Below, piece after piece: positions 1 through 37,211 of a stretch of 37,211 nt of DNA. The translations under genes and the position numbers were made by a program. The stretch comes from a virus. Location: IMG/VR virus record IMGVR_UViG_3300024314_000008, positions 1-37,211 of that record; one strand, written 5' to 3'. Numbering within the stretch: position 1 is the stretch's first letter; each line of letters starts with the position of its first letter. Under the pieces are notes generated by a model. It had not been told where the DNA came from and did not search any database. It saw nothing but the letters and a program-made list of their open reading frames with translations.

Positions 1-1842
1 CCTGCGCCGGTTGCTCCACCACCGCCACCACCACCTGTGCAACCACAAGTGCCTCCGGCTATACCTCAAATTGATCCAGAGATTCTTGCACAGATACAAC
101 AAGAATTTAATATCCCGGCTGCGCCACCGGCACCTCCTGTAGCGCCGCCCGTACAAGTACCTCCACCGGTTATGCAACCTGCTCCGCCTCCTCCGGCAGC
201 AGTAGCACCTCCACCCCCGCCTGTTCAGGTTCCACCACCTACTTTTGTAGATGAGTTTGAAGAGCCTTTGGCCATGGACGGTATGCGAGGCGGACCAAGA
301 AGTGGTATTGGAAGTTTGCCCGAGGCACCGCCAGAAGCGGTTGTTCCACCACCTGTGCAAGTACCGCCTCCAGTTGTGCAACCCACCCCGTCTAACGGGA
401 CGGTAAATGACATCATGCAAATGGCGGTAGGTAATCTTGATCCCGACATGCAATATGATGGAAATGGAGATGGGCGTATAACAAGCAGAGACGCTTTAAT
501 CTTTCAACAATCTGGACTTGCGGAAGTACCCCCTCCGGTTGCACAAGTAGAACCTGTTGCGCCACCGGTTGTGAAACCAGAAGCGGTTGTTCCACCACCT
601 GTAACACCTACGGTTGATCCGTCTTTGTACAGTGATCCTGAATTAGGTAGAGGTGTTGAACCCGGTTTTGGCGGTACACGTGGTGTATCGCCCATGAGTC
701 CCAGAGAACAAATGGGTTCTAACTATGTTGAACCTAGGGATGGGCCCGGTCAGGTTCCGCCCGGTCAAACGGTCGATATAAGCGAGCCTACAGGCATTGA
801 AACAATGGCCGAGACGGTTGGACAAGGTGATTATCTTGGAAATACCGCAGATACCACAAATGCTATACAGTTGCCTGACGGCAGCACTTTTGATCTTGGC
901 AGTTTAGATTTAAGTGGCATAGGCCAAGACCTTGGCGGTTTTGAATTAGGCAACGTTAACCTCGGCGGCGTAGACCCCTCTTTATATAGCGATCCAGATT
1001 TAGGGGGAGGTACTCGTGGAGAACCTTTACCGGATACAAGGGGCGGGGAACCGGCGTTTGATCCATTTGCGGGCGTTACTAGCGGGCTTGGTCCCGGTGG
1101 TTATGGCCCAGAAGGTGGTGGCTTCTCACCGGAAACCGAACCGGCATTTAATCCCCCACAAGGCGCTGTAGATGAAGTGGGCGGCGCTAACTTTACCCCA
1201 GAGTTTGCGGCTGACCCCGGTTTAGATTTCAGCAATCTTGATCTGTCCGGATTAAACCTTAACCTTGGAGATGGGTTTGATGCCAACGGGTTTGAACCAG
1301 ACTTTACCTTCGGTGGACCACAAGGCGGTCCCGGAATGGGCAACGGTCCCGGTAACAACATGGGTAATCAAGGAAACCAAGGTGGTGACCCTTATAACCC
1401 GACCGTAAATGATACGGACAACCCCTATCCCTTCATTCCAGATGGGGTCAATATTGATGGCATGACGCCAGAAACGTTAGCAGGTCTTAACAATTTCTAC
1501 GAAATGTACCCTAATGGTTTCGATTATAGTGGTATAGATTTAACCGGTATTGGTGGCAGCTTCCCCGGTGGCTTTATGGGCGGTTCCACCGGAGGCACTG
1601 GAACAGACGATGGTAGCTATACCGTCGATCCAGTAGACCCTGTTGGCGACTTAGGTGTAGGTGATGATACCGGTGACGCTAGTGACCCTATTGATGTTAC
1701 TACTCCGTATGTTGTACCGGATGTTCGTTCAGCTAGTTCGTTTGGTTTGACAGGCGCAACGCAGACAATGCCCGTATCAGCTAATCCATTTAGACGACCC
1801 GAATCACAACAAGGACTGGGTTCGTTAGCCGGGGGTGGTTAA
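1..1842 (+). CDS. Proline-rich virion-type protein with dockerin-like motif (5' partial)
   Basis: The frame is open to the left edge, so the true start lies upstream; the GTG at 37 is only an internal possibility. The N-terminal part is proline/valine-rich with PPPVQVPPP-type linkers. A calcium-loop-like motif follows (D-G-N-G-D-G-R-I-T-S-R-D-A, about 457-500) that resembles one dockerin/EF-hand half-site. Glycine/aspartate-rich repeats come next, including DPSLYSDPELGRG and DPSLYSDPDLGGG. Short GIGSLP and GLGSL motifs occur near 300 and at the C-terminus; related motifs occur in other proteins of this phage. It lies just upstream of the lysis genes (2-bp gap to the holin). Inference: an extended structural or accessory virion protein. 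No enzymatic domain is visible and I cannot name a family. Confidence 0.7.
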   Translation, partial: PAPVAPPPPPPPVQPQVPPAIPQIDPEILAQIQQEFNIPAAPPAPPVAPPVQVPPPVMQPAPPPPAAVAPPPPPVQVPPPTFVDEFEEPLAMDGMRGGPRSGIGSLPEAPPEAVVPPPVQVPPPVVQPTPSNGTVNDIMQMAVGNLDPDMQYDGNGDGRITSRDALIFQQSGLAEVPPPVAQVEPVAPPVVKPEAVVPPPVTPTVDPSLYSDPELGRGVEPGFGGTRGVSPMSPREQMGSNYVEPRDGPGQVPPGQTVDISEPTGIETMAETVGQGDYLGNTADTTNAIQLPDGSTFDLGSLDLSGIGQDLGGFELGNVNLGGVDPSLYSDPDLGGGTRGEPLPDTRGGEPAFDPFAGVTSGLGPGGYGPEGGGFSPETEPAFNPPQGAVDEVGGANFTPEFAADPGLDFSNLDLSGLNLNLGDGFDANGFEPDFTFGGPQGGPGMGNGPGNNMGNQGNQGGDPYNPTVNDTDNPYPFIPDGVNIDGMTPETLAGLNNFYEMYPNGFDYSGIDLTGIGGSFPGGFMGGSTGGTGTDDGSYTVDPVDPVGDLGVGDDTGDASDPIDVTTPYVVPDVRSASSFGLTGATQTMPVSANPFRRPESQQGLGSLAGGG

Positions 1843-1844
1843 AA

Positions 1845-2216
1845 ATGTTACAACAATTAATAGGGCCTGTTACAGGCCTACTCGATAAATTCATTGAGGA
1901 TAAAGATCAGAAAGCAAAGCTGGCCCATGAGATTGGGACCATGGCAGAAAAACATGGGCAAGAGATTGCCCTTGCGCAGATTGCGCTAAATACCGCCGAC
2001 GCTAAAGGGAACTTTTTCCAATCATCTTGGAGACCCTTATGCGGACATGTTTGTGTTCTTGGTTTAGCCGTAAATTTTTTAATCTCGCCAATCGCCGCAG
2101 GTTTTGGCATAACAGTCCCACAAGCAGACATGTCGGTAATGATGCCGGTGTTGATGGGAATGTTGGGTCTAGGCGGACTCAGGTCATTCGAAAAGACGAA
2201 AGGCGTAGCAAAATGA
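1845..2216 (+). CDS. Holin of the GTA 3TM type
   Basis: This 123-aa protein has a soluble, charged N-terminal helical half (residues 1-60), then S-W-R-P and two clear hydrophobic stretches (about 64-88 and 96-113), ending in the G-L-R-S-x-E-K-T-K-G pattern. That layout matches the holin family first described in gene transfer agents (GTA_holin_3TM type). Such proteins permeabilise the inner membrane so the endolysin can reach the cell wall. The next gene overlaps it by 4 bp (ATGA) and encodes an endolysin, which strongly supports the role. Family recognition is from memory of the W-R-P and G-L-R-S signature. The number of membrane segments visible here is two, possibly three. Confidence 0.85.
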   Translation: MLQQLIGPVTGLLDKFIEDKDQKAKLAHEIGTMAEKHGQEIALAQIALNTADAKGNFFQSSWRPLCGHVCVLGLAVNFLISPIAAGFGITVPQADMSVMMPVLMGMLGLGGLRSFEKTKGVAK

Positions 2217-2683
2217 GTTTTAAGTTATCACAACGCAGTCTAGGTAAACTGGACGGTGTTCACCCTAAATTACAAGAAGTGGTTAAGTTGGCTATTGGCT
2301 ACACAAACGTAGACTTTGGTGTAACTTACGGGGTACGTGACCCAGAGGAGCAAGCTCGACTTGTAGCTTCTGGTCGATCACAAACAATGAAATCAAAACA
2401 CTTGGTCCAAGAGGACGGGTTTTGTCACGCAGTAGACGTGGTTGCCTATGATGGATCAGACGTGGTTTGGGAAATAAATGTTTACGATGACATTTGTGAT
2501 GCTTTTAGAAAAGCAGCAATAGAAGTTGGTATCTCAATAAAGTGGGGTGCCGCGTGGTCCGAAGGTGACATTCGTAGTTATGAAGGCACGGCAGAAGAGG
2601 CCATGAATGCCTACATTGACTTGCGTAGAAGCCAAGGACGTAGGCCTTTTATAGACGGACCTCACTTCGAGATAATCGCATAA
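2213..2683 (+). CDS. Endolysin, M15 L-alanyl-D-glutamate peptidase type
   Basis: I chose the ATG at 2213, which overlaps the holin stop by 4 bp. The open frame extends back to 2027, but only inside the holin gene. The 156-aa product shows the M15 (VanY / T5 endolysin-like) zinc peptidase pattern: S-K-H (61-63), H-A-V-D (72-75) and D-G-P-H-F (148-152). H63, D75 and H151 are the predicted zinc ligands. These enzymes cut peptide crosslinks in peptidoglycan at the end of infection. There is no signal peptide, so export depends on the holin. Compared with the usual H-L-T-G-H-A-V-D motif, about five extra residues (L-V-Q-E-D-G-F-C) sit between the first His and the H-A-V-D block. Confidence 0.88.
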   Translation: MSFKLSQRSLGKLDGVHPKLQEVVKLAIGYTNVDFGVTYGVRDPEEQARLVASGRSQTMKSKHLVQEDGFCHAVDVVAYDGSDVVWEINVYDDICDAFRKAAIEVGISIKWGAAWSEGDIRSYEGTAEEAMNAYIDLRRSQGRRPFIDGPHFEIIA

Positions 2684-2698
2684 AGTAACAGTTTGTCC

Positions 2699-2753
2699 TA
2701 GCACATCCTATACATACTGTGCTACGATAATATCAGACATTGTTTGATATTAT
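2699..2753. promoter_or_regulatory. Two tandem perfect inverted repeats upstream of 2765 gene
   Basis: Hairpin 1 has arms TAGCACA (2699-2705) and TGTGCTA (2718-2724) with a 12-nt loop. Hairpin 2 has arms ATAATATCA (2727-2735) and TGATATTAT (2745-2753) with a 9-nt loop. Neither is followed by a T-tract, so they are not classical terminators. Hairpin 2 ends just before the GAGGGG ribosome binding site of the next gene. They could be operator sites or could control translation. No convincing -35/-10 pair with good spacing was found. Confidence 0.55.
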
Positions 2754-2764
2754 GCGAGGGGTAA

Positions 2765-2962
2765 ATGGAAGACATTTATTTGGCCGAGGCGGTTTTTAGA
2801 ATCTTGAGAGAAAGACGCCAAGGTATAGTAGACTTAATGATATATGGTAATGTTAAGTCTATGGAGCAATATCGTGAGCTTATGGGCAATCTGGAATGTC
2901 TAAATCACGTGGAACAGGAACTCAAGAGCCTGCTAGATAAACAGGAGCGATCTAATGACTAA
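2765..2962 (+). CDS. Small conserved phage protein, helical, function unknown
   Basis: This 65-aa protein has a good ribosome binding site (GAGGGG, about 5 nt before ATG). The sequence is charged and predicted helical throughout (R-I-L-R-E-R-R-Q-G-I-V-D-L at 13-25, then E-Q-E-L-K-S-L-L near the C-terminus), with no membrane segment. I recognise the type as a small gene that sits near the head module in marine phages but know of no function. It is the first gene after the inverted-repeat region and overlaps the GroES-like gene by 8 bp, so the two are probably translated together. Confidence 0.7.
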   Translation: MEDIYLAEAVFRILRERRQGIVDLMIYGNVKSMEQYRELMGNLECLNHVEQELKSLLDKQERSND

Positions 2963-3470
2963 ATCTAAAATAGATTTGTCTGCCGCACCCAATGCTGCTT
3001 TTCAAATAGAAAGCGAATCGGGTCCGTCAGAACCAATCAAACCAGCGCCAGAAAAGAAGGGCACGACCCCTAATTTAGCTGACGCATATACTGAAAAGCC
3101 TCGTCTCAATCCTGAGATGATTGGTAAAACACTTCTGGATAGAATGCCGAGCCCTACCGGGTGGCGCATCTTAATTCTTCCGTATCAAGGCAAAGGCAAA
3201 ACCGCAGGCGGTATTTTCTTGCCAACTGATACTGTAGAGAAAAACCAAGTATCAACGCAAGTTGGTTACGTCTTAAAAGTAGGTCCTTTGGCTTACAAAG
3301 ATAAAGACAAGTTTCCTACGGGTGCGTGGTGCGAAGAAAAGCAATGGGTAATGTTTGCCCGTTACGCTGGTTCTAGGTTTCAAATAGACGGTGGGGAGGT
3401 TCGTATTCTTAACGATGACGAAATCTTATCTACCATTCTTGATCCTGAAGATATTCACCAATTAACGTAA
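2955..3470 (+). CDS. GroES-like co-chaperonin with N-terminal extension
   Basis: Residues about 66-161 of 171 match the GroES (Cpn10) fold. There is an N-terminal strand W-R-I-L-I-L-P, a mobile-loop-like stretch K-T-A-G-G-I-F-L-P (82-90) whose I-F-L corresponds to the GroEL-binding hydrophobic tripeptide, then V-G-Y-V-L-K-V-G-P, W-V-M-F-A-R-Y-A-G and a final D-D-E-I-L-S-T-I. The first 60 residues are a low-complexity extension absent from host GroES. Phage co-chaperonins such as T4 gp31 reprogram host GroEL to fold the capsid protein. Its place just upstream of scaffold and capsid genes fits this. No GroEL partner is encoded here, so the host's would be used. Confidence 0.85.
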   Translation: MTKSKIDLSAAPNAAFQIESESGPSEPIKPAPEKKGTTPNLADAYTEKPRLNPEMIGKTLLDRMPSPTGWRILILPYQGKGKTAGGIFLPTDTVEKNQVSTQVGYVLKVGPLAYKDKDKFPTGAWCEEKQWVMFARYAGSRFQIDGGEVRILNDDEILSTILDPEDIHQLT

Positions 3471-3482
3471 GGAGAGATAATT

Positions 3483-4349
3483 ATGGCTGATGCCGAAAAA
3501 GAACAAGTCGAACTAGACTTGGGGGATTCACAAGAAACTGAAGTAGAAGTTTCTGAAGACCTTTCAAACGATAACGGGCGCTCGTCGAGTGATGACGATC
3601 AGTTCCAAAAAGCTGAAACCTCTACACAAAAGAGGATTGATAGGCTTACTAAAAAGATGCGAGAAGCCGAGAGACGTGAGCAAGAAGCTATACGTTACGC
3701 TCAAGGTGTACAGAACGAATCGCAACAAATTAAACAACGGATGCAAACTTTGGACACTAATTACGTGTCTGAATATTCCAATCGTGTGTCTACGCAAATG
3801 CAGCAAGCCGAATCGGCTTTAGCTAGAGCGATAGAGATTGGTGATAGTCAAGCAACCGTAGAAGCACAACGAGCTTTGACTGGTTTGGCCATTCAAGCTG
3901 ATCGTGCAGCGCAAGCAAAAGCACAATCTGCGAGGGCTCAACAACAAGCTCAAGCCGCAGCACAGCAGCAGGTTCGTCAACCTATGCCTGCTCAACAGCC
4001 TAAAAGACCTGACCCTAAAGCAGAGCAATGGGCCTTAAAAAATAGCTGGTTCGGCTCTGACGAAGCAATGACTTATGCGGCCTTTGGTATCCACAAAAAA
4101 TTGGTGGAAGAAGAAGGATTTGACCCCCAGAGCGATGACTACTATACTGAGTTAGACAACCGTATTAGTTCTAAGTTTAATACGGGTGCTACGGCTTCTA
4201 ACAGACGACCCGCTCAGACGGTTGTAGGAGCCTCAAGAAATTCATCTGGGCGCAGTGGGAAAAAGGTTAGACTCACCCCTAGCCAAGTCGCGATAGCGAA
4301 GAAACTGGGTGTGCCGCTTGAAGAATATGCGAAATACGTGAAGGAGTAA
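3483..4349 (+). CDS. Candidate capsid scaffolding protein
   Basis: This 288-aa protein starts after a GGAGAG ribosome binding site. It has an acidic N-terminus (to about residue 40), a long charged coiled coil (about 50-170, rich in E, R, Q and A) and a glutamine/proline linker. A more conserved C-terminal block follows, with W-A-L-K-N-S-W-F-G (about 182-190), then D-E-A-M-T-Y-A-A-F-G-I-H-K-K-L, and a basic end. Acidic, helical, coiled-coil proteins directly upstream of the capsid gene are typical scaffolds that template procapsid assembly and are then removed. The assignment rests on composition and position, not on a recognised catalytic or binding motif. Confidence 0.7.
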   Translation: MADAEKEQVELDLGDSQETEVEVSEDLSNDNGRSSSDDDQFQKAETSTQKRIDRLTKKMREAERREQEAIRYAQGVQNESQQIKQRMQTLDTNYVSEYSNRVSTQMQQAESALARAIEIGDSQATVEAQRALTGLAIQADRAAQAKAQSARAQQQAQAAAQQQVRQPMPAQQPKRPDPKAEQWALKNSWFGSDEAMTYAAFGIHKKLVEEEGFDPQSDDYYTELDNRISSKFNTGATASNRRPAQTVVGASRNSSGRSGKKVRLTPSQVAIAKKLGVPLEEYAKYVKE

Positions 4350-4354
4350 AAGAG

Positions 4355-4840
4355 ATGACTGACCAAAATAATGAAATGGGTACTACCATCAAACGTACTG
4401 CTCGCGCAAACGAAACTCGGGAGAAGAAGGCGCTTCGTAAGCCTTGGGCTCCACCGTCAATGTTAGATGCACCACCTGCCCCTGATGGCTTTAAGCATCG
4501 TTGGATTCGCGCCGAAACGCGAGGATTTGATGATACAAAGAACATCAGTGCGAAAATGCGTGAAGGTTGGGAATTGGTCCGTAAGGACGAGTACCCTGAC
4601 TTTGAATCGCCCGTTGTCGAATCAGGTAAATATCAAGGTGTCTTTGGAGTAGGCGGACTGCTTCTTGCCAGAATACCGTTAGAAACTGTAGCCGAGAGGA
4701 CTGATTACTTTAATAAACGTAGTCAGGACCAAATGGAAGCGGTAGATCACGATATGATGCGCGAGAATGCACACTCAACTATGAAGATCAGCAATGCTGA
4801 TCGTCAATCTCGTGTAACCTTCGGTGGTCCAAAAAGATAA
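4355..4840 (+). CDS. Conserved head-module protein, function unknown
   Basis: This 161-aa protein starts after an AAGGAG site that overlaps the end of the scaffold gene. The N-terminus is basic and disordered. The core contains D-G-F-K-H-R-W-I-R (about 44-52) and R-E-G-W-E-L-V-R-K-D-E-Y-P (about 68-80), followed by a G-V-G-G-L-L-L-A-R-I-P strand and a charged C-terminus. I recognise this combination from marine phage genomes, where it lies between scaffold and capsid genes. A capsid-associated or assembly role is inferred from location only. No membrane segment or enzymatic motif is visible. Confidence 0.75.
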   Translation: MTDQNNEMGTTIKRTARANETREKKALRKPWAPPSMLDAPPAPDGFKHRWIRAETRGFDDTKNISAKMREGWELVRKDEYPDFESPVVESGKYQGVFGVGGLLLARIPLETVAERTDYFNKRSQDQMEAVDHDMMRENAHSTMKISNADRQSRVTFGGPKR

Positions 4841-4869
4841 TGGACTGCCCTTATTAGGAGAAACTAAAA

Positions 4870-5520
4870 ATGGCAAATCAAAATACTGCCTATGGTCTTC
4901 GTCCTATCGGGCTTACTGGCTCTGCGGCTAATTCTACTGGGGTAACTCAGTACGAAATCGCATCCAATAACACTAACGCTATTTTTCAATATGCTATCTG
5001 CGTCCCTCTGGCCGCAGGAACTATTGACCAAGCAGGTGCTACCAATGGTGGTACTACGCAAGCGTTAGGTGTCCTGATGGGGGTGGAGTACGTCGATTCG
5101 GTTTCAAAGAAACCGGTTTTTATTAACTACTGGCCCGGATCGGGTGCAGTAAGCGTTGACACAAATCATCCTGTGAAAGCGTTTGTTGCAGACAATCCAA
5201 ACCAACTGTTCCAAGTAGCGTCTGACGCTTCTTTGACAGACAAAGCAACTGCTCAAGCCGCCGTCTTCGCGAATGCGTCTTTGGGTACTTCTGCAAGAAC
5301 GGGATCTACCGACAACGGTAATTCCACATCCGCCTTGGGTGTTTCAACAATCAATACTACTGCGACGCTTCCGCTTCGTATAGTTGGTATTATGGATGAC
5401 GCGGGTAACAGCGATTATACTGCTGCCGGTATTCCTTTGATTGTACGATTAAACGCTCATTTCAATTCACCAAGTAGCCGTTTTGATTCGCAGACTACTG
5501 CGTCTACAACGGGCATTTAA
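4870..5520 (+). CDS. Capsid-associated (decoration-like) structural protein
   Basis: This 216-aa protein has a strong AGGAGA ribosome binding site. It opens with N-T-A-Y-G-L-R-P-I-G, a start I associate with marine-phage proteins encoded next to the major capsid gene. The rest is small-residue and beta-rich (A, T, S, G, N), without Cys pairs, membrane segments or coiled coil. The size, composition and position between the scaffold cluster and the major capsid gene fit a head decoration or cement protein. That role is inference; the family has no established function that I know of. Confidence 0.7.
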   Translation: MANQNTAYGLRPIGLTGSAANSTGVTQYEIASNNTNAIFQYAICVPLAAGTIDQAGATNGGTTQALGVLMGVEYVDSVSKKPVFINYWPGSGAVSVDTNHPVKAFVADNPNQLFQVASDASLTDKATAQAAVFANASLGTSARTGSTDNGNSTSALGVSTINTTATLPLRIVGIMDDAGNSDYTAAGIPLIVRLNAHFNSPSSRFDSQTTASTTGI

Positions 5521-5533
5521 GGAGGGCTAAACA

Positions 5534-6442
5534 ATGGCTATTTCTAGAGCCCAACTAGCGAAAGAGCTAGAACCCGGTCTAAATGCACTATTTGGATTGG
5601 AATATAACCGTTACGAGAACGAGCATGGCGAAATCTTTGAGGAAGAGTCTTCGGACAGAGCCTTTGAAGAGGAAGTAATGCTTGGTGGTTTCTCAACTGC
5701 ACCAGTTAAAGGTGAAGGCACTGCCATCAACTTTGACGATGCACAAGAGACATATACCGCTCGTTACACTCACGAAACCATCGCTTTAGCATTCTCAATC
5801 ACTGAGGAAGCTATTGAAGATAACTTGTATGACCGACTAGCGTCGCGTTACACCAAGGCATTGGCTCGTTCAATGGCTCAAACCAAGCAGATCAAAGCTG
5901 CCGCTATCCTGAACAATGCGTTCACGGCGGGTGCTTCTGCAATTGGTGATGGTGCAGCACTATGTTCTACGGCTCACCCAAGTTTATCTGGTAACCAGAG
6001 CAACCTTCTCGCCACAGCGGCTGACCTCAACGAAACTTCGCTTGAGCAAATGCTGATTGAGATTGCTGGTATGACCGATGAGCGTGGTTTGAAAATCGCG
6101 GTACGTGGTATGAAGCTTGTAATTCCAAAAGAGCTTCAGTTCATCGCAGAAAGAGTTCTGAACTCTAACTTGCGTTCGGGCACTGCTGACAACGACAACA
6201 ATGCAATGAAGAACATGGGTATGATTCCTGACGGAGCCGTGGTTAACCACTTCCTGACTGACTCAGACGCATACTTCATCAAAACTGACGCGCCTAACGG
6301 CTTCAAGTTCTTCAACCGTTCGCCTATTAAAACGGCAATGGAAGGTGACTTCGATACCGGTAATATGCGTTTTAAAGCGCGTGAGCGTTACAGTTTTGGC
6401 GTATCTGATTGGCGTTCTGTTTTCGGTACACCCGGAGCGTAA
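5534..6442 (+). CDS. Major capsid protein (Mu gpT-like, HK97 fold)
   Basis: This 302-aa protein is preceded by one of the strongest ribosome binding sites in the window (AAGGAGGG), as expected for the most abundant virion protein. Diagnostic stretches include S-T-A-H-P-S-L-S-G-N-Q-S-N-L-L-A (about 145-160), D-E-R-G-L-K-I-A-V-R-G (about 184-194) and L-V-I-P-K-E-L-Q-F-I-A-E-R-V-L-N-S (about 197-213). These match the Mu-type gpT major head subunit pattern, an HK97-fold coat. The charged helical N-terminus probably contacts scaffold or other subunits. A strong terminator follows, closing the head-gene transcript. Confidence 0.9.
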   Translation: MAISRAQLAKELEPGLNALFGLEYNRYENEHGEIFEEESSDRAFEEEVMLGGFSTAPVKGEGTAINFDDAQETYTARYTHETIALAFSITEEAIEDNLYDRLASRYTKALARSMAQTKQIKAAAILNNAFTAGASAIGDGAALCSTAHPSLSGNQSNLLATAADLNETSLEQMLIEIAGMTDERGLKIAVRGMKLVIPKELQFIAERVLNSNLRSGTADNDNNAMKNMGMIPDGAVVNHFLTDSDAYFIKTDAPNGFKFFNRSPIKTAMEGDFDTGNMRFKARERYSFGVSDWRSVFGTPGA

Positions 6443-6496
6443 ACTGTGCTATAAAGGAGTTGTCGATTTCATATTGACTTCTCCCTGTAGACTCGG

Positions 6497-6527
6497 AAGG
6501 GGTAACGCAAGTTGCCCCTTTCTTTTT
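6497..6527 (+). terminator. Rho-independent terminator after the capsid gene
   Basis: The stem arms AAGGGGTAAC (6497-6506) and GTTGCCCCTT (6511-6520) pair over ten bases with one T-G wobble. They enclose a GCAA tetraloop of the stable GNRA class and are followed by TCTTTTT. It lies 55 bp after the capsid stop and would end or attenuate the head-gene transcript. Confidence 0.88.
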
Positions 6528-6540
6528 GTGTAGTCTTATT

Positions 6541-6564
6541 GTATCCTGACAGTATCCCTGACAG
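6541..6564. repeat. Short tandem repeat in the intergenic region
   Basis: GTATCCTGACA (6541-6551) is followed directly by GTATCCCTGACA (6552-6563), and a third CTGACA core lies near 6577. The repeats sit between the capsid terminator and the next ribosome binding site, where a late promoter or regulator site could be. I could not identify a clear sigma70 promoter here. Confidence 0.45.
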
Positions 6565-6605
6565 CCGCATGGTGCGTCTGACATAACCCACGACAGGAGA
6601 TACAT

Positions 6606-7079
6606 ATGGGTACTACAACTTTTTCCGGACCAATTAAAGCCGGAACCATCAAAGAAACCACGGGGACGTCCCTTGGTTCAAACATTAAAAACACTGGTCA
6701 AGTCGTAATGGCGCAATCGTTTACTACCGGCTCTTTAGCAGGTGGTGCTTCTGCGGCTAACGTTACTAACGTCGTTATTCCAGCAAATTCACAAATCATT
6801 GATTGCGTAATTGATTGTCCTACAGCAATGGGCAACGCTACTGCGGTATTGAGTGTTGGTGATACTGTGGGCGGTAACGCTACGTTTGTTAACGCTTTTT
6901 CAATCACTGTAGCCTCTGGTGCTGGACGTAAATATCCAACTACCGAAGCTGGTGGTGCATTGGCTTGGGCAGATATTGGAACCGCGGACAAGAGAATCAC
7001 TTGGACAACTGCTGGTGCAACAAACGCTGGCGAAATTCGAGTAACGGTTCTGTATCAGCAAAACGCTAACCTCGTTTAA
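6606..7079 (+). CDS. Beta-rich virion structural protein
   Basis: This 157-aa protein is the first gene after the capsid terminator, with an AGGAGA ribosome binding site. It starts with T-T-T-F-S-G-P-I-K-A-G-T-I-K, a signature I recognise from structural proteins of marine phages. It continues with small-residue, beta-strand-rich sequence (N-V-V-I-P-A-N-S-Q-I-I-D near 55-66; R-V-T-V-L-Y-Q-Q near the C-terminus). There is no membrane segment. It is probably displayed on or in the virion, perhaps as a head fibre or decoration, but the role is inferred from composition and neighbourhood only. Confidence 0.7.
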   Translation: MGTTTFSGPIKAGTIKETTGTSLGSNIKNTGQVVMAQSFTTGSLAGGASAANVTNVVIPANSQIIDCVIDCPTAMGNATAVLSVGDTVGGNATFVNAFSITVASGAGRKYPTTEAGGALAWADIGTADKRITWTTAGATNAGEIRVTVLYQQNANLV

Positions 7080-7090
7080 AGGGGGTTTGC

Positions 7091-7363
7091 ATGGCTGGTT
7101 CTGATGTAAGATCAAAAAGATTAACCGCCACCGGCTCTGCCGGTGTTGGACCTGCGCGTATTCGTCAGGTTCAGGTTAAAACAACTACTGGATCGCCTCG
7201 CATCACTTTTACTGACGGTAACGGTGGTACAACCGTGCTAGACATGGACTTGGACGCTTCAGATACACATTCTGTGAACATTCCGGATGAGGGTATTAGA
7301 GTAAGCGATATATACATATCTGTGTTTACGGCTTGTACCTCTGTAACGGTGTTTCACAGCTAG
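7091..7363 (+). CDS. Small structural protein, paralogue of the 7375 gene
   Basis: This 90-aa beta-rich protein has a GGGGG ribosome binding site. It aligns along its length with the next gene's product: S-D-V-R versus S-D-V-K at the start, L-T-A-T-G-S versus L-T-A-S-G-S, a shared P-D-E-G...S-D block (about 64-71) and a shared V-T-V-F ending. The two therefore arose by tandem duplication and have diverged strongly. Their position among virion genes suggests a small decoration or tail-associated protein; no function is established. Confidence 0.65.
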   Translation: MAGSDVRSKRLTATGSAGVGPARIRQVQVKTTTGSPRITFTDGNGGTTVLDMDLDASDTHSVNIPDEGIRVSDIYISVFTACTSVTVFHS

Positions 7364-7374
7364 AGAGGTAAATC

Positions 7375-7644
7375 ATGGCGTCTGATGTAAAGGCCACCTT
7401 TTTGACAGCTTCTGGTTCTGTTTTTGCAGGCCGGACTCGCGTTAAGGCTATTCATTACCAAGCGGGGTCTAGCCCCACTTTGGTATTAAAAAACAACGAT
7501 GCTAATGGTGCCACTCAGTTAACCTTGGCTTTTGCCGATAACACTGACGATAACGTGTACTTACCCGATGAAGGAATGTTGTTTTCTGACGGGTGTTTCG
7601 CTGTTCTAACCAACGTCACCAACGTAACGGTGTTTTTTAACTGA
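7375..7644 (+). CDS. Small structural protein, paralogue of the 7091 gene
   Basis: This 89-aa protein has an AGAGGT ribosome binding site 11 bp after the preceding gene. It shares the same skeleton as its neighbour: N-terminal A-S-D-V-K-A, a G-S turn, a Y-L-P-D-E-G-M-L-F-S-D block and a C-terminal N-V-T-V-F-F-N. It is beta-rich with no Cys pair or membrane segment. Retaining two diverged copies suggests they fill different positions in the virion or form a heteromer. That is inference. Confidence 0.65.
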   Translation: MASDVKATFLTASGSVFAGRTRVKAIHYQAGSSPTLVLKNNDANGATQLTLAFADNTDDNVYLPDEGMLFSDGCFAVLTNVTNVTVFFN

Positions 7645-7652
7645 GGGTTAGC

Positions 7653-7937
7653 ATGGCTACTACAAAGAACGTCACTCGAACTCCATCAGGGAGAATTAAG
7701 TACCGGGGAGAAACCTTTGCAGGTTACAACAAACCAAAAAGAACGCCCGGTGCAAAGAAAAAGAGTGCCGTTTTGGCTAAAAAGGGCTCTGAGATTAAAC
7801 TTGTTAGATTCGGGGACCCTAAGATGTCTATTAAAAAAGACCAACCTAAAAACCGTAAAAGTTTCCGCGCACGACATTCCTGTGACACGGCCAAAGATAA
7901 ATTTAGTGCCAGATACTGGTCTTGTAAAGCGTGGTGA
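7653..7937 (+). CDS. Small basic phage protein with SFRARH...ARYWSCKxW motif
   Basis: This 94-aa, very basic protein (many K and R) has a C-terminal block R-K-S-F-R-A-R-H-S-C-D then K-F-S-A-R-Y-W-S-C-K-A-W. I recognise this ending as a widespread conserved tail on small proteins of marine phages. Two cysteines and the basic character could bind nucleic acid or metal, but no function is known to me. It is followed at once by a small membrane-protein gene and two more basic proteins, forming a cluster of small lysine-rich genes. Confidence 0.7.
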   Translation: MATTKNVTRTPSGRIKYRGETFAGYNKPKRTPGAKKKSAVLAKKGSEIKLVRFGDPKMSIKKDQPKNRKSFRARHSCDTAKDKFSARYWSCKAW

Positions 7938-7944
7938 TGAGTAC

Positions 7945-8127
7945 ATGGAAGTGAAAGAAGTATTAGCTAAACTCGAAAAACATGAGGCTGAGTGCAATCT
8001 CAGGTATCAGAGAATAGAAGAGCGTTTAGCTGAACATAAGAGCGCCTTATCGGCATTGGACGTAAAGCTTTGGGCACTGGCGGTCTTGATTATAATCGCA
8101 CCTTTTGTGCAGAAATTTTTAGGGTGA
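7945..8127 (+). CDS. Small coiled-coil membrane protein (XhlA-like layout)
   Basis: The start chosen is the ATG at 7945, because a longer open frame (from 7717) only overlaps the preceding gene. The 60-aa product has a charged heptad-rich helix (residues 3-38) and one C-terminal membrane segment (about 42-57: L-W-A-L-A-V-L-I-I-I-A-P-F-V). This layout resembles the haemolysin XhlA family found in lysis and export cassettes, where the protein aids membrane permeabilisation. The start codon has no strong ribosome binding site, so coupling to the upstream stop (8 bp away) is likely. Function is inferred. Confidence 0.6.
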   Translation: MEVKEVLAKLEKHEAECNLRYQRIEERLAEHKSALSALDVKLWALAVLIIIAPFVQKFLG

Positions 8128-8131
8128 CCGC

Positions 8132-8317
8132 ATGGCGTATTCTAAAAAATCTAAAAAAGCTTCCTCTAAAAGCAAAGGAAGCAAAATATGTCCCAAAGGA
8201 AAAGCTTGGGCCGAGCGTACTTTCGACACTTATCCTAGTGCGTATGCCAACATGGCCGCTTCTAAATACTGCAAAGACCCTAACTATGCGAAAAAAAGTA
8301 AGGGGAAAAAGAAATAA
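8132..8317 (+). CDS. Small lysine-rich phage protein with CPKGKAWAxRTFxxYPSAYAN motif
   Basis: This 61-aa protein is flanked by basic tails and has a compact conserved core: I-C-P-K-G-K-A-W-A-E-R-T-F-D (about 18-31) then Y-P-S-A-Y-A-N-M-A-A-S-K-Y-C-K-D. I recognise this core from many tailed-phage genomes, always as a short basic protein. The two Cys residues are separated by about 28 residues. DNA binding inside the capsid is a plausible but unproven role. Its stop overlaps the next gene's start by 1 bp (TAATG). Confidence 0.7.
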   Translation: MAYSKKSKKASSKSKGSKICPKGKAWAERTFDTYPSAYANMAASKYCKDPNYAKKSKGKKK

Positions 8318-8697
8318 TGGGCAAGTTGAAGGATTGGGTCGATGAAGATTGGGTCAGAATTGACAGCCAAGGTAATATCGCAGGTAAATGCGGTACTTCA
8401 AAGAATAAAAAAAATCCTGACAGGTGCTTACCTCGATCTAAAGCTAATAGTCTTAGCAAGTCTGAAAGGGCTTCGACGGCTCGTAAGAAAAAGCGCGAAG
8501 GCTCTAAAGGAAAGCAAGTGGTTTCAAACACCAAAGCCGCCAAAGTGGTAAAGAAAGGCGACGGTGGAGTAATTTCTACCAAACCTAAACGACCATTTAA
8601 TGGAAAATCACAAGCTGGTACAGCCATAGCTAGAGGTTGCGGCAAAGTCATGAACAACCGACGTAAACGAACAAAGGGATCGGTGACACAATCATGA
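8317..8697 (+). CDS. Basic conserved phage protein (CGTSKxKKxPDRCLPRSKA motif)
   Basis: This 126-aa strongly basic protein has two recognisable parts. Residues 6-45 carry W-V-D-E-D-W-V-R-I-D, then K-C-G-T-S and N-P-D-R-C-L-P-R-S-K-A, a pattern seen in uncharacterised phage proteins. The C-terminal end carries I-A-R-G-C-G-K-V-M-N-N-R-R-K-R-T-K, a tail that I have also seen as the end of other short phage proteins. The linker is lysine-rich. It looks like a fusion of two common small-phage-protein modules. A DNA- or capsid-binding role is only suggested by charge. Confidence 0.65.
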   Translation: MGKLKDWVDEDWVRIDSQGNIAGKCGTSKNKKNPDRCLPRSKANSLSKSERASTARKKKREGSKGKQVVSNTKAAKVVKKGDGGVISTKPKRPFNGKSQAGTAIARGCGKVMNNRRKRTKGSVTQS

Positions 8698-9281
8698 ACT
8701 TAGCCTTTTACAACCAACCTGTAGAAAAAGCTATTGTAGAAGAAATACTACAATGGTCTACAGAAGCTTTGGAAAAGCCTAGTTCGTTTTACAACGACTT
8801 ACCCCCGTGTCCGTATGCTCGTAAAGCTTGGATGGACGACAAAGTTGCCATTCTATTTAAGTATGATGACTCTTATCAAACCTTATATTCTTGTATATCC
8901 CAGTTCGACGATAATTTTGATTTAGTAATTATTGTAGACCTAGCTAACGATAAAGACCCTGAAGCATTCCACGATTACTTTTACGCACTTAATGAATTTA
9001 TTGCGGCGGGTACGTTTATTGATAAAGACATCTGGTTGATGGGGTTTCACCCTGACGATGAGATAACCGAAGCTGCCGAAGCTACTGCTATAGAGGCAGT
9101 AACTGACACAGAATACAGCATGATATTCGTACAACGATTGTCCAAGCTACAAGAAGCAGCAGACAAGTTGGACAAAAAGGGATATTATGATAGTTATGAT
9201 GGCGAATACAACGCTTGTGAGATATTTGACAAGCGAGAGCAATTATACAGGAGACTGAAAAATGGCGATGAAACCACGTAA
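8694..9281 (+). CDS. Conserved phage protein with PPCPYARKAW motif, function unknown
   Basis: This 195-aa acidic protein overlaps the previous gene by 4 bp (ATGA). It contains D-L-P-P-C-P-Y-A-R-K-A-W (about 36-47), a hydrophobic strand L-V-I-I-V-D-L-A (about 76-83) and K-D-I-W-L-M-G-F-H-P-D-D-E (about 112-124), then a helical C-terminus rich in E and Y. I recognise the set from marine phages. The C-P-[FY]-A motif is reminiscent of the DUF1415-type bacterial proteins, but that link is weak. Its acidic character contrasts with the basic neighbours. Whether it is in the virion is unknown. Confidence 0.65.
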   Translation: MNLAFYNQPVEKAIVEEILQWSTEALEKPSSFYNDLPPCPYARKAWMDDKVAILFKYDDSYQTLYSCISQFDDNFDLVIIVDLANDKDPEAFHDYFYALNEFIAAGTFIDKDIWLMGFHPDDEITEAAEATAIEAVTDTEYSMIFVQRLSKLQEAADKLDKKGYYDSYDGEYNACEIFDKREQLYRRLKNGDETT

Positions 9282-9393
9282 GAAAAAAGCACCGGCTAAA
9301 AAAATGAGAGCAGGTGGAATGGTTAAGAAAATGCGCGGCGGCGGCATGGTAAAGAAGATGCGCGGCGGTGGAATGGTTAAGAAGAAGAAATAA
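9262..9393 (+). CDS. 43-aa lysine/glycine peptide with three 9-residue repeats
   Basis: This gene starts inside the end of the preceding gene, after an AGGAGA site, and its stop TAA overlaps the next start by 1 bp. The peptide is M-A-M-K-P-R-K-K-K-A-P-A-K-K, then M-R-A-G-G-M-V-K-K, two copies of M-R-G-G-G-M-V-K-K, and two final lysines. Codons differ between copies, so the repeat is kept at protein level. Similar GG-M-V units occur in many marine phage virion proteins. It has no enzymatic capacity; a nucleic-acid-neutralising or virion-linker role is guesswork. Placement, start signal and tight overlaps support it being a real gene. Confidence 0.7.
   Translation: MAMKPRKKKAPAKKMRAGGMVKKMRGGGMVKKMRGGGMVKKKK
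9304..9384 (+). repeat. Three 27-bp coding repeats
   Basis: The units at 9304-9330, 9331-9357 and 9358-9384 each encode M-R-[AG]-G-G-M-V-K-K. Synonymous differences (for example GGT/GGC and GTT/GTA) distinguish the copies. Confidence 0.85.
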
Positions 9394-10061
9394 TGACTGT
9401 TTCTAATAGCAAAGATTTTGAACTGGACGTTGCTGAATACGTTGAAGAAGCGTTTGAGCGATGCGGCCTTGAGGTGCGTACTGGTTACGACCTGAAGACG
9501 GCAAAGCGTTCGTTAAATCTATTGCTGGCCGACTGGGCTAACCGTGGGTTAAACCAGTGGACCATTAAACAGCGTTCTTTAACTCTTGTGCAAGGCACTG
9601 GAGAATACAACCTGAGTGGCGATATTATTGACGTATTGTCTGTAATCATTCGCAGAGACGGCACAGATTATGCTTTAGAGCGTTTAAGCCGGGATGAATA
9701 TCTGACAATTCCGACGAAAACGACACAAAGTAGGCCTAATCAGTTCTTCTTAGACCGTCAGATCACTCCAAACCTCAAAATTTGGCCTGTTCCACAGAAC
9801 AGTACGGACGTTATTTATTACGATGCACTTACTCGTATGGACGATGCGGACGTTTACACCAACACAATGGACCTACCTTTCAGGTTTTACCCGTGTTTGG
9901 CAGCAGGACTGGCTTATTACATTGCGTTGAAGCGGGCTCCGAATAGGGTTCAAATGCTCAAAGCTATGTATGAAGAAGAATTTGATAGGGCCGCAACCGA
10001 GGATCGTGATAGGTCTTCATTTAACGTTGTCCCTAGATATGAATACTATAGGACGGGCTGA
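9393..10061 (+). CDS. Head-tail adaptor (P22 gp4-like) candidate
   Basis: This 222-aa protein starts by TAATG coupling to the 43-aa peptide gene. The N-terminal helix pattern (V-A-E-Y-V-E-E-A-F-E-R-C-G at about 12-24, then L-N-L-L-L-A-D-W-A-N-R-G near 42-53) and the helical C-terminus (L-A-A-G-L-A-Y-Y-I-A-L-K-R-A-P then L-K-A-M-Y-E-E-E-F-D-R-A) fit the P22 gp4 / T7 gp11-type adaptors. These sit between the portal and the tail and stabilise packaged DNA. A related adaptor gene follows at 10417. Assignment is by overall pattern, not by a single catalytic motif. Confidence 0.65.
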   Translation: MTVSNSKDFELDVAEYVEEAFERCGLEVRTGYDLKTAKRSLNLLLADWANRGLNQWTIKQRSLTLVQGTGEYNLSGDIIDVLSVIIRRDGTDYALERLSRDEYLTIPTKTTQSRPNQFFLDRQITPNLKIWPVPQNSTDVIYYDALTRMDDADVYTNTMDLPFRFYPCLAAGLAYYIALKRAPNRVQMLKAMYEEEFDRAATEDRDRSSFNVVPRYEYYRTG

Positions 10062-10420
10062 TGGCAAAGTACGCATCGGGTAAAAACGCATACGCTATTT
10101 CAGACCGCTCTGGTTTCAGATACCCCTACAAGGTAATGAAAAAAGAGTGGAACGGATTGCTTGTGGGTCCAGATGAGTACGAACCAAAGCAGCCACAACT
10201 GGGTCCTTTTAGAACTGTATCTGATCCGCAGGCCTTACAAGGCGCTAGACCAGACTCTCCTAACCCTACCAGTGCTTTTCTTATTGTTACTACAAATGGG
10301 ATTGTTTACTTAGGTAATGGTAACTGGAGTACAGCGGGAACAGCAGAAATGCCTTCGGAACTTGATATAACTGACGCTTTACAAGGTGCCGTGGGCACCG
10401 TATCGGTGGTGACACCATGA
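10061..10420 (+). CDS. Small conserved structural protein with degenerate zinc-ribbon-like motif
   Basis: This 119-aa protein is coupled to the previous gene by TGATG. It starts A-K-Y-A-S-G-K-N-A, then I-S-D-R-S-G-F-R-Y-P-Y (13-23), W-N-G-L-L-V (30-35) and E-P-K-Q-P-Q-L-G-P (41-49). In relatives I recall, this region carries C-x-x-C pairs that form a zinc ribbon. Here the matching positions read S-D-R-S and G-P-D-E, so metal binding is probably lost while the surrounding motif is kept. It lies between two adaptor genes, which suggests a head-tail junction component. The comparison to relatives is from memory. Confidence 0.65.
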   Translation: MAKYASGKNAYAISDRSGFRYPYKVMKKEWNGLLVGPDEYEPKQPQLGPFRTVSDPQALQGARPDSPNPTSAFLIVTTNGIVYLGNGNWSTAGTAEMPSELDITDALQGAVGTVSVVTP

Positions 10421-11067
10421 GTTTTACATACGATCAGTTAAAAACAGCGATACAAGACTACGCAGAGAACGATGAAACGTCTTTTGTAAACAATTTGCCT
10501 GTGTTCATACGTCAGGCGGAGGAAAGAATACTCAAAAACGTGCAGTTGAGCCTGTTTCGCAAGAACGTCAGCGGCAATATGACGCAGGCAAACCAGTATT
10601 TGGCTTGTCCTAGTGACTTTTTAGCCCCGTTTTCGCTTTCTTTTGTAGATGCTAACAGCGACAAGACGTTTTTAGAGTTTAAGGACACTGATTTTGTACA
10701 ATCCTTTAACCCAAACCCCGCAACGACGGGTAATCCGCGGTTTTACGCGGTATTTGACGTTGATAATTTTATTATCGGTCCTACTCCCGATGCAGCAAGG
10801 GCTGTGGAGTTACATTACTTCTATAGACCGGCTAGTTTAACGGCTGGAGCAGGTTCAGGGACCACGTGGCTTAGTGAAAACGCACAAATGGCCATGCTTT
10901 ATGGCAGCTTAATTGAAGCATATATCTATATGAAGGGTGAACAGGATATAATGGCTGCGTATGAAAAAAGATTTACAGAAGCGATGACCGGCATGAAAAT
11001 GTTGGGTGAAAACAAAGAAGTAACCGATGATTATCGCACTGGTATGTTAGTGAGGCCGAAACAATGA
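10417..11067 (+). CDS. Tail adaptor, T7 gp11 (tail tubular A)-like
   Basis: This 216-aa protein overlaps the upstream gene by 4 bp (ATGA). It shows the gp11-like pattern: L-K-T-A-I-Q-D-Y-A-E-N near the start, L-P-V-F-I-R-Q-A-E-E-R-I-L (about 27-39), a central beta region with L-A-C-P-S-D-F-L and I-I-G-P-T-P-D, then a C-terminal helical pair including Y-G-S-L-I-E-A-Y-I-Y-M-K and Y-E-K-R-F-T-E-A-M. Such proteins form the ring that joins the portal or adaptor to the tail nozzle of podoviruses. With the 9393 gene it would complete a two-ring connector. Confidence 0.72.
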   Translation: MSFTYDQLKTAIQDYAENDETSFVNNLPVFIRQAEERILKNVQLSLFRKNVSGNMTQANQYLACPSDFLAPFSLSFVDANSDKTFLEFKDTDFVQSFNPNPATTGNPRFYAVFDVDNFIIGPTPDAARAVELHYFYRPASLTAGAGSGTTWLSENAQMAMLYGSLIEAYIYMKGEQDIMAAYEKRFTEAMTGMKMLGENKEVTDDYRTGMLVRPKQ

Positions 11068-11363
11068 GCTTCCCAGCATTAGAACTAGATATGAACCCTG
11101 ACTTCAAGGTGGAAGTACACACCACTCAGAACCGGGGATTCACACCAGAGGAAATTGCAGAGAGATGCGCTAATAAAATAATATCTATTAGTGATTCTGC
11201 AAACCCTGCAATACAGGCACAAGCACACGCCTTTCGTCAACACATTGTAAAAGTTTTAGAATTTTACATGCGCGAAGCGATAAAAAGTGATAGAACAACC
11301 GTGTACAACGCAATTATTGATTCTGGTAATCAAGAACTTGCGGAACTAATTAGGAGACTGTAA
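11064..11363 (+). CDS. Small helical conserved phage protein
   Basis: This 99-aa protein overlaps the adaptor gene by 4 bp (ATGA). It contains N-R-G-F-T-P-E-E-I-A-E-R-C-A (about 23-36), I-S-D-S-A-N-P-A-I-Q-A-Q-A and a C-terminal L-A-E-L-I-R-R-L; this set is familiar from marine phage genomes. It is soluble and helical, with one Cys. It is encoded between the adaptor and a tail-module protein, so it may help to assemble the connector. No function is established. Confidence 0.68.
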   Translation: MSFPALELDMNPDFKVEVHTTQNRGFTPEEIAERCANKIISISDSANPAIQAQAHAFRQHIVKVLEFYMREAIKSDRTTVYNAIIDSGNQELAELIRRL

Positions 11364-11365
11364 CC

Positions 11366-11818
11366 ATGGCTTTCAGCGGAAACTTCATGTGTACATCGTT
11401 CAAGAAAGAGCTATTGTACGGTGTCCACGACTTTGATCTCTCTTCGGGAGATGCTTTTAAAATTGCTCTTTACACCAACAGCGCCTCTTTCGATGCTACG
11501 ACTACTGCGTACACTACCAGTAACGAAGTAAGTGGAACAGGTTACACTGCTGGTGGCGGAGCTTTGACTAACGTCGATCCTACTTCATCCGGAACTACGG
11601 CACTAACGGACTTTCAAGACGAAACGTTCTCAAATGCAACAATTACGGCACGTGGGGCATTAATATATAATACTACTCCCAATACTACGTCACTTTCGGT
11701 AACCAACCCGAGTGTTGTAGTTTTGGATTTCGGCGCGGACAAAACATCCACCGCAGGTGATTTTACGATTGTTTTTCCAACTGCTGATGCAAGTAACGCG
11801 ATTATACGGATAGCGTAA
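11366..11818 (+). CDS. Conserved beta-rich virion structural protein
   Basis: This 150-aa protein begins with a conserved-looking block: F-K-K-E-L-L-Y-G-V-H-D-F-D (about 12-24) and F-K-I-A-L-Y-T-N-S-A (about 31-40). It continues with T/S/G-rich strands including N-E-V-S-G-T-G-Y-T-A-G-G-G. I recognise this pattern as a common structural protein in tailed phages of aquatic bacteria. It is coupled to the next, fibre-like gene by TAATG. Role in the virion (tail-associated or decoration) is inferred; no receptor or enzymatic motif is seen. Confidence 0.7.
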   Translation: MAFSGNFMCTSFKKELLYGVHDFDLSSGDAFKIALYTNSASFDATTTAYTTSNEVSGTGYTAGGGALTNVDPTSSGTTALTDFQDETFSNATITARGALIYNTTPNTTSLSVTNPSVVVLDFGADKTSTAGDFTIVFPTADASNAIIRIA

Positions 11819-12711
11819 TGGCTGACGTAATCGTCCCAATAGGCGGCTGGGGCCGTTCAGGTTGGGGCGCAGGCCCGTGGTCCCAGAGTGGGCTACCACA
11901 AGCTGCGGGTTCTGTAGGTTCAGTAACGGTTGTGGCGGAAGCCAACGTTCCGGTTACAGGACTACAAGCAACAGGTAGTGTTGGCAGCGTAACAATAAAC
12001 GCAGCAGCCAACGTGTCTGTAACAGGGGTAGCTGGTACTGGCCAAGTGGGCAGTGTCACTACAACGGCAGATGCCAATGTTAACGTTACAGGCGTAGCGG
12101 GAACAGGGCAAGTCGGTTCGGTCAGCATAACTGCTGGTGCGAACGTACCCGTCACCGGATTGGCCGGAACTGGAGCAGTAGGCTCCGTATCGGTCACCGC
12201 AGATGCAAACGTAAACGTTACGGGTGTGTCGGGAACAGGGGTCGTAGGCTCCGTAAGCGTCGAAGCTGGCGCAATTGTACCCGTCACAGGACTTGAGGCC
12301 ACAGGGTCCGTTGGTTCAGTAACGATTGTTGCAAAAGCCAATGTTTTCCCAACAGGTCTTCAAGCTACTGGTCAGGTAGGCGACGCCACTGTAGATGGCG
12401 AAGCCAATGTACCGGTAACAGGCTTGTCTGCGACAGGCACCACTGGATCAGTTTCAGTAAGAACGGGTCAGACAATTAACGTTGGTGGTGTGAGTGGAAC
12501 AGGTCAAGTCGGAAGTGTCACAGTAGAAAGTGATGCTGTAATAAATGTAATAGGAGTCAGCGCAACAGGTGGTGTCGGAAACGTACTGGTATACTCTAAC
12601 ATTGTCCCGGATCAAAATCCGGGTTATAGTGAGATAGATGTTAACCAGTCGCCGTCATGGTCGGAGGAAGAACCAACCCAGAGCGCAAATTGGACGCAAA
12701 TAGCAGCGTGA
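11818..12711 (+). CDS. Fibre-like protein of ten 22-residue repeats
   Basis: This 297-aa protein has three parts. Residues 1-30 hold a Trp/Gly motif (G-G-W-G-R-S-G-W-G-A-G-P-W). Residues 31-250 are ten consecutive 22-residue repeats of the form G-x-V-G-S-V-x-V-x-A-x-A-N-V-x-V-T-G-[LV]-x-[AG]-T, with a broken eleventh. The C-terminus carries S-P-S-W-S-E-E-E-P-T and S-A-N-W-T-Q-I. Regular repeats of this length and composition would suit a beta-solenoid or elongated fibre. The first repeat's A-A-G-S-V-G-S-V resembles the end of the 19790 product. It directly precedes the main tail fibre gene. The function is inferred to be adhesion or virion decoration. Confidence 0.75.
   Translation: MADVIVPIGGWGRSGWGAGPWSQSGLPQAAGSVGSVTVVAEANVPVTGLQATGSVGSVTINAAANVSVTGVAGTGQVGSVTTTADANVNVTGVAGTGQVGSVSITAGANVPVTGLAGTGAVGSVSVTADANVNVTGVSGTGVVGSVSVEAGAIVPVTGLEATGSVGSVTIVAKANVFPTGLQATGQVGDATVDGEANVPVTGLSATGTTGSVSVRTGQTINVGGVSGTGQVGSVTVESDAVINVIGVSATGGVGNVLVYSNIVPDQNPGYSEIDVNQSPSWSEEEPTQSANWTQIAA
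11908..12567 (+). repeat. Ten 66-bp coding repeats
   Basis: Each 66-bp unit encodes one 22-residue repeat of the fibre-like protein. Units differ at many third positions and at several amino acids, so the array is diverged rather than freshly amplified. The conserved G-S-V and V-T-G cores define the register. Confidence 0.85.
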
Positions 12712-12722
12712 GGATAAAATAG

Positions 12723-15700
12723 ATGCCAAGTACCTATACAGTTAACCTCGGTATTGAAAAACCGGCCACTGGTGAGCAGTCGGGTACATGGGGTGATACT
12801 ACAAACGTCAATTTCGATATTCTGGATCAAGCGATCAATGGCGCAGAGCGAGTTACGCTCACTAGCGCGGGTTCATCCGGATCACCAAATGCTTTAAATA
12901 TCACTAACGGTGCGACCTCTGATGGGCGCAACAAGTGGATTGAATTTTACAGTTCAGGCGATCTTGGGGGTTCTGTATACGTTCAGTTAGTCCCAAATGA
13001 CGCTGAAAAAATAGTTTTTGTAAGAAATAGTTTGGCAAGTAGCCGGTCTATTTTACTTTTCCAAGGCACATATAACTCTGGTCGGGACTTAGAAATACCG
13101 GCGGGCGTAGACATGGTAGTTAAGTTCGATGGTGGCGGCGCAAGTGCAGCTACTGTTACTGACGTTTTTACCAAGTTACGTGCTACTGAAATTACCACAC
13201 CTACTTTAACCGCTACTACTGCCGATATTAACGGCGGTACTATTGATAACTCTGTTATTGGTGGTTCTACAGCGGCAGCAGTAACCGGTACAGCGGTTGT
13301 TGCTAATACAAGTTTAAACATTGCAGGTGACGGCGCGACTGTTACCGGCATTAAAGACGAAGACAATATGGCGTCTAATAGCGCCACAAAGCTTGCTACT
13401 CAGCAATCTATTAAAGCGTATGTTGATTCACAGGTAGGCACGGTCGATACATGGGCCGAGGTTCTAGCTAATGGAGCTACGTCTGGATCAACCAACCCGG
13501 AGGTTACTGCGGGTCAGGCACTTAAAACTAATACTATTAACGAAACGTCTGCGGGCAGCGGTGTCACAATTGACAGTGTTTTGCTCAAAGATGACGTAGT
13601 TAATGCTACGGATATTGAGACGAGCAGTATTTCTGCAAATGACGGTACGCCATCGGCAACCATTGCTAACACTACCGGTAACTTTACGATCACCAATTTT
13701 GTATCGAACTCCGTAGATATTGGTGGCGGTGCTATTGATGGCACTGTAATTGGCGGCGCAAGCACGGCAGCGGGATCGTTTACTACTTTGGATGCTTCAG
13801 GTGCTTTTACTGGAACCACGGCTACTTTAACTACCGCTGATAACGCTACGCAGCTAACCCTTGTTTCTACAGATGCAGATGCAAGTCATGGACCTGTTCT
13901 GGATTTAAAAAGGGATAGTTCTAGTCCAGCAGATAATGACCCTTTAGGATTAGTAAGGTTTCTTGGAGAAAATGATGCGGATGGAGCGCTCACATACGCA
14001 AGAATATACGCAACTATTAGAGACGCTTCTAATGGCACAGAAGATGGAATGCTGTCCTTTAATACCGTAAGCGGTGGTGCGAATAAATCAAGATTAGAAC
14101 TTGATACTACAGAGTCTGTATTTAACGAAAGTGGTGCAGACATCGACTTTAGGGTGGAAACATCCAATGCTTCCCACGCTTTGTTTTTAGACTCAGCTAA
14201 TGATCGTATGGGCATTTTTGAAAGTTCTCCTGTCTACACATTTGATGTAGATGCGGAGACACGGTTTCAAAAACAAATAAATTACGGGGGTTACACTTCT
14301 GAATACCCTGCCGATGTAGTGACAGTCACTAGAGGAAGTGCTGCAAGCGATACCGCGTGGGTAAAAATAGGAACGCTAGACAATCCCGGTCAAGCTGACA
14401 TTTTATATAGTTGCGGAACCTCTGCCAGTGAAGAGACTGGAATTATTAGTTTAGTACAGACTTATTCAGGTTCAAACCTCGGATTGACGGTAAAAAGACA
14501 GACTTACAACCGACAAGTTACTAAAGTACGTGTTGTGCAGGTCGGTGCAGGCGGAACCGACTATGAAATTTGGGTACAGATTGATAACGGAAGTGACCAG
14601 ACCAGTGACCCGTATGTCAGAGCAATAGTTAAATTAGCGCAGACACTTTCGATTGCTAATCGTTGGACTTACGCTATGTCGGTGGGAACACCGGGAACTG
14701 CTGCAACAGAAGTAGACCTTGACGTCTCCGCAGGGGGGTCTGCTTCTAGCGCTAGAAACCAAACCGCCTATGCTGGTTTTACTAACAACTCTTTGGGCGC
14801 AATCTTCAACAATGACGGAGCCGATTCGGATTTTCGGGTGGAATCTGCTAATAACACCCATACGTTATTTGTTGATAGTAGTGCTGACAAAGTTATGGTC
14901 GGCACATCAGTTGCACCAAACACGTTTAGCGTTTTAGGTAGCTTTTACAACGCTGGTTTTTATCGAAACTTTACGGGTGCAGGTACTGCCGCTAATTATG
15001 TGGGAATAGGCCGAACAGACTCTGCCGGAAATTTAGTTGACGGCGTTCGAATTACTGGTGGCGGCGATGAAAATGCCGAAGCAAGTCATAATGGTTACTT
15101 TAACCTTGAGATTAGAAATAGCGGAAACTTTAGAAGCTTGCTGTCGGCTTTTAGTAGCGGAAATGAACTTGTCGTAAATGACGGTGGTCTTGACATGGAC
15201 TTCCGCGTCGAGTCTGACTCTAACGTAAATATGCTTCTTGTTGATGCAGGCAATAACAGGGTAGGCGTTGGTGTCTCTCCTACAGCTAGGTTTGAAATAC
15301 AAGATACTAATAATGTTTCTATAAAATTTGGGGATTTAGCATCATACCCTAGTAATGTAGTACCTTGTTTTATAGGTACAGGAACGTCTGCTTTAGCGGG
15401 TGTTAATGGTGATTTAATATTAGTGCCCAGAACAAGTGACCAAGGAAAAATAATATTTGCCACTGGTCATAACGGTGCGGCTTCTGAAAATATGCGTGTT
15501 TTTGATGGTGGCATTACTATTAACGAGGATGGTGCAGACCGTGACTTCCGCGTTGAATCAAACAACAACGCTAATATGCTGTTTGTTGATGGCGGTAATG
15601 ATAAGATTGGCGTGGGCACAAATGCCCCGACCGAGATGCTTGAAGTTTTTAGTGAAGCCGCAAGTACAGCTATTGAAGTAAGTGCAGGTAAAGCCTCCAC

Positions 15701-16517
15701 AACAACGGGCGAATCAAAACTTGTTTTAAGATCACTACACGCAGCATCTGGGACATCTTACTCAAGGTCTGAAATTGCATCTCTTGCAGTTGCGGGCGGT
15801 GATTCGGATTTAATTTTCCGTACAACGACTGATACTAACGGGCCGCAAGATCGGTTAAAACTAGATGCTGAAGGCAACTTCGACTTTAACCCTAACGAAA
15901 ACAACAACATCTTTAGAGTAAGAAACGGTAGTTTGAATGATGCGTTGGTTGTTCAAGGCGGCGGTTCGGGTGTAGGCATTGTAGGAATTGGTACAGATGC
16001 GGCTTTGTTTTCTTCGGGTGAGGCCCTTGGTGTTAAGTCAGCATCGACCCTTGCTATTGGGGGTGAAAACAACAGCACCAGTGCTGCTACGCTGTATTTA
16101 AAAAATCTAGCTTACGACGGCACTTCAACTGAACGAACTTTAGTTTTTTTCCAAGCTAATAGTGGAAATCGTGGGTCTATTACAAGTAATGGGTCAGGGG
16201 TTACTTATAATACAAGCTCGGACATAAGACTTAAAACAGATATTCAGCCTATTAAAAACGCCGCTGAAACGCTTCTGTCCATGAATCCCGTGACCCATAA
16301 ATGGAAAGCCGATCCAGAAGCAGACACAGTTCACGGCTTTATTGCACAGGAAATGCAAAACATCGTTCCTGAAGCTGTCTCAGGTGATCCTGATGGGGAA
16401 GAAATGATGTCTATGGATTATGGACGTATTACTCCAATAATCGTAGCTGCCCTGCAAGACGCCACAAACGAAATTAAAGCTCTTAAAGAAAGAGTAAAAG
16501 AACTGGAGGCTTCTTAA
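12723..16517 (+). CDS. Tail fibre with C-terminal S74 intramolecular chaperone
   Basis: This 1264-aa protein starts with a tail-fibre-type N-terminus (Y-T-V-N-L-G-I-E-K-P-A-T-G near 5-17, then G-T-W-G-D-T-T-N-V-N-F-D). The middle is beta-rich, with at least four repeats containing D-F-R-V-E-[ST] followed by L-[FL]-[LV]-D. The last 99 residues form a Peptidase_S74 domain: S-D-I-R-L-K-T-D-I at 1166-1174, H-G-F-I-A-Q-E, then a closing coiled coil (A-L-K-E-R-V-K-E-L-E). Family members act as trimerisation chaperones and cut themselves off just before the Ser of S-D-x-R-L-K, here expected between 1165 and 1166. It is the likely receptor-binding fibre. Confidence 0.87.
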   Translation: MPSTYTVNLGIEKPATGEQSGTWGDTTNVNFDILDQAINGAERVTLTSAGSSGSPNALNITNGATSDGRNKWIEFYSSGDLGGSVYVQLVPNDAEKIVFVRNSLASSRSILLFQGTYNSGRDLEIPAGVDMVVKFDGGGASAATVTDVFTKLRATEITTPTLTATTADINGGTIDNSVIGGSTAAAVTGTAVVANTSLNIAGDGATVTGIKDEDNMASNSATKLATQQSIKAYVDSQVGTVDTWAEVLANGATSGSTNPEVTAGQALKTNTINETSAGSGVTIDSVLLKDDVVNATDIETSSISANDGTPSATIANTTGNFTITNFVSNSVDIGGGAIDGTVIGGASTAAGSFTTLDASGAFTGTTATLTTADNATQLTLVSTDADASHGPVLDLKRDSSSPADNDPLGLVRFLGENDADGALTYARIYATIRDASNGTEDGMLSFNTVSGGANKSRLELDTTESVFNESGADIDFRVETSNASHALFLDSANDRMGIFESSPVYTFDVDAETRFQKQINYGGYTSEYPADVVTVTRGSAASDTAWVKIGTLDNPGQADILYSCGTSASEETGIISLVQTYSGSNLGLTVKRQTYNRQVTKVRVVQVGAGGTDYEIWVQIDNGSDQTSDPYVRAIVKLAQTLSIANRWTYAMSVGTPGTAATEVDLDVSAGGSASSARNQTAYAGFTNNSLGAIFNNDGADSDFRVESANNTHTLFVDSSADKVMVGTSVAPNTFSVLGSFYNAGFYRNFTGAGTAANYVGIGRTDSAGNLVDGVRITGGGDENAEASHNGYFNLEIRNSGNFRSLLSAFSSGNELVVNDGGLDMDFRVESDSNVNMLLVDAGNNRVGVGVSPTARFEIQDTNNVSIKFGDLASYPSNVVPCFIGTGTSALAGVNGDLILVPRTSDQGKIIFATGHNGAASENMRVFDGGITINEDGADRDFRVESNNNANMLFVDGGNDKIGVGTNAPTEMLEVFSEAASTAIEVSAGKASTTTGESKLVLRSLHAASGTSYSRSEIASLAVAGGDSDLIFRTTTDTNGPQDRLKLDAEGNFDFNPNENNNIFRVRNGSLNDALVVQGGGSGVGIVGIGTDAALFSSGEALGVKSASTLAIGGENNSTSAATLYLKNLAYDGTSTERTLVFFQANSGNRGSITSNGSGVTYNTSSDIRLKTDIQPIKNAAETLLSMNPVTHKWKADPEADTVHGFIAQEMQNIVPEAVSGDPDGEEMMSMDYGRITPIIVAALQDATNEIKALKERVKELEAS
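14124..15970 (+). repeat. Degenerate DFRVES repeats inside the tail fibre
   Basis: Copies begin near 14124, 14808, 15177 and 15522, with a weaker fifth near 15895. Each reads N-x-x-G-x-D-x-D-F-R-V-E-[ST] followed by L-[FL]-[LV]-D and a G-[VI]-type turn. Spacers between copies differ in length, so insertions separate otherwise similar modules. Confidence 0.75.
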
Positions 16518-16951
16518 TGAGTAGTCCTAACATGACCCCTGTTGGTCTTTTTCACCAAAGCGATGTCACAGATACGCGGCGTCGAATAATTTCAGGTTAT
16601 TACGGTGTAACTAACGGCACTGCTACTAACTTTATTATTAACCAAGGCGGCTATGCTCGTATGTTTGTTGAGACGTTTATGCAAGCACAACATGGTTCTA
16701 ACGGTTTTATGTATAGAATAGATGAGATTTCGCGTTATGGGCATAACCCAATAGCGTCAAATCAATCGTTTAATGGTTCTGTGGCGTACACGTCAAGTAT
16801 AGGAGGCAACGCTAACCATAACGGTTTGACCATAACACCCTCCTCAAATGCAACATATAACTTCCACATGAACGTTTATTATTTTAATACAGAGACAGGG
16901 ACGGAGGTTGGTTTTCCCTCGGCTTTGACACTTATAGGCGTGGGGATTTAA
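16517..16951 (+). CDS. Unrecognised beta-rich protein after the tail fibre
   Basis: This 144-aa protein is coupled to the fibre gene by TAATG. It has an R-R-R motif near residue 21 and is otherwise rich in N, G, Y, F, S and T, with many His and Asn (for example G-G-N-A-N-H-N-G). It ends in a hydrophobic strand (A-L-T-L-I-G-V-G-I). There is no signal peptide, Cys or membrane segment. I do not recognise the family. Position between the fibre and a tail assembly chaperone suggests a fibre tip or accessory adhesin, which is inference. Confidence 0.6.
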   Translation: MSSPNMTPVGLFHQSDVTDTRRRIISGYYGVTNGTATNFIINQGGYARMFVETFMQAQHGSNGFMYRIDEISRYGHNPIASNQSFNGSVAYTSSIGGNANHNGLTITPSSNATYNFHMNVYYFNTETGTEVGFPSALTLIGVGI

Positions 16952-16953
16952 TC

Positions 16954-17250
16954 ATGGCAGTACATTCTTTAGACGACGGAACGATTATTTACGATACGTC
17001 CAATAAAAAAATAACGGGCGAACAAGAACGGTTTGCTTTTTTTGAATTTGTGGAAGCTGAACAACTTAGAATGCTGCGTAATGATCGAAACAAGCGACTG
17101 GCAGATTGCGACTGGGTTGTAACCAAACATGTAGAACAAGGACTGCCTGTTCCACAGGATTGGCAAACGTATCGACAAGCGTTGAGAGATGTTACAAACG
17201 ACCATTCTTCTCAACATGATGTAACATGGCCCACTGAGCCACAACAATAG
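16954..17250 (+). CDS. Tail (fibre) assembly chaperone-like protein
   Basis: This 98-aa protein has a C-terminal block R-N-K-R-L-A-D-C-D-W-V-V-type (about 43-55; the sequence reads N-D-R-N-K-R-L-A-D-C-D-W-V-V), followed by P-V-P-Q-D-W-Q-T-Y-R-Q-A-L-R-D-V (about 65-80). The R-x-x-x-L-A-x-x-D-W and W-x-x-Y-R-Q-x-L-R-D pair is the signature of the phage tail assembly chaperone family (Phage_tail_APC type), usually encoded next to tail fibres. It would help fold or attach the fibre rather than be in the mature virion. N-terminal 40 residues are not recognised. Confidence 0.75.
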   Translation: MAVHSLDDGTIIYDTSNKKITGEQERFAFFEFVEAEQLRMLRNDRNKRLADCDWVVTKHVEQGLPVPQDWQTYRQALRDVTNDHSSQHDVTWPTEPQQ

Positions 17251-17259
17251 GAGAAATTT

Positions 17260-17586
17260 ATGTCAATTTCAACAACATGGTCTATAAACCAAATGGTACA
17301 CACCGTTGCTGACGGTGGTGTTTTTAGCATTTACTGGAGTGCTGTTGGTGCCAACAGTGAAGGTCCTGAAATCGCGTCTGATGGAGGACAACTTTTCGTG
17401 GAGTACGATGCGTCTTCCCCTTCGTTTGTACCTTATGCAGACCTAACTCAAGACGAAGTTCTTGGTTGGGTGTGGGAAACTCAAGGCTTCGACAAAGCTG
17501 GAATAGAGACAACGCTTACTGAAAAAGTCCAAAAGCAAATTGACGTTAATACGACAACAGCCGATGGGCTTCCTTGGGACGCTTAA
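17260..17586 (+). CDS. Small conserved phage protein of tail region
   Basis: This 108-aa acidic protein has an AGGAGA ribosome binding site. It reads I-S-T-T-W-S-I-N-Q-M (3-12), then F-S-I-Y-W-S-A and a C-terminal block F-V-P-Y-A-D-L-T-Q-D-E-V-L-G-W-V-W (about 56-72), ending G-L-P-W-D-A. I recognise the pattern from cyanophages and other marine phages, where it is encoded near tail-fibre genes. No function is established. It has the same orientation and spacing as its neighbours, so it belongs to the late transcript. Confidence 0.7.
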   Translation: MSISTTWSINQMVHTVADGGVFSIYWSAVGANSEGPEIASDGGQLFVEYDASSPSFVPYADLTQDEVLGWVWETQGFDKAGIETTLTEKVQKQIDVNTTTADGLPWDA

Positions 17587-17611
17587 TTTAACTTAAATAA
17601 GGAGACTTATA

Positions 17612-17848
17612 ATGGCGAAAAATGAAAAGAAAACCATTACTGTCAACGATGTGGAACACAACGTTGCCGACCTAACTGAGCAACAAGTTGCGATGGTTAA
17701 CCATATTACTGATTTAGATAAGAAGCTAGGAAACCTACGCTTCAACATGGATCAGCTAAACGTAGGCCGCGAGGCTTTTGTCAATATGCTCGCAGCGTCT
17801 CTTGCTGAAGCGGAGAGTGCTGAAGAAGCTGAAGTAGTGAACGGATGA
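17612..17848 (+). CDS. Small conserved helical phage protein (DUF6447-like)
   Basis: This 78-aa protein has a strong AAGGAGA ribosome binding site. It starts with a basic K-N-E-K-K-T-I-T-V-N-D-V-E-H strand, then L-T-E-Q-Q-V-A-M-V-N-H-I-T-D-L-D-K-K, N-M-D-Q-L-N-V-G-R-E-A-F and an acidic alanine-rich end. The layout matches small proteins (DUF6447 type, from memory) common in marine cyanophages. It is mostly helical and possibly a coiled coil. It lies between the fibre-assembly genes and the nozzle gene; its role is unknown. Confidence 0.68.
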   Translation: MAKNEKKTITVNDVEHNVADLTEQQVAMVNHITDLDKKLGNLRFNMDQLNVGREAFVNMLAASLAEAESAEEAEVVNG

Positions 17849-17849
17849 T

Positions 17850-19793
17850 ATGCCCTTACAAAAGTTACAGTTCAGGCCCGGAGTAAACAGAGAAACCACT
17901 TCGTATAGTAACGAGGGCGGTTGGTTTGACTGTGACAAAGTAAGGTTCCGTTTCGGCACCCCAGAGAAGATAGGCGGCTGGGAAAAATATTCAGGAAAGA
18001 GCTTTCTAGGCACTTGCCGGGCATTGAAACCATTCGTTGCACTAGATGGCGCAAGCTATTTGGGTGTCGGAACGCATCTAAAATACTACATTAACGAAGG
18101 TGGTGGTTATAACGACATCACTCCTATTCGTGCGACGACTGCTGCGGGTGACGTAACGTTTTCCGCGGTCAACGGCTCATCTACTTTAACAGTAACTGAC
18201 GTAAACCACGGTGCTAAAGAAAACGATTTTGTTACCTTTAGTGGCGCGGTAACACTTGGCGGTAACGTAACAGCCGCCGTTCTTAACCAAGAATATCAAA
18301 TATCTAGGATAGTAAACTCTAGTTCTTACGAAGTTTTGGCCAGAGAAGTTGCTTCACTCAACGACATTACCGTAAACGGTGTTTATAGCCCTACACTTGT
18401 TGTAGCTAATGGTTCCGATACGGGTAATGGTGGTAGTTCTGTTGTAGGCGCTTACCAAATTCAATCCGGTTTGGACACGACTGTCGCCGGAACGGGTTGG
18501 GGCGCAGGTACTTGGTCCCGTGGATCATGGGGTTCAGGCGCTAATCTGACCGCTGTAGGCGACATTTTGCGTATTTGGAGCCACGACAACTTTGGTGAAG
18601 ACCTTATTATCAACGTCCGTAACGGTGGTATTTACTACTGGGACAAATCTACCAGTTCAGCACCTTTTGCACCGGCAGTAGAAATATCTCAACTTGCTGG
18701 CGCAGACCCTACAACACCGACTATCGCAAAACAGGTCATGATTTCGGATCGTGACAGGCACGTTATTGTGTTTGGTTGTGATGCTCAAGACGATATTGGG
18801 GTACAAGACCCCTTACTTATTCGCTTTTCTGACCAAGAAAACCCTTTGGTATGGTCCGCACAAGCAACTAATACGGCTGGTGATCTACGGATCGGTACGG
18901 GCTCTGAGATAATCACGGCCCTCGAAACACGGCAACAAATACTGGTGTTTACCGATAAATCGCTACACGCCATGCAGTATTTGGGACCACCTTTCACGTT
19001 CGGTATCTCTATGATTTCCGAAAACATTACTATCGCTAGTCCTTTGTCCGCTATTGCGGTAGATGACATGGTGATGTGGATGGGTGAAGAAGAGTTCTAT
19101 ATCTACACTGGTCAGGTGCAAAAGCTACCATGCTCTGTCCGCGCCTACGTTTTTAACGATTTTAACCAAGACCAAGCTGAGAAAGTTACCGCAGCCGTAA
19201 ACTCCTCTTTTTCTGAAATATGGTGGTATTACCCGTCTGCTACAGTAACAAACGGGATAATGAACCAAGATATTGATAGATATGTTGTCTACAACTATCA
19301 GGAACAGGTCTGGTACTACGGAACATTGTCTAGAACGGCGTGGATTGACCGCGGTATTGGTCAATACCCTATTGCAGCAAGCTCTGACGGCTACCTTTAC
19401 TACCATGAATTTGGTCAAGATGACGGCAGCGTAAACCCACCAGCCGCTATTAGCTCCTACATTGAGAGTAGTGAAATGTCGATTGGTGCTGGAGACAACT
19501 TCGTGTTGTTGAGCAAGCTAATACCTGACGTGACGTTTGACGGTTCTAGTTCGCCGTCTCCAAACGTAGACTTTACTCTTGAAACCAGACGTTTTCCGGG
19601 CGAAGACTATACACAAACAACAAATAGCAATGTAATTCGTACCTCTACCGTGCCTGTAGAGCAGTTTACCAATCAAGTAAGACTGCGTTTGCGGGGTAGA
19701 TCGTTTGCATTAAAAATAGAATCAGACAATACCGGCGTAGAATGGAGACTAGGTACGCCGCGTGTTGAATTAAGACCGGATGGACGTAGATGA
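17850..19793 (+). CDS. Tail nozzle/stabilisation protein candidate (P22 gp10 / T7 gp12 type)
   Basis: This 647-aa, beta-rich protein starts P-L-Q-K-L-Q-F-R-P-G-V-N-R-E (2-15) with W-F-D-C-D-K-V-R-F-R-F-G (about 26-37), a start I know from marine phages. Repeated aromatic strands such as W-G-A-G-T-W-S-R-G-S-W-G-S-G (about 220), I-W-S-H-D-N-F-G-E-D-L and G-V-G-T-H-L-K-Y-Y-I fit a beta-propeller-like tail protein. It lies downstream of two adaptor candidates and upstream of the ejection proteins. I infer the nozzle or packaged-DNA stabiliser of a short-tailed virion. The same W-G-A-G-x-W-S motif occurs at the N-terminus of the repeat fibre at 11818. Confidence 0.65.
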   Translation: MPLQKLQFRPGVNRETTSYSNEGGWFDCDKVRFRFGTPEKIGGWEKYSGKSFLGTCRALKPFVALDGASYLGVGTHLKYYINEGGGYNDITPIRATTAAGDVTFSAVNGSSTLTVTDVNHGAKENDFVTFSGAVTLGGNVTAAVLNQEYQISRIVNSSSYEVLAREVASLNDITVNGVYSPTLVVANGSDTGNGGSSVVGAYQIQSGLDTTVAGTGWGAGTWSRGSWGSGANLTAVGDILRIWSHDNFGEDLIINVRNGGIYYWDKSTSSAPFAPAVEISQLAGADPTTPTIAKQVMISDRDRHVIVFGCDAQDDIGVQDPLLIRFSDQENPLVWSAQATNTAGDLRIGTGSEIITALETRQQILVFTDKSLHAMQYLGPPFTFGISMISENITIASPLSAIAVDDMVMWMGEEEFYIYTGQVQKLPCSVRAYVFNDFNQDQAEKVTAAVNSSFSEIWWYYPSATVTNGIMNQDIDRYVVYNYQEQVWYYGTLSRTAWIDRGIGQYPIAASSDGYLYYHEFGQDDGSVNPPAAISSYIESSEMSIGAGDNFVLLSKLIPDVTFDGSSSPSPNVDFTLETRRFPGEDYTQTTNSNVIRTSTVPVEQFTNQVRLRLRGRSFALKIESDNTGVEWRLGTPRVELRPDGRR

Positions 19794-20086
19794 GTAGAGG
19801 CTTAGTACAACCCTTATTCCCAAACGCGCCTTCTGACTATAACTCAGAGTATATGTCGGAAGTTGTCCGTGCTTTCTCTGTTTTTCTGCAACAAGTAAAC
19901 AACCCCGGTCCATGGCAAGCGTCAGCTTTGACTTTGCCAAACTTACAGACCGACAACTATAACCTTCCTCTTGGTGGTATTTTTCAGTACGGCGACGAAT
20001 TGCGCATAACTGTAGCTAACAAGCCGTACCTGAGAGGATCACAAGCAGCGGGGGCCGTGGGTAACGTCACGGTGACAATAACATGA
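19790..20086 (+). CDS. Small structural protein ending in one fibre-type repeat
   Basis: This 98-aa protein overlaps the nozzle gene by 4 bp (ATGA). The body contains L-V-Q-P-L-F-P-N-A-P (5-14) and F-S-V-F-L-Q-Q-V-N-N-P-G-P-W. The last residues, S-Q-A-A-G-A-V-G-N-V-T-V-T-I-T, closely match the A-A-G-S-V-G-S-V-T-V unit of the ten-repeat protein at 11818. A shared module suggests that the two proteins contact each other or a common partner. Otherwise the function is unknown; the location fits a tail accessory protein. Confidence 0.65.
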   Translation: MSRGLVQPLFPNAPSDYNSEYMSEVVRAFSVFLQQVNNPGPWQASALTLPNLQTDNYNLPLGGIFQYGDELRITVANKPYLRGSQAAGAVGNVTVTIT

Positions 20087-20316
20087 GTGATGGAACAATA
20101 ATTAATATGCCTGACGGCAGTCAGTGGAAACCTTCCACTAGCACAGACATGGTACATTGTGCTAACTGTACTAATAAGGTCGATACTCCGGAGGAAATAC
20201 TGTCCTATCCGAGTGGAAATTGCCCTGAATGTGGTTCTTCATGGACTGGAGGAGAGAACCGAAGTACAATAATACAGGTAACCATGCCTGAAAGCATTAC
20301 TGGTGGAGCGGGATAA
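20083..20316 (+). CDS. Small zinc-ribbon protein
   Basis: This 77-aa protein overlaps its upstream neighbour by 4 bp (ATGA). It has two intact C-x-x-C pairs: C26-A-N-C29 and C47-P-E-C50, separated by 17 residues, then G-S-S-W. This is the layout of a zinc ribbon, which would be a small structural or binding knuckle. The rest is short and acidic to neutral. Its stop overlaps the start of the LysM protein gene (TAATG). A role in virion assembly or DNA contact is possible but unsupported by anything beyond location. Confidence 0.7.
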   Translation: MSDGTIINMPDGSQWKPSTSTDMVHCANCTNKVDTPEEILSYPSGNCPECGSSWTGGENRSTIIQVTMPESITGGAG

Positions 20317-22151
20317 TGGCAAAAGAAGCATTAATGGTTGAAGAAACCGAAGAATTAGAAGAACTGGAAGTCCCGACCGGTGGTATTGGCGATTTTGTCA
20401 TGGAAGATGACGAACTCGAAGAAGTTTACGGAGATGACTCCGAAACAGATGCTAAAGAAGAGTTTGGTGACAACGGTATAGCACAATTTCCTGCGCTTGC
20501 AGAGCGCATGGCTAAGTATGGTCGAAACGAAGACAACATGCTGGCCCACGTTGCAGAGGGTGAATTAGTCATTCCAGCACAATTCCTCGAAGACGAGGTA
20601 ATGAAGCAACGTATCTACGATATTCTTACAGAAGCCGGGGTTGAAGACCCTGAAGCTTATGTTGTTGGCGCAGAAGCTAACGATCTTAACCCTACTACAG
20701 GCCTACCTGAGTTCTTTTTGAAGAAGTTATTCAAAGGAATTGGTAAAGCTATTAAGAAAGTGGTTAAGGCGGTTGTTAAAGTCGTCAAGAAAGTCGCTCC
20801 TATTATCCTACCTATTGCATTGGCGTTCACGCCTCTCGGACCAATTTATGGTGCCGCGATGGGTTCAGGTATTGGAACACTTCTAAACGGTGGAAGCATC
20901 AAAGATGCCCTCAAGTCTGCACTTATATCGGGTGCGGTAGGTGGTGTTACTGCCGGATTCACCGGATCAGGTTCCTTTACTCAAAACATATCTGATGCTG
21001 CTTCAGGGTTTGGCGCTCGTGTAAGTCAAACAGTTTCTGGTGCAGGCTCTACCTTTACCGGTGGCGGATTTACTGGAGAAGGCAACTTGTTTAGTGATTA
21101 TGTGCCTACACCGGGTGCAGAAGTTGCTTCCGCCGCGGAATCTGCGACGTCACTCACTACGCAACCAATTCAACAAGGCGATACTTTGAGTCAAATTGCG
21201 CAAGCAAATAATACTTCTGTTGACGCTTTGATGGCGGCTAACCCGCAAATTACTGATCCAAACATGATTATTGCAGGCGAAAGCCTCAATATTCCGCCTG
21301 TAAGTGCCGGTGGTACATCACTTTCTGAAAGTGTAGTGAAAAACGTCGGAGAAGATGTAGCCGAAGCAGCGGCAGGAGAAACCGCAGAGCGTAGTTTCTT
21401 AGAGAAAACAGGCGATTACATGTTCCGTGGTGGTCAATCACCCGAGGCTATAGCGAGCGCTAAAGAAATTGCTGGGCAAGAATATATTGCGGACATGGCG
21501 GCTAAAGGTCTTAATGCGTCTGAAGCGGGTCTTAATGCCGCTAAAGCAGCCGCGGGACCCGGTATGCTAACTAGGTTTGGTCCTACCGCACTCGCGGGAA
21601 CAACATTAGCGGCAGGGGCGGGTTTCTTTGATGTTCCAGAGATAGAGCAAGCTAACTTTATAGACTACAATCCTGACGGTACACCTACTACAGGTAGAGA
21701 CCTGATCGACGCTGATCCCGGTAAGTACCTTGTACATAACTTAGGTCAGTTGCAGTTAAATCCAGAAACAGGTGAGTACGAGGCTGTTGGTAATCAAACT
21801 GCTTTTGAAGAAGAAGACTTAGTAGGTTATGCCCCACCTGAACAAGTAGCGGTGTTGCCCCCACAAAACCAACAAAACTACTTAACAGCTAGTACCCCCG
21901 GCGGACCATTTGCACGTCCCTACGTGACAGCCGCAGAGGGTGGACCGATCTTCCCGCGTCGCACAGGCGGCATTGAACCCACTGAAGGTACTCCGGGTGA
22001 AGATAGCGTTCGAGCCATGTTAATGCCCGGTGAGTTTGTAATGACTACCGATGCAGTACGTGGTTTAGGAAACGGAAATCTTAACAACGGAATCCAGAAT
22101 ATGTATTCAGTAATGCGTAATCTTGAGAGCCGTGGGAGGGCTACGGCGTAA
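20316..22151 (+). CDS. Candidate ejection protein: amphipathic cationic helix plus LysM domain
   Basis: This 611-aa protein has an acidic N-terminus, then N-M-L-A-H-V-A-E-G-E-L-V-I-P (about 73-86). A strikingly cationic amphipathic segment (136-160, K-K-L-F-K-G-I-G-K-A then repeated V-V-K units) runs into a hydrophobic stretch (161-171) and glycine-rich sequence. Residues about 284-330 form a LysM peptidoglycan-binding domain (G-D-T-L-S-Q-I-A, then D-A-L-M-A-A-N-P, then G-E-S-L-N-I-P). The C-terminus carries A-E-G-G-P-I and D-S-V-R-A-M-L-M-P-G-E-F-V-M. I infer an internal virion protein that crosses the envelope at DNA entry: LysM for the wall, amphipathic helix for the membrane. Confidence 0.7.
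   Translation: MAKEALMVEETEELEELEVPTGGIGDFVMEDDELEEVYGDDSETDAKEEFGDNGIAQFPALAERMAKYGRNEDNMLAHVAEGELVIPAQFLEDEVMKQRIYDILTEAGVEDPEAYVVGAEANDLNPTTGLPEFFLKKLFKGIGKAIKKVVKAVVKVVKKVAPIILPIALAFTPLGPIYGAAMGSGIGTLLNGGSIKDALKSALISGAVGGVTAGFTGSGSFTQNISDAASGFGARVSQTVSGAGSTFTGGGFTGEGNLFSDYVPTPGAEVASAAESATSLTTQPIQQGDTLSQIAQANNTSVDALMAANPQITDPNMIIAGESLNIPPVSAGGTSLSESVVKNVGEDVAEAAAGETAERSFLEKTGDYMFRGGQSPEAIASAKEIAGQEYIADMAAKGLNASEAGLNAAKAAAGPGMLTRFGPTALAGTTLAAGAGFFDVPEIEQANFIDYNPDGTPTTGRDLIDADPGKYLVHNLGQLQLNPETGEYEAVGNQTAFEEEDLVGYAPPEQVAVLPPQNQQNYLTASTPGGPFARPYVTAAEGGPIFPRRTGGIEPTEGTPGEDSVRAMLMPGEFVMTTDAVRGLGNGNLNNGIQNMYSVMRNLESRGRATA
21168..21305 (+). other. LysM domain coding segment
   Basis: The segment encodes G-D-T-L-S-Q-I-A-Q-A-N-N-T-S-V-D-A-L, then A-N-P-Q-I and I-I-A-G-E-S-L-N-I-P. 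This is a full-length LysM module, the peptidoglycan or chitin binding domain found in bacterial wall hydrolases and some phage virion proteins. Confidence 0.85.
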
Positions 22152-25100
22152 TGGCTGAACAATCCACACAGATAGTCCGCGAAGCACCGGAAATCGAGGC
22201 TTATAAACTAGGCCTCTTACAATCTGCAAAAGCACTTGCTGACCAAGGACAAACTATTCCGCCCTATATGGTTGCGGAAATGTCTGGTCTACAGATCAAG
22301 GCAACTGAATTAGCAGAAGCGGGTATTGGCGGGTATCAACCTTATTTAGCAGAAGCTGGCTTTACGCTAGGCGACGCACAGACCGCCATGGGCGGTGTAA
22401 TGACCGACGCTAAACCGTTCCAAACGGAAGCGTCAGCACTCATGACCGCAGGCGCGGGAAATATTCCCGGACAAGTTGAAGCCGCACAAACAGGTATTGC
22501 GGGCGCTATTACTGCGGGCGGCACAGCAACGACCGCCGCACAAAATGCTTTAGATGCTGCTGCCTTGGGTGGTAGAACTGCTGCCGGTGGTGGTCAGACT
22601 GCTTTAGGTACTGCCGCTGCTAATATTCCCGGCGTAATTTCAGATACCGTTGCAGCTAACACCGCGGCAAATACCGTAGCGGGTCAAGCTGTTGCTGATG
22701 CGCGGTATTCTGGTCGGGAAACAGAACAAAAACGTCGTTTAGGGGCTGTTGACGAAGCGTCTAGGAACTTGGCGGCTACCGTAGGACAAGCGGGTTTAAC
22801 GCAAGCGGGTGCTACACAAACAGGATTAAACGAAGCTGCCGCAGCCGCGCAACAAGCCGCTACTGCGGGTCAAACCGGTCTTAATGCTGCCACTTTAGCC
22901 GGACAACAAACGGCTACCACCGGACAAGCCGGTTTAAGTGCCGCGGCGCGAGAAGCTTTAAACGCTAGGGCGCTTGCCCAACAAAGCGGACAGGATTTAG
23001 GAACGGTAGCGGCTAACGCAAGACAACAAGCTCTTACTGGACAAACCACTTTAGGTTCTGCTGCCGGAACTGCACAAGGACAAGCTCGTGACGCGGGAGC
23101 CGGAGCGCAAGCCTCGGCCCTACAAGCAGGTACAGATTCTGCTGCGGCAATTGCGAACGCACGTCAAGCCGTTACCGGCGCGGGTGCAGGTCTTACTCAG
23201 GCAGGCATTGGTGGTTTACAAGCGGCGCAAGAAGCCGGTACTGCCACAAATGCAGCCATTCAAGCTGCAAGAGCCCAAGCTGCTGGTGGACAACAAGCTC
23301 TTGGCGCAGCCGGATTAGCCGGTGCAGATGCTGCTGCTCAAGCAGGATTAGGTGCAAGACTAGGTGCCGCGGGAACTGCGGCTGGATTAGGCGGAATAAG
23401 TGGACAAGCTAGATCAGACGCACAAGCGGCTGGTGCTGGCGGAATAGGCGCTTATGAAAAAGCTATTGGCGGAATTGACGATGTTGCGACAGCGGCTAGA
23501 AATGTTGCAGGCCAAGCTCGAACTGGCGGACAAACAGCAGCGCAACAAGCTGCTCAACAGACTCAAACCGCAATTTCCGGCGCTAGGGGCATCACATCCG
23601 ATGCTGCACAAGCTTTACAGCAAGCCGGAGCATTAGGAACACAAACAGCACAATCAGGTATTGCTGGTTTAGCGGGTACTACTGGTGCATACGATCCTGC
23701 TTCGGCTGGTTCGTTTATGAATCAGTATGAAGATGCAGCCGTTCAGCAAGCTTTAGCGGATATTCAACGTGCAGGTAATATACAAGCCAATCAAGTTGGC
23801 GCACAAGCAGTTGGAGCGGGTGCCTTTGGCGGATCACGTCAGGCGGTAGCTGAACAAGAATTACAAAGAAACATACTAGAACAGCAAGGTCGTACTGCTG
23901 CGGGTATGCGTCAGCAGGGCTTTGAAAGTGCTTCACAAAGAGCGCAACAAGCCTTTGAATCACAACAAGCTAGGGCTCAACAAGCCGCACAACTTACTGG
24001 CGCACTGGGGGCTCAAGGTTCTCAGGCAGGTATGGCCGCGGCACAAGCTGCGGGTACATTAGGTTTGTCTGCGGAAGAACTTGCAGCACGAACCGCACAA
24101 CAACAAGGTCAATTGGGACTATCTGCCGAGCAATTGGCAGCTACTACCGGTATGTCCGCAGAACAATTGGCGCAACAGGGTTTGACTCAAAGCGGTCAAT
24201 TAGGTCTGTCAGCGTTTGGTCAGCAGGGTCAGTTAGCGCAAGGTGCAAGCCAGTTAGCGTCTTCAAACTTGGCTCAAGCGGGTCAGTTAAGTCAATCTGC
24301 CGAGCAATTAGCCGGTCAGCTTGGTATGTCTTCTGCTCAATTGCAGGGTCAGTTAGCTGGACAAGCTGCTCAAATGGGTATTTCCACAGAACAATTAGCC
24401 GGACAGTTAATTAACCAGCAAGCACAGACAGGTATGTCGGCCAACCAGTTGTTGGCTCAAACTGCACAAAATGCGGGTCAGTTAGGTCTATCCGCAGAAC
24501 AGTTAGCGGCGAACACGGCTCAACAACAAGCTCAAACCGGTATATCTGCGCAACAATTAGCGGGTCAGCTTGGTATTAGCGCATCACAATTAGAAGGCCA
24601 ATTGGCTGGACAAGCCGCGCAGATGGGTATTTCAGCCGAACAGCTTGCGGGTCAGTTGATTAATCAACAGGCTCAGACCGGTATGTCGGCAGAGCAGCTT
24701 GTTTCTCAGTCCGGTATGACTGCGGCACAACAGGGCGCTCAACTCGGAATGCAAGCAGCGCAACTTGGTCAAGCAGGAGCGCAACAAGGCGCTCAAATGG
24801 GCCTAAATGCAGCACAATTAGCACAGTCTAGCGCACAGCAAGGCGGGCAGATGGGTCTAGCGGCTCTAAATCAGGCCGGTCAATTAGGTTTAAATGCAGA
24901 GCAAATGGCGTCAGCCAATGCAAACGCACTGGCTTCAACAGGCATGAACCTACAGTCGCTTGCCGCACAAACAGGCATGAGTGCTGCGCAGTTAGCGGGT
25001 CAATTAGGCCAACAAACAGGCGCGTTAGCCATGCAGGGTGTAAACCAGCAGGCGGACATTGCAAACAGAGCCGCGCAACTTGGTATATCTGCCGAGCAAT

Positions 25101-25618
25101 TGGCCGGTCAGTTGGCCAGTCAATCTGGTCAGTTGGGTCAAGGCCAAGCACAAATGGCTATGCAGGGTTCACAAGCAGGTGGGGCTCTTGGTTTACAAGG
25201 TTCCGAACTACAAGGCCGAATGGGCGAAGGTATCGCGGGTCTTGGAACAAGTTACGGTCAGCTTGCGCTACAACAAGGCGAAGGTTTAAGTCAGCTTGGC
25301 TTACGTCAAGGTGCCTTGGGTGAACTGCAACAAAACTTAGGTCAGAAAGAAGCTGGATTCCTGTTCGATGTTGGCAAACAACAGCAAGCGCAAGATCAAG
25401 CGGTTCTGGAAGCTACTCGTAAGACACAAGTCGAGCAGCAGTATGAGCCTTATCAGCGTGTAGGTTTCTTATCAGACATTTATAAGGGTGCGCCGTCTAG
25501 CCAGATGGCAATCTCACAACAATCAGGTGGTGGCGTATCACCCGCTCAGTCTATATTAGGTTTGGGCGTAGCAGGCTTGTCGGCAGCGGCAGGCGCAGCA
25601 AAAGCGGGGTTATTTTAA
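22151..25618 (+). CDS. Large A/Q/G-rich repeat virion protein (candidate internal/ejection protein)
   Basis: This 1155-aa protein begins with I-V-R-E-A-P-E-I-E-A-Y-K-L-G-L-L (8-23), which I know from marine phages. A long A/G/Q/T repeat region follows. A conserved centre near residues 514-640 contains S-F-M-N-Q-Y-E-D-A-A-V and G-A-F-G-G-S-R-Q-A-V-A-E-Q-E-L. Next come many repeats of about 11 residues (G-[LI]-S-A-E-Q-L-A-x-Q type), expected to form long helices. The C-terminus carries Y-E-P-Y-Q-R-V-G-F-L-S-D-I-Y-K-G. Position next to the LysM protein suggests an internal virion protein. A tape measure role is possible but less likely, as no other long-tail gene is seen. Confidence 0.65.
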   Translation: MAEQSTQIVREAPEIEAYKLGLLQSAKALADQGQTIPPYMVAEMSGLQIKATELAEAGIGGYQPYLAEAGFTLGDAQTAMGGVMTDAKPFQTEASALMTAGAGNIPGQVEAAQTGIAGAITAGGTATTAAQNALDAAALGGRTAAGGGQTALGTAAANIPGVISDTVAANTAANTVAGQAVADARYSGRETEQKRRLGAVDEASRNLAATVGQAGLTQAGATQTGLNEAAAAAQQAATAGQTGLNAATLAGQQTATTGQAGLSAAAREALNARALAQQSGQDLGTVAANARQQALTGQTTLGSAAGTAQGQARDAGAGAQASALQAGTDSAAAIANARQAVTGAGAGLTQAGIGGLQAAQEAGTATNAAIQAARAQAAGGQQALGAAGLAGADAAAQAGLGARLGAAGTAAGLGGISGQARSDAQAAGAGGIGAYEKAIGGIDDVATAARNVAGQARTGGQTAAQQAAQQTQTAISGARGITSDAAQALQQAGALGTQTAQSGIAGLAGTTGAYDPASAGSFMNQYEDAAVQQALADIQRAGNIQANQVGAQAVGAGAFGGSRQAVAEQELQRNILEQQGRTAAGMRQQGFESASQRAQQAFESQQARAQQAAQLTGALGAQGSQAGMAAAQAAGTLGLSAEELAARTAQQQGQLGLSAEQLAATTGMSAEQLAQQGLTQSGQLGLSAFGQQGQLAQGASQLASSNLAQAGQLSQSAEQLAGQLGMSSAQLQGQLAGQAAQMGISTEQLAGQLINQQAQTGMSANQLLAQTAQNAGQLGLSAEQLAANTAQQQAQTGISAQQLAGQLGISASQLEGQLAGQAAQMGISAEQLAGQLINQQAQTGMSAEQLVSQSGMTAAQQGAQLGMQAAQLGQAGAQQGAQMGLNAAQLAQSSAQQGGQMGLAALNQAGQLGLNAEQMASANANALASTGMNLQSLAAQTGMSAAQLAGQLGQQTGALAMQGVNQQADIANRAAQLGISAEQLAGQLASQSGQLGQGQAQMAMQGSQAGGALGLQGSELQGRMGEGIAGLGTSYGQLALQQGEGLSQLGLRQGALGELQQNLGQKEAGFLFDVGKQQQAQDQAVLEATRKTQVEQQYEPYQRVGFLSDIYKGAPSSQMAISQQSGGGVSPAQSILGLGVAGLSAAAGAAKAGLF
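24300..24697 (+). repeat. Duplicated ~50-residue block with diverged codons
   Basis: Blocks at about 24300-24450 and 24548-24697 encode nearly the same protein stretch, including identical L-A-G-Q-L-I-N-Q-Q-A-Q-T-G-M-S-A. The DNA differs at many third positions (for example TTAATTAACCAGCAA versus TTGATTAATCAACAG). The copies are old, and the amino-acid sequence is conserved. Confidence 0.75.
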
Positions 25619-28389
25619 TGAATAGAGAAGTAATGGGCAGACAGATGTTTGCTAAAGGAGGCGCAGCCTTTCCAGACCTAAGTGGTGATGGAAACGTTAC
25701 GCAAAAAGATATTTTGATGGGTCGTGGGGTTATCCCCATGCAGGACGGCGGTATGGCACCTATGCCAATGCCCGCGGCTCCCGGACCACAAATGATGCCT
25801 CCCGGTTTACCTGCCATTGACCCCGGTTCGGTAGATATTAATGAAGCTGCACAAGGTGCTATGCAACAAGGTATCAATCCCGCTGAGTTAGAGGGAATGC
25901 TTACTCAGTATGCCAGTCAAATGGATGACTTAGAAAACGCTGAAGATTACGAAACCGTTATTAACGGGATTCGAGGCGATACAGCACCTATTGAACAGCG
26001 TTATCAAGAATTAGCGCAAGTGGTTGGACCTGAAGATTCGCAAGCCACCCCCGAATCAGTTTTGACTCTGCTTCAGCCTGTAATGCAAATTGCAGCGGTA
26101 GATCAAGGCATTGGAGGTTTAGCTGCCGAAGAGATGTCGGCCCCAGTAGAAGGGGCGATGGCAGAAGGTATTATGTCCACTGTTAACATGGGCGCTCCAG
26201 AAGCTCCTGTACAGGTCCCCGGAGGGCCTGCTCCTGTAAATTTTAACCAAGGCGGCGCGGTCCAGTATATGGCACCGGGCGGTGTCGTCGATCCCGCTCT
26301 TCAGCGCCAGCAAACGTTATTTGACCAGCAAAGAAACCTTTATGGGCAATTACTTGATCCTGCGCAGCAAGAAGCAGATTTGGCCGACCAAAAAGATTTA
26401 ACTCAAGCGCAAATGCTATTTGACGTAGCGCAAGGTGCTTTGATGTTTGCTTCTCCCGGTGAAAGAAATATGAGTCCGGCGGAAAAACTAGCGCAGTCGT
26501 TTGCCCCTGTTTTAGGTAACATAGGCGAAAGAGCGGGTGCGTTTGGTAAGTTTAAACAAGCGCAAAAGGCAGAAGGTCGTCAACTAGATCAAATGGCACT
26601 GCAAAGCGCCAGTCAGCTATACGGTGCAGAACGTGCCTCTCAACTATCCAGAGATGACAAGCCTATCACAGACACGTTCGTAGTCACGATTACAGATGCA
26701 GATGGTAACGAAACAGAAACACAACGCCCGCTAACTTCTGGTCAGTATAATAATCTGGTTACAGAATTTGGTATGGGTAATGTTACCGTTGCAAAAGTAT
26801 TTAAACCGTCCGCAACAAGTAAGGCTCAAAACTTTATTGTAAACGGCGTCTTACGGTCCGCGGTTCCCGGAACTCCGGGCTATGCTTTAATAATGCAACA
26901 AGGCGGAGTAAGTGCGAGCAACGTAGACCCCAGTACATTAATGAAGCGTAAGCAATATACGCTTACTCAAGACTTGACCGTTGGAGACAAGGTTTATCCC
27001 GCAGGTTCCTCTCCCTTCTTTAGCGACATGGAGTTTTCTCAATTAGTTCAAAGTTTTGGTAACGACGTGCTGACAGAATATGTAGCTCCTGTTAACGATA
27101 ATGACTTCTTTAGTAAATTTGGCATGAGCAAAACAGACTTTGAAGCTTTGCCGACAGATAGCCAGCAATACTTACAAGGTTTGCCAATACTTACCGACGA
27201 AGATTACTTCAAGAAATTTGGTTTAGCTAAACAAGACTTCTTGTTGCTTCCTGAAAATGATCGAAAACGTTTAATTGGCATAGAGCCGGAATACCGCTTT
27301 GATAAAGTGGATAACGGAACCACTATCGACATTATCCGTACAGATGTTAACGATCCTGCGGCTAAAGGCGTAAGTATCTTTAGCAGCGAAATTGCAGGTA
27401 CACCTAGTTTATTCCGCGTTACGGTAATGAACGACGAGGGTGTGATGATACCTTCTGTTGCTGACCTATCAACGCCGGAAGGCAAGAAGCTGATGGCTAA
27501 AGTCAACGAAATGAACCAGACAATGCCCGGTTCAGCCGTCATGCAAAAAATTGGTACAGAAAGTAACCAAGTTGCAGCCTTCTTGGTGCCAAACAGTAAA
27601 CCCGGTGGCGGCGCAGCCCTCCGCATGTCCTTTGATGGCGGTAAAACGTACATTGGCGACGACGGAATGCCTAGATTGTTACCCACAGAAGTTATTCCTG
27701 TTGGCGATACCGTTGCTTACGAAGCTTACAAGCGTGAGAAAGTACGTGCCGATGCTAGGAAATTCCTCAGTGCAAATGATACAAATTTGGAAGCAGGGAT
27801 TGGAACAGAACAGTATGCCCCCGGTAAGGGCTTTGAACCGATTACTAAGCAAGACAAGAAGCTGGTTAAAGACGTGTTGGCTGAAGTACGTGCCGGTACG
27901 GGTTTTTGGTCTTCTGTCTTCGCGGGTACGAACGCTGTAGTGGGTGGCGCTATAGCTCCCGAAACGTTCTCTGAATTATTTAAGGAAACGGAGGAAGGGC
28001 GACAGTTTACCAAGCTAGTATACGTTTTAGGACGTTCTGCTTTGGCCTCCTCGCCACGGTTCGCGGTCACCGACCTAGAAGTTACAGGTCAATTATTCCC
28101 GAACCCGGATACCTTCTTTAGTAACCCTGTTACTGAGGCAAACAAGATTGTAAGCTTGATGGAAGCATTAGACTCCGAAGAACTACGTCTACAAAGAATG
28201 AGAGCTTCTGATTCACCACAAGATTCTGCGGTTCTTGCAACGGCTGAACAAAAACTGGGTGAAATTGCTCGACTTAAACAGCTTCTTGGACCTGTTTCTC
28301 AAATGGCGGGGACCGCTTCTGTAACAGACTTGTCCGGAGCGAAGAATTTGTTGAACAAAAAAGGTATGAATTTGAGCGGGAGTAACTGA
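25618..28389 (+). CDS. Large virion protein with dockerin-like motif and 33-residue repeats
   Basis: This 923-aa protein is coupled to its upstream neighbour by TAATG. The N-terminus holds A-K-G-G-A-A-F, then a dockerin/EF-hand-like D-L-S-G-D-G-N-V-T-Q-K-D-I-L (about 21-34), then Q-D-G-G-M-A. A helical part with Q-G-G-A-V and P-G-G-V-V follows near residue 210-225. Residues 493-525 and 526-558 are two 33-residue repeats (D-F-F-S-K-F-G-M-S-K-x-D-F-x-x-L-P and D-Y-F-K-K-F-G-L-A-K-Q-D-F-x-x-L-P). The remainder is soluble alpha/beta with no recognised enzyme. I infer an internal or tail protein of the same module as its neighbours. Confidence 0.62.
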   Translation: MNREVMGRQMFAKGGAAFPDLSGDGNVTQKDILMGRGVIPMQDGGMAPMPMPAAPGPQMMPPGLPAIDPGSVDINEAAQGAMQQGINPAELEGMLTQYASQMDDLENAEDYETVINGIRGDTAPIEQRYQELAQVVGPEDSQATPESVLTLLQPVMQIAAVDQGIGGLAAEEMSAPVEGAMAEGIMSTVNMGAPEAPVQVPGGPAPVNFNQGGAVQYMAPGGVVDPALQRQQTLFDQQRNLYGQLLDPAQQEADLADQKDLTQAQMLFDVAQGALMFASPGERNMSPAEKLAQSFAPVLGNIGERAGAFGKFKQAQKAEGRQLDQMALQSASQLYGAERASQLSRDDKPITDTFVVTITDADGNETETQRPLTSGQYNNLVTEFGMGNVTVAKVFKPSATSKAQNFIVNGVLRSAVPGTPGYALIMQQGGVSASNVDPSTLMKRKQYTLTQDLTVGDKVYPAGSSPFFSDMEFSQLVQSFGNDVLTEYVAPVNDNDFFSKFGMSKTDFEALPTDSQQYLQGLPILTDEDYFKKFGLAKQDFLLLPENDRKRLIGIEPEYRFDKVDNGTTIDIIRTDVNDPAAKGVSIFSSEIAGTPSLFRVTVMNDEGVMIPSVADLSTPEGKKLMAKVNEMNQTMPGSAVMQKIGTESNQVAAFLVPNSKPGGGAALRMSFDGGKTYIGDDGMPRLLPTEVIPVGDTVAYEAYKREKVRADARKFLSANDTNLEAGIGTEQYAPGKGFEPITKQDKKLVKDVLAEVRAGTGFWSSVFAGTNAVVGGAIAPETFSELFKETEEGRQFTKLVYVLGRSALASSPRFAVTDLEVTGQLFPNPDTFFSNPVTEANKIVSLMEALDSEELRLQRMRASDSPQDSAVLATAEQKLGEIARLKQLLGPVSQMAGTASVTDLSGAKNLLNKKGMNLSGSN
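27094..27291 (+). repeat. Two tandem 99-bp coding repeats
   Basis: The units at 27094-27192 and 27193-27291 encode 33-residue modules of the form D-x-D-[FY]-F-x-K-F-G-[ML]-x-K-x-D-F-x-x-L-P. Identity is clear at the protein level, weaker in DNA. Confidence 0.75.
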
Positions 28390-31300
28390 TGGCTGAAGAA
28401 GAAATTGTAATAGCCGAAGAGACTGAAGTAGAGGTAACGCCTCCTGTAAACACAGGTCCTCTGCGCATGAGCTTTACACCGCAAGAGTTCGTTGATTTAT
28501 ACGATACTTTTGAAGAGGAAGCGTCAAAACCAAACTCCGAGTTTCGGTCCGCGGAACAAGGTTTTGCGTTTAGCTTAGTAGAAAGCCTCAAATATGACCC
28601 TTATCTTAGTGATAAGGTCGATTACAATTTGTTGCGCACAGGTGAAGCACCTATTTTGGCAGAACTAGGCCTACAAGGTCAGGCTTTAACCGACAAACAA
28701 ATAATAGAACTATTTGCACAAGACGATCAGGGTCGTGATATTGAAGCGGACCCCGGTTTCTTTCAAGGAGTAAAAAGACGTGCTTTACCCGGTTTGGGTT
28801 TTGCAGGTGGTTTCTATGCTGGCGCACAAGCGGGTAACCTTTCGGTAGCTGGCGTTCCTCCCGTAACACCGTGGACCGCGGCGGTGCGTATAGGTGTTCC
28901 TTTGTTTACCGGAACTGTTGGCGGTATAGCCGCTTCGTTTGCAGGGGACAAAGCAACGGATGCTTTGATGGGCGAAGAGCCTATTGTTTTACCGGGAGCA
29001 AGATACTACGAAGCTGGTAAGACGTTTGCAGATACTTTACCTTTTGTACTAACGCCGTGGGCTGTGCCCGCTAAAGGTTTTAGTCTAGGTGGTCAACAAG
29101 CGTTAAATCAATCTCAAAATTTTATTGGTCCTATTATTAAAGGGCAATCACGCTCACCTCTTTCCGCTAAATTTGTAGGCGGCATTGAAAAAATGAGTGG
29201 CGGAATGGGTCGAGTGGCCCGTGAAAACCCTTATAGAACAGCAGCAGTTGAGGGCGGCGCACTTATTGGCACAACTTTACTTGCAGGAAAAGCAGAAGAT
29301 ATTGCTCCGGGGAACCCGTGGGTACGTTTTGGCTTTGAAACCACCGGTGGTATAAGCGGTGCCTTAGTTGCTGACTTAGGCGCAAACAGAGTTCCTGCTT
29401 TGTTTAAGTGGAGTGGTCGCGGTATAAAAAACTTGTACAAAAGAATAATGAACCCGGACAACGCAGATAGTTTTGGTCTCACGGAAAGTGATAAAGAAAG
29501 CGTTGCTACTTTTATTACGGAACAACTTGAAAAAAACGGTGAAGATCCTTTAGCTATTCTCGAAATGCTTAATGATCCAAAGTTTGACCGGTTTATGATT
29601 GCCGAAGATGGTAGTCAAATTCAGTTAGACCCCGCTACCCGAGCAGCTAGTGTGACATTACTAGGATTACAAAACCAATTTGCTTCGGCTAATCCCGCGG
29701 TAGGTAGCGATGCCACAAGTCGAATGAAATCCTCTATAGACGCTCTGCGTCGTGGATTACTGGCGCTTTATGCTGATGGTTCTCCAGAAGCCTTGCAAGA
29801 TGCCGCTATCATACAAACTTCTTTGTTTGAGGGTGTTTTAGATTCAAAACTAGCCTTGGCTACGGACAACACTATTAAAGCCATGAAGAAGGTTCGTGGT
29901 GACACGCCGGATGCAGACCTTACTTCTGCTCAAAACATTTTTGATACTTTAAAATCTCAATACACCGCAGGTCGAGCGGAAGAATCTAGTTTGTGGAAAA
30001 AAATACCTCAAAACCTAGAGGTTAATCAGTTTATTGATGAAACAGGTACTACTCAAAGCATCCCAAATTTTATAACAAACTACAACGGAAACATGGACGA
30101 GCTTTTACAAGAAGCTAAAGATGTTATTGAAGGTGGTGATTTAAAAATTCTAAAACGCTTTGTAGAACGTAAAACGCAAGAGCTAGGCATAGGTCAAGAC
30201 GCCGCTGACGGAGTAGAGTTTGACACAGGTGTAACAATAGGTGAATTAAACAAAGCGAGAAGTTCTGCTTTAAATATCGCTAAAAAGTTGTACTCCGAAA
30301 GCCGAAACAATGAAGGCCGTATTGCCTCGGAATTTGCCGACGCCTTGTTAGCAGACATGAACAGTATGCCTTTAGGTGAAAACCAAGCATATGACACGGC
30401 TCGAAGTTTTTCAGCAGCGTTTAATGACGTATTTACTCGCGCATATGCCGGAGAAATATTAGGAACTAAAAAGAACGGCGCACCCAGTGTGTCTATAGAC
30501 ACACTTGCTAACAACCTAATGAAGGGTGATGCTGCTTTTATGAAAGCCGCCGCATTGGATGGCGTAGCTCAGTTTCAAGCGGGTCAAGCCTTAACAAACC
30601 TTTTGGAATCAGAAACAGGTGGACAGTTCGCGGCTCAAGGGCAGCGTTTGATGGCCGACCTTCAAGAGCAATATGATCCCGTTACAGGTGTTATAAACCT
30701 TCCCGAAATGCGTAAGTGGTATTCACGCAACCACGAACTTATTCAAACTGTTCCTAATTTAGACGGACGAATTGTTGCGGCAATAAACACTGCAAATGAT
30801 ATTCGTGCGGGCGAAGAAAACTTGCTACGAGTAGTAAGGGCTAACACTCTAAATGAAGACGGCACCTTAAACACCGGGGCGTTATCCACTTGGATGAACA
30901 ACGAAAACAACAAACGTTTGATGGAATTGTTTCCGGCGGTAAGGGACGATCTTAAAGATGTTCGTAAAGCGTCTAATTTAATTACGCAAACCAAAAAACA
31001 AAACGCTTTTGATCTTAAAAACGATGTAGATCAAGTGGGCTTGTCCGAGCTATTGCCGGATAAGACTTCTAACGCCACTACGGCGGTTACTTCCGCCTTA
31101 TCGGCTAACCAGAATAGACCTTTTGCGATTTTAAACAGGTATATGAGGATGGTCGATAATGTTGGCGAAGACGGGTTCACTGTTTTGCCAAATACCGGCG
31201 GTGACAAACGTTTTACCAGTCCAAATGCGGGTAAAACGTGGACGCAAGCCGACCTCCGAAACGGTATGCGTAGTGCTATTTATGACAGCATTTTTCAAGT

Positions 31301-32183
31301 AAGTTCTAACGGAGAGCGTTTTAGCCCCGCTGCCGCTTACAACAAACTGTTTGCTCCACACCCAAAAGTAAAGGAGCTTTCTGTTGCTGATTGGATGTTA
31401 CAAAATGATCTAGTAGGTGCTGACCAGTTAAAAGATACAAAAGAATTTCTTCGTAAAATGGCCGAAATCGAGATGTTTACGATGAAAGCTAAACCGGGCC
31501 AAACCGATGTTCTTTATAAAGACTTAGGTGAAGGACTAAAGCTTGCCGCTGCAATGGGCGGTTCTGCGGTCGGTTCTAGTCTTAGAAACCAAATTGGTCT
31601 GAACAGTGGCGCAGGTGAGATTATATTTGCTGGACGTTTTGCCAAGTTTGGTCAAGACGTAGCTCAACGTTACTTTGCTGAATTACCCCAATCTCTGCAA
31701 GCCAACAGAGTACAGATAATTTTAGAAAACGAAGAACTGCTGAAGCAAGCCCTTAGAAAAGGTAAAACTCAGCGTGAAAAAGACGCTTTGGCTGCTCAGT
31801 TTGCAGAAATGGCTATTCAAAACTACGTCATCATGCCAGTAAGACGATTGGGTGGTGAATCCATACAAGAAACATTCTCTTCAGACCAAAGTCTGGAGGG
31901 CCAAGAAATTCCCCCTGTGGAAGTTCCCACCGGAAGCGGGGCGAATCTGCCTACTACGAATAACAATGCTGCACCGGTTGTGCCGGTACAAAAATCAGCA
32001 CCCGTTGTTCCTAGTGGGCCACCTATTCAGCAACCTGAACCAGAAAATTTTAATCCAAACCCTAGTAGGTTTGACCAAAGTTCGGTTGCACCCAGCGGTC
32101 CTGTGGACCGGACTAAGTTTGCAGCTTTATTCCCAGAAGACCGAGAACTTCTCGGCATCGGTAGTTTAATGGGGCAAGTGTAA
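28389..32183 (+). CDS. Very large candidate ejection (internal virion) protein
   Basis: This 1264-aa protein is coupled by TGATG to the previous gene. Residues 1-30 are acidic. Small-residue hydrophobic stretches occur at about 130-150, 165-185 and 280-300 (for example G-F-A-G-G-F-Y-A-G-A-Q-A-G), which could insert into a membrane. The long middle is helical and charged. A proline-rich linker follows, and the end reads D-R-T-K-F-A-A-L-F-P-E-D-R-E-L-L-G-I-G-S-L-M-G. Size, position last among the large virion genes and these stretches fit a T7 gp16-type ejection protein. No transglycosylase motif was recognised, so the wall-cutting activity of gp16 cannot be claimed. Confidence 0.6.
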   Translation: MAEEEIVIAEETEVEVTPPVNTGPLRMSFTPQEFVDLYDTFEEEASKPNSEFRSAEQGFAFSLVESLKYDPYLSDKVDYNLLRTGEAPILAELGLQGQALTDKQIIELFAQDDQGRDIEADPGFFQGVKRRALPGLGFAGGFYAGAQAGNLSVAGVPPVTPWTAAVRIGVPLFTGTVGGIAASFAGDKATDALMGEEPIVLPGARYYEAGKTFADTLPFVLTPWAVPAKGFSLGGQQALNQSQNFIGPIIKGQSRSPLSAKFVGGIEKMSGGMGRVARENPYRTAAVEGGALIGTTLLAGKAEDIAPGNPWVRFGFETTGGISGALVADLGANRVPALFKWSGRGIKNLYKRIMNPDNADSFGLTESDKESVATFITEQLEKNGEDPLAILEMLNDPKFDRFMIAEDGSQIQLDPATRAASVTLLGLQNQFASANPAVGSDATSRMKSSIDALRRGLLALYADGSPEALQDAAIIQTSLFEGVLDSKLALATDNTIKAMKKVRGDTPDADLTSAQNIFDTLKSQYTAGRAEESSLWKKIPQNLEVNQFIDETGTTQSIPNFITNYNGNMDELLQEAKDVIEGGDLKILKRFVERKTQELGIGQDAADGVEFDTGVTIGELNKARSSALNIAKKLYSESRNNEGRIASEFADALLADMNSMPLGENQAYDTARSFSAAFNDVFTRAYAGEILGTKKNGAPSVSIDTLANNLMKGDAAFMKAAALDGVAQFQAGQALTNLLESETGGQFAAQGQRLMADLQEQYDPVTGVINLPEMRKWYSRNHELIQTVPNLDGRIVAAINTANDIRAGEENLLRVVRANTLNEDGTLNTGALSTWMNNENNKRLMELFPAVRDDLKDVRKASNLITQTKKQNAFDLKNDVDQVGLSELLPDKTSNATTAVTSALSANQNRPFAILNRYMRMVDNVGEDGFTVLPNTGGDKRFTSPNAGKTWTQADLRNGMRSAIYDSIFQVSSNGERFSPAAAYNKLFAPHPKVKELSVADWMLQNDLVGADQLKDTKEFLRKMAEIEMFTMKAKPGQTDVLYKDLGEGLKLAAAMGGSAVGSSLRNQIGLNSGAGEIIFAGRFAKFGQDVAQRYFAELPQSLQANRVQIILENEELLKQALRKGKTQREKDALAAQFAEMAIQNYVIMPVRRLGGESIQETFSSDQSLEGQEIPPVEVPTGSGANLPTTNNNAAPVVPVQKSAPVVPSGPPIQQPEPENFNPNPSRFDQSSVAPSGPVDRTKFAALFPEDRELLGIGSLMGQV

Positions 32184-33103
32184 TGAGTATTTTTGCAGAA
32201 TACGGGGGCAGATCATCGTATTACACGGCCAACGAATTGGACCGTTTGCAGAACCCTGAGAAATACAATTACACGCAAGAACAATACGATGCTTTCTCTT
32301 CACAGGTACAAAAAAAGTTTGATGCCCGACAAGCCGCTGATGACGCCTCGCAAGATGCTATCCCCTTTAGCTACGTGGGCCGCGGCTCGGGGTCAACGAA
32401 CCCTGCTTTTAGTTTTGCTGGATACAGCGGACACACCAGCGGTGGTACTGCCGGAAATGTAAACTTAGGTGGTCTTGCCGGAATATTTGGCGGCGGATCA
32501 ACAACAGAAACAACCGGCGGCAGCGGCGAAAACCAAGACGGTCCCGACAGAGGTCCGGGCGGTGGTGGACCGGGCGGTCCCGGAGAAGGCGAAACACAAC
32601 ACAGAGCAGACGGTGGTGTAATCTACCCCGTACAACACATGGAGGCCGGTGGCATGATCGCATCACCCTACGCAAACCCTATGAAACAACAGATGGGTAC
32701 AACAATGCAAACCATGGAACAACCCTTACCACAGATGTCACGAGGCCCCGAGATGGGCGGTGTAGGTGGTATGTTTCAAAACATGCAGCAACAGTTTGGT
32801 CAGCAGATGCGGCAAATGGAATCCTCGCCACTGAAGGTGTACGGAAACTATTTAAACCAAACATACACAAGCCCACAAGCAGCAGAAATGCAGGCGAAGG
32901 TGACAGAATTTGTGGACCTTGTAGACCAAGCAGAAAGAGCGCACTTTGGCGCAGAAGAAAGCTTTGGTTATGGAAAACCACCTGTTCCCGCACAAATGCC
33001 AATGATGCAGAATCATCGCGCAGTAATGCCTCAACCAATGATGCAAACTATGGGACCGGGATCAATGGGTGGAGGCATAGCCTCTTTACCGCCCGCTTTT
33101 TAA
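32183..33103 (+). CDS. M/Q/G-rich low-complexity virion protein with xGG motifs
   Basis: This 306-aa protein is coupled by TAATG to the upstream large gene. Residues 1-65 include A-E-Y-G-G-R-S-S-Y-Y and a charged helix. Glycine-rich sequence follows, then A-D-G-G-V-I-Y-P-V and E-A-G-G-M-I-A-S-P-Y. Next comes methionine/glutamine-rich sequence, and the end reads G-G-G-I-A-S-L-P-P-A-F. The C-terminal G-I-A-S-L-P echoes G-I-G-S-L motifs in the 1-1842 and 28389 products. No domain of known function is seen. A minor virion or scaffold-like linker protein is inferred from context. Confidence 0.62.
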   Translation: MSIFAEYGGRSSYYTANELDRLQNPEKYNYTQEQYDAFSSQVQKKFDARQAADDASQDAIPFSYVGRGSGSTNPAFSFAGYSGHTSGGTAGNVNLGGLAGIFGGGSTTETTGGSGENQDGPDRGPGGGGPGGPGEGETQHRADGGVIYPVQHMEAGGMIASPYANPMKQQMGTTMQTMEQPLPQMSRGPEMGGVGGMFQNMQQQFGQQMRQMESSPLKVYGNYLNQTYTSPQAAEMQAKVTEFVDLVDQAERAHFGAEESFGYGKPPVPAQMPMMQNHRAVMPQPMMQTMGPGSMGGGIASLPPAF

Positions 33104-33109
33104 AACGTC

Positions 33110-33472
33110 ATGGCAGCTATATCGGAAGACACAAATCTGACAATACCGCTCAAGAACATCTTGGGCATGATTGCGCTGACCGCTGTCGCCACAATGGCTT
33201 ACTTTTCTATTGAATCACGGCTCACGACACTCGAACACAGTGTTGATATGACGGATGTTGAGATTAAATCAAATTCTGAATTTAGAATTTTATGGCCACG
33301 CGGGCAGCTTGGTTCGCTTCCGGCTGACGCTAGGCAGGACATGCTAATCGAAGGATTAGAACGGGACGTAGTAGAACTACGTGAAATGCAGGATAGGGTT
33401 CACGAATTGACTATCCGTATCGGTACATTAGAAGCACTATTTGATACAAAAAATTCTGAAAGCACGAACTGA
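33110..33472 (+). CDS. Small membrane-anchored coiled-coil protein
   Basis: This 120-aa protein has one N-terminal membrane segment (about 16-33: N-I-L-G-M-I-A-L-T-A-V-A-T-M-A-Y-F) after T-I-P-L-K. The soluble part contains N-S-E-F-R-I-L-W-P-R-G-Q-L-G-S-L-P (about 54-70) and a coiled coil (about 80-112). I recognise this layout and the W-P-R-G-x-L-G motif from marine phages. The topology resembles an inner-membrane spanin component, but no outer-membrane lipoprotein partner is visible nearby. It may assist lysis; that is inference. Confidence 0.65.
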   Translation: MAAISEDTNLTIPLKNILGMIALTAVATMAYFSIESRLTTLEHSVDMTDVEIKSNSEFRILWPRGQLGSLPADARQDMLIEGLERDVVELREMQDRVHELTIRIGTLEALFDTKNSESTN

Positions 33473-33474
33473 AC

Positions 33475-33624
33475 ATGGAAATAATGGACGCCATAGGGGT
33501 TGTTTGGCCCATAGCGGCGGCATTCGTGACTCTGGTAATTGTCCTTGCAAAAATGCACAGCGACATTGAACAGATAAAAGAGAAGATTAGAGTGTTATTT
33601 GATCTATGGAACAAAAAGGACTAG
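33475..33624 (+). CDS. 49-aa single-membrane-segment protein
   Basis: This gene starts 2 bp after the preceding stop. The 49-residue product has a hydrophobic segment (about 7-26, I-G-V-V-W-P-I-A-A-A-F-V-T-L-V-I-V-L-A) followed by a short charged helix (K-M-H-S-D-I-E-Q-I-K-E-K-I-R-V-L-F). The TAG stop shares a CTAG palindrome with the stop of the minus-strand helicase. Its layout suggests a small holin-like or antiholin partner of the gene before it. It is short and has no strong ribosome binding site, so it is less certain than its neighbours. Confidence 0.6.
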   Translation: MEIMDAIGVVWPIAAAFVTLVIVLAKMHSDIEQIKEKIRVLFDLWNKKD

Positions 33625-33637
33625 CGTAACCAGTCCT
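33612..33637 (-). terminator. Minus-strand terminator overlapping the helicase stop
   Basis: Read on the minus strand, AGGACT, a 9-nt loop and AGTCCT are followed by TTTTTGTT. The hairpin arms lie at 33617-33622 and 33632-33637, and the T-tract lies at 33612-33616. The stem is only 6 bp with three G-C pairs, so it is a modest intrinsic terminator. It is embedded in the coding ends of both convergent genes. Confidence 0.5.
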
Positions 33638-35069
33638 GTACATCTTCTCCCAACACCTGCCCTGCTATATCAATCTTGCTGCGCAAAGCTCCCAATATCT
33701 TTTCATCAATTGTACCCGGCGACACTAGGTCAATATAAGTGACCTTGTTAGACTGACCGATACGGTGTGCCCGATCCTCGGACTGAAGCCTAATTTCCAA
33801 GTCATAACTATTACTGTAATAAATAACAGTATTAGCTGCGGTAAGTGTAATACCATACCCACCTGTCTTGGGTTGTCCCACAAAGAATCGAAGAGGGTTG
33901 TCCGGGTCTTGGAAATCCTCCACGATCTGTTGGCGCTCATCTTGCGGAGTAGCACCATAATAGGTTGCGACCGATTCGGGCCCGAACCGGTCGCGCAGGG
34001 CATCAGCTACCTGTTGGATGTCGTGTGTATACGTCGCCCAAATGATTGCTTTACCCTGAAACTCTTCGGTGATGTCGAGTAGTTCGTTCAAACGGTTGCT
34101 TTTGACTGTCTGTATCTCGCCCTCATCCGGCTGCAAATGTCCGCAGCAAATCTGTTGTAACCGCATAATCTGTGTTAGCACACTCGCTGTCGTAGCTAAC
34201 TCTCCACTTTCTAGTTTTGCAAGCGCAAGCTTTTTCATCTGCATGTACAGCTTGACTTGTTCGGGGGTGAGGGAAACGTCCCTACGAATATAAACTTTGG
34301 CAGGTAGATCAAGGCAATCGACTTTTAGAACCCGGCTACTAAACCGCTCTAACTTTTCAGATAGTTCGTCTAAACGTCGGTAGCCTACAATCTGTTGGAA
34401 GCTGCGATGACCCATTTGGCGTTTCTGCACATTGGCATACCGCGCTTGGAAAGCATAGTAGCTATTAAAGCCTAATGCCTTTTCGGCAAGGAAGTTACAT
34501 TGGCTAAACAGGTCCATAGGGCTCTTAGTTATCGGAGAGCCGGTCAATACCCGGCGGTATTTAGCCCGTTTCTGTAAAGCTATGATGTTCTTCGTTCTCG
34601 CAGCCTTCCTGTTTTTAATTGTAGTTGATTCGTCAACAATGACAATGTTATCTGGGTTTTGATACAAGAAAGCTTCAGCCGCTTCTGTGCCACGTGGTGA
34701 CGAGAAAGCCTCCGTATTCATAACAAAAACTTTTAATTTAGGATCACGGTCCACAATAAAATCTTTTAAATCAGTCTCAAAACGCTGGGTCTTTGCTGGA
34801 ATCCATCGCATAATGTGACGGGGGATGCGCTTTGGCAAATGTATTGGTACTTCACCTTTTACCCAATTGTCATAGACTCCCTTCGGCGCAACGATAAGAG
34901 CGGCTTTAATTTTGCCCTCTTCATACAACGCGCCCATCGTGTCGATTGCTACTTTGGATTTACCTGTCCCCATTTCCATGAGTAACGCATAGAACTCCGC
35001 GTCCCACGACTCTTCAAAGGCAGTTCGCTGGTGTTCGTATGGTTGGGTCTCGTACTCGTAATTTTGCAT
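33621..35069 (-). CDS. SNF2-family helicase/ATPase
   Basis: This 482-aa protein on the minus strand has the full SNF2 (superfamily 2) layout. Motifs are Q-R-T-A-F near the start, Walker A M-G-T-G-K-S (33-38), Walker B V-D-E-S (145-148), L-T-G-S-P-I (175-180) as motif III, and R-L-Q-S-E-D-R-A-H-R-I-G-Q (427-439) as motif VI. It is a compact two-domain enzyme with no extra DNA-binding module. Phage proteins of this type are thought to work in replication or recombination by translocating on DNA. Its start lies just downstream of a minus-strand promoter candidate, and its stop overlaps the 33475 gene. Confidence 0.9.
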   Translation of the reverse strand: MQNYEYETQPYEHQRTAFEESWDAEFYALLMEMGTGKSKVAIDTMGALYEEGKIKAALIVAPKGVYDNWVKGEVPIHLPKRIPRHIMRWIPAKTQRFETDLKDFIVDRDPKLKVFVMNTEAFSSPRGTEAAEAFLYQNPDNIVIVDESTTIKNRKAARTKNIIALQKRAKYRRVLTGSPITKSPMDLFSQCNFLAEKALGFNSYYAFQARYANVQKRQMGHRSFQQIVGYRRLDELSEKLERFSSRVLKVDCLDLPAKVYIRRDVSLTPEQVKLYMQMKKLALAKLESGELATTASVLTQIMRLQQICCGHLQPDEGEIQTVKSNRLNELLDITEEFQGKAIIWATYTHDIQQVADALRDRFGPESVATYYGATPQDERQQIVEDFQDPDNPLRFFVGQPKTGGYGITLTAANTVIYYSNSYDLEIRLQSEDRAHRIGQSNKVTYIDLVSPGTIDEKILGALRSKIDIAGQVLGEDVQDWLR

Positions 35070-35094
35070 TATCCACCTTATTTATTAAAATCGC

Positions 35095-35122
35095 TTGACA
35101 TTGAGAGTGTATGCGATAGTAT
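35095..35122 (+). promoter_or_regulatory. Sigma70-type promoter for the plus-strand early operon
   Basis: A perfect -35 box TTGACA (35095-35100) is followed after 16 bp by TAGTAT (35117-35122). This would start transcription near 35129, 47 bp before the ATG at 35176. Confidence 0.72.
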
Positions 35123-35135
35123 CTGTAATTGTCAA
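35106..35135 (-). promoter_or_regulatory. Candidate minus-strand promoter for the helicase
   Basis: On the minus strand, TTGACA occupies 35135-35130 and TACACT (35111-35106) lies 18 bp downstream. The expected start point is near 35099, 30 bp before the helicase ATG at 35069. The -10 box is weaker than on the plus strand. The element overlaps the plus-strand promoter face to face. Confidence 0.55.
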
Positions 35136-35175
35136 GGCCCAAAGAGGTGCCTTTAACCACGAAAGGAGAAACACG

Positions 35176-35760
35176 ATGAGTGATGACCTAGCAAAATTGA
35201 TGGAGCAGGACTTTGAACAAACGAATGCTACATCTGTTGAAAAAATTGACCAGCAAGGGCTTACTTCGGTAGCCGCGTTGGCCAGAACAATCCGAGACAA
35301 GGAAGCTAAAATCTCTGACCTTGAGCAAACGCTCAAAGACGAGAAGAAAACGCTTCTGAAGCTTACGGATGAGGAGATGCCTTCGATGCTTGCAGAGATC
35401 GGCATGTCTTCCTTTGCACTAGATGACGGTTCAACTGTTGAAGTTAAACAGACATACGGTGCGTCCATTCTCGTTAGTAAACGTCCAGAAGCCTACGACT
35501 GGCTACGCGATCATGGGCACGATGACATTATTAAAAATACTGTCTTGTGTCAGTTTGGCCGTGGAGAGGACGATCAAGCGGGAGCCTTTGCTGCATTTGC
35601 GCAGACGCAAGGGTTTATTCCAGAACAAAAAACTGAGGTGCATCCCCAAACGTTACGTGCGTTCGTCAAAGAACGTTGCGAAGCAGGAGAGGATTTTCCA
35701 ATGGAATTGTTTGGAGCATGGGTGGGTCAACGCGCAGTAATTAAACGAGGTAAGAAATAA
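35176..35760 (+). CDS. Conserved early phage protein with coiled coil, function unknown
   Basis: The start chosen is the ATG at 35176 with an AAGGAGA ribosome binding site. The open frame reaches back to 35095, but that would begin inside the -35 box and lacks a binding site. The 194-aa product has an acidic N-terminus and a coiled-coil helix (about 40-70). The C-terminal part contains Y-D-W-L-R-D-H-G-H-D-D-I-I-K-N (about 107-121) and H-P-Q-T-L-R-A-F-V-K-E (about 156-166). I have seen this C-terminal part in marine phages next to candidate ssDNA-binding genes. A replication or recombination accessory role is inferred from the operon. Confidence 0.7.
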   Translation: MSDDLAKLMEQDFEQTNATSVEKIDQQGLTSVAALARTIRDKEAKISDLEQTLKDEKKTLLKLTDEEMPSMLAEIGMSSFALDDGSTVEVKQTYGASILVSKRPEAYDWLRDHGHDDIIKNTVLCQFGRGEDDQAGAFAAFAQTQGFIPEQKTEVHPQTLRAFVKERCEAGEDFPMELFGAWVGQRAVIKRGKK

Positions 35761-36536
35761 TGACTAAGAAAAGTGAATTAGCCGAAGCAGGCAATAAAGA
35801 TGTGGCAGTGTTCAATCCTGCCATGATGGAGCAGGATGCTGGTGCAGGCATGGACAATATGGGAACTGAAGACTTAGCTCTTCCATTCCTAAAGGTCCTG
35901 TCCGGTAACGATCCTGTATTGGACGAGAATGAGACGGCACGTAAGGGTGATATATACAACACTGTTACTGGTATTCCATACAAAGGTAAGGACGGGGTTC
36001 GAGTAGTACCCTGCGCTTATCAGCGTAGGTTTATCCAGTGGGCTCCGCGTGGCAGCGGAAGCGGTGCGCCCATGGCAATTTATGAACCGGGAGAAGAACG
36101 TCCAAAGACAGAGCGTTCGCCAGATGACAACAAAGAATATGTTGCAAATGGTGATGGGTCTTACATCGAAGAGACTCACCAACACTTTGTTCTCCTAATC
36201 AACGATGATGGGTCATACGAGACCGCCCTCATCGCAATGAAATCCACACAGCTTAAAAAGAGCAGAAAGTGGAACAGCATGATGGCGTCTCGCTCAATGC
36301 AAGGTCAAAACGGGCCGTTTACACCGCCCCGCTTTAGCCACATTTACCACCTGAAAACGGTATCCGAGGAGAACTCCAAGGGATCGTGGCATGGATGGGA
36401 GATGTCCTGCGAAGGTGTCATTGAGGATGGCGCTCTGTATTCCCGCGCAAAGGGTTTTGCAGAGAGCATCACCGCAGGCGATGTTGTGGTGAAACATACG
36501 GATGACGAAGCAGACGGTAAATCTACACCGTTTTAA
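35760..36536 (+). CDS. Candidate ssDNA-binding protein with acidic Phe-ended tail
   Basis: This 258-aa protein is coupled to the previous gene by TAATG. The core contains D-L-A-L-P-F-L-K-V-L-S-G (about 38-49), I-Y-N-T-V-T-G, V-V-P-C-A-Y-Q-R-R-F-I-Q-W (about 82-94) and L-K-K-S-R-K-W-N-S-M-M. The C-terminus is D-D-E-A-D-G-K-S-T-P-F, a short acidic tail with a terminal phenylalanine. Tails of this kind occur on T7 gp2.5 and bacterial SSB, where they recruit replication partners. The central region is not a standard OB-fold that I can identify by eye, so the role is tentative. It sits between the early coiled-coil gene and the primase gene, as an SSB might. Confidence 0.6.
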   Translation: MTKKSELAEAGNKDVAVFNPAMMEQDAGAGMDNMGTEDLALPFLKVLSGNDPVLDENETARKGDIYNTVTGIPYKGKDGVRVVPCAYQRRFIQWAPRGSGSGAPMAIYEPGEERPKTERSPDDNKEYVANGDGSYIEETHQHFVLLINDDGSYETALIAMKSTQLKKSRKWNSMMASRSMQGQNGPFTPPRFSHIYHLKTVSEENSKGSWHGWEMSCEGVIEDGALYSRAKGFAESITAGDVVVKHTDDEADGKSTPF

Positions 36537-36543
36537 TAGTCAC

Positions 36544-36576
36544 GCGGCGGGGTACTTAGTGCCCTGCCGCTTTTTT
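36544..36576 (+). terminator. Rho-independent terminator between SSB candidate and primase
   Basis: The arms GCGGCGGGGT (36544-36553) and GCCCTGCCGC (36561-36570) pair over 10 bp with two G-T wobbles around a 7-nt loop, followed by six Ts. It lies 8 bp after the upstream stop. It should end or attenuate the early transcript, so the primase would be expressed by read-through or from its own promoter. Confidence 0.88.
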
Positions 36577-36592
36577 CCGTATGGGGGCACAA

Positions 36593-37211
36593 ATGTCAGT
36601 AGAAAAATTTATGGCCATATTTGATGGCCTGAAGGAAGCCCACGGCTACTTCAAGATAGAAAACACCGGCGCGAACGGTAAGGCCAAAGGTAAGGCTGGC
36701 GTCCTGCGTGAACCCCAAACATTGAAGCTTTGGGAAAACCATCTGTCTGGTAAAGGCAGTGGATTGGGTATCATACCCATCAACGAAGACAACATGTGCA
36801 AGTGGGGATGTATCGACGTGGACCAGTATCCACTCGACCACAAGATGCTTGTCGATAAAATAAGAAAGTTAAAGTTACCTTTAGTAGTGTGCCGGTCCAA
36901 GTCTGGGGGTGCCCACTGTTTTTTATTCTCAAAGGAATGGGTGCCTGCGAAAGACATGCAGAAGTCTCTGCAACACATGTCCGCGGCCCTTGGTTATGGT
37001 GAGAGTGAGATATTTCCAAAACAGATTAAGTTGCACCTAGACCGTGGTGACGTTGGAAACTTTCTCAACCTACCTTACTACGATCACGAGAACGGTCTGC
37101 GTTACGCAATATTAGATGATGGTACATCCGCTGAACTGAATGAGTTCATAGACCTGTACGAAAAATATGCACAAACCCCTGAAGAAGTAGTTAAGCTACA
37201 AATAGTAGATA
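36593..37211 (+). CDS. Archaeo-eukaryotic-type primase domain protein (3' partial)
   Basis: The ATG at 36593 is chosen because GGGGG lies 5 nt upstream. An in-frame ATG at 36581 is possible but would sit on the terminator edge. The frame is open to the window end (206 codons seen). Residues 74-77 read I-D-V-D, the two-Asp metal-binding motif. S-G-G-A-H-C-F-L-F follows at 104-112 with the conserved His, then I-F-P-K-Q (140-144) and N-F-L-N-L-P-Y-Y. This order is that of archaeo-eukaryotic primases (AEP), as in TOTE-type and PrimPol relatives in phages. It would prime replication; a helicase domain may follow beyond the window. Confidence 0.8.
   Translation, partial: MSVEKFMAIFDGLKEAHGYFKIENTGANGKAKGKAGVLREPQTLKLWENHLSGKGSGLGIIPINEDNMCKWGCIDVDQYPLDHKMLVDKIRKLKLPLVVCRSKSGGAHCFLFSKEWVPAKDMQKSLQHMSAALGYGESEIFPKQIKLHLDRGDVGNFLNLPYYDHENGLRYAILDDGTSAELNEFIDLYEKYAQTPEEVVKLQIVD

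Follow-up and report, generated by a model that had tools for sequence, protein, structure and literature searches.

A candidate entry protein of short-tailed phages with a conserved cationic helix, a tape-measure-type C-terminal motif and an optional LysM module

Introduction

Can a single phage protein handle both the cell wall and the membrane when the genome enters the host? The question is raised by P0001, a 611-residue protein encoded in an IMG/VR virus record of 37,211 bases, the whole of which was analysed and is called the window here. The original prediction described P0001 as a virion-type protein in which a cationic amphipathic helix (residues 136–160) runs into a hydrophobic stretch and is joined to a LysM module (residues 284–330), and proposed that one molecule deals with both wall and membrane at entry. 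T7 gp16 unites a peptidoglycan hydrolase and membrane-spanning helices in one protein, and wall domains swap between ejection proteins (PMC8954989). The mycobacteriophage TM4 tape measure carries an optional, dispensable peptidoglycan-hydrolase motif that aids infection of stationary cells (PMC1796659).

Results

Anatomy of P0001 and sampling of its family

The ATG of P0001 overlaps the stop codon of the preceding gene (TAATG). The protein is acidic overall, with a net charge of −47 and a total of 38 Lys and Arg residues, and could be divided into the following features.

20316..22151, + strand: P0001 (611 aa), an ORF and the first gene of an ejection-type cassette
20475..20714, + strand: conserved N-terminal module, residues 54–133 (AHVAEGELVIP hairpin, helix, VVGAEAN..NPTTGLPEF)
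20715..20801, + strand: cationic amphipathic helix, residues 134–162 (from hydrophobic moment, charge and conservation)
20802..20963, + strand: hydrophobic segment and glycine zipper, residues 163–216 (PIILPIALAF..GAAMGSGIGTLLNGG..KDALKSA)
20964..21377, + strand: hypervariable A/G/S/T-rich linker, residues 217–354 (from pairwise alignments between sister proteins with and without LysM)
21168..21296, + strand: LysM module, an accessory cassette, residues 285–327 (Pfam PF01476)
21921..22148, + strand: most conserved block, residues 536–611 (tape-measure-type motif DSVRAMLMPGEFVMTTDAVRG and C-terminal helix)

Aligned family members share one order of parts: an acidic N-terminus, a conserved module with NPxTGLPEF at its end, then the cationic helix, the hydrophobic/glycine-zipper segment, the hypervariable linker and the C-terminal block, which is the best conserved part. 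In the clade of the window protein, a short block around EKTGDYMFRGG precedes the C-terminal block. The N-terminal module, with invariant residues G82, E83, P87, G118, N125, P126, G129, E132 and F133, was predicted by AlphaFold to form a β-hairpin and a helix (pLDDT up to ~83). Outside the LysM module the AlphaFold models were of low confidence (mean pLDDT 54 and 59); a second, deeper model of the core had a pTM of 0.31, too uncertain for a fold search, and a fold search with the full P0001 model was informative for the LysM only. AHVAEGELVIP (20544–20576) resembles AMLMPGEFVMT (22014–22046), also within P0001; an internal repeat was rejected, the hhalign alignment of the two being not significant (P=0.13).

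One scan of IMG/VR yielded 338 relatives of P0001, 80 of which were kept; scans with other seeds added more. A scan of genome contigs revealed 30 family loci in metagenome-assembled bacterial bins. Two loci, L006 and L020, both from metagenome 3300050343, encode proteins 92–99% identical to P0001 that are split by frame changes, probably sequencing errors.

P0001 lies in an ejection-type cassette

The neighbouring genes that bear on the role of P0001 are listed below.

17850..19793, + strand: nozzle (P22 gp10-type stabilisation) protein, three genes upstream of P0001 (phrog_3287, E=2.1e-70)
22151..25618, + strand: cassette member 2, an Ala/Gln-rich protein of 1155 aa, homologous to proteins of DSL-LC04 (294 aa), HTVC023P and HTVC027P
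25618..28389, + strand: cassette member 3, 923 aa (DSL-LC04 homologue, E=6.5e-81)
28389..32183, + strand: cassette member 4, 1264 aa (DSL-LC04 homologue annotated as DNA transfer protein, E=8.3e-110)
1845–2216: holin

The nozzle gene, which occurs in 126 phage records by tblastn, marks the marine phage of P0001 as one with a P22 gp10-type short-tail nozzle. The order nozzle, small genes, P0001 type, Ala/Gln protein, 923-aa type and large DNA-transfer type recurs in DSL-LC04 and, for the most part, in the pelagiphages HTVC027P and HTVC023P. This four-gene layout after the nozzle resembles podoviral ejection modules, and P0001 occupies a position in the late cassette like that of podoviral ejection proteins. 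The Ala/Gln-rich protein gave a weak match to a DNA ejection protein family (phrog_4287, E=1.9e-4). A helicase gene lies further downstream on the opposite strand, and among those window proteins that were put through Pfam and PHROG scans no wall hydrolase came to light.

The family profile matched proteins encoded between the nozzle and Ala/Gln genes in all three phages: the "tail tape measure protein" of DSL-LC04 (OR003939; E=2e-82), HTVC027P gp82 (E=1.1e-21) and HTVC023P gp79 (E=1.6e-4). The first two resemble P0001 in having both the cationic helix and, in the C-terminal region, the tape-measure motif, whereas HTVC023P gp79 is divergent and has no obvious cationic helix; all three lack a LysM, and their linkers are shorter or longer than that of P0001. 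The "tail length tape measure protein" of Caulobacter phage GB2A (gp065) likewise follows a phrog_3287-type gene and has a short Lys run, a Gly zipper and the C-terminal DSIKANLSDGEYVIDA motif, again without LysM; the cassette order is comparable, and the last cassette protein of GB2A has a lytic transglycosylase domain (SLT, E=3.3e-17). Homology to LUZ24 proteins was considered and rejected, the nozzle alone being matched.

Several features of the cassette were noted in passing. The 1155-aa Ala/Gln/Gly protein is about four times as long as its homologues in DSL-LC04 (294 aa) and HTVC023P (279 aa), and its conserved pieces fall at model positions 1–81, 496–624 and 1047–1155, which points to two added A/Q-repeat blocks of ~420 residues each; homologues in the window clade reach 1354 aa. 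Pfam assigns two stretches of the 923-aa virion-type protein to the villin headpiece family (PF02209, E=3.9e-8, above cut-off), an actin-binding fold that is unexpected in a phage. Directly upstream of P0001 and overlapping its start, 20083–20316 encodes a 77-aa zinc-ribbon-like protein (CANC..CPEC); a gene annotated as zinc ribbon is found close by in DSL-LC04 as well.

A tape-measure motif in the C-terminal block

The C-terminal region of P0001 contains the motif GPGT..SDSIPA-LS-GEF-V, which it has in common with tape-measure proteins of siphoviruses, and its GGI..GTPGEDSVRAMLMPGEFVMTTDAVRG part matched the tape measure gp16 of phage Douge (8zdo_S) twice (E=5.1e-7). Only the last 42 residues of that tape measure are resolved (PMC13033339), and these exclude the motif copies. 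As a tblastn query against the phages collection, whole P0001 gave no match, but the C-terminal piece of a more consensus-like relative found 279 phage records; among the matches listed, most were annotated tape measures. Unlike the very long helical proteins that set the tail length of long-tailed phages, however, P0001 has only 611 residues and varies in length through a filler linker. Among the window proteins searched with Pfam and PHROG, none could be recognised as a tube protein. The simplest reading is that the C-terminal motif would dock the protein in the tail or portal channel. As had been predicted, P0001 is likely to be a virion or ejection-type protein, judging by gene order, by the cassette found also in other phages and by the tape-measure-like motif.

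The cationic helix and glycine zipper form part of the family core

Residues 136–160 (KKLFKGIGKAIKKVVKAVVKVVKKV) have an Eisenberg moment of 0.785 at 100 degrees and a net charge of +10, and none of 10,000 shuffles of the same residues reached so high a moment. Ten of the 38 Lys and Arg residues of P0001 fall within residues 134–162. Among the 9174 25-residue segments of 24 window proteins, a moment of at least 0.6 together with a net charge of at least +6 was found in 14, all of them in P0001. The hydrophobic stretch that follows has its best 19-residue Kyte–Doolittle mean at residues 153–171 (1.86), with 1.74 at 160–178. The amphipathic helix and the hydrophobic stretch into which it runs are thus both borne out. 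AlphaFold modelled the helix region as helical at low confidence.

All 55 distinct members of the first scan have the cationic helix, and the helix, the glycine-zipper hydrophobic segment and the C-terminal block are kept in the 103 relatives scanned. In an alignment of 63 members, the helix has a net charge of at least +5 and a median moment of 0.79, and the best 19-residue hydrophobicity is at least 1.6 in 51 of the 63 (family median 1.74, against the P0001 maximum of 1.86); A181, G183, G185, L189, G192, D197 and A198 are invariant in the zipper. Helix lengths in this alignment fall into classes of 16 (n=12), 23 (n=17), 27 (n=13) and 34 (n=18) residues, which cover 60 of the 63 members; the three exceptions have 33, 36 and 42. 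The differences between classes (4, 7, 7, 11, 11 and 18) are all near whole helical turns, indicating that insertions and deletions have left the polar and apolar helix faces aligned, although the members share ancestry and the number of independent events is therefore small. This phase-keeping argues for a functional helix, whose partner could be membrane, DNA or protein.

A protein partner is the basis of one alternative, that P0001 is a non-ejected assembly factor or minor capsid or tail protein, in which the helix packs on other virion proteins and wall binding by the LysM is limited to adsorption or lysis. Phase-keeping lengths also suit a coiled coil or a packed helix, and no direct sign of ejection was found. 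However, the gene sits inside an ejection-type cassette, and the helix is strongly cationic rather than of mixed charge and is followed by the hydrophobic zipper; we consider this alternative improbable, the least probable of those weighed here.

DNA as the partner is a more serious, if still doubtful, possibility: the helix may bind DNA or the tail channel and not a membrane, and may grip the DNA end there in the manner of T7 gp7.3, P0001 being a plug and assembly scaffold that is ejected first. T7 gp7.3 is an ejected tail-channel protein whose C-terminal residues 84–98 bind the nozzle and whose N-terminus is mostly positive, and DNA gripping in the tail channel has been proposed for it (PMC11784390). 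It shares a cationic amphipathic helix with P0001, the P0001 gene comes just after the nozzle gene and the C-terminus is the most conserved part. T7 Protein 7.3 was also the best PDB match of the core profile, at an E-value that is not significant (0.14) and over 35 residues rather than the full length, and a host range and adsorption protein family (phrog_1320) matched residues 139–161 (E=0.041). The gp7.3 match is nevertheless weak and confined to the low-complexity helix, T7 gp7.3 is a protein of only 99 residues for which neither a glycine-zipper block nor a LysM nor a tape-measure motif is reported, and the extended hydrophobic glycine-zipper segment fits a membrane better than DNA.

The LysM module resembles carbohydrate-binding LysMs

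Pfam placed PF01476 at residues 285–327 (E=3e-11; score 43.5 bits, cut-off 20.9), and AlphaFold predicted a β-α-α-β arrangement at residues 281–326 with its elements in order and a block pLDDT of 81–90. The LysM module was therefore upheld by domain search, model and fold search alike, and of the structure prediction that had been suggested for the helix and LysM region, the LysM part was confident and the helix part was not. The nearest LysM folds were a Clostridium CBM50 with GlcNAc3 (7r1l_A, rmsd 1.0 over 44 columns) and Ecp6 with chitotetraose; GlcNAc-binding LysMs were nearest by sequence as well as by fold. From these likenesses, the LysM of P0001 appears to be of the carbohydrate-binding type and would bind glycan, in line with the predicted wall binding.

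LysM folds also serve as structural parts of the baseplates of Mu, A-1(L) and T4 (PMC11915804, PMC10966104). Since the linker of P0001 tolerates very different content, its LysM might likewise be a structural or neutral insertion with no glycan binding. We regard this as unlikely: the LysMs of A-1(L) and of contractile injection systems rank far below the carbohydrate-binding ones, and apart from LysM no Pfam domain turns up repeatedly in the family (103 members scanned), which suggests use rather than drift.

The LysM module is an optional part of the family

By Pfam, a LysM was present in 6 of 49 and 1 of 54 members, or 7 of the 103 scanned. The remaining 96 lack it, some of them being ~70–77% identical to P0001 over the whole protein, so that the union of wall and membrane handling in one molecule does not hold as a fixed property. 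A LysM-targeted search, biased by design, added three further LysM-bearing members (L243, L250 and L259). Sister proteins differ in the module: L013 has it and L206 does not, and P0001 has it while its sisters L005, L007, L010 and L012 do not.

A tree for which the conserved regions alone were used required 6 LysM changes in the first set, at least 3 of these being forced, and 8 in an enlarged set, with at least 5 forced; the tree has long branches, and the changes may be gains or losses. A single clade of LysM members was rejected (p-AU 9.6e-5). Identities of core and module were discordant: P0001 and L230 are 76% identical in the core and 38% in the LysM, and P0001 and L243 are 36% and 70% identical, respectively. 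The discordance and the repeated changes on the tree indicate that the tolerant linker houses the LysM as a mobile accessory cassette. By family comparison, the cationic helix belongs to the core, and the LysM is an optional extra with several gains or losses behind it.

An otherwise different protein of L234 has a LysM 77–78% identical to that of L013. In this 809-aa phage protein (L234:1750–4179), the LysM is set in Ser/Gly linkers and occurs together with a DDIPAQLSDGEYVVPA motif and a C-terminal block, GGCCFIMLEARYGDG; here the GE-V motif and LysM have been paired independently. The idea that the large cassette protein of LysM-less relatives might have a transglycosylase domain was rejected, none being found by Pfam in five homologues; a crude motif scan, by which divergent ones would be missed, gave none either.

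A model for P0001 at genome entry

From the observed anatomy, conservation, accessory LysM, gene order and motif sharing, P0001 is most likely a tail-channel or ejected protein with the LysM as an optional cell-wall tether. The fuller reading that we prefer, to which we assign a probability of about 0.5, is that P0001 sits in the tail channel until adsorption releases it, that its helix and zipper then enter a host membrane and that the LysM, where present, tethers it to peptidoglycan. P0001 would belong, as a virion protein, to the machinery with which a short-tailed phage delivers its genome, docked in the tail or portal channel by its C-terminal block. The cationic helix and glycine zipper would be the working part, released first on adsorption and inserting into a host membrane next to the nozzle, aiding envelope crossing, and the long flexible middle linker would let P0001 reach into the periplasm. 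In the lineages that have picked it up, including that of the window phage, the LysM would tether the emerging protein to peptidoglycan glycan strands, making passage more efficient without being essential. Against this reading, we found no virion proteomics for any family member, and the low-confidence models outside the LysM leave room for the helix to lie buried in an assembly; sequence comparison also counts against it, in that close relatives do without LysM and P0001 gave no match to the ejection proteins T7 gp14, gp15 and gp16 or P22 gp7, gp20 and gp16 in PHROG and PDB searches.

T7 gp16 and gp14 would be work-alikes of P0001, handling wall and membrane at entry, although the LysM would bind rather than cut and the overall architecture differs. 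Since T7 gp16 already unites the two tasks, the earlier claim of novelty stands for the particular combination of helix and LysM and not for the idea. TM4 is similar to P0001 in having an optional wall-acting module in a tape-measure-type protein, but TM4 is a siphovirus and its module is an enzyme rather than a binder. In the open literature, where most subscription journals are missing, we found neither a LysM in a podoviral ejection protein nor a description of a family with the P0001 layout. Tentatively, these proteins may represent an undescribed entry family of short-tailed phages, with a tape-measure-type dock, a helix/zipper inserter and a LysM-swapping bay that makes wall tethering switchable and host-tuned.

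If the preferred reading is true, it would name a likely first-out protein for a common marine group of short-tailed phages that includes pelagiphage relatives and whose structural genes are mostly unannotated. A common motif would also tie podoviral entry proteins to tape measures, and the natural sister pairs with and without LysM would allow the value of wall binding at entry to be measured.

Further observations in the window

A dockerin-like calcium motif, DGNGDGRITSRDALIF (Pfam E=0.038) and, by eye, DLSGDGNVTQKDILMGRG, was seen in 37–1842 and at the start of 25618–28389; gp79 of pelagiphage HTVC103P has a similar dockerin-like motif along with a tape-measure motif near its C-terminus. 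In addition, 11818–12711 encodes a protein of ~20-residue repeats (GVAGTGQVGSVTxxAxANVxV), and L234 has a similar repeat protein at 8390–9130.

Follow-up and report, generated by a model that had tools for sequence, protein, structure and literature searches.

A stretch of viral DNA 37,211 nucleotides long (IMG/VR record IMGVR_UViG_3300024314_000008; here, the window) carries a gene for an 1155-residue protein rich in alanine, glutamine and glycine (276, 194 and 177 residues, respectively), in which Ala/Gly/Gln-rich long arms flank a conserved GAFGGSR motif at residue 557. Within the second arm, two blocks, A and B, encode nearly the same peptide with different codons (Table 1). What keeps the protein while the codons drift? 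Blocks A and B share 45 of 54 residues at 73% nucleotide identity, and their synonymous sites are saturated (NG86 pS 0.767, pN 0.116). A 50-residue span at the coordinates of the original prediction behaves in the same way (43/50 identical, pS 0.81, pN 0.09), bearing out its description of near-identical protein with synonymous divergence. The long exact match that it reported is also real, although the run is 18 residues rather than 16. The longest exact self-match reached at most 8 residues in 40 residue shuffles of the protein, at most 10 in 40 order-1 and at most 15 in 40 order-2 Markov copies; of the 40 order-3 copies, which regenerate the repeat words themselves, 12 reached at least 18. 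Self-similarity of the protein peaks at lags of 29 and 18 residues, both stronger than lag 11, and the term "undecad-like" is therefore only a partial description of the repeats.

Table 1. Positions of the 1155-residue protein, its parts and neighboring genes in the window.
Feature	Position (nt)	Strand	Basis
Tail protein, upstream (phrog_3287), resembling LUZ24-type phage particle proteins	17850..19793	+	context
611-aa LysM protein, directly upstream	20316..22151	+	context
Whole gene, 1155-aa protein	22151..25618	+	ORF; relatives at 53 loci in viral_contigs
N-terminal end, conserved, aa 1-60, IVREAPEIEAYKLGLL; open end of proposed hairpin	22151..22330	+	alignment A1; anchors
Arm 1, aa 61-520, Ala/Gly/Gln/Thr-rich, variable length	22331..23710	+	arm measurement, periodicity
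Arm-1 partner of block B, aa 269-325	22955..23125	+	alignment of 10 proteins
Tip region, conserved, aa 522-600	23714..23950	+	alignment A1; HMM block T
GAFGG, aa 557-561, mirror-symmetry center, proposed turn	23819..23833	+	arm and indel analysis; GAFG in compact relatives too
Arm 2, aa 601-1070, Gln/Ala/Gly/Leu repeats, lags 18, 29, 11 residues	23951..25360	+	self-comparison, periodicity
Block A, aa 716-769	24296..24457	+	repeat comparison
Block B, aa 799-852	24545..24706	+	repeat comparison
Arm-2 half of paired indel containing block B, aa 801-858	24551..24724	+	window vs L024
C-terminal end, conserved (FLSDIYKGAPSSQ), then hydrophobic Gly/Ala-rich tail to aa 1155	25361..25615	+	alignment A1; anchors
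923-aa protein, directly downstream; candidate further ejection protein	25618..28389	+	position only, gene order vs DSL-LC04
1264-aa protein, counterpart by position of DSL-LC04 "DNA transfer protein"	28389..32183	+	gene order

The repeat protein is maintained by purifying selection, as had been proposed. Between the window gene and its relative L005, dN is 0.027 and dS 0.376 in the repeat region, a ratio of about 0.07 and far from 1, with dS at 0.22-0.35 in the rest of the gene; comparisons with L005, L007, L024 and L012 place the ratio at about 0.05-0.10. The duplication is old, again as predicted. Blocks A and B of L013 each retain their own diagnostic residues, and dN between L013 and the window is lower for the same block (0.10-0.11) than across blocks (0.22). 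Blocks A and B differ at a dN of 0.13 within the window and 0.24 within L013.

The lengths of the two arms are matched one to one across the family. A first set of 55 proteins (the window protein, 53 loci and DSL-LC04) yielded 37 that could be measured, leaving out six fragments and 12 proteins without anchors (L003, which has a broken ORF, L037, L039-L042, L044, L045, L048 and L052-L054). In these 37 complete homologs, arm lengths correlate with r 0.9999 and slope 1.009. A second viral scan found at least 535 relatives; of the best 80, which were taken, 35 were contigs of the first set and 45 were new loci, 42 of them measured. Arm differences in this second sample fell within 3 residues of the predicted value of 54 in 31 of 42 proteins and within 10 in 39 (21 and 26, respectively, of the 29 that were non-redundant). 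Removal of 24 near-duplicates from the 79 complete proteins left 55 non-redundant members of 294 to 1346 residues, for which r is 0.998 and the slope 0.999 ± 0.008. Their median arm difference is 54, with a MAD of 1, compared to 128 when arm 2 is shuffled. The difference is 50-58 in 45 of the 55 and within 10 of 54 in 52; five members have 59-63, DSL-LC04 has 49 and L012 has 46, and the arms are clearly unmatched in three (L112, L087 and L089, which fall 34, 37 and 13 short of 54). CRP-901, with anchors set by hand, also showed a poorer match (181 vs 205). Independent contrasts on a midpoint-rooted tree gave r 0.998 and slope 1.003. Wherever arm 1 had changed by at least 5 residues, arm 2 had changed with the same sign (47/47 contrasts), and the two agreed to within 4 residues in 35 of 47. 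A slope of 1.00 would imply that equal rise per residue is needed in both arms.

The indels behind these changes are placed as mirror images about GAFGG. Pairwise indels shorter than 5 residues were ignored, and 12 of 24 sister pairs then had indels in equal numbers in the two arms; among the others, nine had unequal numbers and three had no indels. In those 12 sister pairs, to which the count is confined, all 16 matched indel pairs were equal to within 2 residues. The distances of paired indels from GAFGG correlate at 0.987, and the median mirror mismatch is 5.5 residues, whereas random placement gives 73 and a parallel arrangement 73.5. Between L088 and L104, for example, four indels of 29, 18, 119 and 18 residues in one arm are repeated in mirror order in the other. 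The lengths of the indels keep phase with a 3.6-residue period (R 0.51, n=89, counting both members of paired indels), and the commonest paired steps are 18 and 36 residues. Block B itself falls within one half of a paired indel. Its arm-1 partner, aa 269-325, is complete in five of ten aligned proteins and absent in five, matching the proteins in which block B is complete and those in which it is missing or shortened. An arm-1 duplication at lag 83 that would mirror blocks A and B (17/54 identical, within the top 1% of pairs) is not claimed, because equally good matches or better occur at 31 of 276 lags.

Hydrophobic, alanine and glutamine residues recur with a period of 3.60-3.62 in both arms, which supports the helical character originally suggested. 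Glutamine and alanine lie on opposite helix faces, with modest face signals, and neither glycine alone nor leucine alone gave a 3.6 peak in arm 1. The two AlphaFold2 models, one of the window protein and one of L036, are both of low confidence (pLDDT 54 and 59, pTM 0.25 and 0.30), and in the window model much of arm 2 is split into helices of about 8-15 residues. A sequence search of solved structures returned a best E of 0.078 for the family profile and no row for two compact relatives. Foldseek with the low-confidence window model gave 295 rows, none with E <0.001, and only a pointer to chemoreceptors was taken from it (chemoreceptor chains appear among the weak rows, best E 0.02).

We consider it likely that the protein is an antiparallel helical hairpin that changes length by paired modules, and predict that it acts as an ejection protein. 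The conserved N and C termini would sit together at one end, with GAFGGSR forming the turn at the other, and the two helical arms would pack together with residue i opposite about residue 1118 - i. Indels in either arm would mostly persist in the long term when accompanied by an equal change at the facing site of the other. The need to keep the arms paired is our proposed reason why the protein is kept while its codons saturate.

An antiparallel homodimer predicts mirror symmetry and matched arm lengths just as the hairpin does; in it, each chain would be roughly one continuous long helix with a two-fold axis at GAFGG and residue i would face residue 1118 - i of the partner chain. In keeping with this arrangement, the low-confidence window model has a helix (aa 516-637) that runs uninterrupted through GAFGG. 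However, the equally tentative L036 model breaks exactly at GAFG, and the glycine-rich GAFGGSR is also conserved among compact relatives, as expected of a tight turn. Its residues G, A, F, G and R are invariant in 27/27 rows of alignment A1, and GAFG is present in 42/42 HMM-anchored new members; L048 is without it. The paired chains would also span about twice the length. We regard the dimer as unlikely, and pairing within a single chain as the more probable arrangement.

The proposed role of the hairpin comes from profile matches and gene order. The window protein is best read as a distant relative of phrog_4287, annotated "DNA ejection protein". This HMM matches the window protein in its C-terminal part only (E 1.9e-4), and 15 of 27 aligned members at E 0.01. 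In compact relatives the match covers from about half to most of the protein: the 294-aa protein of DSL-LC04 (aa 10-288, E 7e-9), HTVC023P gp81 (278 aa; aa 36-268, E 2e-10), LUZ24 gp53 (aa 122-292, E 2e-10) and UFV-P2 (aa 26-297, E 2e-16); CRP-901 gp33 matches at E 1.4e-4. The phrog_4287 family (with LUZ24 gp53/phrog_7477) also has a similar neighborhood and the motif G-x-[FY]-G-[GS]-x-R in common with the window protein, which differs in its 1155 residues and two expanded arms. For LUZ24 gp53, the record notes "phage particle protein". A direct comparison of profiles involving the LUZ24/UFV-P2 pair (hhalign, A2 vs A6) is weak, with a probability of 37% and E 4e-4 around GAFGG; it was used instead of A1 vs A5, which is circular because one sequence stands in both. 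Gene order around the window protein is like that of DSL-LC04. As an ejection protein, the hairpin would be stored inside the head and leave it together with the DNA; a rod of two helices should be narrow enough for the portal channel. Of the two shapes originally suggested, a long rod is favored, and an ejected tube may still apply.

A helix rises 1.5 Å per residue, and about 540 residues per arm would thus span about 80 nm if straight. This probably exceeds the interior of a head that holds a genome of such size, and the rod must then bend, fold or lie elsewhere. The same hairpin could instead serve as a surface fiber, whisker or tail-associated rod, for which such a length would pose less difficulty; arm length is also independent of the ORF length of the upstream gene (mechanical ORFs; rho -0.06, n=53). 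Arguing against this role are the phrog_4287 match, the hydrophobic C-terminal tail, and an operon site between a LUZ24-type tail protein and the "DNA transfer protein" counterpart. We think such a role improbable, though compatible with a hairpin. Returning to the ejection reading, we see about an even chance that these proteins act as length-adjustable struts, whose hairpin arms grow and shrink in lockstep under selection on arm pairing rather than on each repeat. Straight arms of about 100 to over 600 residues would measure roughly 15 to 95 nm, and the reach could change freely with the two ends and the tip held constant.

Unconstrained low-complexity expansion, in which slippage or recombination units are tolerated and likeness comes from composition alone, would fit the Q/A/G composition and the whole-unit differences among close relatives, but is very improbable given a repeat-region dN/dS of about 0.07 and arm matching across homologs; nor does slippage predict mirror-paired equal indels, given that hundreds of codons separate the two halves, which differ in sequence. 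Hardly more credible is the idea in the original prediction that each repeat unit is selected and that codon divergence is favored to block recombination between copies: it accommodates synonymous saturation with a conserved protein, but codon identity equals that of random choice (20/43 identical codons vs 16.7 ± 3.1 expected; z from -1.6 to +1.8 across 15 lags), exact DNA repeats are not depleted, close relatives differ by gain or loss of whole units, and the length rule also holds in arm 1, which is far less repetitive, with each indel partnered. Selection against DNA identity is thus unsupported, and selection on the helical repeat itself, while consistent with the purifying selection and helical periodicity, is too narrow a description of a rule that covers both arms.

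Paired-module hairpins are already known from chemoreceptors, in which Alexander and Zhulin reportedly described symmetric paired indels about the tip in 2007. The principle of a hairpin built from paired modules is the same, but the 7-residue step is replaced here by steps of 18, 36, 29 and 11, the arms reach about 640 residues, and the protein is viral. A Pfam scan to E 0.1 found no MCP signaling domain and no ABC ATPase head in the window protein; its sole row was HTH_26 (E 0.018, below its cut-off). SMC and Rad50 proteins have their termini together, a hinge mid-chain and two antiparallel arms, a layout like that of the proposed hairpin, although the periodicity of the window protein is 3.6 rather than 3.5 residues. 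Published work describes the chemoreceptor (MCP) coiled coil as built of paired heptad units, with length classes that range from 12 to 32 such pairs, 126-336 Å (PMC6628036), and natural SMC arm lengths as under constraint (PMC5344682). By position, the gene corresponds to those of the ejection proteins T7 gp14 and P22 gp7, likewise the first of three large genes behind the tail genes. Homology with P22 gp7 was not found: that protein matches phrog_598 only, and hhalign of A5 (compact relatives) against it gave a probability of 0.1%. According to PMC8954989, gp14-like proteins have 181-240 residues with <30% size variation, and the ejection protein at this gene position is reported as the most constant in size, in contrast to the 278 to 1346 residues of the window family. 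If the positional correspondence is true, this spread should surprise specialists. The literature searched contained no report of paired-module hairpins in phage ejection proteins.

Here, evidence drawn from sequence comparison bears on the topology of a protein that AlphaFold2 folds only at low confidence, and the register i + j of about 1118 is a prediction open to testing at the bench. The case is one of a phage protein that changes more than four-fold in length between constant ends through compensating paired indels, which prompts two questions: what purpose the reach serves, and how two indels so far apart come to be fixed jointly. Arm length gave a rho of 0.38 with downstream gene length (n=46, P 0.01); among the ORFs counted are several, 61-106 residues long, that are truncated or wrong, and the value was not used. 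Two relatives were present in genome_contigs, both in metagenome-assembled genomes.

Ala, Gln and Gly are abundant in the 1155-residue protein encoded by the ORF at 22151-25618 (+ strand) of the 37,211-base virus record, and two of its blocks (A, aa 716-769; B, aa 799-852) are nearly identical, with 45 of 54 residues matching, a longest exact run of 18 residues and 73% nucleotide identity. As originally predicted, the protein sequence has been kept while the codons diverged (pN 0.116, pS 0.767; dS is not estimable because synonymous sites are saturated). The duplication is also old, because each block retains its own diagnostic residues in L013, a relative from another virus contig. Between L013 and the window protein, dN is 0.10-0.11 for the same block and 0.22 across blocks; A and B differ from one another by a dN of 0.13 within the window protein and 0.24 within L013. 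Compared with L005, another relative, dS and dN are 0.38 and 0.03 in the repeat region, and dS is 0.22-0.35 in the rest of the gene.

The original prediction had further read the codon divergence as possibly selected, with avoidance of recombination between the copies, and this part of the interpretation found no support. Where A and B share a residue, the codon is also the same in 20 of 43 cases; chance draws based on the gene's codon usage give 16.7 ± 3.1. Codon-identity z-scores range from -1.6 to +1.8 across 15 lags. Nor were exact DNA repeats depleted in this gene relative to 500 synonymous reshufflings: aa 621-1010 contain 28 shared 12-mers (reshuffled mean 16; P = 0.07 for as many), and aa 61-510 contain 4 (reshuffled 2.3) and no shared 15-mers (reshuffled mean 0.2). 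On these sequence comparisons, time and purifying selection would suffice to explain the codon divergence.

Relatives of the protein are encoded at 53 IMG/VR loci. Pairwise alignments of sister proteins contain equal indel pairs whose two members flank the conserved GAFGGSR motif (36/36, 130/130, 29/29 and 18/18 residues), and we therefore measured both arms, taking arm 1 as the stretch between a YQPYL anchor and GAFG and arm 2 as that between GAFG and an SDIY anchor. Arm 1 spans 68 to 592 residues in 37 complete homologs, and arm 2 exceeds it by 53.8 ± 2.0. A difference of 54 ± 3, set down as a prediction alongside a second scan, was then compared with 45 loci on contigs outside the first set, drawn from the best 80 of at least 535 relatives. 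Among the 42 complete proteins, 31 fell within 3 residues of 54 and 39 within 10 (21 and 26 of 29 after redundancy was removed). Over all 55 non-redundant proteins, arm lengths scale with a slope of 0.999 ± 0.008, and the difference has a median absolute deviation of 1 residue, compared to 128 when arm 2 is shuffled. Phylogenetically independent contrasts gave a slope of 1.003 (r = 0.998); where arm 1 changes by at least 5 residues, arm 2 changes in the same direction in 47 of 47 contrasts and agrees within 4 residues in 35. Three relatives are clear misfits, with differences of 20 (L112), 17 (L087) and 41 (L089), arm 2 being too short by about 34, 37 and 13 residues, respectively; these are possibly one-sided intermediates of paired changes. 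Lesser misfits are five proteins at 59-63, phage DSL-LC04 at 49 and L012 at 46.

The indels are also placed as mirror images. Both arms carry the same non-zero number of indels in 12 of 24 disjoint sister pairs; three pairs have none and nine have unequal numbers. The 12 pairs yield 16 indel pairs, all equal within 2 residues, whose distances from GAFGG correlate with r = 0.987 and differ by a median of 5.5 residues; the expected median mismatch is 73 for random placement and 73.5 for a parallel arrangement. When L088 is aligned with L104, the outward order 29, 18, 119, 18 is found in both arms. The nine unequal-number pairs, which lie outside the 16-pair count, have net arm changes of 180/181, 65/65, 224/224, 302/300, 86/93, 56/65, 330/318, 60/94 and 0/36. 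The equal, mirror-placed indels thus argue for an antiparallel arrangement in which arms 1 and 2 are opposed about aa 559. Block B follows the same pattern: it is missing or shortened in five of ten proteins in a close alignment (of its 58-residue paired stretch, two proteins have 0 residues and three have 22), and arm-1 segment aa 269-325 is wholly absent from the same five, both segments being present in the other five. The mirror position predicted for aa 269-325 is 793-849, and the actual arm-2 gap is 801-858. On this alignment, block B is one half of a paired module, with aa 269-325 as its partner.

Ala, Gln and hydrophobic residues recur with a periodicity of 3.60-3.62 residues in both arms of 47 proteins, in which neither Gly alone nor Leu alone gave such a peak in arm 1. 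Gln and Ala occupy opposite faces, and this signal is modest. The arm-2 periodicity follows partly from unit lengths, and the much less repetitive arm 1 has it too. A slope of 1.00 implies that the two arms rise by the same amount per residue, a point in favor of two continuous helices. We interpret the protein most readily as an antiparallel helical hairpin with arms of matched length, and probably as an ejection protein. The arms would pair about aa 559 and GAFGGSR would form the turn; across the family, length varies more than four-fold through paired changes. AlphaFold2 gave poor, all-helical models. That of the window protein (pLDDT 59) splits much of arm 2 into helices of about 8-15 residues and runs a helix through GAFG, which speaks against a turn and leaves room for two chains pairing as an antiparallel dimer; that of L036 (pLDDT 54) breaks exactly at GAFG. 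We consider the dimer less likely, and favor the single-chain hairpin, since even the compact relatives conserve the glycine-rich GAFGGSR motif.

DSL-LC04 is the sole named phage record matched by the window protein, and its relative has 294 residues. Its gene order resembles that of the window: stabilization protein, two hypothetical proteins (474 and 110 aa; 98 and 77 aa in the window), 'tail tape measure protein', the 294-aa relative, a hypothetical protein and 'DNA transfer protein'. The 294-aa protein is 42% identical over 278 aligned columns to gp81 (278 aa) of Pelagiphage HTVC023P; a compact form therefore exists, and the window version is much enlarged. In gp33 of Roseobacter phage CRP-901 (L137:18392-19777), a distant relative, quite different repeats flank the same GAFGGSR motif; its arms (181 and 205 residues with anchors set by hand) look as if they had expanded independently.

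The family phrog_4287, 'DNA ejection protein', is matched by the compact relatives and by LUZ24 gp53, which is noted in its record as a 'phage particle protein'. Upstream, a 647-aa protein has a match to phrog_3287, and tblastn connects it with 126 phage records that include many LUZ24-type Pseudomonas phages; in UFV-P2 the match falls in a gene whose record notes similarity to LUZ24 YP_001671929. The annotation 'stabilization protein' suggests that it may be of the P22 gp10 kind. An ejection role for the window protein is likely, as inferred from these matches. A sequence test against P22 gp7 did not place it in the P22 gp7/T7 gp14 family. A two-helix rod is about 2 nm wide. A straight 80 nm rod would probably be too long for the head, so bending or another location has to be considered. 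In width, a two-helix rod could pass a channel the size of that of phage DEV, reported as 35-52 Å (PMC10925440).

Paired arm changes recall chemoreceptor coiled coils, described in the accessible portion of PMC6628036 as paired heptads in series that form length classes, and matched arm lengths recall SMC proteins, whose arm lengths are constrained according to the part of PMC5344682 available. Our searches of the open-access literature gave no account of a phage ejection protein with a hairpin or with paired changes in length, and the words hairpin and coiled-coil are absent from the accessible sections of two papers (PMC8954989, PMC11440229).

Other features of the window
Feature	Position	Details
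Proline-rich protein	37-1842	PPPVQVPPP; one DGDGRIT calcium-loop-like motif
Tandem repeat	9313-9385	27 nt x 2.7 copies, directly before first adaptor gene
SU10_adaptor (Pfam) proteins	9393-10061, 10417-11067	two, upstream of 647-aa gene
297-aa protein	11818-12711	~26-residue repeats (VGSV..ANV.VTG.ATG); adjoins tail fibre gene
923-aa neighbour	25618-28389	Pfam villin headpiece (VHP), aa 494-518, above cut-off, E 3.9e-8

The 297-aa repeat protein is probably beta-structured, and the SU10_adaptor pair looks like a duplicated adaptor gene. The dockerin match of the proline-rich protein is weak and below its Pfam cut-off. In the 923-aa neighbour, two units resembling each other make up part of the region that holds the VHP match.
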